The notes under the pieces were generated by a model. The model had not been told where the DNA came from, did no database searches, and saw only the letters and a program-made list of their open reading frames with translations. From positions 1 to 59,501 of IMG/VR virus record IMGVR_UViG_3300025767_000017: a DNA stretch of 59,501 nt; one strand, 5' to 3'. How positions within the stretch are numbered: the stretch's first letter is position 1; every line of letters begins with the position of its first letter. The position numbers were made by a program, and so were the translations under genes. Positions 1 through 59,501 of the stretch are shown piece after piece. Source of the DNA: a virus.

Positions 1-646
1 TGATGCGTAATTCATCTAAACTTTCTGATAAGCCGTTGTCCCACCATTTCCAAAATGCTTGAATGTATGGATTGTCTTCATCATTTTTATAAGGCTGTGT
101 CCAATCTCCGTTTTGACGGAATGCTCCAGCGCCGTCACTGACAAGGTTTTCGTATTCGCCGTTGTTGTTGATATCTTTAGCCCAGGTAGTTGAAAAACTT
201 GCATTACAATAACTACATGCTAAATTACACACTCTATCAAACGCAATTTCAAATGTTTTAAGATTAACGCTTTTATTCCAGTCTGCTCTATACGCTGCTT
301 CTAATTCTTCGTCAGTATATATGATACTCTTAAAGGTGCGATCACTAACTGCATCTTTTTTCATGTCTTCCATTTTCCAACAGTATTCACATTCGCTAGG
401 CCGCTCGCCAGTTTGCATCATTCGACGCATTTCTTTTTTATGTTTAGTGTTATGAATAGCAGTGTAATCTTCTTGTACTTCTACAATAGGAATCGTGTGC
501 GCAGGTGGGTGATGACAACTTGCTGTTGTTCCACTACCTAGCCAAGTTGTAGCATTATACCATTTTGCACCACAAAAACTTGCACTTTTAGTATCTATTA
601 CACGTTGTCTATATTGTACTAAATTTTCATCTTTTTTAGCTGGCAT
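1..646 (-). CDS. Radical SAM protein with N-terminal twitch-like Cys motifs, partial
   Basis: Open leftward reading frame from the ATG at 644-646 to the window edge, about 215 residues visible, no stop. It parallels the upstream 458-aa gene throughout: an N-terminal Cys/His section (SFCGAKW, CHHPPAH, ECEYCWK) followed by the radical SAM cluster motif CNLACSYC (Cys140, Cys144, Cys147), which should bind a [4Fe-4S] cluster and cleave S-adenosylmethionine. It is cut just before the place where the paralogue has its GGEP motif. The start overlaps the upstream stop by 11 nt, so translation is probably coupled. The two genes look like an ancient tandem duplication, since overall identity is moderate. 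The substrate is unknown; neighbouring glycosyltransferases suggest sugar or surface chemistry, but peptide modification is equally possible. Confidence 0.85.
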   Translation of the reverse strand, partial: MPAKKDENLVQYRQRVIDTKSASFCGAKWYNATTWLGSGTTASCHHPPAHTIPIVEVQEDYTAIHNTKHKKEMRRMMQTGERPSECEYCWKMEDMKKDAVSDRTFKSIIYTDEELEAAYRADWNKSVNLKTFEIAFDRVCNLACSYCNASFSTTWAKDINNNGEYENLVSDGAGAFRQNGDWTQPYKNDEDNPYIQAFWKWWDNGLSESLDELRI

Positions 647-2012
647 GCCAATCCTTTAATAATTGTGCGTATTCGGGAAATATTTTTACAAAGTCTTTAT
701 TTCTTCTTTTATCGTATGCATATATGTATCTTACAAAGTCAGGTCTGTGTTCCAGTGCTGGCGCTGTGTTACGCAAATAGTCGCATAATCTTTGAATTTG
801 GTCAAATTCTTCTAGATATAATCTTGCATGTTTTTCAGCAGTATAATATTTTAACCAGCTATTACAAACTTGTTCGACGTTATTTGCTATTACTGTTCTT
901 ATATCTTTATCTAACAACGTACATTGTAGATGCGGTGGCCAGTGCATAATATTAATGCTTAACGGAATTCTATTCCATGCAGAACTTGTATTATATACAG
1001 CTCGAAGCTCCATAATAGCATTAATAAAATCAATAAACGTAGAAAGACTTAAAATATTAACTGTTGTCATTATTGCAACTGTTGACTGTGTATTCTTTAA
1101 TATTTTATGTATGTTGATTAACCATTGTTTGTAATTTAGGCCATCTCTTGCATATTCAGCTTGAACGCCTGTACTTTCAAGGCTAGTGTATATGTCGACT
1201 TTTACACCGACTTCAGCCAGTTGATTAATTTTAAAGATTAGTCTTTCAATTAATGCATCTTCAACACATCCATTTGTATTAATTGCAATGTCCAGTCCCT
1301 TGCGTGGATTTTCAATTAAGTAGTCAAGCAACTTCCAGGTGTCTTTGCTCATTGTGGGCTCGCCACCAGTAATGCGCAATACTTTTAAATGAGGCAATGC
1401 ATTAGGAAACCATTTCCAAAATGCTTCTACGTAAGGGTTGTATTCCCTATTCGGTATCGGCATTTTTCCTGTTCGTTCTAAATAATCTAAATTATGAGCA
1501 CCGTGTTTAGTAGGATAAGGTCCATTTTGTTTTACATCTTCCATCCATTTGCTGCTAATCTCTGGTGAACAATATGCACATGCAAAGTTACATGCATTTG
1601 AAAAACTAACTTCTAAATAACTGGGATATACATTGTCCCGGGGATCACTTTTTGCAATGTCTTCAAATCTATCCCATGCCCACGAATCACTTGTTTTATA
1701 GTGTCTATCACTAAAATAGTCTTTACCTAAATCTTCAATTTTCCAGCAATATCCACATTCACTAGGACGTTCGCCCCTTAGCATTTTAGCACGTTGTTCT
1801 TTTTTAAACTTGCTGTTGTGCAGGGCCGCAGGATCTGCTTCAATTTCTTCTAAAGGAATCTTGTGAGGAGCAGGATGATGACAACTATGATTGTATCCGT
1901 TTTGTAGCATCAATGTAGTTTGCAGCCATTTAGCCGTACAGAAGCTACAACTTACATTGTCAATTTTATCACGTTTATTTTTTAGTAGTTGTATTTTCTG
2001 TTCGTTACTCAT
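636..2012 (-). CDS. Radical SAM protein with N-terminal twitch-like Cys motifs
   Basis: 458 aa. The core motif CNFACAYC (Cys141, Cys145, Cys148) is the canonical CX3CX2C site for the SAM-binding [4Fe-4S] cluster, and GGEP at 216-219 is the usual SAM amino-group contact. An N-terminal Cys/His-rich section comes first (Cys22, Cys25, CHHP near 44-47, ECGYCWK with Cys86 and Cys89). It resembles half of a SPASM auxiliary-cluster domain placed ahead of the core, as in the family annotated as twitch-domain radical SAM proteins. Such proteins recur in marine T4-like phages, but I know of no defined substrate. The stop of the preceding gene overlaps the start by 4 nt. It belongs to the leftward operon with the sigma-70-like promoter at 5591-5619. 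Confidence 0.88.
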   Translation of the reverse strand: MSNEQKIQLLKNKRDKIDNVSCSFCTAKWLQTTLMLQNGYNHSCHHPAPHKIPLEEIEADPAALHNSKFKKEQRAKMLRGERPSECGYCWKIEDLGKDYFSDRHYKTSDSWAWDRFEDIAKSDPRDNVYPSYLEVSFSNACNFACAYCSPEISSKWMEDVKQNGPYPTKHGAHNLDYLERTGKMPIPNREYNPYVEAFWKWFPNALPHLKVLRITGGEPTMSKDTWKLLDYLIENPRKGLDIAINTNGCVEDALIERLIFKINQLAEVGVKVDIYTSLESTGVQAEYARDGLNYKQWLINIHKILKNTQSTVAIMTTVNILSLSTFIDFINAIMELRAVYNTSSAWNRIPLSINIMHWPPHLQCTLLDKDIRTVIANNVEQVCNSWLKYYTAEKHARLYLEEFDQIQRLCDYLRNTAPALEHRPDFVRYIYAYDKRRNKDFVKIFPEYAQLLKDWHAS

Positions 2013-2929
2013 TCCGGGTCTATTACCATTTGTTTAGCCAACGGCTGTCTTGTATATTGATATACTGTTTTAAAGAATTTACTTTGTTGTGCATTTAACG
2101 GATCTCGAGCAATAGGAATATCTAATTCGTTAATTAGCTTATTACCGTATTCTTTTATTTCGTGATTAACGTCTTCAATTGTACTAAATGAAGTTTTCCA
2201 TAATTCGTTTAGATATTCAAAGTCTCTTACTTGGATGTAATCCCAGTCTGTACACATTGTCATATACAATCCTGCACGAGCACCTAATATTGCCCATACT
2301 CCGTGTTCAACGTCAGCGCCGATCATTGTCCAGACATATAGCATATGCAAACATCTCCAATGATTATTTTTAAAGTTGTCTTTAGTTATTCTTGCTCCTT
2401 GGTCAGTAGCAAGTTTTACACCCTCTCTAAATCCTGCTCTCCAAGCCTGAGCAGCCGTTTCATTATTGTATACATCTGAGTAACAACTGTTCATTTGAAT
2501 GTATTCTGCATCCCAACAAAACTCAACTTGTGCATGAATATTGCTAGGATCTGCGGCTTCGTGTGTACGCATGTTCAACACATATTCTTTAGGCCAACAT
2601 TTTAGGCCGCCGTTGCCGTAGGTTAACCCATTTATTACATTTTTTCCACACCAACTAATTACAGTATTCTTTAAATCTGCATGTACGTCAAAGTCAATTT
2701 CTTGATTTAAAAATTCTTCACGTATACGGTTGTCTCCGTCGACTGTGATAAATCGATCTGTTTCGCTTAGTCTAGCACAGGCTTTGTGCGCAGCATCGCT
2801 ACCTTTAACTCCATGAACCCGTTTAGCCCAAGGTACTTTTTTACACAAGTCTGCGTAATTTTTTTCTGCGTTTGGTTCATCGTAACTAAGGTAGATGATG
2901 TCGTAGTCAATTGGTTTAAATTTATTCAT
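2009..2929 (-). CDS. Putative GT-A-type glycosyltransferase
   Basis: 306 aa, soluble, no signal peptide or membrane segment. The N-terminus (YDIIYLSYDEPNAEKNY) leads through an alternating strand/helix pattern to ITVDGDNRI near residue 90. The acidic DGD there is in the place and context of the DxD metal/nucleotide-sugar site of GT-A folds. The C-terminal half is rich in Trp, Tyr and His (CWDAEYIQM, NNHWRCLHMLYVW), as expected for an acceptor pocket. It differs from the two GT8-like genes upstream and is not their close paralogue. It overlaps the upstream gene by 8 nt and the radical SAM gene by 4 nt. Family membership is inferred from the motif and fold pattern, so a non-catalytic nucleotide-binding protein is possible. 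Confidence 0.55.
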   Translation of the reverse strand: MNKFKPIDYDIIYLSYDEPNAEKNYADLCKKVPWAKRVHGVKGSDAAHKACARLSETDRFITVDGDNRIREEFLNQEIDFDVHADLKNTVISWCGKNVINGLTYGNGGLKCWPKEYVLNMRTHEAADPSNIHAQVEFCWDAEYIQMNSCYSDVYNNETAAQAWRAGFREGVKLATDQGARITKDNFKNNHWRCLHMLYVWTMIGADVEHGVWAILGARAGLYMTMCTDWDYIQVRDFEYLNELWKTSFSTIEDVNHEIKEYGNKLINELDIPIARDPLNAQQSKFFKTVYQYTRQPLAKQMVIDPE

Positions 2930-3542
2930 TTATAATCTCGTAACTATACGTGTCAAAATATTTAAAGGTGTATATGCTTATATTTTCAATATCCTTAGGT
3001 ATACTAATTTGTTCTGTAACATCAAATTCTACCGATTCTATTAAGTCATATAGTTGAACTACAAAACTACTATGCAGTACATTAGGATCATTTTTGTCAG
3101 TGATGCTAAAATTAAATGTTAAATTATCGATTACATTTAACATCGATTTAGAATGATTACGAAATTTAGAATTTAATCCTAAAATCCACTTATTATTATA
3201 ACAGTTAACATATAAATCTGGATTAGGTATACTTTTAGGTATTTTATATAATTTGTCAGTTACAGATATAACTGACGGTAATGCATATTCTCTTAATTCT
3301 AGTTGCTTTGTTTTAAGATTAAAGTTTACAGTAAAGTCTATTATCCGTTTTTTACCTGATAAAATATCATCAACTCGTTCAGCATCAACTGCAAGACATT
3401 CGTAGCCTGGCGTCGAAATAGGCCGATTTGTTATTTTTTCAATAATTCCTGTACCTGGCGTAAAATAAACATACTTTGTAGTTGCACGTTCACGTTCTAT
3501 TGTTAAATTATCAAAGAATTTTTGTAGATTATTTTCTGTCAT
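2922..3542 (-). CDS. Unknown protein in glycosyltransferase/radical SAM operon
   Basis: 206 aa, not recognised. It opens with a short charged helix (LQKFFDNLTIERERATTKYVYF). A beta-rich pattern follows with alternating hydrophobics and several Asn-rich turns (VNCYNNKWILGLNSKF, LTFNFSITDKNDPN). There are no cysteines arranged for metal binding, no signal peptide and no membrane segment. The start overlaps the stop of the preceding GT8-like gene by 14 nt and its stop overlaps the next start by 8 nt, so it is made together with the modification enzymes. Its beta-sandwich-like composition would suit a carrier, acceptor or binding protein for them, but this is inference from context only. Base composition matches its neighbours. 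Confidence 0.7.
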   Translation of the reverse strand: MTENNLQKFFDNLTIERERATTKYVYFTPGTGIIEKITNRPISTPGYECLAVDAERVDDILSGKKRIIDFTVNFNLKTKQLELREYALPSVISVTDKLYKIPKSIPNPDLYVNCYNNKWILGLNSKFRNHSKSMLNVIDNLTFNFSITDKNDPNVLHSSFVVQLYDLIESVEFDVTEQISIPKDIENISIYTFKYFDTYSYEIINE

Positions 3543-4383
3543 GTTCTAATTTTCCATAGTACGTACTTAACATATAAGGTTTTACAAAATCATTTTCTGT
3601 ATAATGCAATATTCCTGTTTGTTGGTGATTGCCTATTTTAAGTCCAGCATTATTATTAAAATATGTACCTACACAATCTTGCCATTTATCTTTATTAGTA
3701 TACCATTCTTGTATATTAGGCTTCATGTGAGTAAACGATGGAAATTTTACAACCTTATTTGATATTTTATCTTCACAATTTAAAATAACAGTTACAATAG
3801 CAGCACATACATCAACACTACACCAAGTAGGCCTATCATGTTCTATAAAAATCTCGTAAAATTTTTGCCAATTTTGCATTACTAATTCTAACCATGTATA
3901 AAATTCTAATGCAAAATCTGATTTTTCAAAATAATGAACTCCGCTATAAAGATTAGGCAAATTGTTATTTACAAATGCTTTTCTATAATAATCTCCCGTG
4001 ACTCTTTTGCCTCTATACGTGTAAACGTTAGTAGTAAAAAATAATTCATAGTTAGATAAAAAATCCCACCAAGTCGATATGTCTTGCAGGACTAACATAT
4101 CTGTATCCATTACTATAGTTTGCTCATATGGCGAGCAATGATATAACTTCCATCTGTTTTGTATTTTCCATTCTGTATCTTGAGCATCATCTTGCCACGG
4201 TATTTCAATTATATTATCAAATAAATTTTTATATTTTGCTGAAATACTGTCGTCAGTAACTATACTAATTTTACAATCTGGATTAGTGTGTTTTAAGCTC
4301 AGTGCTAACAAACATGCTTGTTGTACATAGCTTGTTTTTTCGTTATTTTGTGCTAGAACTAAGATGCCTTTAGATTTATTCAT
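3529..4383 (-). CDS. GT8-like glycosyltransferase
   Basis: 284 aa. The N-terminal Rossmann-like half (GILVLAQNN, ISIVTDDS) leads to VMDTDMLVL near residue 95, a classical DxD motif in a GT-A enzyme. Further down are LYSGVHYFEKSD and HYTENDFVKPYM, where a His is followed by Lys-Pro. This matches the GT8 pattern in which a late His ligates the metal and KP contacts the sugar nucleotide. No transmembrane or signal segment is seen, so it should act in the host cytoplasm. It is a paralogue of the gene at 4376-5215 (similar start, DTD motif and late His). The start overlaps that gene's stop by 8 nt. Donor and acceptor cannot be read from the sequence. Confidence 0.72.
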   Translation of the reverse strand: MNKSKGILVLAQNNEKTSYVQQACLLALSLKHTNPDCKISIVTDDSISAKYKNLFDNIIEIPWQDDAQDTEWKIQNRWKLYHCSPYEQTIVMDTDMLVLQDISTWWDFLSNYELFFTTNVYTYRGKRVTGDYYRKAFVNNNLPNLYSGVHYFEKSDFALEFYTWLELVMQNWQKFYEIFIEHDRPTWCSVDVCAAIVTVILNCEDKISNKVVKFPSFTHMKPNIQEWYTNKDKWQDCVGTYFNNNAGLKIGNHQQTGILHYTENDFVKPYMLSTYYGKLEHDRK

Positions 4384-5215
4384 TATCTATTACTCGCTCT
4401 AAACTAAATTTATTCATTACATGAATACTTTGTCCTTCAGTTGACACTGCTGTATATTCACCTGCGTAATCTTTCTTTTCAACTAAAAATATAAATTTGT
4501 CGTCTGTTAATTTCCACAATATATCTTTGTCAATTGTATAAAGATGTTTTCCAGGCAGCGGCGAAACAAAGTCTCCGCTTGAAAATCCGTTCATTATGTG
4601 TATTGCAATACTAAATGCAAAATCATTTCTAAATAATGTCGAGTTTAATTGATATACAGATACATAATGATACCAATTTTCTTGTATATGTTTTATTAAA
4701 TCAAAAAATATCTTATTAGTCGGCGTCTTTCTAAAAAATACAACTGTTGCCCAATAAAAGTCAATACTATATTCGCTTAGATGAATAAACTCTCTCGGAT
4801 CTCTTATATTAGCAACATCGTGTGCCTTTGTAAACATTTGTAAATCGTTAGAAGATGCAAAACATGATTTAAATAAATCGTTTGAAATTATATAATCAGT
4901 ATCTAATAACAATGTCTCATCGTATGGACTAAGATCGTATGCATTTATTCTATAATTGTTTTTAAAATTGGCAGTTTTGTAAAACATTGTGCCGTCATAA
5001 AAATTTCTAGTATTTAAATCATTAGTATATTCAACCTTAATAATCTCATCAAATACAGTTTTGTCAAACGACTCTTTTATATAATCAACACTATCAGTAA
5101 TGATACTTGTCGGTATATTAAGATATTTTTTTATACGTTTAGCTAGAAAAACTGCTTGTTTAACATAATCAAGTTCGCCGTTGTTTCTTGCAATAAGTAA
5201 AGCACCTTTAGTCAC
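4376..5215 (-). CDS. GT8-like glycosyltransferase, paralogue
   Basis: 279 aa. Same architecture as the next gene: a GALLIARNNGELDYVKQAVFL start, a nucleotide-binding half, LLDTDYII near residue 105 as the DxD site, an aromatic acceptor region (YWATVVFFRKTP, NWYHYVSVYQL) and a late His (IHVMNKFSLER). The late part is less like canonical GT8 because the Lys-Pro after the His is missing, so activity may differ or be lost. It overlaps the upstream stop by 8 nt and the downstream start by 8 nt. Two adjacent diverged glycosyltransferases suggest sequential sugar additions, or one working as a partner of the other. Confidence 0.68.
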   Translation of the reverse strand: MTKGALLIARNNGELDYVKQAVFLAKRIKKYLNIPTSIITDSVDYIKESFDKTVFDEIIKVEYTNDLNTRNFYDGTMFYKTANFKNNYRINAYDLSPYDETLLLDTDYIISNDLFKSCFASSNDLQMFTKAHDVANIRDPREFIHLSEYSIDFYWATVVFFRKTPTNKIFFDLIKHIQENWYHYVSVYQLNSTLFRNDFAFSIAIHIMNGFSSGDFVSPLPGKHLYTIDKDILWKLTDDKFIFLVEKKDYAGEYTAVSTEGQSIHVMNKFSLERVIDNE

Positions 5216-5567
5216 TGTTTAACCCTACTAATTTTTCTACAGAACGTTGTTTTTTTAAATTATCATATTTTGTAAAATAACTATTAGATGCAGAAAAATA
5301 GGCATCGATTACATCTTCGTAAAACTTTGAAAGATCTTTTACATTTATCGGAATACAATTATCATCAGTTAGAACAACATTTTCTGTGTTGCCATTATTT
5401 ACAAGCAAGCCAACAAATGTAACTAATTCTTTGGTAATTGTAAATTGTCCACCGTCATAATAATACAATAAATTTTCTTCGTATTCTTCTTTTAGTAATC
5501 GTTTTTGATTGTTAAGTGTAACTACATAATTAGAAAATTCGATAGCTTTTTCTAAACGTTCGTCCAT
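5208..5567 (-). CDS. Small unknown protein, first gene of early operon
   Basis: 119 aa, not recognised. A charged N-terminal helix (LEKAIEFSNYVVTLNNQKRLLKEEYEENL) is followed by a short beta-containing part (GGQFTITKELVTFVGLLVN) and a second helix with aromatic residues (YEDVIDAYFSASNSYFTKYDNLKKQ). It has a clear ribosome binding site (AAGGAG about 8 nt before the ATG) and directly follows the sigma-70-like promoter at 5591-5619, so it is the promoter-proximal and probably earliest product of the operon. No catalytic motif, cysteine cluster or membrane segment is visible. The helix-sheet-helix layout would suit a small binding protein or regulator; no function is assigned. Confidence 0.7.
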   Translation of the reverse strand: MDERLEKAIEFSNYVVTLNNQKRLLKEEYEENLLYYYDGGQFTITKELVTFVGLLVNNGNTENVVLTDDNCIPINVKDLSKFYEDVIDAYFSASNSYFTKYDNLKKQRSVEKLVGLNSD

Positions 5568-5590
5568 ATAGAGTCTCCTTGTATTATAGT

Positions 5591-5619
5591 AGTATATAAC
5601 ACATTTATTTGTTAGTCAA
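5591..5619 (-). promoter_or_regulatory. Sigma-70-like early promoter for the glycosyltransferase/radical SAM operon
   Basis: Reading leftward: TTGACT (complement of 5614-5619), a 17-bp spacer and TATACT (complement of 5591-5596), about 25 bp before the ATG at 5567. Hexamers and spacing match the promoters before gp55 and gp47 in this window; the -10 box TATACT is the same as that before gp47. It separates the operon from the late structural genes to its right. Confidence 0.72.
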
Positions 5620-5630
5620 GTGATATCTGG

Positions 5631-6365
5631 CTATAGTTTTCGTTGGTGATCTACAAACTTGTTGCCCTGTGTGTCTTCGCCTCGCCAATATCGTTTACCG
5701 ATTCCATGAGGTTTTTGTTTATCACTGCCGGCTCGTTCATCACCTGCGTTACGCATTTCAAGTTGTTCGTTATGTATTATAGAATGATCAAAGTAATTTT
5801 CAGCTAATTCTACATCAAACCCATCGACAAAATATCTAGGAATAGGTATAACAGCACTAAGATAATCTCCTTTTTTAACGTTAACTTCAACATTTGGTGT
5901 GGTTATTTTAAGATTAAATGTAAAGTCCCTACGCAGGTTATCAGTCTCTACTACTGCAAACATATTGGTTAAATTTGGAATAAAATAATTAGGCGGGTTT
6001 AATATCATTAAATTAATGTTAGGCGGAGTTCTAAATGTAAATCTGTTTTGAACAGTAATTAATCCAGATCCAAAATGACTATTAATTATTTGTTTAGACT
6101 CAGAATTCAGTTTAACTGTTGTTGCTGAAGGCGAACTATCGCCGTCCCATATTGCTGTAAAATCAGCAGTACTTTTAATTGCAAATCCGTATTGGTTGCC
6201 AATTGTTATAGGAAGACAATGTATTACGTGTTGACTAACCCAATCTCTAGTTTTATGACCTTTAAGAGATTCAACAATGTCCAAATAATCATCTTTATTA
6301 TGATCGCTTTCTGGAACTATTAATATTTTGTTCTCTGGTACAATATTAGGATATTTATTAATCAT
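5631..6365 (-). CDS. DUF6065-like phage protein
   Basis: 244 aa, soluble. Beta-rich with FRTPPNINLMILNPPNYFIPN in the middle, IPRYF before the C-terminal helix, and a basic, polar tail (GDERAGSDKQKPHGIGKRYWRG). The combination of an LPxxIGNQYG-type strand, NPPNY and IPRYF resembles the DUF6065 family, found in phages and bacteria often near dioxygenases or glycosyltransferases. That assignment is from memory of the family and is tentative. No function is established. The start overlaps the end of the 2OG oxygenase gene by 8 nt, so the two are probably translated together. No Shine-Dalgarno sequence is evident, which supports coupling. Confidence 0.6.
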   Translation of the reverse strand: MINKYPNIVPENKILIVPESDHNKDDYLDIVESLKGHKTRDWVSQHVIHCLPITIGNQYGFAIKSTADFTAIWDGDSSPSATTVKLNSESKQIINSHFGSGLITVQNRFTFRTPPNINLMILNPPNYFIPNLTNMFAVVETDNLRRDFTFNLKITTPNVEVNVKKGDYLSAVIPIPRYFVDGFDVELAENYFDHSIIHNEQLEMRNAGDERAGSDKQKPHGIGKRYWRGEDTQGNKFVDHQRKL

Positions 6366-6885
6366 TTTTTGTTAGAAATAACACTATAGTATACCGTTCT
6401 CCAGATGTTACTTCTGTGACCCCGTGCAAGTATTCAGCTGTTCCTTTAAACTGCACCAACGTTCCTGGCACAGTTTTTGGTGTTAAATTTTGATTAGGAA
6501 AAAATATTTGTCCGCCGGTGTAGTCTGTGTTAAGATATATGAGTACACTATAGTGTCTGTTTGGATACGGATGAGGTGATCCGTCTAAATTTTCACAGTC
6601 TGCGTGTGGCGGATCAAGCGTGTCTCCCTTGCGCCATCGTACCAATTGACAAGTTTCTACGCTAACTGACACTTTGTCTTTTTGTTCAATAAAAGATTTT
6701 ACTTTATTTGAAATATTTAATATTATGTTAGATATTTCTTGATCACTTATTAGTAACGAATGTATAAATTTTTCTGACCAGTCATCATCAGTAACCACCC
6801 AATCATCTGTAGTTGTTACATATTTAACAATGCTTGAAATTGTGTTAATATCTAAAAAGTTATTGTCTACATAAATGTCTGTCAT
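6358..6885 (-). CDS. 2OG-Fe(II) oxygenase (prolyl-4-hydroxylase-like)
   Basis: 175 aa. The double-stranded beta-helix signature is complete: His94 and Asp96 (PPHADCEN), distal His154 (YLHGVTEV) and Arg164 (GERYT). These are the Fe(II) ligands and the 2-oxoglutarate carboxylate contact. The YSVLIYLNTDYTGGQIFFP segment is typical of the P4Hc branch. Such enzymes are frequent in marine T4-like phages; substrates proposed for the family include prolyl residues, but none is known here. The gene lies next to adhesins containing a long polyproline tract, which is suggestive only. The start codon is inside the left arm of a 16-bp inverted repeat, and no ribosome binding site precedes it. Confidence 0.87.
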   Translation of the reverse strand: MTDIYVDNNFLDINTISSIVKYVTTTDDWVVTDDDWSEKFIHSLLISDQEISNIILNISNKVKSFIEQKDKVSVSVETCQLVRWRKGDTLDPPHADCENLDGSPHPYPNRHYSVLIYLNTDYTGGQIFFPNQNLTPKTVPGTLVQFKGTAEYLHGVTEVTSGERYTIVLFLTKND

Positions 6886-6919
6886 ACATTATATATGTTA
6901 ATATATGACAGACATTTAT
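6871..6919. repeat. Perfect 16-bp inverted repeat over the 2OG oxygenase start codon
   Basis: Arms ATAAATGTCTGTCATA (6871-6886) and TATGACAGACATTTAT (6904-6919), 17-nt AT-rich loop. The ATG of the oxygenase gene (6883-6885, complement) is inside one arm, and the whole gap to the 2091-aa gene is occupied. In leftward mRNA it would form a long stem hiding the start codon. It lacks a following T-run, so it is not a standard intrinsic terminator. Confidence 0.85.
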
Positions 6920-6932
6920 TAGATGTGACGTG

Positions 6933-9900
6933 TTAACCGACGCTAAAACTTGTAACTGCGCACGGACTACACACTGCTGCACTATAAGAACCAGCAGGCA
7001 ACGGCGCACTTAAACTTGCATTACCACTAGCATCCATTGTAATGGTGCCGTTCATACTCGCTGTGCCTCCAAGTGCCCAACCGTAAGTAGCATTTGGTGC
7101 TCCGCTAAAGAACACAGTAACGTTTGATGTAAATCCATCAAATGGCCCAACGCTTGCACTTATCGACGGTCCAACAGGTGGTGGAGGGGGCGGCGGTGGA
7201 GGGGGCGGCGGTGGAGGCGGTGGCGGTGGAGGGGGCGGCGGTGGAGGGGGCGGCGGTGGAGGGGGCGGCGGTGGAGGGGGCGGCACACCTGCCACTGTTA
7301 CACTATCACTGCGAGTTGTTGTTCCGCCCGGTCCGGTTGCCGAAACTGTAAGACTATGTGTACCTGCAGGCAAGGTATTACTAAATGTTCCCGTTGCAGT
7401 AGATCCTAGATCAACTGTTGTTCCAGCGAGGTTGCCAGTAGCAGTAATACTAGTATAGGTCCCGCTAACACTCCACCCAGCATAAAATGTTGTTGCTGTT
7501 GTTCCACTGCTAGGAGTAAAGTATACACTAACATCTGGTGCAGCCGGAGGCGGTGGTGCATTTGATACCGAAACAGTATCCGTAGATACCACTTTTCCAT
7601 TTACACTTAATCCTGCGCCGTATGTTCCCGCAGTTAATGCTTCGTAGGCAAGTGAACCATTTGGTTTAGTATTAGCAGTTACAAGATTTGTGCCGCTTCT
7701 TGATATAGATGCTGTTACAGTAGATGCATTTTGAGTTGTATAATTAGCAACTATTGTTTCACCTACAAAATAACCACTTGGGGAATCAAAAGTAATCGAT
7801 CCATCGCCTGCGGGTGGCGGCGCAGCCGATACTGTAACACTTGCACTTCTTGTGCCGCCTGCTGTTACAATTGTAGCAGTCCATGTGCCAACTATACCTA
7901 GTGTACTTGTTACACTTCCGGTAAGATCCGTAGATGTAGTTGTTTCTCCATTTGAAGCATTTATTGTTACAGTAGCCGATGGTGCTCCGTTAGCATTCCA
8001 AGATAGTGTGTATGCTGTATTATTTTCTGTTCCAGTAGACGGAGTAAAACTAATAGACGGTGCTGGAACCGGTGCAGCTGATACTGTAACACTTGCACTT
8101 CTTGTGCCGCCGGCAGTAGTTATTCTAGCTGTCCAAGTACCAACTAGGCCAAGCGATGACGTTATAGTTCCGCTAGTATCTGTACCTGTAGTTGTTTGAC
8201 CATCTGGAGAAGTTAATACTACAATTGCTGACGGTGCACCGTTGGCATCCCACGTCATTGTATATCGTGTGCTATTAATTGTTCCAGTAGATGGTGTAAA
8301 GCTAATAGTCGGTACTGGAACTGTTGATACTACTGTTGTATCTTTGGTGCCGACTCCAACGCCGCTGGTATCTCCTCTATATAACACATCTACAAGTGCA
8401 GTATATGTTCCTGCAACAGTGGCAGTTACACTAAGGGTGTGTACTGCTTGATATATCGAGCTTGTTACAATGGTACCATTAGGATCTACAATGCGACTAT
8501 AACTACTATATGTTCCGCCGGCACTATCTGGGTTAACAGATGCTTGGATGGTGTCACCTACAGTATATGTAGATGCTAGAAACTGAACTGTCGGGTTAGG
8601 TGGTGTAACTCCAGTACTAGTATCTCCAATAGTTGTACTTGCAGATGCTACAATAGTACCACTTGTACTTCCTGTTCTTACTCGAACAGTAAAGGATTCT
8701 TGTCCTTCAGTTAGTTGATCAGCAACAGTACCTACGCTAAATGATCCGGAATTGTTATTAATTGTAAAACTTCCGCTTCTAGAAGTAAAATCTGCACTAT
8801 TTGTAAGCAAGTCTGTAATAGTCCAATATAGCGTAGTGCCATTTGCAACATTAGCAGTAGTAACTGTATAAGTTCCGCTGCTTCCTTCAGCAATAACATT
8901 AGGAGATGGATTAATTATAGAATACGACGGTGCTAGATAATTAGCACTAGCTGTTCTAGTATGTCCGGTGCCTGTAAATGTTACTGTTATACTTCCGCTG
9001 TAATACGACTGGACTGGATTTAACGAAAAGTTAGCGTTGCCGCTTGCATCAAGTGATCCGCTGCCACTATTTGGAGATGTATTTGTAGCTGTCCATGTAA
9101 ATCCTGTACCTGGCTGACCGTCTGTTATAAAACAACTTACTGAACTGCTTCCTGGTATAGGCTGAACTAATGTTACTACTTCATCGTATACAACACCCTG
9201 TATAACTGGAATAGAGAATGAACTACCAATGTCAGGAGCCGGAACTGATATATTATAAGACCTAGTTCTCGCAGTACTATATGCTCCAGTTACACTATAG
9301 TTGCCACTACTATTAAATGATAGTCCTACATAACTCGGTATTCCATCTAATCCAACAATGTCAAAGAACCCGTTTGGACGGCCGCCTGTAATTGTAACAG
9401 TTACGTCCTGTCCTACAACTGGGTTGGATGGCGTAAATGTTGCTGTCGGGCTATATATAGTGTTTACTACTACTGAATACGTTACAGTTCCTCCGCAGAA
9501 TCCTTCTGTAATAGAATATGTATATGTTCCTGGAGTACTTGGTGCTGTTGTATTTACTGTTGCGGCGCCGGTAGCACTAAAAGATAATATAGCAGTGCCA
9601 GCGCCAACACGAGAAAAACTATATGACCCGTTTGGCAATCCGCCTGTTATTGTAAATGTAAACGGTTCTCCGGGATTAACGCTAGTAGGGCCAGATACAG
9701 ACAACACCGGACATATTTTTACGCTTGTTGGCAGATTAATTGGAGATCCGGAATCAAAGGTAAAGGCGTAAGTAAATGTTCCTGGACTGCTATGATTGCT
9801 CTGACCACTATAATTTCCTGCGCTGTCTAGTAAAAAAGTTCCGCCGGGAAGATTATAATCCGGAACCGACGACACTGTAAAGGTTGCAGAACCATTAGGT

Positions 9901-12900
9901 GTACCTGAAATGTTAAAGTTCCATAATTCGTTTACTGCTGCTTGTGAAGGTGTAATTGATACAGAATTAACTATCGGTCGATCTGTAAGTGTCCAAGTTG
10001 CATAATTAGGTACAGCAGTCGAGTCTGATAAGTAAAATCCTTCAGTTCCTTCAACATTAGTGTCTATTACTGATGTAATAGATGCCGAAGCAGTACGATA
10101 TACATTATCTTGTGCGGTGTTCAATCCAGTAAATGTAATTCCATTGCCGCCGGTTGAGTATTCAGGCCCAACTGGATCACCTAAATTTGGATTTCTAAAG
10201 AATCTAAAATCTTGTGTACTAGCAGTAGCATTCTTGTATCTCAAAGTGAATGTAATAGAATCACCTTCGGTATACGAAGTTCCATTAGGAAGACTTATGC
10301 TAAAAGCAGGTTCTACAGAAATTACTGTAACTGTGCCTGATGCAGTGTCAGTTTGCCCATCTGGGGTGCTTGCAATAATTGACCAAGTTGCCGTGCCTGC
10401 ATTAGTAAATGTAATATAGTCAGTGTTTGCATCAACGTTTAGCCAGTCTGGTCTCAACCCATTATCAAATGTTTGAGATACACTTGCTGGTATTGCTGTG
10501 CCCTCAATAGTATACTCTAGTTTTGTAGCATTGTCAGTTTGGTAATATAATGTTGCAGGTGTATTAGCAACAATTTGTTCTGAAGGTGGACTAAATCCTG
10601 CACTTGTAATTACTGGGGCCGTCCAGTTTCCTGTTGTACCAGTATAATACAATCTAGATAGAATTGTTCCTCCGCTATACGGCGCATTACCTTGATACAA
10701 ATACACCTGGCCTGTTTTCGCAGCATGTGGACCATTTTCAGCCTTAACTGATATTGTTATAGTTTCTGTTGATCCAGGTGTTAGTGCAAACGTATGATAT
10801 GCAGAATTGTTTCCAGCAATCGCTACCGGACTTCCATTTATTGTAACTTCCCAGTCTGTATACCAGCTTGCAACGTTGGCAGTAAATGTAACTGGATTAT
10901 TATTAGGAGAACTATTTATTGCAACTGTTGTACTCCATGTTTCTGTTTGTCCTGGAATCAAACTAAATGTATGCGTAGTATTAGCAAAACTTGCTGTTAT
11001 AGGAACAGGTAACGAAGTGTCAGCAATACTAACAGTTCTTACTTGCGAACTTGTTGTAGGGTTTGTTGATGGCCAACGAACTTGTGTACCAAATGTCTCT
11101 GTACCTTCTGTTGTTTGGTCTGCTCTTATTGAACGAGTAAATGAATATGTGCCGTCTCCTGCATTCGGACTGTTAGTAATTGTAACATTTGCACTTCCAG
11201 ACACAATACTGCCAACAAAGTCATTTGCATTTGCAGTGCCGGCAACATTTTGCCAATAAACTGGTCCCGATGCCGCAGTCCAATTTCGTACTGTTCCGGA
11301 GTAATTTATAGTAGCTGTAGTAGTTTCATTACCACTAACTGTACTCGCAGTAAGAGTATTATCAATTGTCGGCACTCCTGGCTCTGCAATACTATTTCCA
11401 GTCCAATATATTGTATAAGAGTCGCCTGTGCCGTCTGCTTGAAGAATTTTAAAATCGAATTGTCTATTTACACTTCTAAAGTCAAGAATTGTTCTCGGTA
11501 TTACGCTAATAGGAACACTTATCGACTGCCCAGCAGGAATAGTATAATTTTTGGACGCTAGCTGTGTTTCACTTGAAATACTATCTACTGCTACATCCCA
11601 TGCTAGAGGTCTAGATGTTTCTTGAACTGTAACTGTTCCAGACGTTTCAGATGTATTTGTAATTGTAATAGAAGTTGTTGCAGTAGTATTAACCACAACA
11701 TCTCCAATATCCCATGCTGTTGCTTGAGAAGTATATGATTCTGGACTTACACTAAAAGTAAATGGCGGTTGATACCCACATGTTGGACTATTTGCTTCAA
11801 TTAGCTGAGTATACGTCCCGCCTGAGCCGTCTGCATATGTGCCAACTAAGTCAAACGGCTCTTGACATACTTGACTTAATAATGTTCCAGCAGCAGGCGG
11901 TGTTAATGATGTATCGTTAATTGTTATACTGATATTCGCTGCGCCGTTGCTTAGTGCCAATCTAAGAGTTTCTGTACCTTCTGTTACTAAATCGGCTGCA
12001 AAAACAATGGTTACTGTATTAGATGTACCTACTATAAACTGCCCGTCTAGTGGAATGTTTATATCGTTAGCACTTACTCCAGTTATAGTGTAAGGAATAA
12101 CAGTACCATTAGAAACATTAGTAGTTGTTAAAGTTATTGATGCTGAACTTCCTTCGCTTACTGTTGCTTGAGATCTTGATAGGCTATAACTAGGTGTTGG
12201 AGGATTAGCTGCACTTAATTGAACAATTGTACTGCCTGCTGGTAATTGATTATCTGCAATTACAACAGTGTCATATATTGTTCCGTTTATAGTTACAGAT
12301 CCGTCTGGTACTAATAGTGTAGAACTACTTGTCCAGTCTCCAAAAACCACTTCGTCGATTCTATATCCGCCTGGAGCAGGATCTGTAAATAACACCTTAA
12401 ACTGAATAGTTCTATCACTCGTTTGCAATGCATATAATTCGTATGCGCTTTGTGAATATGTCGAACCTGCATCTTTTCTATAGCATAATTTATAGGTATT
12501 TGTTAGATTATTATTTCCGACACTAGTCGGTGATCCTACATTAGAATTACTAAATGTATCATCTGCTGTAAAACTAATAACACCCATTGCAGCCATAGAT
12601 GACTGCCAGTCTGCTGTTTTTTGCTGAGAGCCAGTATATGCTACACCTGCACTAAATCTTATTTCACCGCCGCTATTGAAAAAATGTCTTCTGGCTGCTG
12701 CACTAGGAAAAGTTACAGTAAAAATTTGATTAAGAAAGCTAGTCCATGTTCCGCTTACACTTTGACGATAAGTGCTAGTTATTTGAGTGCCACTACTGTT
12801 TAACAAATTTGTAGTAGTTGCTTGATCTGCTGTATCGATCTTGAAGCGATTTGCTTCAACTATGGTCATTAATGACTCAAGCCCACTAATGTATGCTTCT

Positions 12901-13208
12901 TCTATTTTATCAGTATCTTGCGCATTAGTATCAAAATCACCGATCACAAATTCATCTATAGAAACAGCACTGCTTCCAATCTGGTGTGCTCTGCATCGAA
13001 TAATGTCTACATATAACTCTTCATACTGCTGTGCTGTAATCTTGTCTGAGTTTGGTATTGTGTTTGAGCGTGTTCCAGCAACATCAATATCTGCATTAAG
13101 CAGTTGCCCGTATCCAAAAGTAGGTGTTGCAGATGTCGATGTACCAAGTACAGCAGCAAGTCTGTTTTGTAAGTTATTAAACCGGGTAGCTAATATAGTA
13201 GTGGACAT
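6933..13208 (-). CDS. Giant adhesin-like virion protein with Calx-beta/Ig-like repeats and polyproline tract
   Basis: 2091 aa. The first ~180 residues (RFNNLQNRLAAVLG, GYGQ, RRHFFNSGGEIRFSAG) match the N-terminus of the 1285-aa gene upstream and probably anchor both to the same tail site. Then come many Ser/Thr/Gly-rich beta-sandwich repeats. Calx-beta-like units carry the pattern SEGSSASITLTTTNV, then TEGTETL (about 340-435, others later). Ig/PKD-like units carry ITGGxPNG. Three ~84-aa modules near 1630-1880 include a near-identical pair. Residues 1976-2011 are 36 consecutive prolines, followed by an ~80-aa terminal domain. There is no signal peptide. Best read as a long fibre or decoration adhesin. 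A late promoter palindrome precedes it. Start: ATG with AGAGAG 6 nt upstream. Confidence 0.75.
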   Translation of the reverse strand: MSTTILATRFNNLQNRLAAVLGTSTSATPTFGYGQLLNADIDVAGTRSNTIPNSDKITAQQYEELYVDIIRCRAHQIGSSAVSIDEFVIGDFDTNAQDTDKIEEAYISGLESLMTIVEANRFKIDTADQATTTNLLNSSGTQITSTYRQSVSGTWTSFLNQIFTVTFPSAAARRHFFNSGGEIRFSAGVAYTGSQQKTADWQSSMAAMGVISFTADDTFSNSNVGSPTSVGNNNLTNTYKLCYRKDAGSTYSQSAYELYALQTSDRTIQFKVLFTDPAPGGYRIDEVVFGDWTSSSTLLVPDGSVTINGTIYDTVVIADNQLPAGSTIVQLSAANPPTPSYSLSRSQATVSEGSSASITLTTTNVSNGTVIPYTITGVSANDINIPLDGQFIVGTSNTVTIVFAADLVTEGTETLRLALSNGAANISITINDTSLTPPAAGTLLSQVCQEPFDLVGTYADGSGGTYTQLIEANSPTCGYQPPFTFSVSPESYTSQATAWDIGDVVVNTTATTSITITNTSETSGTVTVQETSRPLAWDVAVDSISSETQLASKNYTIPAGQSISVPISVIPRTILDFRSVNRQFDFKILQADGTGDSYTIYWTGNSIAEPGVPTIDNTLTASTVSGNETTTATINYSGTVRNWTAASGPVYWQNVAGTANANDFVGSIVSGSANVTITNSPNAGDGTYSFTRSIRADQTTEGTETFGTQVRWPSTNPTTSSQVRTVSIADTSLPVPITASFANTTHTFSLIPGQTETWSTTVAINSSPNNNPVTFTANVASWYTDWEVTINGSPVAIAGNNSAYHTFALTPGSTETITISVKAENGPHAAKTGQVYLYQGNAPYSGGTILSRLYYTGTTGNWTAPVITSAGFSPPSEQIVANTPATLYYQTDNATKLEYTIEGTAIPASVSQTFDNGLRPDWLNVDANTDYITFTNAGTATWSIIASTPDGQTDTASGTVTVISVEPAFSISLPNGTSYTEGDSITFTLRYKNATASTQDFRFFRNPNLGDPVGPEYSTGGNGITFTGLNTAQDNVYRTASASITSVIDTNVEGTEGFYLSDSTAVPNYATWTLTDRPIVNSVSITPSQAAVNELWNFNISGTPNGSATFTVSSVPDYNLPGGTFLLDSAGNYSGQSNHSSPGTFTYAFTFDSGSPINLPTSVKICPVLSVSGPTSVNPGEPFTFTITGGLPNGSYSFSRVGAGTAILSFSATGAATVNTTAPSTPGTYTYSITEGFCGGTVTYSVVVNTIYSPTATFTPSNPVVGQDVTVTITGGRPNGFFDIVGLDGIPSYVGLSFNSSGNYSVTGAYSTARTRSYNISVPAPDIGSSFSIPVIQGVVYDEVVTLVQPIPGSSSVSCFITDGQPGTGFTWTATNTSPNSGSGSLDASGNANFSLNPVQSYYSGSITVTFTGTGHTRTASANYLAPSYSIINPSPNVIAEGSSGTYTVTTANVANGTTLYWTITDLLTNSADFTSRSGSFTINNNSGSFSVGTVADQLTEGQESFTVRVRTGSTSGTIVASASTTIGDTSTGVTPPNPTVQFLASTYTVGDTIQASVNPDSAGGTYSSYSRIVDPNGTIVTSSIYQAVHTLSVTATVAGTYTALVDVLYRGDTSGVGVGTKDTTVVSTVPVPTISFTPSTGTINSTRYTMTWDANGAPSAIVVLTSPDGQTTTGTDTSGTITSSLGLVGTWTARITTAGGTRSASVTVSAAPVPAPSISFTPSTGTENNTAYTLSWNANGAPSATVTINASNGETTTSTDLTGSVTSTLGIVGTWTATIVTAGGTRSASVTVSAAPPPAGDGSITFDSPSGYFVGETIVANYTTQNASTVTASISRSGTNLVTANTKPNGSLAYEALTAGTYGAGLSVNGKVVSTDTVSVSNAPPPPAAPDVSVYFTPSSGTTATTFYAGWSVSGTYTSITATGNLAGTTVDLGSTATGTFSNTLPAGTHSLTVSATGPGGTTTRSDSVTVAGVPPPPPPPPPPPPPPPPPPPPPPPPPPPPPPPPPPPPVGPSISASVGPFDGFTSNVTVFFSGAPNATYGWALGGTASMNGTITMDASGNASLSAPLPAGSYSAAVCSPCAVTSFSVG
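7176..7283 (-). repeat. GC-rich tandem repeat encoding 36 prolines
   Basis: 108 bp in which every in-frame triplet is CCN on the coding strand. On the plus strand it is built from 15-bp units (GGAGGGGGCGGCGGT), with small variations. It is extremely GC-rich inside an AT-rich genome. It links the last Ig-like module to the terminal domain of the 2091-aa protein. Confidence 0.95.
7828..8328 (-). repeat. ~252-bp direct repeats (84-aa Ig-like module)
   Basis: A 32-nt stretch beginning GATACTGTAACACTTGCACT occurs at 7828-7859 and again, identical, at 8080-8111, exactly 252 bp apart. A degenerate third copy begins near 8326. The encoded modules share SISFTPSTGT, WxANGAPSA and GTWTA (R/T) I (T/V) TAGGTRSASVTVSAAP. 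This suggests recent internal duplication in the adhesin gene. Confidence 0.8.
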
Positions 13209-13234
13209 TCATTCTCTCTAAATTTATTTACTGT

Positions 13235-13254
13235 GTATTTATTAAAATAAATAC
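13235..13254 (-). promoter_or_regulatory. Late promoter-like palindrome before the 2091-aa gene
   Basis: AATAAATA reads leftward at 13236-13243 (complement), 28 bp before the ATG at 13208, matching the T4-type late box NATAAATA. It is half of a 9-bp inverted repeat, GTATTTATT-AA-AATAAATAC, so the same box also faces rightward at 13246-13253. Confidence 0.6.
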
Positions 13255-13278
13255 CCACTACTATTTTTCATGAATAGC

Positions 13279-16200
13279 TTATTGCCTATACAGTGTTAAT
13301 GTATATGTTGGATAAGTTCCAGGATACCCTGCTGCAAGAATTCCAAATCTATATGTATATGTACTTGTAAATACACTGCCTGTGCTACCAGCTACTCCTA
13401 CAATCTTAGATGCACCCGGAGCGAGCGTAAAGCTAGTTGGAACAATCCCTGTAGTTGTTCCGGTCAGTCGTGATATTTCCTGCACTGTTATATTAAGTGT
13501 TTCAGACGTTGGATTTGTAACTGTAAATGCCGCTCCCTTGACCGCGAGTCCAGTTAATGGAATTGCAACCGAGCCCGAACTAGGACTAATTGTTACCGGA
13601 GTATCTCTTAGCACAGGTGTTGGATCTTCTACTCTAATCGAAACAGTATCAGTTGCAGATGTAGGATCCGAGTATGTTATCGTGTAAGTATATGATCCAG
13701 GCGAGTTAATCCGCGCTGGTCCGGACCAGTTGCCGTTACTATCAAATGTTCCACTTACCTGATCTACTCCGTTATTTGCATTCCAAGTAGTGTTTGGTGC
13801 GCCACCTGTAATGCTAACTGTAAACTGTTCATTAACGTTTACAGTTGATGGTGTCGTCCATATTGGATTATAAGTTGTAACAGGCGGCGGTGGCGCAGGG
13901 GTTTTTGAAGTATCTTGTATTGCTGCAAATCGCCCTGATACTACCACCGGTCCTGCTACACTTCCAGTTCTCAATTCTGTTCCAAAATATTCTGTGCTTT
14001 CAGTCGTCTCATCAGCTATTGCTGTTCTAGTAAATGATCCCGAATTATTATTAATTGTAACAGTACCTGTAAATCCGTTAACATCATTTGCTTGTATTGG
14101 AGCGTTAGCAGATGATTGTATAGTAGTCCAGTACAACACTGTTCCATTTGGAACATTAGTAGTAGTTACCGTATACGTAAATACTGAATATGTTGTTTCA
14201 TCACCTACTGTTGGATAGTTAGGTTTGCCGCTGTCAACAGTCATACTATACGTTGGTATTGTAGCAGTTTCTGCTGTCCAGTTAAGTGCTACAATCTTAG
14301 TGCCAGCTGTTGTTTTAATAGTCAGTATTGAGGTACCTGAAGTACCAAATCTGTAAAATGTAACATCTATATATCTGCTTCTAGTAGAAGTAACTGTAAA
14401 CGGGGTTCCGCCACTTGGAGTCCCGCTTGCGCCTGTATAATCAATACTTGTAGCAGATCCGCTAGGCTGACTAACAATTATACTATTTACTGTTACATTT
14501 GCATTCGAAGTAAATATAATGCGTTGCGGGCTAGGTCTTACACCTGATAGTGAAGTAAATTGTAATGAACTAGAAGAAGTAGATATTGCAGGAACTATTG
14601 TCGGTGTCGGTGCTGGCACTGGTGCCCATGTTAATTTAATTGCACCATTTCCGCTAGCACCGGCAGCTGCACTACTGCTTCCGCCGCTTGCACCACTGCC
14701 GCCGCCTGCATTGCCGCCGCGGCCGCCTGTAATTATTGCAGTGTCACCTGATTCGCCTCCGCTGCCGCCGCTGCCTCCTGTGCCAACCTGGCCGTTAGCT
14801 GTTCCAAATGTTCCGTTAGAAATTGTGCCGAATCCAGTGCCGCCGCCTCCGCCGGCTCCATAACTTGGACTAACTGTGCCGCCACCGCCGCCGCCGCCAG
14901 CTGCGCCGCCTGTGCCTGCTGTACCGTTAGTAGCTGATATACCAGATATTGATCTGCCGCCCGCACCGCCGGTGCCGCCTGTTCCTTGTGGGCCACCGGC
15001 TCCGCCGCCTCCGCCACCGCCATAAGTCCAGTAACCTGCTCCGCCGCTGCCGCCAGCGCCGCCTGATGTTCCGACATAGCCGCCGCCGGCGCCGCCTGGT
15101 GTTAATTGAGTGTTGTTAGATATAAACAATCCACGTGCGCCGCCTCTTCCTGACACAGTGTTTAATGTTCTAAAATATGTGTCTGCACCGCTGCCAAATT
15201 GGCCGCCTGCGCCAACAAGTACATCATATTCTTGTCCCGGAATAACGGTAACAGTTGCTGATCCGAATCCGCCTCCGCCGCCTCCGGCGCCGCCGTTGCT
15301 ATATCCTGCGCCGCCGGCGCCAACTGCTTGAACTTGAACTTCATTTATGTGTGATGGTGCAATCCATTTATATATACCAGGGGTAAATGTCTCAACTGTA
15401 GTTCCGGTATTAGACAGGTAACTAACAGTCGGCGGAGTTAATGATGTATCAGATATAACTGTTGTTGCGCCGCTGCCTGAAGTTAGTACAACTGTACCGT
15501 TTATTGAACCAGTTCTAAGTTGTATGTCAAACACTTCCGAACCTTCAGTTAAACTATCTGCTCTTGCAGTTCTAGTAAATGTTCCAGTGCCGCCTGACAT
15601 TACAACTGTTCCACTAAGTGTGTTGTCTGTAAAATCGCCAGCAGTTATACCAGAGCCAGTTGTTGTCCAATATAAGTTTCCATCTGGTACATTAGATGTT
15701 GTTACTGTAAAGGTTACAGTGCCGCCTTCATTTATTGACGATGTCGAACGTGTAATTGCATATGTTGGTGACGGTGCAGGTGTTTCGCCTATAGAATTAT
15801 CAATAATAGTAACAACACCAGTCGAATCAACAAAATTTAATAATGAAGCATCTGTATACAATCTTAATCTAAAACTTTCATTTCCTTCAGTGAAGTTGTC
15901 AGCTAGTAGTGTTCTATTAATTGTTCTTTCAGCTTGTGTATAATCCGCAGTGATTGTAATGCTTCCTGAAAGTGTGTTATCGTCAAAATCGGCAGCAGTA
16001 ACATTACCACTAATAATTTCTGTATCCCAATATAATGTAATTGGATAGTCTACATTGACAGCATTTACAACATAGTCTACACTTGCATATTGTTGATTAT
16101 TAATATCTTCAATTTCGTATTGATTTCTTGCTAGATCAATGCCAATAGAATATTCTGGCAATTTATTAGGTTCAGCGGGCGAACTAAATCCTGATACTGA

Positions 16201-17136
16201 AGTAGTAATATAAAAACTAGGATTCTTAACTGATACATAATTGCCTTTAGCGATATATAATTGTACGTTGCTTTCAAGACGACCGTCGACGTTATTATCT
16301 ACACGATTATCAAATACTGTATCATTAAATTCAACTCTAAATTCAATTACTTTATCAGAAACTTCTCTAACTTTAATTTCATATGTATTGCCGTTATATA
16401 CGCCGCCTGATATAGTCGATCCAGTACGTGCTGTATAATAAATTCTTTGATATGCAGATGTAAGATCATAGTTACCTATAGGATACCCCGTTGATATACC
16501 GGCTACAAGAGATTCATTTGCTTCAAAAGACATAGTACCAACTTGAGCAAGCAACTGTGCCCAGTCAAGGCCTTTATGAGTTCTTGCTGCTGAATTAGCT
16601 GCTGCTATTCGTATCTTGCCGCCGCTGTTAAAAAAGTGACGTCTATGGTCTGCATCATCAAAAGTTACTGTAAATACTTGATAGATTAACCCATTCCACG
16701 TTGCTGTTCTTATATCAGTTAATGCTAATACTGTTTCTGCTTGCGAAGTATGTACCTTAAATTTTTCTTCTTCTACTGTAGACATTAGCGCTTCATAATC
16801 AGCTATACCTTTTTTAAAGCCAGTAGGATCATTACTAAGTGTGCCATCTTCAGGATCAACATATGCGCTTGTATCTTCAGCTACTGTGTTTGACCCAGCT
16901 AGTACTGTATCGATTGGAATACTAGCAAGTCCGCCTGCGCCAACTTGGTGTACTCTAGCATTTAAAATATCTGTATATATGTTATTAAGATCAGCAGCTT
17001 GTACGGTGCTATCTAATGAACTAACTTGACTACTTACAAGAGTCTGTCCGTATCCACTTTGTCCTGCGCCTTGTCCGTAAACTAATGATATTCTGTTTTG
17101 TAGATTGTTAATTCGTGCTGCTGTAATATTTGCCAT
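13279..17136 (-). CDS. Adhesin-like virion protein with polyglycine domain and Calx-beta repeats
   Basis: 1285 aa. The N-terminus (RINNLQNRISLVYGQG, GYGQTL, RRHFFNSGGKIRIAA near 165) is homologous to that of the 2091-aa protein. Calx-beta-like units (STSSINEGGTVTFTVTTSNV, TEGSEVF) occupy about 340-560. Residues ~600-830 are a glycine-rich block with many GGxGG/GGAGG runs opened by FTPGIYKWIAP and closed by GNGAIKLTW. This is the architecture of phage fibre-tip glycine-rich domains, which pack as polyglycine-II helices in receptor-binding adhesins such as the S16-type gp38. A further Calx-beta unit, an ITGGAPN Ig-like unit and a beta-sandwich end (SSGSVAIPLTGLAVKG) follow. AAGGAA precedes the ATG. 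A probable receptor-binding fibre component. Confidence 0.75.
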   Translation of the reverse strand: MANITAARINNLQNRISLVYGQGAGQSGYGQTLVSSQVSSLDSTVQAADLNNIYTDILNARVHQVGAGGLASIPIDTVLAGSNTVAEDTSAYVDPEDGTLSNDPTGFKKGIADYEALMSTVEEEKFKVHTSQAETVLALTDIRTATWNGLIYQVFTVTFDDADHRRHFFNSGGKIRIAAANSAARTHKGLDWAQLLAQVGTMSFEANESLVAGISTGYPIGNYDLTSAYQRIYYTARTGSTISGGVYNGNTYEIKVREVSDKVIEFRVEFNDTVFDNRVDNNVDGRLESNVQLYIAKGNYVSVKNPSFYITTSVSGFSSPAEPNKLPEYSIGIDLARNQYEIEDINNQQYASVDYVVNAVNVDYPITLYWDTEIISGNVTAADFDDNTLSGSITITADYTQAERTINRTLLADNFTEGNESFRLRLYTDASLLNFVDSTGVVTIIDNSIGETPAPSPTYAITRSTSSINEGGTVTFTVTTSNVPDGNLYWTTTGSGITAGDFTDNTLSGTVVMSGGTGTFTRTARADSLTEGSEVFDIQLRTGSINGTVVLTSGSGATTVISDTSLTPPTVSYLSNTGTTVETFTPGIYKWIAPSHINEVQVQAVGAGGAGYSNGGAGGGGGGFGSATVTVIPGQEYDVLVGAGGQFGSGADTYFRTLNTVSGRGGARGLFISNNTQLTPGGAGGGYVGTSGGAGGSGGAGYWTYGGGGGGGAGGPQGTGGTGGAGGRSISGISATNGTAGTGGAAGGGGGGGTVSPSYGAGGGGGTGFGTISNGTFGTANGQVGTGGSGGSGGESGDTAIITGGRGGNAGGGSGASGGSSSAAAGASGNGAIKLTWAPVPAPTPTIVPAISTSSSSLQFTSLSGVRPSPQRIIFTSNANVTVNSIIVSQPSGSATSIDYTGASGTPSGGTPFTVTSTRSRYIDVTFYRFGTSGTSILTIKTTAGTKIVALNWTAETATIPTYSMTVDSGKPNYPTVGDETTYSVFTYTVTTTNVPNGTVLYWTTIQSSANAPIQANDVNGFTGTVTINNNSGSFTRTAIADETTESTEYFGTELRTGSVAGPVVVSGRFAAIQDTSKTPAPPPPVTTYNPIWTTPSTVNVNEQFTVSITGGAPNTTWNANNGVDQVSGTFDSNGNWSGPARINSPGSYTYTITYSDPTSATDTVSIRVEDPTPVLRDTPVTISPSSGSVAIPLTGLAVKGAAFTVTNPTSETLNITVQEISRLTGTTTGIVPTSFTLAPGASKIVGVAGSTGSVFTSTYTYRFGILAAGYPGTYPTYTLTLYRQ

Positions 17137-17147
17137 GACGGTTCCTT

Positions 17148-18734
17148 TTATACTTTAAGTACGCATTCGACTAATTTTTCACCCTCATCGCTATTACTTT
17201 CTAAAGCAACTCCTACTAGTGCAGACGTTGCTAGTGTAGTGCATACACCGTCTGCTAATGCATATACCGCTTGACCTTTTTTAACTGCACCTTTAACACG
17301 CACAGGAAGACGTCCCTTAAGACCAATGTATTGACCTTCAGCTTCACTGTTCATCATTACAGCCGGATTTGTTGAAACAACTCCAATACAGAAATTACTT
17401 GCACTTGCTGGTTCTACTTCGTAATCTTCATGAGCGCATACTGCAACTGCTGTTCCTGGTGCTAGTTCTTCGGCTGTAGTATATTTTTCTGCCAAGTCAG
17501 CATAACGTGCAGCAGTTGCTATACCTTTAAATAAGTTAGCAACTAAATTACCATCACTGTCTCTTACGGCTACTGAATTTGGTGTTGCAGATGTTGATGG
17601 ATATTTTGCATTTGCCAACGGATTTGTTGGATCATATGTGCCAAGAAGTAATGAACTTGCAATACTTGCTAAACCATTAAAGTTGTTTGCATAAACTGTT
17701 TTCCATCTTAAATCAGCTGTACCAATATCAAATTTCGGCACGTATAGAGGCTGTGGTTGGCCTGCTGCTGCGGCCGGACGTGTATCTTCTGGTATAATTC
17801 CAAGTATATTAATATCAGCAATCGTAGTACTAGTACCAACTGCACTAGTTGTCTTCAACAATATTTTACTATTAGTACCATTAGTGTTATGAATTATGCC
17901 TGAATTAGATGCAGCGTCGTATTTTAAGTTTAGTTCAGAATTTTCGCCAACATTTATTCCGGCAGCATTTTTAAAGTTAGTTACTGATGTAAAATTACTT
18001 TCTACTCCTGCGCTTGATACAACTAAATCGGCTGCATTTATAACTCTATTAATTGTGCCGTTGCCATTATAGATAACAATTTTTTCTGCTGCTGTTGCAG
18101 TTCCGTGGAATCTATGCTCACTTGTTGTAACACCTGGATATTGTCCAGTGCTCGGAGTATTAACTAAAGTAATACCTTTGTTAATTTTAGAAAATCCGGG
18201 TACAGTATTAGTAGCATCAATATCAAATGATTCAGCGTTACTTGAAACAGCTATAACTACATCATTAATAGTTGTAGCAATAATATTGTTATTAACAGCG
18301 TTTTGTCCTAACAAATCTGTACTTTGCATTTGAGTTAGGCCTTCGCCTGCGTTTTGTGGACCTATAAGAGTAAATGTAGTTCCGTTGTATACATACAGTT
18401 GTTCATTAGCATTATCCCACCAAAAATCTCCAACTGTTGCAGCAGTCGGGCTAGTTGCTGCCGACAATGCGCCGCCTGATGCTTTCCATGTATTACCGTC
18501 ATAAAATTTTAATTTAGTACTTGCACTATCGTACCATATCTGACCTGTTAATGCTCGAGGCGGCGCAACAGTACCAGAAAAGTTTTCAAGTAAAAACAAC
18601 ATGTTTTCATTTTGAATTTCGCCATATCCTGCATAATTTTTACCGATAAATTTAAGATCAGTTGTTTGATCAACTGTGCCGTCTTCTACTGTAGTTAGCA
18701 GTGTATTGTTGTATCTGTCTATTTGATAAGCCAT
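17148..18734 (-). CDS. Tail fibre-like protein 1 (shared N-terminal attachment domain)
   Basis: 528 aa. The N-terminal ~130 residues (IGKNYAGYGEIQNEN, LLENFSG, LTGQIWYDS, KFYDGNTWKASGG, DFWWDN..LYVYNG) are shared with the next two genes and form the attachment domain. A beta-rich shaft follows (SNAESFDIDATN, NLKYDAASNSG), then TADLRWKTVYANNFNG. The C-terminus (YADLAEKYTTAEELAPGTAV, IGVVSTNPAVMM, LKGRLPVRVKGAVKKG) resembles the chaperone or peptidase G2-like ends found on phage fibres and spikes, some of which self-cleave; cleavage here is not shown. AGGGG precedes the ATG, and a late box AATAAATA sits ~30 bp upstream. It ends 11 bp before the 1285-aa gene. Confidence 0.78.
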   Translation of the reverse strand: MAYQIDRYNNTLLTTVEDGTVDQTTDLKFIGKNYAGYGEIQNENMLFLLENFSGTVAPPRALTGQIWYDSASTKLKFYDGNTWKASGGALSAATSPTAATVGDFWWDNANEQLYVYNGTTFTLIGPQNAGEGLTQMQSTDLLGQNAVNNNIIATTINDVVIAVSSNAESFDIDATNTVPGFSKINKGITLVNTPSTGQYPGVTTSEHRFHGTATAAEKIVIYNGNGTINRVINAADLVVSSAGVESNFTSVTNFKNAAGINVGENSELNLKYDAASNSGIIHNTNGTNSKILLKTTSAVGTSTTIADINILGIIPEDTRPAAAAGQPQPLYVPKFDIGTADLRWKTVYANNFNGLASIASSLLLGTYDPTNPLANAKYPSTSATPNSVAVRDSDGNLVANLFKGIATAARYADLAEKYTTAEELAPGTAVAVCAHEDYEVEPASASNFCIGVVSTNPAVMMNSEAEGQYIGLKGRLPVRVKGAVKKGQAVYALADGVCTTLATSALVGVALESNSDEGEKLVECVLKV

Positions 18735-18762
18735 TGCTTGTAAACCCCTAGTGCTGTTATAT

Positions 18763-18770
18763 TATTTATT
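18763..18770 (-). promoter_or_regulatory. Late promoter box AATAAATA
   Basis: Complement of TATTTATT, 29 bp before the ATG at 18734 and in the short gap after the upstream stop (18774). It matches the NATAAATA late box that gp55-type sigma factors recognise. Confidence 0.6.
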
Positions 18771-18773
18771 CAA

Positions 18774-20726
18774 TTAAAATGAATACGGTGTTGTTGTACT
18801 TGTGTGAGTCCAAGTAGCGCCGTTCGAAGTGTATGTCATTAGTGTGCGTGATGGTGTTAAGACAACACTACCACTTGCTGTGTTTGTAGCAGCAATATCT
18901 TGTATTGCTTGTCCATTTAATGTGCCATTTTGATCAACTGCTACAGTATTTTTAGTTAACACGCCGCTTGTATTAGGACTTTCTGTTACAGTAACATTGA
19001 TACCCGTAACTGTAGCTCCTGCATATGAAGTAGTATGTATTTTTGCAACTTTTCCTATAGTAAGAGGCGTTGCTTGGTACATTGACTGTATAACCGAAGC
19101 CACATTTGTGTTTAGTGTTTCGCCGGTCCCCATACCAGTAACGTCTAACGAAAATACTATAGTTTCGTTAGCAATTTCAGTATCAGCATAAATTTTAGTT
19201 ACTACATCTTGATCGTCTGTAGGATTTGCTACCCCTGTAATTTTTTGATTATCTTGTACAGCGATATCTCCAAACGATGTAATATTAATACCATTAGTTC
19301 CAGTTAAATTTAATGCTTTAAAACTATCAGTTTGATCACCTAACGAAATTGCAGAACCTGATTTAATTGTTATACCATCAACACTAATATCATCAACATT
19401 TAAATAAATCAGCGTTCCAATTTCGTCTAATTGCGGGGCCTTTTGAATATTAACTAAACTTGTATTTGTTAATTTGTTTACTCCGCCTATTTTTAATGCT
19501 TTGGTAGCATCACTCAAATCTAAATTAACATTAGTAGTCCATGCATCTTGTGCTTGCTTCCAAGTCCATAATTTTTGACCAACATCTGAAGTATCTAATA
19601 TTAAGCCAGCATTGTCTGCATCTACTCCTGTAAGGGTTGCGCCTGTTGATGTTTTGGCAATTTCAATATTTTTATCTTCTACTCTTAGTGTATTAACATC
19701 AATACTTGTAGTAGTACCTTCAATTAAAAGATTTCCAGTTACTCTTAAATCGCCGCTGACATCTAGAGTATATTGAGGCAATCTAAGATCGCCTGAAGGA
19801 GTTCGATTAAATATACCAATTCTAGCCGTTGACGCATCTATATAAATTGCATCAACTGTGTTTGAACCAAACGCACTTGACTTAACTCGTAGACTCATGT
19901 CTTCGTCTGTAATTTGATTTTCTAAGTAATATCTAGGTCCAACAATCTTTTGTACATGATTTTGCGATACACCAATAGTTATACCACCTGAATTTGATAT
20001 CCTTAATGTTCCAGTTGTTACGCCGTTTGCTGTGGAAGGAAGGAAACTGTCAGCGGTTCTTACAACTCCGCCTGCTGTAACAAGAGCGTTTGCTGATTCT
20101 GCAATACCTCTATATTTAAAATTAGCTTTGTCAATAACATTAATACCTTGATATATAATGCCATTAGGATTGGCAACTGTTACTAGTCCGTCAATCTGTT
20201 GACTATAAACTGGTGTAAACTCTAATGCACTAACAACTGCTGTTAGTGTGCCGCCCACATATAAATTTGCAACTGTTCTAGAACGACTTTGTGAATCTAG
20301 AATACTTTCTACTCTAAAGCCTGTTTCGCCTTGAGTTGTAGTATACGATGGTCCCATTAAAATAAGGTCAGTACCGTCATATGCATACACTTGATTATTT
20401 AGACTATCAATCCATAGATCTCCTGCAACCATTTGTGGTCGTGTAGATTGTACAAATGGACCGCCACTAGCTTTCCACTGTGCGCCGTCATAAACTTTTA
20501 AACGTTGATCCCCTGTATCCCACCAAGTTTGTCCAGTTAACGGATTACTAGGAGAAGCTGTGTTACTAAAATTTTCTAATAATTTAATAAAGTTTTCATT
20601 AAAATATTCACCATATCCAGTATAATTTCGACCAATAAGTACAAGATTAGTACTAGTAGTGTCTATTTGACCATCAATTAAATCTGTTAATATCGTGCCG
20701 TCTGTTTTGTTTAGTTGATAGCTCAT
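18774..20726 (-). CDS. Tail fibre-like protein 2
   Basis: 650 aa. It has the same N-terminal attachment domain as its two neighbours (LIGRNYTGYGEYFNENFIKLLENFSN, LTGQTWWDTGDQRLKVYDGAQWKASGG, DLWIDSLNNQVYAYDG). The middle has IDASTARIGIFNRTPSGDLRLPQYTLDVSGDLRVTG, a motif typical of phage fibres just before a trimerising region. Then comes LRVEDKNIEIAKTS..DNAGLILDTSD. The C-terminal ~120 residues are a Thr/Ser-rich beta domain ending SNGATWTHTSTTTPYSF. No collar or chaperone domain is present. It overlaps no gene: the next start is 40 bp downstream, and its own start is 2 bp after the upstream stop. Likely a homotrimeric fibre; the receptor is unknown. Confidence 0.75.
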   Translation of the reverse strand: MSYQLNKTDGTILTDLIDGQIDTTSTNLVLIGRNYTGYGEYFNENFIKLLENFSNTASPSNPLTGQTWWDTGDQRLKVYDGAQWKASGGPFVQSTRPQMVAGDLWIDSLNNQVYAYDGTDLILMGPSYTTTQGETGFRVESILDSQSRSRTVANLYVGGTLTAVVSALEFTPVYSQQIDGLVTVANPNGIIYQGINVIDKANFKYRGIAESANALVTAGGVVRTADSFLPSTANGVTTGTLRISNSGGITIGVSQNHVQKIVGPRYYLENQITDEDMSLRVKSSAFGSNTVDAIYIDASTARIGIFNRTPSGDLRLPQYTLDVSGDLRVTGNLLIEGTTTSIDVNTLRVEDKNIEIAKTSTGATLTGVDADNAGLILDTSDVGQKLWTWKQAQDAWTTNVNLDLSDATKALKIGGVNKLTNTSLVNIQKAPQLDEIGTLIYLNVDDISVDGITIKSGSAISLGDQTDSFKALNLTGTNGINITSFGDIAVQDNQKITGVANPTDDQDVVTKIYADTEIANETIVFSLDVTGMGTGETLNTNVASVIQSMYQATPLTIGKVAKIHTTSYAGATVTGINVTVTESPNTSGVLTKNTVAVDQNGTLNGQAIQDIAATNTASGSVVLTPSRTLMTYTSNGATWTHTSTTTPYSF

Positions 20727-20727
20727 G

Positions 20728-22866
20728 TTATTGTCCAGTATATATTATATAATTAACAGCTAGATAAGGATTCATAGTATCTAGCGGGGCACCAACAAGT
20801 TCTGGTGCAGCAACTGATCCTATGTTTCTAAAGTCTCCTGTACCAGTAACGCCGCCGCTATTAATACCTCCGCTAGAAGCTAGACCTTGTGTTCCACCTA
20901 ATCCAGATTCAACTGTTAATGAAATTGCATTGTCGTCAGCAGGTTCGCCCGCTGCTTCTCTTATTGCGTAATATTGGTTGCCGCTTGCGCCTTCTAAATT
21001 ATGTTCGTGTTCTGGTAAATTATTACTTCTAACTGTGACTGCTTCTTGTCCTGCATTACCGCCAAGTGCATCAGCAGCCGTATTTGTAACTCTGTTTGCA
21101 CTAGAGCCATTCATATTATCGAGACCTAGTGCAAATCTTCCTCTAAAGTCTGGTAATCCAAATGTTGTAGCACCATTATTATTTAATAATGATCTATCTT
21201 TAAATGAGTATGCAATTGCAGCAAATAAAACACTGTAATCAGAAATGTTAACAACAGAACCATCACAAAATAGCCACCCTGCCGGCAATGTAATTCCAGC
21301 AAATGGCATAATTGCGCCTGCCGGAACTAGCGGAATAGTACTTAGGAAAGTGCTTTTCTTAATCTTGTAAACACCTGCATCATAACCGCCAGACGTATTA
21401 AGTTTATTAATTAGCAATTCGTCTTCATTAGATGAAAACGGCAATGTTGTTTTATTAGATATAAAACTGTTAGCAATACGTATATCGAATGTTTTTGTTG
21501 TGCCGCCAGTTTGTCCATCAAATTCAAAACTATTATTAGTAACATCACCGGTTACTTGGAATGTAGATGCAGTTGCAAGTCTATCAGCTGATCCTGCGCG
21601 GCCACTGACTGTACCACTTACGTTACCTTGTAAATTTCCAAAGAATGTGTTAGCATGAACATTATCATACTTCAATGTTACCGTGCCAATATCCCATCGA
21701 CTATTAGTAGTAGGATAGATATTTCCACTTTCTATGTAGCCTGCGGCTGCAGGATTAATTGCACCGAAATCAATATTGCCGCCTATTTGTATATCTTTCC
21801 GAACAGCAATTCCGCCTTTGGTAATAATAGTACCTGTATTAAGATCAATGCTATTAAATGTTGTATCAATTAATATTTGTCCGGATGTTGGATCACCTGT
21901 TGCCTGATTTACTTTAATATTTCCCTTAACATCTAATGCATCGTCGGGTGCTGTATTATTAATTCCTACATATCCTCTAGCATCAAGCCTTAATACAGTA
22001 TTATATGATGTATCATTGAGCATCCTAAAATCTATACTAGATGTATTACTATTTTGTCGAAATACAGTACTTTGATTTTCAACTTGAATACCTAGTTGTC
22101 CACTAGTACCTACAACAATTCCTTGATCGTTTTTAATATTAAGTGGAAAACTCGAATTTGATGCTGCATCACCTCTTAAAAAGCTGCTTGCCGGAACTGC
22201 TACATTTCCAACAACAAGTGCTTCTGCTTTTTCAGCAGTACCGTAATATTTTAAAGTTTCTGTACCAATTAATGCAGTTGAACTAAGATTCATGCCTGCA
22301 TTTATACCTCCGGTAAATCCAGGAATAACACTTTTTGGTGTAAAAGACTGAGAACTAATAATTATTCCAGTCTGATTATTAATTTTAATAGAAAGTACAC
22401 TATAAGTTAAATCGTCAGTTCCGACGATTGATTCTGATTGTGCTCCGGTTAATAGTCCGTCACTAAAATCAGGACCAACTAAAATCCATGCTGCACCAGT
22501 AAACAAATAAAGTTGTTGCGTTTCGGTGTTAACCCATAAATCTCCTGCACTTGAATTAGCTACCGCAGGTTGATTAGTTGCTTTTTTAACACCGCTAGCA
22601 GCAATCCATGTTGTTCCGTCGTAAATTTTAAGTTGGTCAACTCCTACTGTAGTATCATACCATAACTGTCCTTCTACAGGACTATTTGGAGAACTACTGT
22701 TTGCAAAGTTTTCTAGTAAATGTAAAAAGTTTTCATTTACTGCTGTGCCGTATCCTGTGTAATTTTTGCCAGGAAGTGATACTGACGTTTCTTGGTTGAT
22801 AGTATTATCTTCAACTACTATAGTACCTTTGTTAACAGAATCAGTATATGATATCGTATATGCCAT
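20728..22866 (-). CDS. Tail fibre with collar domain (short tail fibre gp12-like)
   Basis: 712 aa. It has the N-terminal attachment domain shared with the two preceding fibres (LPGKNYTGYGTAVNENFLHLLENFAN, EGQLWYDTTVG, LKIYDGTTWIAASG). A shaft follows with LRLDARGYVGINNTAPDDALDVKGNI and a GNISGRAG-type stretch (LQGNVSGTVSGRAGSADRL). Residues ~520-712 are a phage tail collar domain: AGAIMPFAG, LPAGWLFCDG, LPDFRGRFALG and PYLAVNYIIYTG at the end. NNLPEHEHN contains the His-x-His pair that binds metal in T4 gp12. That domain is the irreversible host-binding tip in gp12, so this is the best candidate for the short tail fibre. AAGGAG precedes the ATG. Confidence 0.82.
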   Translation of the reverse strand: MAYTISYTDSVNKGTIVVEDNTINQETSVSLPGKNYTGYGTAVNENFLHLLENFANSSSPNSPVEGQLWYDTTVGVDQLKIYDGTTWIAASGVKKATNQPAVANSSAGDLWVNTETQQLYLFTGAAWILVGPDFSDGLLTGAQSESIVGTDDLTYSVLSIKINNQTGIIISSQSFTPKSVIPGFTGGINAGMNLSSTALIGTETLKYYGTAEKAEALVVGNVAVPASSFLRGDAASNSSFPLNIKNDQGIVVGTSGQLGIQVENQSTVFRQNSNTSSIDFRMLNDTSYNTVLRLDARGYVGINNTAPDDALDVKGNIKVNQATGDPTSGQILIDTTFNSIDLNTGTIITKGGIAVRKDIQIGGNIDFGAINPAAAGYIESGNIYPTTNSRWDIGTVTLKYDNVHANTFFGNLQGNVSGTVSGRAGSADRLATASTFQVTGDVTNNSFEFDGQTGGTTKTFDIRIANSFISNKTTLPFSSNEDELLINKLNTSGGYDAGVYKIKKSTFLSTIPLVPAGAIMPFAGITLPAGWLFCDGSVVNISDYSVLFAAIAYSFKDRSLLNNNGATTFGLPDFRGRFALGLDNMNGSSANRVTNTAADALGGNAGQEAVTVRSNNLPEHEHNLEGASGNQYYAIREAAGEPADDNAISLTVESGLGGTQGLASSGGINSGGVTGTGDFRNIGSVAAPELVGAPLDTMNPYLAVNYIIYTGQ

Positions 22867-22876
22867 TATCTACTCC

Positions 22877-23479
22877 TTATCCTGCTAAACTTTGTACACG
22901 AACTGTGTAGTCAATTTGAATTAATCTGTTAAGCGACTTTTGCACTGGGTGGAAGATAACATGCGTAATTAATCTACCTGTACCACTTGTGCTATAACTA
23001 CGCAAACCTAGTTCATCAAAAACATAATTATTAGTTTGTGTTGAAGCAGTATCAAATGCATCTTGTCCATTTGGTTCGCCGTAATCTAACAAACAACTTA
23101 CTACAATATCAGTATAGTTAGTTCCACTTAAATGCCTAACTTCAGTCTTATTTCGAACAGGGTCTGTATTATTAACACTTCTTTCGTCTACAACCTTTGA
23201 ATATGTTTGATTGTACAGTGTTGCATTTGTACCAGTACTGTTAGGCGTAAGATATGTAATAATACCTGTCGGATCAACGCTTGTGCCGCCGTTTCCGAAA
23301 CTCATTTCGTATATAAATCCTTGGCCTGCATTGCTCAAACTTTCAGCAAGTGCAATACTCATATTTTCATAATGAATTGCATTGCGCTTGTCAATGTATA
23401 CTTTTTGTGATTCAGGGTCGAATATCTTAATATGCCCCTGAACCAATACTCCGTTTGTGTCTTGCATGTTATCGCTCAT
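22877..23479 (-). CDS. Small virion structural protein
   Basis: 200 aa. Contains GVLVQGHIKIFDPESQKVYI, then AIHYENMSIALAESLSN, IYEMSFGNGGTSVDPTG, and an end rich in beta strands (LITHVIFHPVQKSLNRLIQIDYTVRVQ). Similar proteins lie next to fibre or baseplate genes in marine T4-like phages and are usually annotated only as structural. The GNGGTSVDPTGIITY segment resembles the body of phage baseplate-fibre connector proteins, so a fibre adaptor role like T4 gp9/gp10 is possible but unproven. It has its own late box at 23497-23504 and GGAAA before the ATG. It is followed after 10 bp by the collar-domain fibre, consistent with a shared assembly site. Confidence 0.65.
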   Translation of the reverse strand: MSDNMQDTNGVLVQGHIKIFDPESQKVYIDKRNAIHYENMSIALAESLSNAGQGFIYEMSFGNGGTSVDPTGIITYLTPNSTGTNATLYNQTYSKVVDERSVNNTDPVRNKTEVRHLSGTNYTDIVVSCLLDYGEPNGQDAFDTASTQTNNYVFDELGLRSYSTSGTGRLITHVIFHPVQKSLNRLIQIDYTVRVQSLAG

Positions 23480-23496
23480 TTATTTTTCCTATACTG

Positions 23497-23504
23497 TATT
23501 TATT
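23497..23504 (-). promoter_or_regulatory. Late promoter box AATAAATA
   Basis: Complement of TATTTATT, 18 bp before the ATG at 23479, overlapping the last codons of the 5624-aa gene. It matches the NATAAATA late box and would start a fibre-module transcript separate from the baseplate genes. Confidence 0.6.
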
Positions 23505-26500
23505 CAGGTAGCTCAGATGTTCCGGCACGTAAGAATCTTGCAATTGCATTTTCAGTTTTACCTAAGGACTTAGTACCTTCATTCCAAATTTTACCTTGTT
23601 TCTTAATAATAGTCACTCTTGACCCTTCTACAGGAACAACTTTTAACTCTATTTGTTGAGTTTCTATATTAAATATTACTTCAGCGGTATTTTCATAATC
23701 ACCTTCAGGACTATCTAACTCAAAGACAGGTATAAATGTATTAATACTGTTTTTGCGCATGCGTTGCCCTGCAACAAATACTTCTAACTCATTTATAGAG
23801 CTCGTCGATGCACTAACATCAAACAAAGCTGTGACACCATCGGCAGTAAAGTTTTGAACAATATTACTATCACTGTAAGGTATAGTCTTACTTATATTTT
23901 GATCAAATACTTTTGATCCTACTGCATGAGTTTCTTTAATTCCAGTACCTAACGTACCTCTACGTATCTGTCGTAATAAGTTTCCTTCTTTAACAAAATA
24001 TTCAATACGCTCGCCATTGATAAAGATTATGCCTGGCAAATTTTGTCCTTTATTTGGTTCACTTAATAAACTACTATCAGTTACTTCAATTCTTAAATCA
24101 TAATAATTAAGTGGCTGTGCTAGTGTAGTTGCAGAAGCATCTAAACGTTTAAAGTGTGTTCTATTTAATATATCTTTAAATTGTCTATACGAAAACTTTG
24201 ATACATTTTCTTCGGCTGTAAAATGCATTACATCAATTGTATCAAATTTATCTGGAATTACTGCCAATTGTACTTTATTTTTACTATCAGAAATTGCATA
24301 ATCAACATCAGGTGTTAACAATATACCGTTTTTAATAACCCAAACATATTTTGAATCAATTGCAGGTACTCTTAAGTTAATTTCTCCTACAGACAATCTA
24401 TTATAGGTATTATAATCTGGATTTTCTAGTTGTAGTGTTACTCTCGATACAACATTATAATTAATACGTTCGATTCCTAATATGTCATGATTACTAAACT
24501 GGAATATTTCAACTGTTGCTTCATCTGCAGGAGCATTTGTTAAAGTTACAGTAGTAGGCGACGTTAATGTATATTCGCCGTCTGTGATTACATATAATTC
24601 AACAATGTCTCCTGGAATACCCACGTCATCAGTTAAAACAACACTACTATTTGCAATATCAAATCTCCAACTAGTAGGCGTAAATATTTCGGTACCATTT
24701 AAAAATACTTTAATATCTTCAGTTAACAAAGAGCCTGGTTGATTTTGGAACGTTTCTAACAAATATTCGCGTTGACTATTTGCAGGAATAGTATATTGAA
24801 CATTATAGCCCGGACTTAAAATATTATTTCCTACTTTTACAATTAAGTTGTGCTGTGTAGGTCTATTATAAAATGGTGCAGATGATAATGTAAAATTAAC
24901 TGTAGATCCGTTTCCAGTAAATGTATCTTTTTTCATTTGACTATAGTTAATTTGTGTGTTACTATCAAATAGTGCATAGTAAATTACAGAATCAACAGTA
25001 GGTACAGTATCAAATGTAAAAGTAACATTACCAGTAAGCGGTGATTCATTAAATGTTACTGTTTGTTTTACACCGTCAACACTAACAAATATATCTAAAT
25101 CAGCTTGGAATCTAACTTGTGTTTCGAATGTTATAGTTGATTCGTCAGCAATGTAATTGCCAAAGTCTAAAATGTTTTGGCCAGCTTGTGCTACAGTTAC
25201 AATACTAAGTGTTGCATTATCTACAAAACTAGGTATAGTGTTATCGATAGTCACTGTGCCTAATTTCCAGTTAATTGTATAATCAGCATTTTCTCTTGAA
25301 AGAATTACGTTATCAATTTTAACAATTATAGAATCTACACTACTTGGAATAACTCCCAATTCGTAAGTTGTTACAGTTGTATCCAAACGATAGCTTTGAC
25401 TGAAGATTTTTCCTTGGCCACCGCTTTCTCTAGTATAAACTTTAATATCTAACGTATCAAAAATTTGTCCTGGTACTAATTCTTCAGGTCCTGCGCTTGC
25501 AGCAGCTGAAATAAATCCGTCACCGTCAGTTATTATATCTTCTGCATTTACGCCCGTTGCACTAGTGTATAAAAGATCGCCACCGCTTAGAGCAGTATCA
25601 TACCCAGTTTCGTCAGGTATAATACTACCGTCGCTTGTGATTTTTCTTACAACAAATAGATCACCTTCTAATATTTCTATGCCCAAGTCTTGCACATAGA
25701 TTACATCAGTTACTCCGTCACCTGTAATGCTATTTGTAATAGCATTTACGTTTGTAGCGGATGATCCCGGAACTTCTGGAATAGCTGCTACTTCCGGAGT
25801 TCCGCCTACTAATTCATCAACAACATATCCTGACACGCCTGTATCATTTTCACCAAAAATACTTTCTATTGTAGCAAAATCTGGTTTGCTCAACACTGGG
25901 GCAAAGTATGTATTGAACAATGCATAACCTAATGGGTTGTTTGCTAACATACCTGCTGGAGTTTTTAGACTATCATCCCATTCAGGAGAAAGAGTGCCGT
26001 TGTCCCAGTATACACTCATATCCCACATTGACCAGTTTACCAAGTAGGTGTATTCTGTGTATGCAACTGCTGCTTTCTCTGGATCTGTATTCCAATCAGT
26101 AGCATAACCACTTGGATCATATAATCCTGCATCAATTGCTTCTTTCATTGCTAAATGTATTGCTGTGTTTTTCCAGTCAAAACTTGGTTCATTATTAATT
26201 CTAATATCTGGATTCATTTCCACTGCGTCTATACTGCCAGGCACGGCACCCGGAATACCAAATGCGTGTACGGTGTGGAATACGTGTTCGAATATTTCTT
26301 CAATATCTCTACGCTGTGTTGGAGGATTGTTTCCGTTGATATTTTTATACCATACCATATCCTTTTGAGCAACACTATCATTAAATGCTTGTAGTCCTGC
26401 ATAACTTGCCACGTTAACATCTTCTAACCAGTTAGGTGTATATGTACTACCACCGTTATATGCAACTCTTTGTATTGTAGGTATTCCTGCATGCCAAGTT

Positions 26501-29500
26501 CCTGCGTCACCACGTAGTGTTTTAATAAAGTTACGTTGATGTGTGGTGTTAATGCCAGCACCGTTAGGATCAGTTATTAATTCAAATGTTCTTGCAGTTT
26601 TCTTTGCCCATTCATCTGGTACTGCAAGTTGTCCGCCTACTGCTCCTGCAACAACTAGTTTCAATCCGTTTACAGTTAAGGCTCTGTCAAACACTGTACC
26701 ATTGTTCTCAGTAATTAATGCACCATTGTTGTATTCTGCATCTGCCGGCAAACCAGGTACTGCTGGAACACCCGGTACTGCTGGTGTTCCTGCTACAAAA
26801 TCAGTTGCGTCAATTCTTACACCGTTTTTGTAAAGGTTATAAACTGCGCCAGCTTCTAGAGGAGCACTTAATTGAACTGCAATTGTAGATCCGTCAGCTG
26901 TAAACACTTCGTCTTCGAATGTGTTATCAAATTGATCCCATTGATCTGAGAACCAGCCCCTTGTATCCCATCCAGATACTCCTTGGAAGTCAAAACTACG
27001 AACTTCAACCCCGCCGTAGTCTATGCCAGACATTAACTGTGATAGTTCTCTACTGTACATATTTGCACTAGGGTTATAAGAATGTAAAATTCTATCTTCT
27101 GCACTTAACATACTCATAGGTAATTGATATTTAATTTCAATCACAGCACCTAGACTAGGAGGTTTTGCAAAAATTATTCTACCCTTTTCTCTTGTGTATG
27201 TCGAAGTGTTATCTTCAACATTAGAATACGTATATTTACTACGTAACTGTTCGATCCCATCAACAAATATTTGAACTTTGTCATTATTAAGATCGATTGG
27301 ATATGGTAGATTGAATCGTGTTTCTGCTCCAGTTCCTGTATGTAAGGTTTGTTTTAAAATAGTTTCATAAGTATATTTTCCACTAAGTCTGTCAAACTTA
27401 ACTCTTATATGAGGAGTTCTAACAAGTCCGTTACCTAATATTGCAGTTGCAGCAGCCGGGGTAGATATTTCATTTTGTGGGCCTTCAATAATTACAGATG
27501 GTGCTGTAGTATATCCGTTACCTGTATTAGTAACTAATATGTGTGTCACTTTACCATAAGCAATTACTGCTTTTGCAGTGGCGCCTGTGCCGCCGCCGCC
27601 TTCAAAACGCACAGTTGGTACAAATGTATATCCGGTACCCGAGTCGCTTAATTTGATTTCTTTAATTTGATATCCTAAATTATCACTCCAATGCTTTCTA
27701 GGATATACTGTTGTATTATCTTCGGCACCAACAATGACGTTAGAGTCAATTGTAGCATTACTTGGTGTAATTTTTCCTGTAATAGTATTATAATAAGGCG
27801 GAAGATCAAAATCAGAAATACTACTACGTGTATTATCTAAATTTTCATAATTGTCAACAAATTCTCTTATGTTTGTACTGTAAGGTTTTACTTCTCTAAC
27901 ATAGCTTTCAAAATCTTCTAAGTTATTGTATTGGAATGTAATATCTTGCTTAAGAGCTCCTAATTTGTGCGTAGCCGAAATAAAACTTGTCTTAAACATC
28001 CAGTCAACATTTGGCTGCTCTGAAAGAATATATCTTAAAGAAGCGAAGAACAACTGATTATATTCAATTTCTAAGTCAGTTACAAAGATATTATCTCTTA
28101 TAGTTTCAAGGATAATTCTTAATTCTTTTACAGGATTATTATCATAAAACACACTATCATAACTTTTGTTATCATACCCTGTTGTATTTTTAGCATAGTC
28201 ATACAAACTATCTTTAAACTGAATAGTTCCGTTTTGTCTGCCAACAGTTTTATAGTTTATTGTATAATCTTCTGTGTTTTGGTTAGATTCTTTTTCTAAT
28301 AATAACCAACCGCCTGTGCCTACATTATTAATTTTAATAATATCGCCGATTGTATCGTTTATTGAACTAAGCTGATATGAACTATCAACTGTATAATCGA
28401 CATCTGTAAATTGATTGTATCCAGCATCATACCAATCTATATAATCCCAGTAAGCAGTTACATTATAATCTTGAATAGATGTTCTAAACCATCTATTTAA
28501 CGATGTATTCCATTCATACAAAGCCCATTTATTAAATGATGTGCTGTCAGCTAACACTAATACTGTAAACTTTCTAACAGTTAACAATGTTGCTTCAGTG
28601 TAATCACTACCTTGAGTCAATACTTCTACGTTTGTAATTTGTCCAAGATTATTTATTGTAATATCTAAAGTTGCACCGGTGCCTGCACCTTCAAACTGAT
28701 AACTAGGTGCAACTTTATACCCTCTACCAGGATTGGTTATTGCAACACGAATTACTCTGCCATTGACAATTACTGGAGTTAAAATTGCAGGTGTTAATTT
28801 GTTTGTGCTGATAAATTCAAGTTCTTCAAAAGTATCAATTTGAATGTCATATTCTTTTCCAGCAATTGTAGGGACTTCTTCTTTTAATAGTAAAGGACTA
28901 ATGTTATATTCGTCAACAATTAAGTTTTCAGATAATACTAAATTGATTCGTTCAACTGATTGTTTTAATGCTTCGACTCTATTAACAAACATTCCTTGTC
29001 TTGGACGATTTTGTATACCTTGACGTTTTGCAACAGGTATCTTAGGATCTGGAACTATTCTATTATTGCTATCAAAACCAATTAAGCTATCAAACCACTT
29101 GCGCTCAATGTCAAAGTTAGGCTTACTTGTAGCTAATTTGTCAGATAGTAGTTGATACTGCTTATGCTCATTTTGTGCATCATTATTGCCAGTTGAATAT
29201 CTAATATTCAAAACTAAATCGTCTGATGTAATTAAATTATTAAAGTTATTCAATACAAATTTATTGTCTCCAATAAAGCTGATGTATCTATATCCATTTT
29301 CTCTTGGAGATTGGATTAAGTCTTTAATATTTACACAGTTTAATCTTCTGTTTTCAATTGTAGGTATTGTAAGTTTATTTTCAACCCAGAAATAATATTT
29401 TGTGCTAAACGTTTGACTTATATCATCATAAGACAATTTAGCACTATATTTGGTATCACCGTATAATGCTGTTCCACTTATGCCTAAAGGAACACCGTTG

Positions 29501-32500
29501 TCGGTATCAGCTAGTTGGTTCCACTGACTTGGTAAATAATCACTTTCTACCCATTCATAAATATCAATTGATGCGCCAGGTAACAGCGTGTTCCATTCGT
29601 TACGTTGGAATGTAGTCGAACCTTGGTAGGCATAATTAAATCTAGCATTACTAATATTCCACCAAATTTGTCCAACGTGGGATTGGTTCCAATGTTTTGC
29701 AGGATCTACTGTTTCGTCGCTTAACAATCCTACATTATAAGAAGCCGGATCGTATGGTGTTTTAAAAGTAATTTCTTGATCTGCTACTCCAGCAATTTTA
29801 CCTTGTACTGCGTCAATATAATCTATATATGAAACAATTTGATTAGTACGCTTGTTATATAAGAATACTCCTTTAATTTTAGATATATCGACCGGAGTTA
29901 TACTGCTCCTTAGTATATTCCAAGATTTCTTATTTTTAGTTTTACGATAATCTAAAACTGCACCTCTATAGTCACCACTAATAAAATTAGGTATTCCTGT
30001 ATAGATGTGATTATTATTAATTAACAAGTTTCTACCAAAGTCAGTTTGAGTATCTTTGAATATCAATTGTTCCGAATATACTAAACTATCTTGTACATTT
30101 TCATAAACATATATTGTTCCTTTATCAACTTTAATATTTTTAAAAGAAGTAAAGTTATTATCAAATGTAGTTTCGAGTCTTTCCTCTGATGTAGTGTCTA
30201 ATACGTATGCTCGGTCTGCTAATGTATTAGAATAAGTGTCAAACCTTGTTGGAATAAGTTGGTCGCCATTTTGACTTGATATTAATAAATTTTCGTTGCC
30301 AAATGCAATCGAATATCCAAATCTTTCAACTGCTTCGTTATTTGGAGAATTAATTACAGTATTTGGAATAGTTACCGTAACACCGTTAATGTCAACACCG
30401 TTGATTGTTCCAAATTTTTCTGTCGCGGTATCATAACTATAAATCCACACTGCACCTTGATCTACACTTAAGGCATCATCTAAAGGAACGCTTACTGCTA
30501 TTTTTGTACCTGCTGGATTTATAGACACAGAATCTGCCCACAAGTTTTTGTTTATCCAAACATCAGATGTGCCTGCATTATTATCGTGATCTTGAAGTTC
30601 AAAACTAGATGCAGGTGCATTAATGATTTGATCTAATACATATTTTTTATCATTGAGTCTATAAATTGCTAATTGCTTTTGATAAGAACTATCTGATAAT
30701 TCTAATTTAGTTGTTACCACTAACACTTGTGCATCATCGCTAATATCAAACTTTTCAGCAAACTGAGATATATTTGTTTCAGGGTCATATACTGATTCGC
30801 TATAATAAGCATTTAACGTTAAGTTTGGTAATAGCCCTAAATAATCAATTTTACTATCAACGGTTTCCCATGAAGTATTTGATGCAGTCGGTACACCTTC
30901 TGCCTTAGGCACATTTGTAGTTGCCTTCCAAAAATTAGTATTATAATAAACAATGTCATTTAATTTATAACTAATAGAAGTATCAAATGTTCCTCTATAG
31001 TTTTCGTCCTTTGCTCGTTTCCAACTAATTTTATTCCAATATATGGAATCAGTGATATTATCTTGTGTTACGGTAGACGACTTACGTGCAATATAAAAGT
31101 CATCGCGCCAAACTACAACATCATTAACATTATAAGCAGAATCAAATTGGTACAACCCTTTAAACGTTTGTGAGTTGTCAACACCGTGTTTATATATTTC
31201 GATAGAACCTGGATTTTGTCTCCATTCTAGTGCTTCATCTCTTGCTGCGCCCGTAGGTTCGTTTGATATCATCAATGTATAATCATTGCCAGTTTGTGTT
31301 ATCTTAACTTGTGTACCAAATCGTTTATCCTTAGCTGCGTATTCAGATACCAAAGTTATTTGATATTGATATACTCCATTTGCATCTTTTCTGTAAATTG
31401 AAACAGCACCTTGATTTAATGGTCCTAGTGACCCAGTTTTGTCTGCTGGAATATTATATACCTGTGTGTAATCTTTGTTTAGACTAAACGGAGGATTTGC
31501 AGCTCTAGCAACACCGGTGATAATATCTTCATTAAAGAAATAATATTCTTGATCAGTTACAGGTAGTATATTATCCCACGTAGTTGTTGCTGGGAAGTTT
31601 CTTTCTGCGTCAATAACTAATAGTTTACCAATAAGAGAGCTTCCTAAAACAATATCATTATTAACATCAGATATTCTTCCAGTACTTTGATCAGGGTCAC
31701 TTCCGCTTCTTGATAGACGTTTAATATTAAATCTACCAATATTAGTCAGTTGCTGGAATCTGCCGCCTACTGTTAAATCTGTTCTATTAGTTTTTTGTTC
31801 AAATTCTGCTTGAGTTAAAACATTAACATAAACTCTTACCGCATTAAAGTTGCGCTGATACAGCATTACTTCAGCAGCACTTGTTGTTGTAGAATTTCTA
31901 GCTAGGCCGCCTTGTCCATCTCTAGGAATCTGCACATCAACAAGTATATCACCTACTTCAGGTTCAAATACGTTGCCTTGGAAGTCAAATTCAGTAAAGT
32001 CGAAATCAATATAGCCGTCCCACATGTCTTGTATAACAGCATCAGTACGTGTAATGTCGCTAACTATAAAACCAGATTGAGCTAAATTAAAATTCTCGTT
32101 GTCAAAATATTTAATATTAATTAGTGTTGGATTTTCTGACAGTGGTCCGTTGGCAATAAATCTAGGATAGATAATGTCTGAATATATTTTTGAAGTTCGT
32201 ATAACAAATTTAGTGCTATTTTTAGAACTTTCGATTCCGCCGTTGTCACCAAAGTACGCTAAGTGATTTATAAAACTTGCCTGATTGTTTCTATTAACAT
32301 ACGGTCCAACACTAGTTATTGTATCTTGTATATTACTGTAAACATTTAACGGTTGTTCTGCAATTATATCTGCTAGTTTGCGAACATCTGCATATACTAA
32401 TCCTCGGCCTACATCGTAATAGCGACTGTTATTTGAATATGTAAATCCGTTATTTGAAGAAACTTCTGTAGTTTGAGGTGTAGGATCTTCTCCAATCTGG

Positions 32501-35500
32501 TATGTCTTAAATAGCCAATATCCTGCAACAGCATCACTAGTATTATATGTATTTTCTTCAGAATAAAAGCCTACAAAATTATCTTCAGAATTAAATAATT
32601 CGCCTATAATACCAAATATACCATTAGTGTTTATTAAGTATAAAACAGCACTATCTCTATATGTTGACACATAATACACTTCAGCTGAGCCTGTGTCTGT
32701 TTGTACAATATCTCCTTTGGTAGGTAATGTTACAAATGCTTCAATAAAGAAAATATGATCTATTTTTTGTTGTATAATATGTTCTTTTGACAGTACGCTG
32801 GTAGTTATTTCAGGGATCTGGTTATCAAACGGTAGATATATATCTGTTGTAGGATATGAAAAACTGCGTCTGTTCCAATATAAATTAATTCTGTCGCCAG
32901 CGCTGCTCGCTCCATTAACTTGCGATGTGCCGTTAGTGCCGGTATACATATCTTTAGGAGCTCTTACTAAGAAATGGTCTACAACATTATTAGGTAATCC
33001 AGGATCGCCTGAAACTAGTAATGTTAACGAAGTAGAATCAGCATCTGATTGTTCAGAAATATTAATGTAAGAATCAAAACTCGTAAACGGTTGAGCTTCA
33101 ATTTCTGGAAGTATTTCTCTATTCGCTTTCCATAAGCTTTCTTTATATTTTACAATTGCTCCTTTATTATACGTTACTGTACTATCGAAGTCTCCTGTAA
33201 ATTTAGTTTTTACATTACTTGCACCAGGAATACCAATTACTAAATATTCGCCATCCGGAGACACATCAATACTTTTACCAAATTCACTATTAGTAGGATC
33301 GTATAATGTAATTGGAGAAGCAATTGCAGTCCAATGTGTTGCAATTTCTTCATCGTCGAATTGATCGCCGCTAACATGTGAAGCTATTGCAGTGTAATAC
33401 GTTCTAGAACTATCTAGGTCATAAACTACTTTATCCCCTTTAAAGAAAGTAGTGTTAGATTTCCACGGCAATACTCGATCAGGTGACAGTATTTCTTGGT
33501 CAATCTTTAATTCGCTAGATTCGTTAGTTCTTCTATAATAATCAACCTTTCCGTTGTTGTCAGTTGATGACGATATGAACAAGTTTCTATTATCACTAGT
33601 AACTGCCATACTCTCTGAAAAGTTTTGGCGATCACTTAAAAATGCTGTATTATTAATAATAGTTTGATTTCGACTGTAGACTTTTGAATTTTCAATCACT
33701 GCCCAATCGTTATTATATTGTTCAATCCAGAAACGCTGTCCGTCATATAACTTATTCTGTGCAAGTGTATTTGCTTCTTCAAGTGTAGTTGTACGAACAG
33801 AACGTAGTTTAGTTAACAAGAACTTTTGATTTAAGAAACTAGTAGGTGTTATATCTGTAGAAATTCTAATCTTTATTTTATCGAGATTAACGCTATCAAC
33901 AACATAAAGTCCTTCTAGATCAAATTCAGTTGCAGCTCGAACACCTATAATATCTAACGGTTGTACTAGACTGCTTGCCCATCTATTCAATGTTAGTTCT
34001 ACTAATGGGTCTCCAGACACAATAGATGTTTCGTTGTTATTATCTAACGCAAGAACATCTGTTTCAAGACTAACATGCTGATATACATTCCAAGGATTTT
34101 CTTGTACTTCGGTGACCCATATGTAATCTCCAAGGCCTAACAAGTTAACATTACCTAATGGTAATTCAGCCGTAGTGCCAGCTACAAAAGTAACATCTTC
34201 TTCTCTTACGAACCCGCCAGTTTTGATTACTTCCCGACTTAGCGGCGTTGTTGGAAACGGAGCATGAGTGTAATCTAACGGTTTATCGTATGCTTCATGC
34301 GCTAAAATTCTGTAATGCTTGTCAAAGTTTGTTAATGGTAAGCTAGTAACTAATTCAATTGCTTGAGGCGACTCTTGCATTTTATCTTGTTTTAAGTTAT
34401 ATTCTACTTGTGCAATATCATCAATAGCACCGTATCGACCAACTTGCAATGCCCATTCTTCGTAAAATTCTAACGAGTCTTGCCCTGCGCTACTCAATGC
34501 TGTGAACATTTTTGACAGAGCATTTTTTGTGCCTTTGTCTTGAATGAATCCTTGATAAAATTTATATTGTGACACATCATCAGGAATGATGTTAGCAAGA
34601 TACTGACGTTTTTGGAAACCAGTAAAATGTTTTGCCATCTTTTGCAATTCAGGATCAAACCCTTGCGCATCTAAGCTATAAAAATCTGTAAATTGATTAG
34701 TTCTATAATCAAAGTTTGTAATCAATTCGGGCTCTGGTTTTTCGCTAAGTCTAAACCAACTATTAGTGTTAAAGGTAGCAGCGCCTGGGACGTTCTCAAT
34801 TGCTACATAATAAAACTGTTTGTATTTTACAAGACTTCCAATACCGTAGTCTTTCCATATTGCCCAGTCTGTTACTTTGGCGTCATCGTAAATAAATCCA
34901 GGAATATTCAAACTACCGTTCCAGTTTGCTGCTCGGTATCCGCTGATTTTTATTCTTTCTTGTCTATAACCTGTTCTAGGCTGAAAAATAATATCATTAA
35001 AGACTGTTGTATTATCAATTAATATAACATGTTCTTTTTGGACTAATGGCAAAACAACACTGTATAATCCGTCTTCAGTGTCTACAGTTTCTATGCCAAA
35101 ACTATTTTTATTTCTTAATAAACTGTTAAACTCGCTTGTTAACGGTTGTCCGTTTGCTTGTAAGATGCTGTAATTATAAAATGCATCATTAATGTCGTCA
35201 ACAACATAATAGTCTTTAGTAAAATTAAACTTGTTAGCTGCCGGCGATATAGTTATAACTGTTCCAGATGCCCACCCTTGTGTGGTCCAGAATAAAAATT
35301 CTCTTGCACTTTGGTCCCAGTTATTAACAGATCCGTCTAATTCCACATAATTAAAATCAAAGCCTAAATCATTTAATCTAGCACCGTAACCTAATAAGAA
35401 ATCAACTACTTCTTGTGAAGTTTTAAGAGTTGTTCCGTATGGTAGCGATAATGCCGTAGCTGTATCAAAATTGCGTTTAAATAGTGCAGTCTTTCCTCCA

Positions 35501-38500
35501 ACGATAGGAAGGTCTGGAAGTTTTGCAAGATTATCAGTACTAAAAGCATCACCCGAAGTAAAAGTTTTTATAACTCTATAATAAGAATTATTATTTTCTA
35601 CAATAACATCTTGTGGGAAAACTGTTCGCGCTCTCCATTCTGATGTTACTTCGCTTATTCCGCCTACAGTTATTGGAACTGCTTTAGCTCCAGTGATAGG
35701 TGCGTAGTAATCAAAGAAAGGAACTTGGTTATTATAACCTCTTATAATAAATCCGTTTGCTGACTTTTCAACAACTACTCCACTATATACTGCAACAGAC
35801 TGAGGCGAACTAGTGTTAAGGAATAATTGATAATTTTCTTGAGGGACATAAATGCCGCCTTCTTCTAACTGCTGTTGAGGGCTACGACTATCAAGTATCA
35901 AGTTTATTTTTTGTTTGTCACTAAATCCGCCTAACTTAATGCCTAACTGATTAGTGATCGATTTTACATTAGTTTGATAATCTTGATATACTGTTAAAAC
36001 ATCACTAGCTACTAAGTTGTAAATATAATTTACAAGGCCAGCAGTGTTTATTCTTGTAGTATCGTTGTATGTATTAGGAAATATTAAATCACTAAGTACA
36101 ATATTCTTACCTGTAGTAGAATATATTTTTTGTCCTACTAAGTTAGTAATTGCTCGTGACAAGTCAAATGCTTCTCCAATTGTGCTCGAAGGCTTATTTA
36201 AGACCAAACTGTTAATAATAGCAAATGGATAGTCAGAACTTCTACGCCATGCTGTTTCAACAGGTGCTTCATCACCAAATTTAAAATTGCCAGTTGACTG
36301 TCTTAGAATAAATTGGCGTACATATCCACTTTCTTGTGGATGCTTTAATTTGCCTAATGAATCTACTGGAATAAATCCTAATAATCCCGGTCTAGCATAA
36401 TCTAAGTCATATCTAATATTGCCAGGTTCTGCAATTTTGCCTTCTTGTATATCTGTCCAAAGAATTAAATTGTCTCTAGTGTATGGAGCAGTACCGTACA
36501 CTTCGTTCCACCAAGACGGTTTAATTTTAAAACCTTGCATTTCCCACGGATGACTGTGAGGTCTGTCAGTGTCAAATGCACGTTTGTATAACCCTCTCCA
36601 AAATCCTGGATTGGTTTGTCCTTGAGCATTTGTCGCAGATGAATAGTTAAATGTAAACGGATTTAATCTATCGTAAAAATAGTTGTCAGTATAATCATTG
36701 TCTACATATGCTAACCATTGTGTAAAGTTAGACAATAAACTTCTATCTACTTCTGTTTTTGTAAATTCGTTTGTTCTAAAGTCGCCGCCGACAAATTTAT
36801 CAACATTAATAGTATTAGCATTGTAGTCAACTTTTATATTGTTAAAGATTCTTTTTTCAAAATCTAATAACAATTCGTCTCTAAAGTCTAAGTATGCTCT
36901 AATGTAACTTCCGTCGTGTCCTTTAATAAATGGAATTCCAACAGGATATGCATCATATTCTACGTTGTCTGAAACACCATACGAACTGTCAGTTGTAGGC
37001 ATGTAAAGAACTCTGTTCAGTCCAATGAACAAACTAGTATGTGACGTTCCTGAACCACCATTTGCTAAATCAGCAGCGTTTGCAGCAGCAGGCGTTGTAT
37101 ATATCGGATAGAACCATCCTCTAGTTCCTGCCTTAGTAAATCCGTTTTCTATTTCCCCGTAAATTTTATAAGGACCAGTAGTAGATGGTTCGGCCGTTTG
37201 GTAAGTGTCATCTATTGTTAACTCGGGCGTAAACTTAGGGTACATACCTAATTTGGTAGGTGTTGGTGCAATGTATGTTCCGTCAGTACTTAGATATTCA
37301 TATATTTCAATAATATCATCAACTTCTTGTCCAGCATCTATTAGTACATATCCGTCTGGATCAAACGTGTAATCTAACCCGTGTACCAATTGACGTGAAT
37401 TTAAGTAAACATTAACTGATTTAGCACTTAAAGTAGACAGCGTAAACGGTGTAGTTAATGCATAACTTGTAATTCTGCTATCTAAAACAGTATATGTTAT
37501 TGTATTCGAAGGACCATGCGAAATCATATCGGAAAAATAAAACGGCTGTGTTTTAATTTTATCTTTATTAATTTCTTGAATTATTTTATCAACATGTTGT
37601 TTGGTTTCACCGTCAAATCCTAAAGATTCAGCAGTTTCTAAAAATACTCTTTTAAATTTAGAATATTCATTTCCTGCAAAAGTTAGAGCTTTTATTAGAT
37701 TGTATTCTTTGTTTAATAAATGATACAATGAAAGATTTAACGGACTTGCATGTTTTACAAATCTTTTGCCGAATTTATCTAAATCACCAAGGTCTCTTAA
37801 ATTACTAGTTCCAGGAAATACACCTCTAAACTCAGTAAGTTCTCCAACCATACTATCAACATGGTCAATAACTTCTCCTAGAGTAAATTCTGTTATGTCA
37901 TCGTTTAAAGGATTTCGCTCTAAATTAATAGGCAATTCATAGTAACCATTATTATTTTTATTTGCAGAACTATATGCTTTAATAGTGACAACATCGTCAA
38001 TTAAGAGATCGTTATAAAATCTTACCAATGCTGTTTCATTTATTCTATCAAGTTCGTAATCAGTTAAACGAAATTTTAATTTACTATTAACGTATACAAT
38101 AACTTTTAAATCATTTAAGCTACCTGCATTATTAAAAACATCAATCTCAAAATTATTATTTAAAATGTTTGTTGCAGTATATTGTTTAACTACATACTGC
38201 TTACTCTGAGTAGGAGTGCTTGACCAACCGTTTACATAATCAAACGTTGTTCTATTTTTATACTTTCTTAAATTTGCAGTATCAGTTTTAACAGTAATAA
38301 CTGTATCTACATTTTGTACACTAACCGTGTCATTTAATAAATTAAATTCAAATAAAATGTCTCCGCTGTTTTCTAACTTTCTGTAAGATAACGGAAATCC
38401 TAATTCAACATCATTAGTTGTGTCGCCTTCTTTATAGGAAAATATCTTTGTGCCTCTAAATGTACTAGAATTAAATACATTTAAATCACCATAAGAGTTG

Positions 38501-40374
38501 CCTAGAGGGCAGCATAAATCAAATAGCGGCGGTTGATTAGTTTTTGTTTTTTCTTGAGCAAGGAGCCAAGTATTTTCGTGATAATGGAAAGTTTGGCCTC
38601 CATACTTGTTGCCTTGTGTAACAAAAACAGTCTCTAAGTCTAAAGGCATTGTATCAGAAGTTTCTATTAAACTAATCTGACGAGTATTGTTTATTGTAAC
38701 AAATTTAACTTGATAAATTTTTCCATTAACACGAATGTCAGTGTCGGCTACAAATGCGATTCTCATGCCTTCTGCTAAATCAACACCATCGATATTATAC
38801 CCTAGTTGTCCTTCGATAGTAGAAAAGACATCTTTTGTAAAGGTATCTATTAGATCAATATCAGTTTTTGCTTCAACACCAAAATTATATAATTTTAGTC
38901 CTGCTTCAAATTCAATAATAGGACGCTTGGCTCTAAATGTTTCGTCAATATTAACTGCTAATCCGTTGTATTCATAGCTTTTGATTAAAACATCTTTATG
39001 GAACCATTTATTATAACGACTCCAAGCATTTTTGTCTAAACTTGCACGATTGATTACTAGATAATCTTTGTCAACAGCGTATGCACTCGCATTTGCAAAA
39101 GGCAAATTATCAAAATTTTCTGAATCAAAAGGAACTAGTACGTCTTGGCTATACGCAGCAGGAATGATTAAATCTCGTTCATTTATTAAAACAATCTTAG
39201 ATCCAACGCCTTCGACGTACCACTGATCACGTGCATAAATTGCAGGAGAAACATCGCCTTGGAATGTTATCTTCATTCCGTTTGTTAATTCAACACCATT
39301 TGCACTAGTGTAATATTTTTTTCCTAAAATTTCATCAGTAACATTAAGAACTGTATTTTCTTCAATATCATAAATGCGTATAACTCCGCTTGTATCAATT
39401 GAGTTTTTGCTAATGTAAAATAGACGATTAGGTGCATTTAATGGAATAGTGAATTCAATTATACCTTTTTCGATATAGGCAACTGCAACACTTTCGCCTT
39501 CCTCACCTAGTTTAATAATGCCGTCAGGGTATAGTGTCGAAACATTAGTGTCAGCTTCAAATGATACACTACCGCTAGAAGGAAGAACTATAAATTCTCC
39601 TACATCATACAACGAATCGTTGCTATCATACAGTGTAGTATCAAATAATCCGTCAGTTCTTAGGCCTTCTGAACCAGCAGTAATAATGGAAACGCCAGGA
39701 GTAAAACTTCTACTAATTGCAATCGCCATAGGATGTCCAGGAGTATTGATTTCAAATCGATACTTCTGTCCTCTATAAAGTTTTAAATTAGGATTGCGTG
39801 TTAATCCATCATTGAACACATATGCTAGATTGTCGCCTTGATCTTCTAGTGTTACTGTATATGTACTAGTTACTTCTTTACTTTGACCTCTAACAGCAAC
39901 ACTTAAAGGGCCGTTTGGTGCCCAGTAGTATTCACGAAAGTTTGTAAACTTATCCCAATCAATATTTGGATTCCAAGAATAATATTCACTACTATTCAGT
40001 CTACTTTGATTAGTTGTATTCGCACCAAGAAAACTTAACATACCAATGTAATCATTATAATCTTTATAAAATGTTACATTGTCTAGACCATCTTTAATTA
40101 CAGTTGCAGGTTCTAACTGATAGCTTTCTCTATTTGACGAAACGTCACCGATATAGTTATCTGTTGTCTTGTAAGACTTTGCTGTTTTACGACCAACAAA
40201 TCCATTAAGTTTTTCAGCTTCTCCGGGCTGGATCATTTGATCCATAGTTGCTTGCAAAAACTTCCTATTAGCTTCTGTACGAAAGAATTTAGGGATTAAA
40301 TCACTTGCAGATCTATTATTGTTTGCGCCAGGAACTGGCAAAGAATTTTCGTTTTGATTGTTATTATTTGCCAT
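23500..40374 (-). CDS. 5624-residue baseplate/tail structural protein
   Basis: One uninterrupted 16.9-kb gene, starting in the 1-nt TAATG overlap with the gp6 stop, with GGAGG upstream. The N-terminus (IPKFFRTEANRKFLQATMDQM) leads to Tyr/Trp-rich segments. Several ~45-aa units resemble carbohydrate-binding W/Y modules (about 2290-2420: YNKGAIVKYKESLWKA; 3070-3170: NVNDVVVWRDDFYIA and KLNDIVYYNTNFWKA). Units with FGKSIDVSPDGEYLVIGIPG (2358-2385), and related ones near 3020, 3340 and 3445, look like FG-GAP/beta-propeller blades. Glycine units GxGYxxxPxxxFEGxGxGAT recur near 3870-3910 and 4240-4290. Neighbours (gp6, gp25) place it at the baseplate. The sugar-binding-like units suggest surface contact. 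Such very large proteins occur in marine T4-like phages; the exact role is unknown. Confidence 0.8.
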   Translation of the reverse strand: MANNNNQNENSLPVPGANNNRSASDLIPKFFRTEANRKFLQATMDQMIQPGEAEKLNGFVGRKTAKSYKTTDNYIGDVSSNRESYQLEPATVIKDGLDNVTFYKDYNDYIGMLSFLGANTTNQSRLNSSEYYSWNPNIDWDKFTNFREYYWAPNGPLSVAVRGQSKEVTSTYTVTLEDQGDNLAYVFNDGLTRNPNLKLYRGQKYRFEINTPGHPMAIAISRSFTPGVSIITAGSEGLRTDGLFDTTLYDSNDSLYDVGEFIVLPSSGSVSFEADTNVSTLYPDGIIKLGEEGESVAVAYIEKGIIEFTIPLNAPNRLFYISKNSIDTSGVIRIYDIEENTVLNVTDEILGKKYYTSANGVELTNGMKITFQGDVSPAIYARDQWYVEGVGSKIVLINERDLIIPAAYSQDVLVPFDSENFDNLPFANASAYAVDKDYLVINRASLDKNAWSRYNKWFHKDVLIKSYEYNGLAVNIDETFRAKRPIIEFEAGLKLYNFGVEAKTDIDLIDTFTKDVFSTIEGQLGYNIDGVDLAEGMRIAFVADTDIRVNGKIYQVKFVTINNTRQISLIETSDTMPLDLETVFVTQGNKYGGQTFHYHENTWLLAQEKTKTNQPPLFDLCCPLGNSYGDLNVFNSSTFRGTKIFSYKEGDTTNDVELGFPLSYRKLENSGDILFEFNLLNDTVSVQNVDTVITVKTDTANLRKYKNRTTFDYVNGWSSTPTQSKQYVVKQYTATNILNNNFEIDVFNNAGSLNDLKVIVYVNSKLKFRLTDYELDRINETALVRFYNDLLIDDVVTIKAYSSANKNNNGYYELPINLERNPLNDDITEFTLGEVIDHVDSMVGELTEFRGVFPGTSNLRDLGDLDKFGKRFVKHASPLNLSLYHLLNKEYNLIKALTFAGNEYSKFKRVFLETAESLGFDGETKQHVDKIIQEINKDKIKTQPFYFSDMISHGPSNTITYTVLDSRITSYALTTPFTLSTLSAKSVNVYLNSRQLVHGLDYTFDPDGYVLIDAGQEVDDIIEIYEYLSTDGTYIAPTPTKLGMYPKFTPELTIDDTYQTAEPSTTGPYKIYGEIENGFTKAGTRGWFYPIYTTPAAANAADLANGGSGTSHTSLFIGLNRVLYMPTTDSSYGVSDNVEYDAYPVGIPFIKGHDGSYIRAYLDFRDELLLDFEKRIFNNIKVDYNANTINVDKFVGGDFRTNEFTKTEVDRSLLSNFTQWLAYVDNDYTDNYFYDRLNPFTFNYSSATNAQGQTNPGFWRGLYKRAFDTDRPHSHPWEMQGFKIKPSWWNEVYGTAPYTRDNLILWTDIQEGKIAEPGNIRYDLDYARPGLLGFIPVDSLGKLKHPQESGYVRQFILRQSTGNFKFGDEAPVETAWRRSSDYPFAIINSLVLNKPSSTIGEAFDLSRAITNLVGQKIYSTTGKNIVLSDLIFPNTYNDTTRINTAGLVNYIYNLVASDVLTVYQDYQTNVKSITNQLGIKLGGFSDKQKINLILDSRSPQQQLEEGGIYVPQENYQLFLNTSSPQSVAVYSGVVVEKSANGFIIRGYNNQVPFFDYYAPITGAKAVPITVGGISEVTSEWRARTVFPQDVIVENNNSYYRVIKTFTSGDAFSTDNLAKLPDLPIVGGKTALFKRNFDTATALSLPYGTTLKTSQEVVDFLLGYGARLNDLGFDFNYVELDGSVNNWDQSAREFLFWTTQGWASGTVITISPAANKFNFTKDYYVVDDINDAFYNYSILQANGQPLTSEFNSLLRNKNSFGIETVDTEDGLYSVVLPLVQKEHVILIDNTTVFNDIIFQPRTGYRQERIKISGYRAANWNGSLNIPGFIYDDAKVTDWAIWKDYGIGSLVKYKQFYYVAIENVPGAATFNTNSWFRLSEKPEPELITNFDYRTNQFTDFYSLDAQGFDPELQKMAKHFTGFQKRQYLANIIPDDVSQYKFYQGFIQDKGTKNALSKMFTALSSAGQDSLEFYEEWALQVGRYGAIDDIAQVEYNLKQDKMQESPQAIELVTSLPLTNFDKHYRILAHEAYDKPLDYTHAPFPTTPLSREVIKTGGFVREEDVTFVAGTTAELPLGNVNLLGLGDYIWVTEVQENPWNVYQHVSLETDVLALDNNNETSIVSGDPLVELTLNRWASSLVQPLDIIGVRAATEFDLEGLYVVDSVNLDKIKIRISTDITPTSFLNQKFLLTKLRSVRTTTLEEANTLAQNKLYDGQRFWIEQYNNDWAVIENSKVYSRNQTIINNTAFLSDRQNFSESMAVTSDNRNLFISSSTDNNGKVDYYRRTNESSELKIDQEILSPDRVLPWKSNTTFFKGDKVVYDLDSSRTYYTAIASHVSGDQFDDEEIATHWTAIASPITLYDPTNSEFGKSIDVSPDGEYLVIGIPGASNVKTKFTGDFDSTVTYNKGAIVKYKESLWKANREILPEIEAQPFTSFDSYINISEQSDADSTSLTLLVSGDPGLPNNVVDHFLVRAPKDMYTGTNGTSQVNGASSAGDRINLYWNRRSFSYPTTDIYLPFDNQIPEITTSVLSKEHIIQQKIDHIFFIEAFVTLPTKGDIVQTDTGSAEVYYVSTYRDSAVLYLINTNGIFGIIGELFNSEDNFVGFYSEENTYNTSDAVAGYWLFKTYQIGEDPTPQTTEVSSNNGFTYSNNSRYYDVGRGLVYADVRKLADIIAEQPLNVYSNIQDTITSVGPYVNRNNQASFINHLAYFGDNGGIESSKNSTKFVIRTSKIYSDIIYPRFIANGPLSENPTLINIKYFDNENFNLAQSGFIVSDITRTDAVIQDMWDGYIDFDFTEFDFQGNVFEPEVGDILVDVQIPRDGQGGLARNSTTTSAAEVMLYQRNFNAVRVYVNVLTQAEFEQKTNRTDLTVGGRFQQLTNIGRFNIKRLSRSGSDPDQSTGRISDVNNDIVLGSSLIGKLLVIDAERNFPATTTWDNILPVTDQEYYFFNEDIITGVARAANPPFSLNKDYTQVYNIPADKTGSLGPLNQGAVSIYRKDANGVYQYQITLVSEYAAKDKRFGTQVKITQTGNDYTLMISNEPTGAARDEALEWRQNPGSIEIYKHGVDNSQTFKGLYQFDSAYNVNDVVVWRDDFYIARKSSTVTQDNITDSIYWNKISWKRAKDENYRGTFDTSISYKLNDIVYYNTNFWKATTNVPKAEGVPTASNTSWETVDSKIDYLGLLPNLTLNAYYSESVYDPETNISQFAEKFDISDDAQVLVVTTKLELSDSSYQKQLAIYRLNDKKYVLDQIINAPASSFELQDHDNNAGTSDVWINKNLWADSVSINPAGTKIAVSVPLDDALSVDQGAVWIYSYDTATEKFGTINGVDINGVTVTIPNTVINSPNNEAVERFGYSIAFGNENLLISSQNGDQLIPTRFDTYSNTLADRAYVLDTTSEERLETTFDNNFTSFKNIKVDKGTIYVYENVQDSLVYSEQLIFKDTQTDFGRNLLINNNHIYTGIPNFISGDYRGAVLDYRKTKNKKSWNILRSSITPVDISKIKGVFLYNKRTNQIVSYIDYIDAVQGKIAGVADQEITFKTPYDPASYNVGLLSDETVDPAKHWNQSHVGQIWWNISNARFNYAYQGSTTFQRNEWNTLLPGASIDIYEWVESDYLPSQWNQLADTDNGVPLGISGTALYGDTKYSAKLSYDDISQTFSTKYYFWVENKLTIPTIENRRLNCVNIKDLIQSPRENGYRYISFIGDNKFVLNNFNNLITSDDLVLNIRYSTGNNDAQNEHKQYQLLSDKLATSKPNFDIERKWFDSLIGFDSNNRIVPDPKIPVAKRQGIQNRPRQGMFVNRVEALKQSVERINLVLSENLIVDEYNISPLLLKEEVPTIAGKEYDIQIDTFEELEFISTNKLTPAILTPVIVNGRVIRVAITNPGRGYKVAPSYQFEGAGTGATLDITINNLGQITNVEVLTQGSDYTEATLLTVRKFTVLVLADSTSFNKWALYEWNTSLNRWFRTSIQDYNVTAYWDYIDWYDAGYNQFTDVDYTVDSSYQLSSINDTIGDIIKINNVGTGGWLLLEKESNQNTEDYTINYKTVGRQNGTIQFKDSLYDYAKNTTGYDNKSYDSVFYDNNPVKELRIILETIRDNIFVTDLEIEYNQLFFASLRYILSEQPNVDWMFKTSFISATHKLGALKQDITFQYNNLEDFESYVREVKPYSTNIREFVDNYENLDNTRSSISDFDLPPYYNTITGKITPSNATIDSNVIVGAEDNTTVYPRKHWSDNLGYQIKEIKLSDSGTGYTFVPTVRFEGGGGTGATAKAVIAYGKVTHILVTNTGNGYTTAPSVIIEGPQNEISTPAAATAILGNGLVRTPHIRVKFDRLSGKYTYETILKQTLHTGTGAETRFNLPYPIDLNNDKVQIFVDGIEQLRSKYTYSNVEDNTSTYTREKGRIIFAKPPSLGAVIEIKYQLPMSMLSAEDRILHSYNPSANMYSRELSQLMSGIDYGGVEVRSFDFQGVSGWDTRGWFSDQWDQFDNTFEDEVFTADGSTIAVQLSAPLEAGAVYNLYKNGVRIDATDFVAGTPAVPGVPAVPGLPADAEYNNGALITENNGTVFDRALTVNGLKLVVAGAVGGQLAVPDEWAKKTARTFELITDPNGAGINTTHQRNFIKTLRGDAGTWHAGIPTIQRVAYNGGSTYTPNWLEDVNVASYAGLQAFNDSVAQKDMVWYKNINGNNPPTQRRDIEEIFEHVFHTVHAFGIPGAVPGSIDAVEMNPDIRINNEPSFDWKNTAIHLAMKEAIDAGLYDPSGYATDWNTDPEKAAVAYTEYTYLVNWSMWDMSVYWDNGTLSPEWDDSLKTPAGMLANNPLGYALFNTYFAPVLSKPDFATIESIFGENDTGVSGYVVDELVGGTPEVAAIPEVPGSSATNVNAITNSITGDGVTDVIYVQDLGIEILEGDLFVVRKITSDGSIIPDETGYDTALSGGDLLYTSATGVNAEDIITDGDGFISAAASAGPEELVPGQIFDTLDIKVYTRESGGQGKIFSQSYRLDTTVTTYELGVIPSSVDSIIVKIDNVILSRENADYTINWKLGTVTIDNTIPSFVDNATLSIVTVAQAGQNILDFGNYIADESTITFETQVRFQADLDIFVSVDGVKQTVTFNESPLTGNVTFTFDTVPTVDSVIYYALFDSNTQINYSQMKKDTFTGNGSTVNFTLSSAPFYNRPTQHNLIVKVGNNILSPGYNVQYTIPANSQREYLLETFQNQPGSLLTEDIKVFLNGTEIFTPTSWRFDIANSSVVLTDDVGIPGDIVELYVITDGEYTLTSPTTVTLTNAPADEATVEIFQFSNHDILGIERINYNVVSRVTLQLENPDYNTYNRLSVGEINLRVPAIDSKYVWVIKNGILLTPDVDYAISDSKNKVQLAVIPDKFDTIDVMHFTAEENVSKFSYRQFKDILNRTHFKRLDASATTLAQPLNYYDLRIEVTDSSLLSEPNKGQNLPGIIFINGERIEYFVKEGNLLRQIRRGTLGTGIKETHAVGSKVFDQNISKTIPYSDSNIVQNFTADGVTALFDVSASTSSINELEVFVAGQRMRKNSINTFIPVFELDSPEGDYENTAEVIFNIETQQIELKVVPVEGSRVTIIKKQGKIWNEGTKSLGKTENAIARFLRAGTSELPE

Positions 40375-43300
40375 TAGTAACTAAAGCCTCCGCTTGATGT
40401 TGATGAAGTTGTTGTTGCACTTGTTATTCCTGTAGTTGCTGTGGTTACACTTGTGATAACTTTACCGCTAGCTTGTAATTCAGTAGCAGTTATTTCGTCG
40501 ATAATTTCTATATCTGAAACTTGAGCAGAACTTATAAAGATTTCATCTAATTCAGATTTAATTTCAAATAAACTTCCAAAAGATTGTGTTCCTTGTCTAG
40601 GTACAATAATTATACTAAATAGTCTCGGAGTTAACGAATTCATTATATAAGCACTAAGTTCTTGGAAGTAGAATGTTTCACCAAAGTCCCAATTTTCGAT
40701 AGCAAAAAATCTATTAATTGCTTCTATAATATCAGACTTTAGTTCATTTTCGTTAACTACTATATCTTTATTTCTTACAATTTTAAACTTTACTTGAAGA
40801 TCTACGTTGGCTTTGTTTCCAAATAGTATTTTATACTTAACCGGATGATAAATCATTTCGTCACTAATTGACTTAATTGCATTAATATCATTTCCGTAGG
40901 CTCTAAATAATTGATCATTACTGGCAGGCAGCGGCTTGACTGAAATTGCATTATTCACATACTTTCTCATTTCAGTATCATAATTTTTAGTTAACAAATA
41001 TGTATCAATAATATTACTTGCACTTGGATCAATTCTGTAATTTGAGTCTGCAACATGTACATAGTGAAACTTTAAGTTGCTTCTTCCAGTATATGCTTTA
41101 TAATTAGAATTTAGAGTTGTATTTCCTAATGCCTTGTTTAGTGTTTTAAATACTTTTTCTTCTAACAAATAAAATACTTGTCCTTCGTCGTGAAGACTAT
41201 ATGCTCCTATAGCATTTTCGTTTTGTCTAATTTTGATTTCACTAGTAGTATTTGCAAAGTATTTAAAATCTTCTGCGCCATCAGACGTAGTATATTTTTT
41301 TTGAAATATTATTTTGTCAGCATCTTCAACTAAACTATTAGTTGGGTCAACTATTACGTCAAATAAATCTAGATCATCTACAACACCGTCATCGTCAAGA
41401 TCAAAAAACTGTACTTGTATTTTTCTTGTATCTACATATCCTTCAATATCTCTATATGCATCGCTAATGGTCCATGTAAAATCTTTCGAATATGATTTAG
41501 TATCGCCCGGTACTGCATTAATGCTCAGGACATCTATTTTATCACGAACGATTTGACCAATTGACGGATCATAGATTTTATCAGCGCTATCAAAAAAGAA
41601 TCTAATCTCATTTTCACTTTCAAAAATATATCTCTGATTTCTATGTGTAATAGTATATTTTTCGCCGTTTGTTTTAAACCACAACATCCAACTTGCGTCT
41701 AAGTTTTCGCCAGTTATATCTCCTGATTTTCCTAATGAGAAACTATTAACTGTATTAATATTTTCAGCAAGTATTAATGCCCATGCTCTTGTTTCGACAT
41801 CGTATCGTAATGCAAAATCATTATAAGCAAATGTTTGATCGATGATTTGTACTTTTAAATCATCCACTAAAGTATTTGATATCTTAGGCATAACTTGTAC
41901 TATCAAACTTCCATCATTTATCACATCTGATAAAATAACATCTCCTACATTAGTTACACTAACTGTATCGCCTTCGCCTGATACGCTTACTACACTTGTC
42001 CATTTGTAAATTGATGCGCCTTTTTTATTAGCATTAGTAGTAAGTGTGCCGTCTGGGACATAATACTGTTGAACTCCTTGAGATGTGGCCGGAGCAGTAA
42101 ATTTAAGCATTGTTCCTGCTTCGACAAATCTTAAATTATTAGTTGTAAATGTTCCAACTTTAAATACAGAGTTAGTGTCAGACGACGAAGTAAATACTCC
42201 TGTATTTCTATTTGTAGATTGGTCGTAGTTTTTCCAAACTATACTTAGATCAGTTGTTAATATTTTTGGAAATTCACTAAAGTAAAAGTTTTTCAATGAT
42301 GATGATTCTATAATACCATTAATTGTATTATAAATAACGCCTTCAATATCACTCTGAGTTGCAAACGTAAAATCAGTTTTTGTCTCGTATATTTCTTTAT
42401 AAATTACGCCGTCGTCTGCAAAAAGACTTGTATTAGAATACTTTCCACTTGCATCTTTTAAATCAAAGTATCTACTAATACCGCTTGATATTCTGTTAGT
42501 GCTTTTTGTTTTAATAATATCTTGACTAATTGCCAATGGTCCAATATTATAATCTTCACCTGTAATTAAACGGTTTTGTGTATAATATGTAGTAGGTGCA
42601 TTTTGTTTAATACTTGCATTTGATTCAGTAGTGCTGCTGTTAGAAACTGTGTAGTTTAAACGCATACCTAATGTAAGTGTTTCAAGCGTACCATTTCTGC
42701 CTTGATAAGGAATTTCAATATTAACATTGCCGATAGAATTTGGTGTTATAACCATATTAGCATTAGCACTAGTTCTATAATATACCTTAAAGTTACCTGC
42801 TGGAAGGTTGCCAAAAACGCCGTCACTAAAAACTAAGTTAATTCTATCGCCAATTCTAGTAACAACAGAGAATATGTTTCTCACGCCTTCAAATAAGCTG
42901 TTGTAGATTATGTTATTGCCTTCAACGTTAGCTAATTTAGTCCACTGTGTTGTTTCAAAACCGTTAGAGTCTACATTGTAAAGCCAAACATCGTCGTTAT
43001 TAATGTTTTCAGAATCTACTGCAATTATTTGATTTGGAATAGGATTTGAAACACTAAACGGTCCAGAGTCTAGTCTTCCTTGACGGAAGTGCATAAAAAA
43101 TCCTGTATTATTAGAGCCGGCGCCTTGGCCGTCATCTCTAAACAAAAATGCAGGACTTGTACCAGGAAGCGGTGGTTCTTCTACAATACGAGTTCCTTGA
43201 ATGTCAGTACTTACTGCTTCAAATCGTGTGCTTACGCCTTCGATTTGTTTGCTGAACGGGTAGATTGCACTACCAGTGTTGGTTGCATTAAATCTATATT

Positions 43301-43856
43301 TTTGTGTTTGTACTCCGTCAATTTCTTGACTTTTTAATGGATTGCCTATAGAGTTTTGTACAGGTAGCGCTGCATTAAGAATTTTAATAAACTGTTCAAA
43401 ATAATTTAAGTTAGTTTGATCATTCCACTTAACAACTCTACCTGCAAGTTTTGCATTAGCACTATCTGTAATATTTTCAGTTGTTTTAACAGTTACAATT
43501 TTTAACAATCCATTTGCTGCTTGATTTCTGCGAGGATTATAAGATAACATACGTGCAAGACGTAGAATTGATTCTCTACGTTCTGCTGTTTCAAGGAAGT
43601 TTTCTCTAGCATTTAGGTCAATACGGAAAGACAAGTTTTGACCAAGGAATGCAATCATATCAATTAGCGCAAGATATTCGCTTGACTCAATATAATCATT
43701 AAAATCTTCTGGGTAATTTTGACGCAGATAATTGATCATTGTACGACGAAGATTGTCAAAGTCATAACTTTGGAAATCAGCGTTTCTAAATGATTGGTAA
43801 ATTCTTTTCCAGTCTTCAGTTACTAATAACCTTGACTGTCTATCGCTTGAAGACAT
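40374..43856 (-). CDS. gp6: Baseplate wedge protein gp6-like
   Basis: 1160 aa, well above the ~660 aa of T4 gp6. The N-terminal region is the best-conserved part of the family: NYLRQNYPEDFNDYIESSEY, LIDMIAFLGQNLSFRIDLNARENFL, then ERRESILRLARMLSYNPR. The rest is beta-rich, with an inserted central part. The C-terminus (NRFFAIENWDFGETFYFQELSAYI, LTPRLFSIIIVPRQG) resembles the gp6/J-type baseplate wedge core. In T4, gp6 dimers join wedges into the ring around the hub. Its place next to gp25 fits the conserved gp25-gp6 order. A Ser/Thr-rich tail ends the protein. AAGGAAA precedes the ATG and a late box GATAAATA lies 24 bp further up. Confidence 0.88.
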   Translation of the reverse strand: MSSSDRQSRLLVTEDWKRIYQSFRNADFQSYDFDNLRRTMINYLRQNYPEDFNDYIESSEYLALIDMIAFLGQNLSFRIDLNARENFLETAERRESILRLARMLSYNPRRNQAANGLLKIVTVKTTENITDSANAKLAGRVVKWNDQTNLNYFEQFIKILNAALPVQNSIGNPLKSQEIDGVQTQKYRFNATNTGSAIYPFSKQIEGVSTRFEAVSTDIQGTRIVEEPPLPGTSPAFLFRDDGQGAGSNNTGFFMHFRQGRLDSGPFSVSNPIPNQIIAVDSENINNDDVWLYNVDSNGFETTQWTKLANVEGNNIIYNSLFEGVRNIFSVVTRIGDRINLVFSDGVFGNLPAGNFKVYYRTSANANMVITPNSIGNVNIEIPYQGRNGTLETLTLGMRLNYTVSNSSTTESNASIKQNAPTTYYTQNRLITGEDYNIGPLAISQDIIKTKSTNRISSGISRYFDLKDASGKYSNTSLFADDGVIYKEIYETKTDFTFATQSDIEGVIYNTINGIIESSSLKNFYFSEFPKILTTDLSIVWKNYDQSTNRNTGVFTSSSDTNSVFKVGTFTTNNLRFVEAGTMLKFTAPATSQGVQQYYVPDGTLTTNANKKGASIYKWTSVVSVSGEGDTVSVTNVGDVILSDVINDGSLIVQVMPKISNTLVDDLKVQIIDQTFAYNDFALRYDVETRAWALILAENINTVNSFSLGKSGDITGENLDASWMLWFKTNGEKYTITHRNQRYIFESENEIRFFFDSADKIYDPSIGQIVRDKIDVLSINAVPGDTKSYSKDFTWTISDAYRDIEGYVDTRKIQVQFFDLDDDGVVDDLDLFDVIVDPTNSLVEDADKIIFQKKYTTSDGAEDFKYFANTTSEIKIRQNENAIGAYSLHDEGQVFYLLEEKVFKTLNKALGNTTLNSNYKAYTGRSNLKFHYVHVADSNYRIDPSASNIIDTYLLTKNYDTEMRKYVNNAISVKPLPASNDQLFRAYGNDINAIKSISDEMIYHPVKYKILFGNKANVDLQVKFKIVRNKDIVVNENELKSDIIEAINRFFAIENWDFGETFYFQELSAYIMNSLTPRLFSIIIVPRQGTQSFGSLFEIKSELDEIFISSAQVSDIEIIDEITATELQASGKVITSVTTATTGITSATTTSSTSSGGFSY

Positions 43857-43880
43857 GTACGTTTCCTTGTTTACTGATAA

Positions 43881-43888
43881 TATTTATC
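43881..43888 (-). promoter_or_regulatory. Late promoter box GATAAATA
   Basis: Complement of TATTTATC in the 65-bp gap between gp25 and gp6, 24 bp before the gp6 ATG. It matches NATAAATA. The adjoining 10-bp palindrome TCTTATAAGA is at 43887-43896. Confidence 0.6.
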
Positions 43889-43921
43889 TTATAAGAAAAA
43901 GTGCGTATTTAATTTTTATCT

Positions 43922-44359
43922 TTAAAGAAGGCCGTTTTTTTGATCAAATTTAAATTTAAGTTGTTCAGAAATACTATAAGGAATATAGGATATTGAACAA
44001 TCAATGCTTATTCCTTGTTCGTACGTATCAACTACTATTTCGTTTGCTTGTATTCTAGGATCAAAGTTTACAATACTAGTAACATTTTGAACAATTGCTT
44101 CTTGAATAGCTGGCGTAAACGGTTCAAATAATAAGTCCCATATTATACATCCAAATGTAGGATCGCTTAATTTTTCACCTTGTCTTATATGGAAATGATT
44201 AATTAAATCTTGTTTAATGAGCTCAAGATCGTACAGTGAAAAACTGTTATTTGCAGAATTGGATGTACTAAATCCCCTATAGGCTCTACCAGCTACTGCT
44301 GGACGAGCTGTTGCAGGTACTGTAACACGTTGATAAAGATTTTTTTCTAAGCTACTCAT
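43922..44359 (-). CDS. gp25: Baseplate wedge protein gp25 (GPW/gp25 family)
   Basis: 145 aa, close to T4 gp25 (132 aa). Shows the GPW/gp25 signature: DLELIKQDLINHFHIRQGEKLSDPTFGC, then IIWDLLFEPFTPAIQEAIVQNV, FDPRI and a strand pair (VVDTYEQGISIDCSISYI). This protein initiates sheath assembly at the inner baseplate and contacts gp6 and gp53 in T4. A ~30-aa basic/Ala-rich N-terminal stretch precedes the core. It starts 12 bp after the gp5 stop with only a weak ribosome binding site (TAGGG), consistent with translation from the gp5 transcript. Confidence 0.93.
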   Translation of the reverse strand: MSSLEKNLYQRVTVPATARPAVAGRAYRGFSTSNSANNSFSLYDLELIKQDLINHFHIRQGEKLSDPTFGCIIWDLLFEPFTPAIQEAIVQNVTSIVNFDPRIQANEIVVDTYEQGISIDCSISYIPYSISEQLKFKFDQKNGLL

Positions 44360-44371
44360 ACTATATTTACC

Positions 44372-47167
44372 CTACTGTGCATTATTATCTGTGCCATCAC
44401 TATTCTGATTTCCAGGTGTATTTACTTCATTATCTGTAATTTCTGGATCGTCTAAATCATTTCCTCTATCTTCATCGACAACAGGATATTCAGTTTCATT
44501 AGCATTTGCTGGACCTTTTGGTATTGTGCCATTTCTAGGAAAATTAAACGAGCCGCCCTCGCTGGTATGCGCACTAAAGTGCATAGCATCGTCTAGGCTT
44601 CTCCATGCGCCGCCCCAGCCTAAGCCATGTTTGTTGGCAATTGCTAGAGTATTTGCTGGCATGTCTGACATCGGAGCGTTAGCAGGCCTTGGTCTATACA
44701 TACCGTTTGGATATGTATTCATAACCGGATTTGGCCAGTTAATATCAATTGCGCCTCCCGAAGCGTGTACTGACCACGATCTACTGCCTCTAGCTTGACG
44801 TTTAGCATACCCGCCGAGTGCTTTAATTTCATAAACTTGTTCAAATTCATCTAAGAAGGCTTGGAAATTAGCAGCAAATACTTCTGCAACTTGACAACTC
44901 TTGCCAGATCTCTTAGCAGTAATTGTGACTAATTTACCTTCGCCGCCTGCAGGATCAAATGTATCTTCACTTAGCGGTGCTGCATTTCGAAGATTTAGAT
45001 TGCCATCACCGGTGCCTCCATCAAAATCAGCAACATTGCCGCCACTGCCGACAACTGTTCTACTGCTAGTATTAACAGCTTTATTTTTATTAAAGATATC
45101 AGGCGTTTCAATTCTATCTGAAGGAGTTAATGCACCAGGCAGTTCTCTGTCTGTTTCTTCCTTCTTAAATGCAACAGGATTCATATTTTCGTGATGAACG
45201 TATGGCTCGTGTGTAGGAGCCCTTGTAAGTATACTTTCGTATGGCACTGGTTGTTGTGCTCCGGGGAACATGTACGGCAATGTTATAGTAGTTAATGGTT
45301 CTATAGGAGTTGCATCTGTTGCATTAATAGATTTAGTAGCAGCCAGTGCTGTAATTGCTGCAACAGGATTTCCTCCTTCAGTTGCCGATGTAGCTGTTGC
45401 AGCTTCTGGGCCGTTAAGATTAATATTGCCGCCTTTGATTGTTGTATTTGCTGCTCCAACAGAAAAGTCGCCGGCGGCAGTATTTTTAATTGCTGCGCCT
45501 GATAGGTTATTAATTTCTGCTGCTGCATCTGTAAAGATTGATGCTGCTGAAATTGTGTTAATATTGCCAGTTGCCTCGTTATTAATAGTTTGTGCAGAAA
45601 TCACTGTATAATCAGCTGTAGATTGATGCCTTATATTAGAGTTTGATATTAAATGTACTTCACCTGTTACAGATTCGTGTTTATAACCTGCTATAATATT
45701 TTCTATATTTCCAGCAACATATGCTCTGCTGTCGCCTTCTGTAGTTGTTAAATTGTGTGCTGCTGTTTTAACAAAATGTATTCCTGCTGATAAGTCGTTT
45801 ATGTTGCTTGCAGATTCTCTAAACCACGAATAACCACTTTTTTCGTATACTGAGTTATCAGCTTGTAAAATATAATTTTTCTTAGCATGTAGATTGTAAT
45901 CATCGCCAACTGTAGTTTTCATCCCTAGTCCTACAACAGTATCCGATGTTCCTAGTATTGTTAGTTTATAATCTTTTCCTACGTGTATTTTTGTATTAAA
46001 TGCACTTTCAATGTGTACCCGGCCGCTTTCTTTATCATCAAACGTGCCTTGTCCATCACTCCATCGAGCAGATGCTTTCATGTTAATATTACGGCCTGCG
46101 TCAACATTAAAATCTCTTTCTGCTGTAAAGTTAATATCGTTATCAGATGCAATACTGATGCTATCTTGAGCATGAATGTCAATCTTACCATCACTAGTTA
46201 TTTCAATCCACGCTGTGCCGCGGGCATTGGAGATATAAATTAAATCTTCACTATTATGTAAAAGTATTTGATGCCCTGTGCGAGTTCTAAATCGCATAAG
46301 TTCATTGTGTGGAATAGTTTCGTCACCGCCTGCTTCACTATTAAGTTTATTAATATATAATGGAGGACCGTCTTCTGCATGGGTCGCACGAACAAACTTA
46401 TCGTTACCGTCATCCATTACAAAACTAGATCCGCCTAATCTGTTAAACGGTACATTTGCCTTCTTTCCACTTGCACCAATATCAACTCTAGGATTGCCTT
46501 GACGTTTATCTAAAGGTCCCGGCGTGTTAACACCAAAAACAGCACTTGGTATTTCTCTTCTTGCACTTGTGGTTGTTGTTCCTCTAGTTTCGTCAAACAA
46601 CAATCCTTGAACTTCTAATATATTAGTAAAGTCTTTGTTATAAGGCTTATTAAATAGCGTAGGATCAACTAATTCTCCTGTTTCTATTTTTTTATTATAT
46701 TCGCCTACTGGTAATTTTGCACCTTTTAAATTTTGTGGTGTTACTTCAGTTGTGCGCTGGGTGCTTGCTCGACCGTCTGGCACCATAAAATTCATATAGT
46801 CATCTGGAATACAACCTATCCAATAACCAAAGTTTGCGTTTCCTTCTGCAAATATTACAAGAACTCTAGAGCCAACATCAGGCGGAACCATCCACATGCC
46901 ATAGCTTTTTTGTGTGTTTTCGTATCCGTCATTTGCAGTAAGTCCAGCAGTTGGTGTCACTCCGTAAAATGGTGACAAATATCGCACATTCATAAGTTGT
47001 CCGCTACGTTCTGGAGTTCCGCCTGCGCCAGTATAGCGAATAATTTCAACTTCTAATCCACCCATATATTGTGTATCTAGGTGATTAATTACAACTGCCT
47101 CGTAAGGGCCGCTGTCTCGAATTTCAGTAACTCTAGTTGAGGAACGTGTGTAACTACCTTGTGCCAT
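44372..47167 (-). CDS. gp5: Baseplate central spike gp5-like with C-terminal M15 peptidase domain
   Basis: 931 aa. The N-terminal OB fold (YEAVVINHLDTQYMGGLEVEII, YGMWMVPPDVGSRVLVIFAEGN, GYWIGCI) matches T4 gp5. The middle has many short repeated strands (GTAWIEITSDGKIDIHAQDS, INFTAERDFNVDAGRNINMK), forming the membrane-piercing beta-helix. T4's internal lysozyme is absent. Residues ~750-870 are a zinc M15 peptidase-like domain: SVHASGGAIDINW (SxHxxGxAxD, zinc His and Asp), then DAMHFS for the third zinc ligand. Such domains cut peptidoglycan cross-links. An acidic Asn-rich tail follows (DLDDPEITDNEVNTPGNQNSDG). GGAAAG precedes the ATG. Confidence 0.85.
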   Translation of the reverse strand: MAQGSYTRSSTRVTEIRDSGPYEAVVINHLDTQYMGGLEVEIIRYTGAGGTPERSGQLMNVRYLSPFYGVTPTAGLTANDGYENTQKSYGMWMVPPDVGSRVLVIFAEGNANFGYWIGCIPDDYMNFMVPDGRASTQRTTEVTPQNLKGAKLPVGEYNKKIETGELVDPTLFNKPYNKDFTNILEVQGLLFDETRGTTTTSARREIPSAVFGVNTPGPLDKRQGNPRVDIGASGKKANVPFNRLGGSSFVMDDGNDKFVRATHAEDGPPLYINKLNSEAGGDETIPHNELMRFRTRTGHQILLHNSEDLIYISNARGTAWIEITSDGKIDIHAQDSISIASDNDINFTAERDFNVDAGRNINMKASARWSDGQGTFDDKESGRVHIESAFNTKIHVGKDYKLTILGTSDTVVGLGMKTTVGDDYNLHAKKNYILQADNSVYEKSGYSWFRESASNINDLSAGIHFVKTAAHNLTTTEGDSRAYVAGNIENIIAGYKHESVTGEVHLISNSNIRHQSTADYTVISAQTINNEATGNINTISAASIFTDAAAEINNLSGAAIKNTAAGDFSVGAANTTIKGGNINLNGPEAATATSATEGGNPVAAITALAATKSINATDATPIEPLTTITLPYMFPGAQQPVPYESILTRAPTHEPYVHHENMNPVAFKKEETDRELPGALTPSDRIETPDIFNKNKAVNTSSRTVVGSGGNVADFDGGTGDGNLNLRNAAPLSEDTFDPAGGEGKLVTITAKRSGKSCQVAEVFAANFQAFLDEFEQVYEIKALGGYAKRQARGSRSWSVHASGGAIDINWPNPVMNTYPNGMYRPRPANAPMSDMPANTLAIANKHGLGWGGAWRSLDDAMHFSAHTSEGGSFNFPRNGTIPKGPANANETEYPVVDEDRGNDLDDPEITDNEVNTPGNQNSDGTDNNAQ

Positions 47168-47185
47168 TTAATCTTTCCATTATTA

Positions 47186-48421
47186 TCATAAGCCTCCAGA
47201 TACAAGACGTTGAATTTCTTGCGGTGTAAGTGTATCGCCGACTCCTAGTTTATTTACATCTCGATTAGAAGCTGCCCAGCTTGATTGTGATGCATTTGCT
47301 GCTGCGGCTGCTGCACCTGATGATGCAGTTGTTGCTGCGGCTGCTGCACCTGATGATGCAGTTGTTGCTACTTTTGCTATCGATACTGGTGCAGGACACG
47401 GCGCTTCTGGAACTGTCGGTGTCGGAGTCACAGGAGCGTTGCCTTCTAGTGCTTGCGTTTGTTCTGCTTCTGAAATCTGACTTGCTTCAGCTGTAGAAGT
47501 TTCAGGCACTGTAACACCAGGTGGTACAACACCAATATTAGTTGATGCAACATTAGATTGTCCAATATTAGTTTCAACATGAGGACTAGCAGCAGCAGCA
47601 CTTACTCCGTGTACTAGAATATCTTTAACTTTTTTACCAGTTCTAAAATCATATCGATCATCAAGAGGATCGATTACTTCGTACACATATACTGTTGTAC
47701 TTCCTGGCAATGTCGAACTAGAAACAGGTTGTGAGTTAGGACGTCCTTGGCCAGATACTGCTCCAACTCCGGCTCCTGCTGTTGATCTAGCAACTTGCGT
47801 TCTAGGAGATGTCCCTAGTTCAGGCAATGCACCACTCGGCCCCGAAGGTAATACATCAACTGTAGTTGATTCGCCAGTTCCTCCATTTAAAATATCATTT
47901 AATTGTTGATACAAGCTATCAGGATCATGATGAGCTTTGTTTAAGCCGTCGCCTGCATAATAACTTTGTCCTTTATTAACAACTCGACTTTGCCCTTGCA
48001 TTTGATACGGAACTGGTATACTAGCAAATTCTTGTGAAAGTTTAATCATAAATCGATCAGTTGTATAAGTGCCAGCAACCCATTCGTTTAACTTTCTATA
48101 TCTTTTTAAGATTGCTAAAATTAAATAGTCTTGTACATCAGGAGTGTAACGAGTTGTGAGGGGATCAATTTCAGCAACTCGTATTGCTTCGGTTAATGTT
48201 TTTTTAATAAATTGATAGCGCCCGCATGCTGTTGATTTATAACCTTGCTGAATTCGTTGATTTTGAAATCGCTGTACTTCTGAACAAGTCATTTGTACAA
48301 GCGAAGGTTCGCTTGTGCCAGGCCATAAACTTGTGTACGGATCTACACCGGCAGCAGCTTCACCTTTAGCAATTAGATTTAACAATGATTTTTCTTGATC
48401 AGTTATTGTTATTGTAGGCAT
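47186..48421 (-). CDS. Tail-associated lysozyme-like protein (GH104-type)
   Basis: 411 aa. I use the ATG at 48419-48421 because GAGGAT lies 7 nt before it; the longer frame back to 48496 would run through the end of the upstream gene. The first ~180 residues match the lambda R-type transglycosylase fold: KSLLNLIAKGEAAAG, with Glu21 at the catalytic Glu position, STACGRYQFIKKTL, a middle helix pair and a SIPVPYQMQGQSRVVNKGQSYY end. The C-terminal half is low-complexity: Pro/Ser/Thr-rich with VYEVIDPLDDRYDFRTGKKVKDIL, then an Ala-rich 11-residue repeat. It lies between the hub-like gene and gp5, where a peptidoglycan-cutting baseplate component is expected. It may supply the glycosidase that gp5 lacks. 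Confidence 0.72.
   Translation of the reverse strand: MPTITITDQEKSLLNLIAKGEAAAGVDPYTSLWPGTSEPSLVQMTCSEVQRFQNQRIQQGYKSTACGRYQFIKKTLTEAIRVAEIDPLTTRYTPDVQDYLILAILKRYRKLNEWVAGTYTTDRFMIKLSQEFASIPVPYQMQGQSRVVNKGQSYYAGDGLNKAHHDPDSLYQQLNDILNGGTGESTTVDVLPSGPSGALPELGTSPRTQVARSTAGAGVGAVSGQGRPNSQPVSSSTLPGSTTVYVYEVIDPLDDRYDFRTGKKVKDILVHGVSAAAASPHVETNIGQSNVASTNIGVVPPGVTVPETSTAEASQISEAEQTQALEGNAPVTPTPTVPEAPCPAPVSIAKVATTASSGAAAAATTASSGAAAAAANASQSSWAASNRDVNKLGVGDTLTPQEIQRLVSGGL
47301..47366 (-). repeat. Two 33-bp tandem repeats (Ala-rich 11-mer)
   Basis: Two identical consecutive 33-bp units begin GCTGCGGCTGCTGCACCTGA (47301-47333 and 47334-47366). They encode the tandem TTASSGAAAAA block near the end of the lysozyme-like protein. 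Confidence 0.9.
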
Positions 48422-48435
48422 TGTATTATCCTCAC

Positions 48436-51400
48436 TTATTGTGGTCCATTGCCGGCGGCTGCTCTTGCTCTTAATCGTTCTTGACGAGCACGCCAAGCGT
48501 CTGCTTGATTTCTTGCCACTGTTCCTGGTGCAAGATTCCCAGAATTATTATTCACCGGTGCTGACGGGAATGTAGACTGATTTGGACTATATGCAAAACC
48601 TCCTATTTGAACAACTGGTTGAGAAAATGCTATGTCGTCGCCGCCGCTGGTAGAAGTAGCTGGGAATAAAGGTTGGCTCATTAGTAAATCCTCTGCTGAT
48701 GCTGTTAAATTATTAATTGCACTAATAGGAGAAGTAGTACTACACGGATTTACTGCTCCTGTTGTACTATTTACACTATTATTTGCTGCATTCGGAGATC
48801 CTGGTTCAGTATTAGCATTATTAATGCTCTTAGTACCATCAGCTTTAATTGCAGTTGTACTTTCTGTGGGCTCGTCATCTTGGCCGCGGCGCCTGATCAT
48901 TTTTAAATTTTGCGTAAATTTGCCTTTACTAAAAGTATTAGTTACTGCCCATATACTAAACAGTCCACTAAACTGCGGAACACGTTTTGGCATTTCCATA
49001 GTTGCTCCATTAACTTGATAATCAAACGGCGAATTAAAGTTAACTACACAAAATATTTCGCTTTGTAAATAATTCATAGTACCATCATCTAATACACTAG
49101 GATTTCCTGATGACTTGCCAACATAGTTTCCAGTTTGTTGTGGAAGGAAAAACGGATCTCCCCATATTTCCATTTCAGCAGTAACCATATCAACAGTTTG
49201 ATTTAGTAATGTATTGTGAAATTGTTCTGCAATTCTTAATTTTAGATCGCCACTTTCTGAACCAGTAGGATTGTCAAGTTCGTTGACTTCTTTCAGTTGA
49301 GCACCGGGTTCTCGTCGTTTAGCATTTGAAGTTTCAGCAGCAACTTCAGAACCTGTAGAATCATCACCAGCTTGAAAAGTTGCAACCTTGCTGCCACCTG
49401 TTGCAACAGTTGCAGCATTTTGTCCAAAGTTACTAAATGCTGTCATAAAGAATTGATTATTAAACTGTATATCAAAGTTTAATACATCTTCATTTTTTCC
49501 AGTATAAAAGTAATTGTATTGTTTAGGTGCTAATGCTTTTAACCCTTCGGTATTTTTAGGTCGCTGTGTTGTGCCAGTATGTTTTGCTTCGTCTGAATAA
49601 TACGGAATAATACTATATACATAAATCTTTGGAGACGATCCTACTTGGCGTTCAGCAGATGGATTATTATCTAAAAATACTTGTGTATCAATTTTAAACC
49701 ATTTTCTAACACCGTTAGTTGTTTCTTCTGTAGCGTTATCTCTTGCAAATTTACTCTTTTTAACAATTTTTTCAACAATACTAGTAATTGTTTCACCTTG
49801 TCGAAACTGTGTAGTTCTAGCCTTTTCTGCTTTACTAGTTTCTGCATTACTAATATCTACTACATCACCGTTCTCGTCATATGCTGCACTTTGGTCTGCT
49901 TGCGCTTCTTGCCCGCCGTCTGCTGTATTTTCTACTAATGTGCTTAGTCCAATTTCATTCATGTTGTTTGTATCGCTTGCATACGCCTTTAGTGTATTAA
50001 ACAATAAACTAGGAGCAGTTACAGAATTATTATCAATGCCGCTTTGCTTCCTTGCGGTACTAATATCACCATTTGCTTGTGCTAAACCTCTTTCTCGACG
50101 TTGCTGTTCAGCAGCATTAATAGTTAATGCAGTTTTTTCAGTAGCTACTTGATCTTTTAAATTACCAATTATATTAACTAATGCGTCTGGTGTTTTAGGA
50201 AATGCAATAATAAATCTATCGCCAGACACAATTGTTTTAGCTTGTTCAAGTTCTTGCACTCGTTCATTAAACACTGCCATTACACTTTTTTCATCGCCAT
50301 TTAATACTTCGTGTACTACTGCGCCTGTGACATTAATTTGTGTTTTTGATTTTTGAACATTGTCGTCTAATCCGCTTTCACTGTATGGAACAGCTTGCAC
50401 AGCATATTCGCTACCCTTGGCTTGAACCGAAAAGTCTACCTTAGTAATCATTATAGGAATGTAAATAGGGTTAGCAACTTCCCTACTAGAATTTTTACCG
50501 TATTCGTCATATCCAATAAAGTCAATTTTTAAACAGAAGGGAGCATTTATATAATTTGCATAACCTAATTCCGCTGCCGAACCAATGAGTGCTTCAATAA
50601 ATCCTCCCATACTGTACGGCTCTACAACATCAAATTTTATAGCAGACCCCAACGCAGTGCCAGTATTAGCGTTAGGAGCAATAACTGCATCAATATCTAA
50701 ATTATCAATGTAATATTCTGCATGACTAGTAATAGCATCTCCGAAATCACTATACGTGTTTCCAGCTGTTTCGTCAAATATTTGATAACGCTTGTCTAAG
50801 TTGCCACCACTAGATTTAATAATATAATTTTGTACAAAATCTCCAGAGCTTCGATATACTCCAGGATAATTGAACTCTTCTGAATTTAAGATACCTAATG
50901 TAATTACATAATTATAATGATTGTGTTCTCGCAAAGGATTTGGAATTTTACTAGCTGCGGCGCCTTTGTTAACAACTATATTGCCGCCTGCTGCTACACC
51001 TGCTGTGTCCCAAGGCGATTTAAACGAAAGATCTAAGTAGTCGGCATATGGATTAATTGATTGTTGTGTTTCAATAAGTTGTCGAAGCTTATCAAACTCT
51101 CCGCCGACTGCTCCTACTAATTGTGACACATCTTGAGCAAGGACAGAAATTGGATTTGATATTAAATTACCAAAGTTAGAAAAGCTGCCTACTAACGAAT
51201 TTAGGTTACCAATATCAAACCCGTTAAATTGTGAAATTTTTGACGATATAGAAGAAATACTTGAGCCAAATTCGCTCGATACTCTACTTAAAGTACCAGT
51301 AACACCTTGTATTGTGCCCAATGCATTAGTAATTCCTGCAATATTTCCTCCCAGCGGAGACTGGAATCCACTTGATAATCTAGCATTTACATTAGTAGTT

Positions 51401-51762
51401 CCAAAGTTAGATAATCCTTGTATCTGTTGTGATATTGCTCCTGCTGCTGCTGCAACATTTCCTATATCTGCAGGACTCCGTATCAAGTTATCCAACTGTC
51501 CAGGGTTGAACACTTGTCCTGTAAAGCTAGTTGCAAGAGAATTAAATTGTTTTGGAGACACACTTGTAGAAAGAGAAGTAAAATCACCAACCGAATCTCT
51601 AATTTTATTCATCTCCGGAGTAATTGCTCCTACAGAAGAAGCAATTCTATTTAACTTTGCTGATACATCTTGTGCTGATCGTGTCAAGCTGTTAACTGAT
51701 GCAACTGCATTATTAACCTTGTTTATCTGTGATGTTATTTTTGAAAAACTAAATTTAGGCAT
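48436..51762 (-). CDS. Baseplate hub-like structural protein
   Basis: 1108 aa. The N-terminal ~250 residues are helix-prone and Ser/Asn/Gln-rich with repeated SI/IS pairs (KITSQINKVNNAVASVNSL, SSISSISSKISQFNGFDIG). A beta-rich body follows: VEPYSMGGFIEALIGSAAELGY, APFCLKIDFIGYDEYGKN, then IPIMITKVDFSVQAKGSEYAVQAVPYS. Near the end come AEMEIWGDPFFLPQ and FNSPFDYQVNGATMEM with FTQNLKMIRRRG. These last strands look like tail hub proteins of contractile phages, and the place between gp53 and the spike/lysozyme genes fits a gp27-type hub. The direct T4 homologue cannot be fixed by eye. A charged low-complexity tail (WRARQERLRARAAAGNGPQ) ends it. It starts 4 bp after gp53. Confidence 0.6.
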   Translation of the reverse strand: MPKFSFSKITSQINKVNNAVASVNSLTRSAQDVSAKLNRIASSVGAITPEMNKIRDSVGDFTSLSTSVSPKQFNSLATSFTGQVFNPGQLDNLIRSPADIGNVAAAAGAISQQIQGLSNFGTTNVNARLSSGFQSPLGGNIAGITNALGTIQGVTGTLSRVSSEFGSSISSISSKISQFNGFDIGNLNSLVGSFSNFGNLISNPISVLAQDVSQLVGAVGGEFDKLRQLIETQQSINPYADYLDLSFKSPWDTAGVAAGGNIVVNKGAAASKIPNPLREHNHYNYVITLGILNSEEFNYPGVYRSSGDFVQNYIIKSSGGNLDKRYQIFDETAGNTYSDFGDAITSHAEYYIDNLDIDAVIAPNANTGTALGSAIKFDVVEPYSMGGFIEALIGSAAELGYANYINAPFCLKIDFIGYDEYGKNSSREVANPIYIPIMITKVDFSVQAKGSEYAVQAVPYSESGLDDNVQKSKTQINVTGAVVHEVLNGDEKSVMAVFNERVQELEQAKTIVSGDRFIIAFPKTPDALVNIIGNLKDQVATEKTALTINAAEQQRRERGLAQANGDISTARKQSGIDNNSVTAPSLLFNTLKAYASDTNNMNEIGLSTLVENTADGGQEAQADQSAAYDENGDVVDISNAETSKAEKARTTQFRQGETITSIVEKIVKKSKFARDNATEETTNGVRKWFKIDTQVFLDNNPSAERQVGSSPKIYVYSIIPYYSDEAKHTGTTQRPKNTEGLKALAPKQYNYFYTGKNEDVLNFDIQFNNQFFMTAFSNFGQNAATVATGGSKVATFQAGDDSTGSEVAAETSNAKRREPGAQLKEVNELDNPTGSESGDLKLRIAEQFHNTLLNQTVDMVTAEMEIWGDPFFLPQQTGNYVGKSSGNPSVLDDGTMNYLQSEIFCVVNFNSPFDYQVNGATMEMPKRVPQFSGLFSIWAVTNTFSKGKFTQNLKMIRRRGQDDEPTESTTAIKADGTKSINNANTEPGSPNAANNSVNSTTGAVNPCSTTSPISAINNLTASAEDLLMSQPLFPATSTSGGDDIAFSQPVVQIGGFAYSPNQSTFPSAPVNNNSGNLAPGTVARNQADAWRARQERLRARAAAGNGPQ

Positions 51763-51765
51763 ACA

Positions 51766-52065
51766 TTAAATTCCTAATTGCGACTGTAGATTCGATCCTT
51801 GTGGCAGATATATTTTAGTTCCTGCAACAAAATCAAATACTGGATCTTTAATAATGTCAGGATTGCGTTGTGCAAAAATCCACCAAAGTTCTTTTTTGCC
51901 ATACAAGTCGTATGCTAACAAATCAGGTCTATATGTGTATGCAGGAATAATTTCATAAAGCACATCATCGCCGGCGACCGGAACAGGTCTAGGAACAAAT
52001 ATATCTAGATACCCTGCTGGATTTATAGGAGTTTTGCCGTAAGGGCCTTGATTTTTACTTTTCAT
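51766..52065 (-). CDS. gp53: Baseplate wedge protein gp53-like
   Basis: 99 aa, about half of T4 gp53 (196 aa). The core is YRPDLLAYDLYGKKELWWIF, then RNPDIIKDPVFDFVAGTKIYLP, a LysM-like helix-strand unit known from gp53-type wedge proteins. In T4, gp53 is the last wedge subunit and lets wedges join the hub. The position beside the hub and tube-cap genes agrees. The start forms the TAATG overlap with the upstream gene, and GGAAGG precedes it. The short length suggests a minimal gp53 rather than truncation, because the core is intact at both ends. Confidence 0.82.
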   Translation of the reverse strand: MKSKNQGPYGKTPINPAGYLDIFVPRPVPVAGDDVLYEIIPAYTYRPDLLAYDLYGKKELWWIFAQRNPDIIKDPVFDFVAGTKIYLPQGSNLQSQLGI

Positions 52066-53033
52066 TATACAAATCCTTCCTCGCCGCCAACAAAGTTTCC
52101 TTTAGCAAAATCAGTTAGACTAAATCTAGCTTGCGATCTACGTGCATATTGTGGAGCTGCTGTAATAGTTATAGTTACCATTGTTGGAACATAGTTGTCT
52201 TCGCCATTAACTGTACATTTGATATAATCAACGTCGTTAGGTAAGTCAGTTGTAAAGTTAGTAATCACAACTGGTATATGATTTAAAACATGTTTACCAT
52301 AACCGTTTAATCTACACACAACTGGTGGCAATCCTAGAGTTCCTTCGTCGCTGCCGCCGTAAAACATTTTTGTAGCCGATCTTAAAAAATGCAAAGCTGC
52401 TATAAAATATTGTCCGTCAGCTGATGTTTCATTTACAAAATCACCAGTAATAGTAAACGCATCTACTTGACTATTTTCATACGAATTATACGGATAGTTT
52501 GTATGGACAGGTTGTATTTGAGAATAATTTGCACTATTACTTACTAATACTGTAGGAGTGAACGGAAAGATCAATCTATTTCCAGTCCCAGCCAACGGCG
52601 ACAATACTGAACTATTTGATATTAGTATTTCTGGTACCGAAATACTAACTCTCCAATCACTAGCATCTGCAGAACTAATGTTACTTGAAATAACTGCTCT
52701 AGTTAGAGTCCGTGTTCTAGGAGCAGCATTATATCCAACTTGTTGCGCTGCGTTGCCTACCATTCTAAGTGCTCTGCCAGCTTGAGCTAAATTTCCGCCC
52801 GAGTTTATAATGTTGTCAATTTGTCCTACGGTATTTTTAATAGATCCTGCAATATTAGATACTTGATTCAGTGTACTACTGAATCCTCCAGAAGTATTAA
52901 AATTTTGTATTTGGCCTGCTGTTCTATTAATGTTAGAAGTAAAATTATTAATAGTACTAGAAACTTGAGTAACATTGCTAAAGGCACTATTTACTTTACT
53001 TGATAATTGATTGAAGGCGCTAAAAATGCTCAT
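52065..53033 (-). CDS. Probable baseplate tail-tube cap protein (gp48/gp54-like)
   Basis: 322 aa, similar in size to T4 gp54 (320 aa) and gp48 (364 aa). The N-terminal ~100 residues are Ser/Asn-rich helix (SSKVNSAFSNVTQVSSTINNF). A tube-like beta domain follows: LIFPFTPTVLVSNSANYSQIQPVHTNYPYNSYENSQVDAFTITGDF, FIAALHFLRSATKMFYG, GLPPVVCRLNGYGKHVLNHIPVVITNFT, then VPTMVTITITAAPQYARR. That pattern occurs in the tube-initiator/cap proteins that bridge baseplate hub and tail tube. Choosing between gp48 and gp54 needs comparison. It is the first gene of the leftward late unit, with AGGAG and a near-consensus late box upstream. Confidence 0.65.
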   Translation of the reverse strand: MSIFSAFNQLSSKVNSAFSNVTQVSSTINNFTSNINRTAGQIQNFNTSGGFSSTLNQVSNIAGSIKNTVGQIDNIINSGGNLAQAGRALRMVGNAAQQVGYNAAPRTRTLTRAVISSNISSADASDWRVSISVPEILISNSSVLSPLAGTGNRLIFPFTPTVLVSNSANYSQIQPVHTNYPYNSYENSQVDAFTITGDFVNETSADGQYFIAALHFLRSATKMFYGGSDEGTLGLPPVVCRLNGYGKHVLNHIPVVITNFTTDLPNDVDYIKCTVNGEDNYVPTMVTITITAAPQYARRSQARFSLTDFAKGNFVGGEEGFV

Positions 53034-53053
53034 TATTTGTTCTCCTGTACTAC

Positions 53054-53061
53054 TATTTAGT
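53054..53061 (-). promoter_or_regulatory. Late promoter-like box ACTAAATA
   Basis: Complement of TATTTAGT, 20 bp before the ATG at 53033. It differs from NATAAATA at one base and overlaps the divergent -35 box by one base. It would start the leftward baseplate transcript. Confidence 0.5.
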
Positions 53062-53089
53062 TGACAAAATTAAGTAAGTATATTATAAT
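53061..53089 (+). promoter_or_regulatory. Consensus sigma-70 promoter for gp55
   Basis: TTGACA (53061-53066), 17-bp spacer, TATAAT (53084-53089): a perfect match to the bacterial housekeeping consensus. AGGAG follows at 53101-53105 and the ATG is at 53112. It should be read at once by host RNA polymerase. Confidence 0.9.
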
Positions 53090-53111
53090 GTATATATAAC
53101 AGGAGAACTCA

Positions 53112-53957
53112 ATGAGACCCAAGAACTATCTAAACAATAAAGACATACTTAAAGAAATACATAGATCAAAAAACACGTTTAATAGTTACGTAGAACCAAC
53201 ATATGGCGATTATGATATTATCTTACCTAGCGTAGATAAAATTAATCGATTGACAGTTGCAGAAGCGAAACGCAACAAAGCAAAAAAGATGTCTTCGACA
53301 GAATATGATCGAAGAAAATCACTCGGTGAAAAAGTAAAACAAGCAGAGTGCGAAACTCTAGCATCAGAAATTACAAAAGAAGAATTAATCTTCCGTGTTA
53401 TGACTTTTGATCATATTCCAGAAGAACCGGGTCGTAAAAAGAACCCAAAGACCGTAGCAGATACAAAGATTAAACTTCCGTTTCCGCCGTTTCAACATTA
53501 CAAATATAACGAAAACGACGAACTTATTTTAGTTGGTAAAAGTCACTGGGTAGGTGGCATGGACAACGGACATTTTAGCTTAGACCACGGTAAAGCAACT
53601 AATCAACTTGCAATGATGTGGTTAAAACTTGTTGACCGTTACGCAACACGCGGCAACGTTCGTGGTTATACCTATAATGACGAAATGAAAGGTCAAGCAA
53701 TCCTACAACTTGCGCAAATCGGCTTGCAGTTTGACGAATCTAAGTCAGATAATCCGTTTGCATACTATACAGCCGCAGTTACTAACAGTTTTGTACGTGT
53801 TATCAACATTGAAAAGCGTAATCAGAATATTAGAGACGACATTTTAGAAATGAATGACTTAGATCCTAGTTATACGAGACAAAATGCAGGCGAATGGGAA
53901 GCTAGTGTAAAGCGAAATGAAGAAGCAGCACCTACACAGTTCACTGATTCCAAATAA
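53112..53957 (+). CDS. gp55: Late-transcription sigma factor gp55
   Basis: 281 aa against ~185 in T4. The C-terminal part holds the sigma region-2-like core: LAMMWLKLVDRYATRGNVRGYTYNDEM, then QAILQLAQIGLQFDESKSDNPFAYYTAAVTNSFVRVINIEKRNQNIRDD. These residues contact the RNA polymerase clamp and the late -10 box. The first ~140 residues are a basic extension (EAKRNKAKKMSSTEYDRRKSLGEKVKQAE). It includes KLPFPPFQHYKYNENDELILVGKSHWVGG, the usual lead-in in marine T4-like gp55. The product should direct RNA polymerase to NATAAATA boxes, found before most structural units here. Start: ATG 7 nt after AGGAG, behind the consensus sigma-70 promoter. Confidence 0.92.
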   Translation: MRPKNYLNNKDILKEIHRSKNTFNSYVEPTYGDYDIILPSVDKINRLTVAEAKRNKAKKMSSTEYDRRKSLGEKVKQAECETLASEITKEELIFRVMTFDHIPEEPGRKKNPKTVADTKIKLPFPPFQHYKYNENDELILVGKSHWVGGMDNGHFSLDHGKATNQLAMMWLKLVDRYATRGNVRGYTYNDEMKGQAILQLAQIGLQFDESKSDNPFAYYTAAVTNSFVRVINIEKRNQNIRDDILEMNDLDPSYTRQNAGEWEASVKRNEEAAPTQFTDSK

Positions 53958-53961
53958 GAGG

Positions 53962-53990
53962 TTGACAACTGTTAATTTTTGTTATATACT
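53962..53990 (+). promoter_or_regulatory. Sigma-70-type promoter for gp47-gp46
   Basis: TTGACA (53962-53967), 17-bp spacer, TATACT (53985-53990). It starts 4 bp after the gp55 stop. GGAGA follows at 54006-54010 and the TTG start of gp47 at 54018. Confidence 0.85.
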
Positions 53991-54017
53991 TTAACAAGTA
54001 TATATGGAGAACTAATC

Positions 54018-55034
54018 TTGTTTAAAAAAGCTGCGGTATTTACAGATATCCATTTTGGTCTAAAAGGCAATAGTCGTGTTCACAACGAAGATTGCGAAGA
54101 ATTTATTGATTGGTACATTCAAACTGCTAAAGATAACGGTTGCGAGACTGGTATCTTCTGCGGTGACTGGCATCATAATCGTAATTCGCTTAATCTTACC
54201 ACTATGGATGCAACAATCAGAAGCATGGAGAAGCTAGGTGCTGCATTTGAGAAGTTTTACTTCTTTGATGGTAACCACGATTTGTACTATAAAGACAAAC
54301 GTTCTGTTAACAGCACAGCATTTGCAAAGCACATTCCAGGCATTACGTTTGTTGATGAGATTCTTATTGAAGATGACGTTGCACTAGTGCCGTGGCTAGT
54401 TGGAGACGAATGGAAGAAGATGGGCGACATCAAAACAAAGTATTTGTTTGGTCACTTTGAACTTCCTAGCTTTTACATGAACGCATTGGTGCGTATGCCT
54501 GATCATGGCGACTTAAAGCCTGAACATTTTAAACATCAAGACTATGTATTCAGTGGTCACTTCCATAAAAGACAAAAACAAGGTGCTATTCATTACATTG
54601 GTAATGCATTTCCGCACAATTATGCAGATGTAGGCGATGATGATCGAGGTATGATGATACTTGACAAGGAAAACAACAAGGAACCAGAGTTTATTAACTG
54701 GCCTAACTGTCCCAAGTACCGTACTGTTACACTCAGCAACTTGATTGATAATGCAGATACCTTTATTAAGAGTAAAATGTACTTGCGTGTTACACTAGAC
54801 TTGCCTATCAGCTACGAAGAAGCAAGTTTTATCAAAGAAACCTTCATCAATACTTACAATTGCCGTGAAATTACACTAATTCCACAAAAACAGCTAGAAG
54901 AAATGAGTACAGAGCTTGATATTGCACAGTTTGAAAGTGTAGATCAAATTGTAAGCAACGAAATTGCACAACTTGACACCAACAACTATGACAAGAGCAT
55001 GCTGTTGCAGATTTATAATGGATTAGAAGCATAA
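54018..55034 (+). CDS. gp47: Recombination nuclease subunit gp47 (Mre11/SbcD-like)
   Basis: 338 aa from a TTG start with GGAGA 7 nt upstream; T4 gp47 has 339 aa. A longer frame starting at 53979 would begin inside the promoter, so I reject it. Metallophosphoesterase motifs: FTDIHFG (Asp10, His12), GDWHHNR (Asp50), DGNHDLYY, FGHFELPS and FSGHFHKRQ, the metal and phosphate ligands of Mre11 nucleases. With gp46 it makes the exo/endonuclease that resects DNA ends for recombination-dependent replication and degrades host DNA. The stop is one base before the gp46 start, so the two are co-translated in fixed ratio. Confidence 0.94.
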   Translation: MFKKAAVFTDIHFGLKGNSRVHNEDCEEFIDWYIQTAKDNGCETGIFCGDWHHNRNSLNLTTMDATIRSMEKLGAAFEKFYFFDGNHDLYYKDKRSVNSTAFAKHIPGITFVDEILIEDDVALVPWLVGDEWKKMGDIKTKYLFGHFELPSFYMNALVRMPDHGDLKPEHFKHQDYVFSGHFHKRQKQGAIHYIGNAFPHNYADVGDDDRGMMILDKENNKEPEFINWPNCPKYRTVTLSNLIDNADTFIKSKMYLRVTLDLPISYEEASFIKETFINTYNCREITLIPQKQLEEMSTELDIAQFESVDQIVSNEIAQLDTNNYDKSMLLQIYNGLEA

Positions 55035-55035
55035 T

Positions 55036-56805
55036 ATGATTAAGATCAAGGATTTAACTGTCAAAAACTTCATGAGCGTGGGCAATCAAACTCAAGCAGT
55101 AGACTTTGACCATGAACAACTAACACTTGTGCTGGGTGAAAACTTAGATCAAGGCGGAGATGACAGCGGATCACGTAATGGTACTGGTAAAACTACTATC
55201 ATTAACGCACTTAGCTATGCATTGTACGGTCAAGCACTTACAAACATCAAACGCAACAACTTAATCAACAAAACTAACTCAAAAGGTATGTTGGTTACAC
55301 TGCATTTTGAAAAGGATGGCAACGATTATCGCATTGAACGCGGTCGTTCACCTAATATCTTTAAGTTTTATGTAAACGATCAAGAAACTCTTGTAGACGA
55401 ATCGCAAGGCGACAGTAGACAAACACAAGACGACCTAAACACACTGTTGGGTATGAGCCACGATATGTTTAAACACATTGTTGCACTCAATACCTATACT
55501 GAACCGTTTTTGAGCATGCGAGTTAACGATCAACGTGCTATTATTGAGCAACTGTTGGGTATTACTATCCTTTCAGAGAAAGCAGATGCACTCAAAGAGC
55601 AAACTCGTCAGACAAAAGATGCAATTACAGAAGAAACTCTAAAGATCAATGCTATTCAAACAGCAAATGAGAAGATTGAAGCAAGTATTGAGAGTTTAAA
55701 GCGCACTCAACGTGCTTGGCAGGCTAAACACAAGCAAGATCAAGACAAACTAGCAAGTGCTATTGAAGAATTAGAGAAATTAGACATTGAAGCAGAACTT
55801 GAAGCACACGAAAAGCTAGCCAATTGGACAGAACACAACAATGCTATTACGGCTCTTAGAAAAGAACTAAGCACACTAGAGCCTGCACTGACTCGTGCAG
55901 ACAAAGCTGTTGAAAAAGTTGTCAAAGACATTGCAGAACTTGAGGATGCAACCTGCTACACATGTGGTCAGGCGTTACATGCAGATAAAAAAGCAGAAAT
56001 TGCAACTCGTAAAGACAAAGAACTACTTGACGCAACTACATACCAACAAGAGATTGCAGGTAAGGTAGTTGAAGTAATGAAAGCACTTGAAGGGATCGGT
56101 GATATCAACGGCAAGCCTACTACTTTTTATGAAAATGCTAAAGAAGCATATGAACATAGAAGTAATGTAGACAATTTAAAGCAGACTTTGGCTAATAAGG
56201 AACAAGATGACGACCCTTATGCTGTACAAATTGATGAATTGAATGAAACTGCTATACAAAAAGTCGACTGGAACGTTGTAAACGAGCTTACCAGCTATAA
56301 AGAGCATCAAGAGTTCTTGCTGAAGCTGTTAACAAACAAAGATAGTTTCATTCGCAAGAAGATCATTGATCAAAACTTAGCTTACCTAAACAACAGACTT
56401 ACATATTATCTTGACAAGATTGGATTGCCGCATCAAGTTGTGTTCCAAAACGATTTGAATGTTGAAATTACACAGCTAGGTCAGGATCTAGACTTTGATA
56501 ACTTATCACGTGGCGAACGCAACAGACTTATCTTAGGTTTGAGCTTTGCATTCCGTGATGTTTGGGAAAGTCTATATCAAAACATTAACTTGTTGTTCAT
56601 CGACGAGCTTATTGACAGCGGCATGGACACAGCAGGCGTTGAAAACTCACTGGGCATCCTTAAAAAGATGGCACGTGACCGTAATAAAAACATTTACCTT
56701 ATCTCACACAAAGATGAACTCATTGGACGAGTCAATCATGTGTTACGAGTTGTAAAAGAAAATGGATTTACTAGCTACGCCAACGATTTGGAGGTAGTAG
56801 AGTGA
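55036..56805 (+). CDS. gp46: Recombination nuclease ATPase subunit gp46 (Rad50/SbcC-like)
   Basis: 589 aa (T4 gp46: 560 aa). Walker A GSRNGTGKTT (46-54 region), a coiled-coil arm from ~170 (DALKEQTRQTKDAITEETLKI), a zinc hook CYTCGQ (Cys307, Cys310) at its tip, and a second arm. The ABC signature follows (LSRGERNRLILGL near 489), then Walker B with catalytic Glu (LLFIDE near 520) and a HKDE switch region. It is the ATP-driven partner of gp47. The zinc-hook CxxC permits dimer bridging. The frame ends in a 4-nt overlap with the next gene. Base and codon use match the neighbours. Confidence 0.95.
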   Translation: MIKIKDLTVKNFMSVGNQTQAVDFDHEQLTLVLGENLDQGGDDSGSRNGTGKTTIINALSYALYGQALTNIKRNNLINKTNSKGMLVTLHFEKDGNDYRIERGRSPNIFKFYVNDQETLVDESQGDSRQTQDDLNTLLGMSHDMFKHIVALNTYTEPFLSMRVNDQRAIIEQLLGITILSEKADALKEQTRQTKDAITEETLKINAIQTANEKIEASIESLKRTQRAWQAKHKQDQDKLASAIEELEKLDIEAELEAHEKLANWTEHNNAITALRKELSTLEPALTRADKAVEKVVKDIAELEDATCYTCGQALHADKKAEIATRKDKELLDATTYQQEIAGKVVEVMKALEGIGDINGKPTTFYENAKEAYEHRSNVDNLKQTLANKEQDDDPYAVQIDELNETAIQKVDWNVVNELTSYKEHQEFLLKLLTNKDSFIRKKIIDQNLAYLNNRLTYYLDKIGLPHQVVFQNDLNVEITQLGQDLDFDNLSRGERNRLILGLSFAFRDVWESLYQNINLLFIDELIDSGMDTAGVENSLGILKKMARDRNKNIYLISHKDELIGRVNHVLRVVKENGFTSYANDLEVVE

Positions 56806-57008
56806 TAGAAGATGATGCACATGACTTACTTGTGAAAGCATACCTTGAATATTTTAAAGCAAACGAAAAGTTTGTAAGACGAAACAGTGTACGAACACAT
56901 CGCGCAGTACGAAAGTGCCTGCGTGATATTCGTGCATTAGCCAAAGAACGTGCAGACGAAATACACGAACTGCACAATACAACACGAGTAACCAGAAAAG
57001 ACAAATAA
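56802..57008 (+). CDS. Small basic phage protein
   Basis: 68 aa, starting with GTG inside a 4-nt overlap with the gp46 stop; GGAGGT lies 6 nt upstream. It is almost wholly helical and rich in Arg/Lys/Glu (VRRNSVRTHRAVRKCLRDIRALAKERADEIHEL). Small proteins of this type follow gp46 in marine T4-like phages, but I know no function. The charged amphipathic helices would suit a nucleic-acid-binding or nuclease-accessory protein; this is inference from composition and position only. Confidence 0.75.
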   Translation: MIEDDAHDLLVKAYLEYFKANEKFVRRNSVRTHRAVRKCLRDIRALAKERADEIHELHNTTRVTRKDK

Positions 57009-57033
57009 CAATTTAGGCTCTGGTAAGTAACTG

Positions 57034-57483
57034 ATGCAGTGGACTTACCAAGGACAAACAATTGACACAATACCAGAAGAGTATGAAGGCTTTGTTTATC
57101 TTATCACCAATACCACTACAGGCCAGAAATACATAGGCAAGAAACTAGCAAGATTTAAAACTACTAAGCCACCACTCAAAGGCAAGAAGAATAAGAGACG
57201 CGGTACTAAAGAAAGCGATTGGAGAGACTACTGGGGTTCCAGTGATAGACTCAATGCAGACGTAGCCGCACTAGGCGAAGATAAGTTTACAAGAGAAATA
57301 TTATACCTATGTAAAGGTAGGGGCGAAATGTCCTACATAGAGGCAAGAGAACAATTTGACCGCAGGGTACTTGAAACTGATGAATACTACAACGGTATTA
57401 TCAATGTTAGAGTTGGCGGATCAGACAAACTCAAACAGGCATTGCTAGAACACTCCATCAAGGCAAAACAATCCAACACCTAA
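57034..57483 (+). CDS. GIY-YIG-like endonuclease
   Basis: 149 aa. The motif GFVYLITNTTTGQKYIGKK (about 19-37) is a GIY-YIG variant: VYL and YIG are separated as in the family, and a basic loop follows (KGKKNKRRGTKE). DWRDYWGSSDRL and an Arg-rich helix (FTREILYLCKGRGEMSYIEAREQF) supply the expected Arg and Glu: Glu in YIEAREQF is the likely metal ligand. Proteins like this occur in many T4-like phages, where they may cut competing DNA or be free-standing homing enzymes. The Shine-Dalgarno is weak. The stop is immediately followed by the structured noncoding region. Confidence 0.75.
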   Translation: MQWTYQGQTIDTIPEEYEGFVYLITNTTTGQKYIGKKLARFKTTKPPLKGKKNKRRGTKESDWRDYWGSSDRLNADVAALGEDKFTREILYLCKGRGEMSYIEAREQFDRRVLETDEYYNGIINVRVGGSDKLKQALLEHSIKAKQSNT

Positions 57484-58015
57484 GGTTAGCGGGCCAGTTT
57501 GCAAATACCGCTGTGGAAAAGGTCCCCTGAGAAGGACACACGTAACATATTGATCAACGCACCGGAGTGCGGAAGCCATCAGACAAATTGGGCTCACTGG
57601 TTGATATAGGTTGATTGTTGGCAATCGAAAAGCACATATGTTCATAAAAACTTCTTAGCAACAGGAACGAAGCGGAAGGTAAGAATATAGTGTACAAGCT
57701 ATAAATTTGTTTTATAGTTTATGTACTATATTCTGATGTCGACGTAGGTTGGGAAAGGTCAGAGCCCATTGAACTGTGTAATACAAATACCTATTTCCAA
57801 TGTCTATGGCTGGATAAGACTCACATGAAGTTATATCTTTTTAGACGACGGGGCCGTAACAGGTTCCGTCTGACTGAAACGATCTACATGAAATTAATAC
57901 AATATCACTTCGTAATATTGCTTGTTCATATATAAATCATTTAATTAAAACGAAGTGTAAGTAGTTTGAGCGTTAGCGAAAACTTGTATGAGCTTGCTCA
58001 TACATTAGTTGTTTA
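57484..58015 (+). ncRNA. Candidate structured non-coding RNA of unknown class
   Basis: About 530 nt without a plausible gene and visibly richer in G and C than the rest. It carries many perfect hairpins: AGCGG/CCGCT (57488-57512); CGCAC-CGGA-GTGCG (57558-57571); GATTG-TTGG-CAATC (57613-57626); a three-part helix GAATATAG..TACA..CTATAA at 57683-57733; a 9-bp stem with GU pairs, GACGGGGCC-GTAACA-GGTTCCGTC (57847-57870); the long-range pair CACTTCGT (57906-57913)/ACGAAGTG (57950-57957); and a final hairpin (57985-58004). Purine-rich unpaired stretches (GGAAAAGG, GCGGAAGG, GGGAAAGG) separate them. I found no T-arm of a tRNA, no tmRNA or RNase P core and no group I intron R/S pairing. Orientation is assumed from the flanking rightward genes. 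Confidence 0.6.
57985..58012 (+). terminator. Hairpin, possible intrinsic terminator
   Basis: TGTATGAG-CTTG-CTCATACA (57985-58004) is a perfect 8-bp stem with a 4-nt loop followed by TTAGTTGT. It sits at the end of the noncoding region and just before the late promoter, where early transcripts from gp47 would be expected to stop. The T-run is interrupted, so it may instead be part of the RNA above. Confidence 0.45.
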
Positions 58016-58026
58016 AGTAAGTTTGA

Positions 58027-58034
58027 AATAAATA
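58027..58034 (+). promoter_or_regulatory. Late promoter box AATAAATA
   Basis: 31 bp before the ATG at 58065, with AAGGAA at 58051-58056 as ribosome binding site. The only rightward late box placed properly before a gene in the window. Confidence 0.65.
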
Positions 58035-58064
58035 TATAATAATTGATATTAAGGAATAATCACA

Positions 58065-58337
58065 ATGAAGATATCTGAGTTTGCTGTTGATAGACAGGTA
58101 GATGAATTAACTGCTGGTGATGTCGGTACTGCTGCTGGAAAAGCAACTAGAGCTGTTGGTTCTGGTATTAAAAACTTTGCTAAAGGGTTTGCAAGTGGCG
58201 TTACTGGAAAAACAGCAGCACCTGCAACTAAATCTAATCCTGTACTTGATCCTATTAAGGCATCGATTGCAAAACTTAATCCTAAACAACAGGCAGCACT
58301 TAGAACACAACTTGCTAAGAAAGCAGGAGTACAATAA
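58065..58337 (+). CDS. Small late protein, probably virion-associated
   Basis: 90 aa. It begins MKISEF, then a Gly/Ala-rich middle (GDVGTAAGKATRAVGSGIKNFAKGFASGVTG) with evenly spaced small residues, and ends in a basic helix (PKQQAALRTQLAKKAGVQ). No signal peptide. It is the first gene behind a late promoter and shares TAATG with the next gene, so the pair is translated together. The Gly/Ala/Lys-rich helix resembles the C-terminal stretch of the next protein (GADAVGGALKKGAAAVG), suggesting they interact or are related. Function unknown; a head-internal or ejected protein is one possibility. Confidence 0.7.
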   Translation: MKISEFAVDRQVDELTAGDVGTAAGKATRAVGSGIKNFAKGFASGVTGKTAAPATKSNPVLDPIKASIAKLNPKQQAALRTQLAKKAGVQ

Positions 58338-59501
58338 TGAGACAGTCACAATTTAAAAAACGCACACTAATTACTGAAGGATGGAATGATCCTCGACTTA
58401 GTTTACTAGAAACAAAATATATTATTCCTTTTGTTGCTGATGTTGAACGTTATATCGTAGAAGCACAACTTACTCCAGATCAAATTAAACAATTGTTTAC
58501 CTCAGTTGAGCAAGGTGCAACTGATGCAGGCGGTAATAGAACTATGGTTGGCAAAGGAAAAGATGCTGCAAGTTTTATTAGTAAAAAGATCGATGAACTT
58601 GGCGCTCAACTAAAGCAAGCAGGCCCTGTTAAAAATGCAGATGCTAAATTTAAAGAATTAAAAGCTAAAATTGGTGCTACTGACAGTAAGGTTGTTAAAG
58701 CAATACAAGGTGTTAGTGACTGGGCTATAGCTAATCCTGGTAAAGCAAGTATTGCTGTAGGTGTGTTAACGGCAGCAGCGTCAATGGCCGGCGGACCATT
58801 AGGTGGTGCCATCGGCGGCTTCTTAGCAAGAGCAACTAAAGATTTGTTACAGGGTGCTGACCTTTCAACTGCTGTAGGAAAAGCTGCTAAGACTGGTATT
58901 GTTGGTGCCCTAGTTGGATTTGGTCTTGAAAAAATAGGTGACGTATTGGGAGATGCTCTTGCTTGGGGTAACGACACAATTAATCCGTCTTACATGACTG
59001 CTAAATGGGACTACATGGATACTGATATTGGATCAGGTGACTGGATGACTGCAAAACTAGTAGGTTATCCTGAAGACATTGAGCCTATTAGAGATATGTG
59101 GACACAAGCAAGTTCTGCGTTAGAAGCAGATAACTATGCTAAATTTGATGCAGTGTGGTCAAAAATAGAAGCAGCAGTTGACCAATTAAATAATCCAGAA
59201 TATCTTGCTTCGCTTGATGGCACTGACAAAGCAAGAGATACTTGGCAAGCTGGAATGCAAGCATTTAGTAAAATGATGGATGGAGTTGCTGCTGGCGCAC
59301 AAGGTGCAGCACAAGCAAGCGATGACAAAAAAGAAAGTGTACAACTTAATCCGTTACAAATTGAAATTGTTCTAGAATGGTGCGAAGGAACACCTGCTGT
59401 AATTCTTAACGAAGGTCCAATGGATGTACTTAAAAAAGGTGCAGACGCTGTAGGCGGAGCTCTTAAAAAAGGTGCTGCTGCTGTAGGTGCTAAAGCAGCA
59501 A
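58337..59501 (+). CDS. Glycine-zipper virion-like protein, partial
   Basis: 388 residues visible, open at the window end. ATG at 58337 overlaps the preceding stop (TAATG). A polar N-terminus (LITEGWNDPRLSLLETKYIIPFVADVERYIVEAQLTPDQI) is followed by helices. Near 130-200 two hydrophobic glycine-zipper stretches occur (ASMAGGPLGGAIGGFLARA and GIVGALVGFGLEKIGDVLGDAL), typical of membrane-inserting segments. Next comes a soluble helical part (DNYAKFDAVWSKIEAAVDQL), then a Lys/Gly/Ala-rich stretch (LKKGADAVGGALKKGAAAVG) up to the edge. Late expression and membrane-active helices suggest an ejected or head-internal protein that forms a pore or conduit, but this is inference. The remainder is missing. 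Confidence 0.7.
   Translation, partial: MRQSQFKKRTLITEGWNDPRLSLLETKYIIPFVADVERYIVEAQLTPDQIKQLFTSVEQGATDAGGNRTMVGKGKDAASFISKKIDELGAQLKQAGPVKNADAKFKELKAKIGATDSKVVKAIQGVSDWAIANPGKASIAVGVLTAAASMAGGPLGGAIGGFLARATKDLLQGADLSTAVGKAAKTGIVGALVGFGLEKIGDVLGDALAWGNDTINPSYMTAKWDYMDTDIGSGDWMTAKLVGYPEDIEPIRDMWTQASSALEADNYAKFDAVWSKIEAAVDQLNNPEYLASLDGTDKARDTWQAGMQAFSKMMDGVAAGAQGAAQASDDKKESVQLNPLQIEIVLEWCEGTPAVILNEGPMDVLKKGADAVGGALKKGAAAVGAKAA

Follow-up and report, generated by a model that had tools for sequence, protein, structure and literature searches.

Comparison among relatives indicates that the roughly half kilobase following a SegE-like endonuclease gene in the window (the whole stretch of DNA analyzed here, a 59.5-kb virus record of 59,501 nucleotides) is a stand-alone gene for a large non-coding RNA of phages, one that constitutes its own family. 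The predicted RNA comprises a compact pseudoknotted core (P5, P7, P8, P10, PK1 and PK2), interchangeable 5' domains and a 3' hairpin stack and, judging from the same comparison, has a fixed location in one phage clade, whereas more distant phages carry it in other surroundings. That the stretch is a structured RNA gene we regard as practically certain. Structure and family are demonstrated by the comparison, whereas function is inferred: in the absence of expression data, we assign a probability of about 60% to the overall reading of a trans-acting structured RNA.

The RNA and Its Gene Neighborhood

On the + strand, the window carries, in order, genes for a gp55-like late sigma factor, gp47, gp46, a 68-aa ORF and SegE (GIY-YIG), followed by the RNA, its terminal hairpin and a late promoter (Table 1); the operon genes from the late sigma to SegE lie head to tail. 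The initial annotation had pointed to half a kilobase without coding capacity, and this gap is real: the 581 nt that separate the SegE stop (57483) from the next start (58065) contain no gene, and no reading frame is conserved, the 153-nt core being open, among the matches listed, in at most 13 of 120 sequences for any frame. The RNA had been delimited at 57484-58015; we place its end slightly short of this, at the terminal hairpin (~58003), and its 5' edge may lie ~10 nt earlier, as a conserved AACACnTAAGG leader seen in relatives overlaps the segE stop. The proposed difference in base composition is weak, positions 57484-57892 having 41.8% GC against a window mean of 36.6 ± 5.2 and 39-41% in the flanks; only the 3' tail (57893-58064) is unusual, at 24% GC.

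Genes downstream of the RNA are preceded by a late-promoter-like TAAATA element, found 18-95 nt from the end motif in 84 of 116 RNAs (shuffling expectation, 21%). Readthrough from the gp47/gp46 operon, as previously suggested, is plausible, and in some relatives a promoter closely precedes the RNA as well: a sigma70-like TTGACA-17-TATACT lies 65-87 nt upstream in five distinct contigs, all from close relatives. Regarding other genes of the window, the SegE/GIY-YIG family is called "NAD synthetase" in PHROGs (phrog_447) and in many GenBank phage records, which looks like a propagated misannotation. A single 5624-aa ORF occupies 23500-40374 on the - strand, amid structural genes, and a radical SAM domain protein, an unusual auxiliary gene, is encoded at 636-2012, also on the - strand.

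Table 1. Coordinates of the RNA, its structural elements and neighboring genes in the window.
Feature	Position	Strand	Basis or remark
gp55-like late-transcription sigma factor, first gene of upstream operon	53112-53957	+	phrog_12791, E 9e-75
gp47-like nuclease subunit	53979-55034	+	ORF list and position directly upstream of gp46 only
gp46-like recombination endonuclease subunit	55036-56805	+	tblastn to many phage recombination endonuclease subunits; IMG/VR relatives
SegE-like GIY-YIG endonuclease gene, immediately 5' of RNA	57034-57483	+	Pfam PF19835 SegE_GIY-YIG, E 3e-35
Structured RNA, ~520 nt	57484-58003	+	Homologs at same place in >100 phage contigs; covariation
Helix P1	57488-57492 with 57508-57512	+	99.5% paired; GC to AU double change
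Helices P2/P2b	57513-57515 with 57539-57541; 57522-57527 with 57533-57537	+	
Helix P3	57547-57553 with 57601-57607	+	28, 28 and 23 double-changed cells in three pairs
Hairpin P3a, inside P3	57559-57561 with 57568-57570	+	Covarying
Hairpin P4	57609-57613 with 57622-57626	+	98.5% paired; double changes in 5/5 pairs
Pseudoknot PK1, 5' strand	57640-57643	+	Partner 57771-57774
Hairpin P5, around conserved AGGAACGAAGC motif	57651-57678	+	Double changes in 3/5 pairs
P6, peripheral hairpin	57680-57738	+	Variable length; 57682-57685 with 57731-57734 covary
Pseudoknot PK2, 5' strand (GAC)	57741-57743	+	Partner GUC 57758-57760
Core helix P7	57744-57749 with 57789-57794	+	99% paired
Core hairpin P8	57750-57753 with 57765-57768	+	
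Pseudoknot PK2, 3' strand (GUC), in P8 loop	57758-57760	+	Partner GAC 57741-57743
Pseudoknot PK1, 3' strand	57771-57774	+	Partner 57640-57643
Direct repeat copy 1, ACATGAA, after ACTC	57823-57829	+	Possibly in hairpin loop
Hairpin P10	57847-57855 with 57862-57870	+	98.8% paired; changes mostly GC/GU, one-sided
Direct repeat copy 2, ACATGAA, after ATCT	57886-57892	+	
AT-rich hairpin	57900-57920	+	Pairing kept while stem sequence changes; two-set covariation, two pairs
Conserved GTTTGAGCGnnAGCGAAAAC hairpin near 3' end	57964-57983	+	In 60/60 class-A sequences, at most 4 edits
Terminal hairpin, taken as RNA 3' end	57986-58003	+	Strongest two-set covariation
Late-promoter-like AATAAATATA, for downstream genes	58027-58036	+	TAAATA

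Evidence for a Conserved Fold

Compensatory base changes among relatives support a common fold, as would be expected of a structured non-coding RNA. In 81 class-A sequences (the window's type), a 61-pair model is 97.2% paired, with double-sided changes in 27 of its pairs; it collects 423 double-changed cells, as compared to 128 in shuffles and 16-51 in controls with slid partners, which are only 35-41% paired. A deeper set (n = 51) gave 93.8% pairing for the core model, and 159 double-changed cells, where slid controls had 12-46. Moreover, a two-set test against a tree-based null, a home-made R-scape-like procedure, supported 24 pairs versus 0-3 with shifted partners, and one-set tests placed PK1 on top. 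When multiple testing is fully corrected for, the number of passing pairs falls to 4-9, including a few non-canonical ones. As the structures were partly derived from the same alignments, the slid controls are somewhat flattering, so that the size of the difference from the controls and the diversity of pair types carry the case for the fold. The proof is comparative and not energetic, because folding energies stand out only moderately, with z scores of -2.6 and -3.5 for the + and - strands, respectively, and -2.2 for the conserved stretch of 409 nt. Folding energy was dropped as proof, since its signal is insufficient and is larger on the wrong strand, while the single-sequence MFE fold recovers part of the model but neither pseudoknot, and lacks several covarying helices.

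Most of the local helices listed in the initial annotation do exist, including the nested hairpin that corresponds to P6 and the 9-bp stem of P10, although the latter contains G-U pairs in the window's sequence. Its suggestion of a new ornate RNA family is likewise borne out: relatives share covarying helices, both pseudoknots are supported, no known class matches and no frame is conserved.

The best covariation in the RNA is that of PK1 (one-set E 5e-5 to 2e-3), with double changes in all four pairs and two non-canonical cells in three pairs over ~129 sequences. Its strand combinations include GUAC/GUAC, GUUC/GAAC and ACAC/GUGU, and UGCUAC/GUAGCA and UGCUCC/GGAGCA in other classes. PK2 is 99.3% paired in the deep alignment, shows double changes in 3/3 pairs, and takes the forms GUG/CAC, GCA/UGC, AGU/ACU or GAU/AUC in divergent members. 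A pairing of GGUCA with UGACU was also considered as the second pseudoknot and is 99% paired, yet it was replaced by GAC with GUC, because in divergent members its 5' strand reads GCACA, GUGCA or GACUA while its 3' strand hardly varies. P8 and the 3' strand of PK1 lie within P7; P7 changes from UA to CG in four divergent sequences and from UA to GC in one, and P8 from UA to AU, GC or CG and from GC to AU. Both helices are nearly invariant in close relatives, and their compensatory changes come mainly from the deep set. In P2b, both sides change in 5/5 pairs.

With regard to modules, the 3' core is constant, while the 5' domain occurs in at least three types, namely class A (114 distinct sequences), B (22) and C (4). 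The 3' end carries a conserved GAGCG hairpin and the terminal hairpin; the stem of the terminal hairpin differs in sequence between relatives and is perfectly paired in nearly all of them; some members lack the terminal module.

Known RNA Families

Searching the window against Rfam 15 returned no match at gathering thresholds, and permissive searches of the locus and of divergent relatives yielded only eukaryotic or chance families, far below gathering scores. Several of the classes that had been named as worth comparing were also confronted directly. At E <= 10, the GOLLD covariance model (RF02032) matched nothing close to the RNA in any of four phage records, and cmscan gave no GOLLD match either; the ROOL model gave none at E <= 10, with no positive in control genomes either. 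No match was obtained at the locus to the group I core (Rfam Intron_gpI), nor to the group II intron model (RF01998), and flanking exons as in a group I intron are missing, as downstream genes differ between relatives. ARAGORN found 0 tRNA and 0 tmRNA genes in the window, and Rfam no tmRNA match. The family is, we are confident, absent from Rfam, and the earlier naming of GOLLD and ROOL as the closest kind holds as an analogy only. No relevant description of the RNA was found in open PMC papers or Rfam, although an unpublished or subscription-only account is not excluded.

The newness claimed here concerns the RNA class itself, as all known families tested failed; the loose category of large phage RNAs of unknown function is already known. 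To our knowledge, bacteria and phages have only a small number of large pseudoknotted RNA classes, the majority of them still without an established function.

Distribution among Phages

The RNA is present in well over a hundred phage contigs, mostly marine. Relatives were collected by scanning IMG/VR with gp46, the late gene and SegE, and running the RNA by blastn against those loci, which produced 169 alignments, the majority at the same place behind SegE. With gp46 as an anchor independent of the RNA, both SegE and the RNA were present in 186 loci whose downstream sequence extends for 1500 nt or more, and the three others are contig truncations; these loci include overlapping ones from one contig and are not all independent, the distinct RNA core sequences numbering ~130-146. 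A core-derived pattern retrieved at least 120 stretches in IMG/VR and, from bacterial genomes, only two, both in one Neomarinimicrobiota MAG (L283 and L284; PBPT01000016.1, 335 kb, and PBPT01000082.1, 153 kb). As the representative copy has the usual SegE neighbor, the two contigs probably derive from phages and were placed in the MAG by binning. Among the matches listed for the pattern, SegE lies just upstream of the RNA wherever the sequence is long enough, with an insertion between the two in a few members. Many IMG/VR contigs stop at nearly one point inside the RNA (positions ~139-147, window ~57622-57630; 15 of them within a single 25-nt bin), probably because assembly is interrupted by the conserved RNA, in the same way as by rRNA.

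A second pattern added 42 more divergent loci, with scores for the RNA's own model, R1, down to 82-105 bits, and here the context changes. SegE lies downstream of the RNA in two loci (L288 and L308), another nuclease-like ORF (read by eye) takes its place in two with no SegE near (L299 and L309), and both gp46 and SegE are absent nearby in three (L289, L314 and L316). The divergent copy in L316 (5000-10500) stands amid genes that by eye look bacterial-metabolic (IscU-like, cytochrome-c-like and serine hydroxymethyltransferase-like), either phage auxiliary genes or a sign of a non-phage contig. Genes downstream of the RNA also differ between relatives, some being apparently on the opposite strand, as read from the sequence. 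No copy was detected with R1 in Melnitz or in marine virus AG-345-L05, both of which have SegE homologs, and blastn with four members against annotated phages gave no real matches. Overall, the RNA is common in uncultured aquatic phages, and no copy was found among those records of cultured phages that were searched; with model R1, alignments A2 and A3 and two pseudoknots, it is defined well enough for immediate metatranscriptome searches.

Two Coordinated Direct Repeats and a Possible Mechanism

The two 7-nt direct repeats match each other in 143 of 146 distinct RNAs, though the heptamer itself varies (ACATGAA, ACATAAT, ACATGAT, ACGTGAA, ACATAAA, ACATGAG, GCATGAA, GCATAAA and GTATGAA; in L289 it is ACATCAA, read by eye). 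On a tree built without the repeat columns, 13 changes were joint and identical, three one-sided and one different, whereas random column pairs of similar variability share a mean of 8% of their changes (95th percentile, 40%). Pairing of the copies with each other was rejected, as it is broken in the ACATAAT, ACATAAA and GCATAAA variants. No third strand complementary to both exists inside the RNA, and no conserved trans complement was found in four phage records, where matches were at chance level and their places did not correspond. Co-change with SegE residues gave nothing beyond a long-branch effect, and the same was observed for gp46. One partner shared by both repeats is the simplest reading, although it remains an inference, with no partner found. 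We only tentatively propose a new RNA class whose pseudoknotted scaffold bears two repeats constrained to remain identical as their sequence changes, either because a single co-evolving partner reads both or because one copy is derived from the other; for mutual copying of such repeats, we know of no mechanism described in any known non-coding RNA.

The best-supported mechanism, itself inferred, is that the RNA acts in trans as a scaffold or decoy and offers two identical sites for binding. Its transcription would come from readthrough of the gp55-gp47-gp46-segE operon, with a promoter of its own as the alternative in some relatives, and the terminal hairpin, which precedes the late promoter, would mark the end of the transcript. 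Acting in trans, its core scaffold would show the repeats as two identical short sites to a single partner, either a dimeric protein or one trans RNA, which may thereby be sequestered or organized during infection. The two-site idea is supported by the coordination of the repeats in the absence of a complement inside the RNA; nevertheless, with binding inferred and no partner identified, a two-site platform is possible without being probable. The coordinated repeats do offer a concrete, testable handle on the partner.

Alternative Explanations

An RNA-only assembly, that is, a homo-oligomeric cage or scaffold without proteins as in GOLLD and ROOL, would be compatible with the similar size, phage location, multiple pseudoknots and GOLLD-like combination of constant 3' and variable 5' parts (PMC12286853), and with a near-invariant GUCGAC palindrome in the core. 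However, neither covariance model matches, the intramolecular PK2 partly explains the palindrome, no intermolecular covariation can be separated and the window has no tRNAs, which leaves such an assembly unlikely. We consider it rather improbable that the RNA is instead a cis-acting 3' element that insulates the late genes and gives the gp55-gp47-gp46-segE transcript its stability or its termination: its fixed place at the operon end, the terminal hairpin and the late promoter just downstream would suit this role, but so large a conserved pseudoknotted core far exceeds the needs of a terminator, and the RNA is kept where gp46 or SegE is not upstream. An RNA gene is favored over a cis element because its contexts vary, SegE being downstream or absent in some, and because a promoter precedes it in five relatives; action in trans rather than purely in cis appears reasonably likely. 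In the window's clade SegE invariably precedes the RNA, so that a function in cis, or a joint one, is still possible.

The GIY-YIG nuclease that adjoins the RNA in most members, together with the pseudoknotted core and two short direct repeats, conceivable sites of processing or splicing, brings to mind a ribozyme or intron relic of the SegE homing endonuclease, a group-I-like mobile element. Such an origin is very doubtful, given the lack of a group I or II match, the missing exons, the variable downstream genes and the absence or displacement of SegE in divergent members; moreover, P7 surrounds P8 and the 3' strand of PK1, which differs from the group I topology. Hardly credible, finally, is a replication-related RNA, an R-loop primer or origin transcript like RNA II of ColE1, which is of similar size: recombination genes do adjoin the RNA and its 3' segment is AT-rich, but direct evidence for an origin is lacking, contexts vary, and a primer would not be expected to have such core conservation.

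Comparison with Known Systems

This pseudoknotted phage RNA, proposed to act in trans, recalls several known systems without coinciding with any of them. The two-piece tmRNA of Melnitz (PMC9004378) is also a structured RNA of a marine T4-like phage with a SegE homolog, whereas the window has no tmRNA and model R1 finds nothing in Melnitz. In group I introns with GIY-YIG endonucleases (RF00028), the nuclease gene likewise adjoins a pseudoknotted RNA; the new RNA differs in its topology and in lacking exons and a match at the locus. ROOL (RF03087) shares with it a length of ~500-650 nt, the phage location and multiple pseudoknots, though not the gene context or a model match. As for GOLLD, the new RNA is shorter, lies behind SegE/gp46 instead of with tRNAs and is not matched by the GOLLD model; yet both are large RNAs of phages or prophages with no known function, and the universally conserved 3' region and variable 5' region of GOLLD (PMC12286853) have their counterpart in the constant 3' core and interchangeable 5' domains described here.
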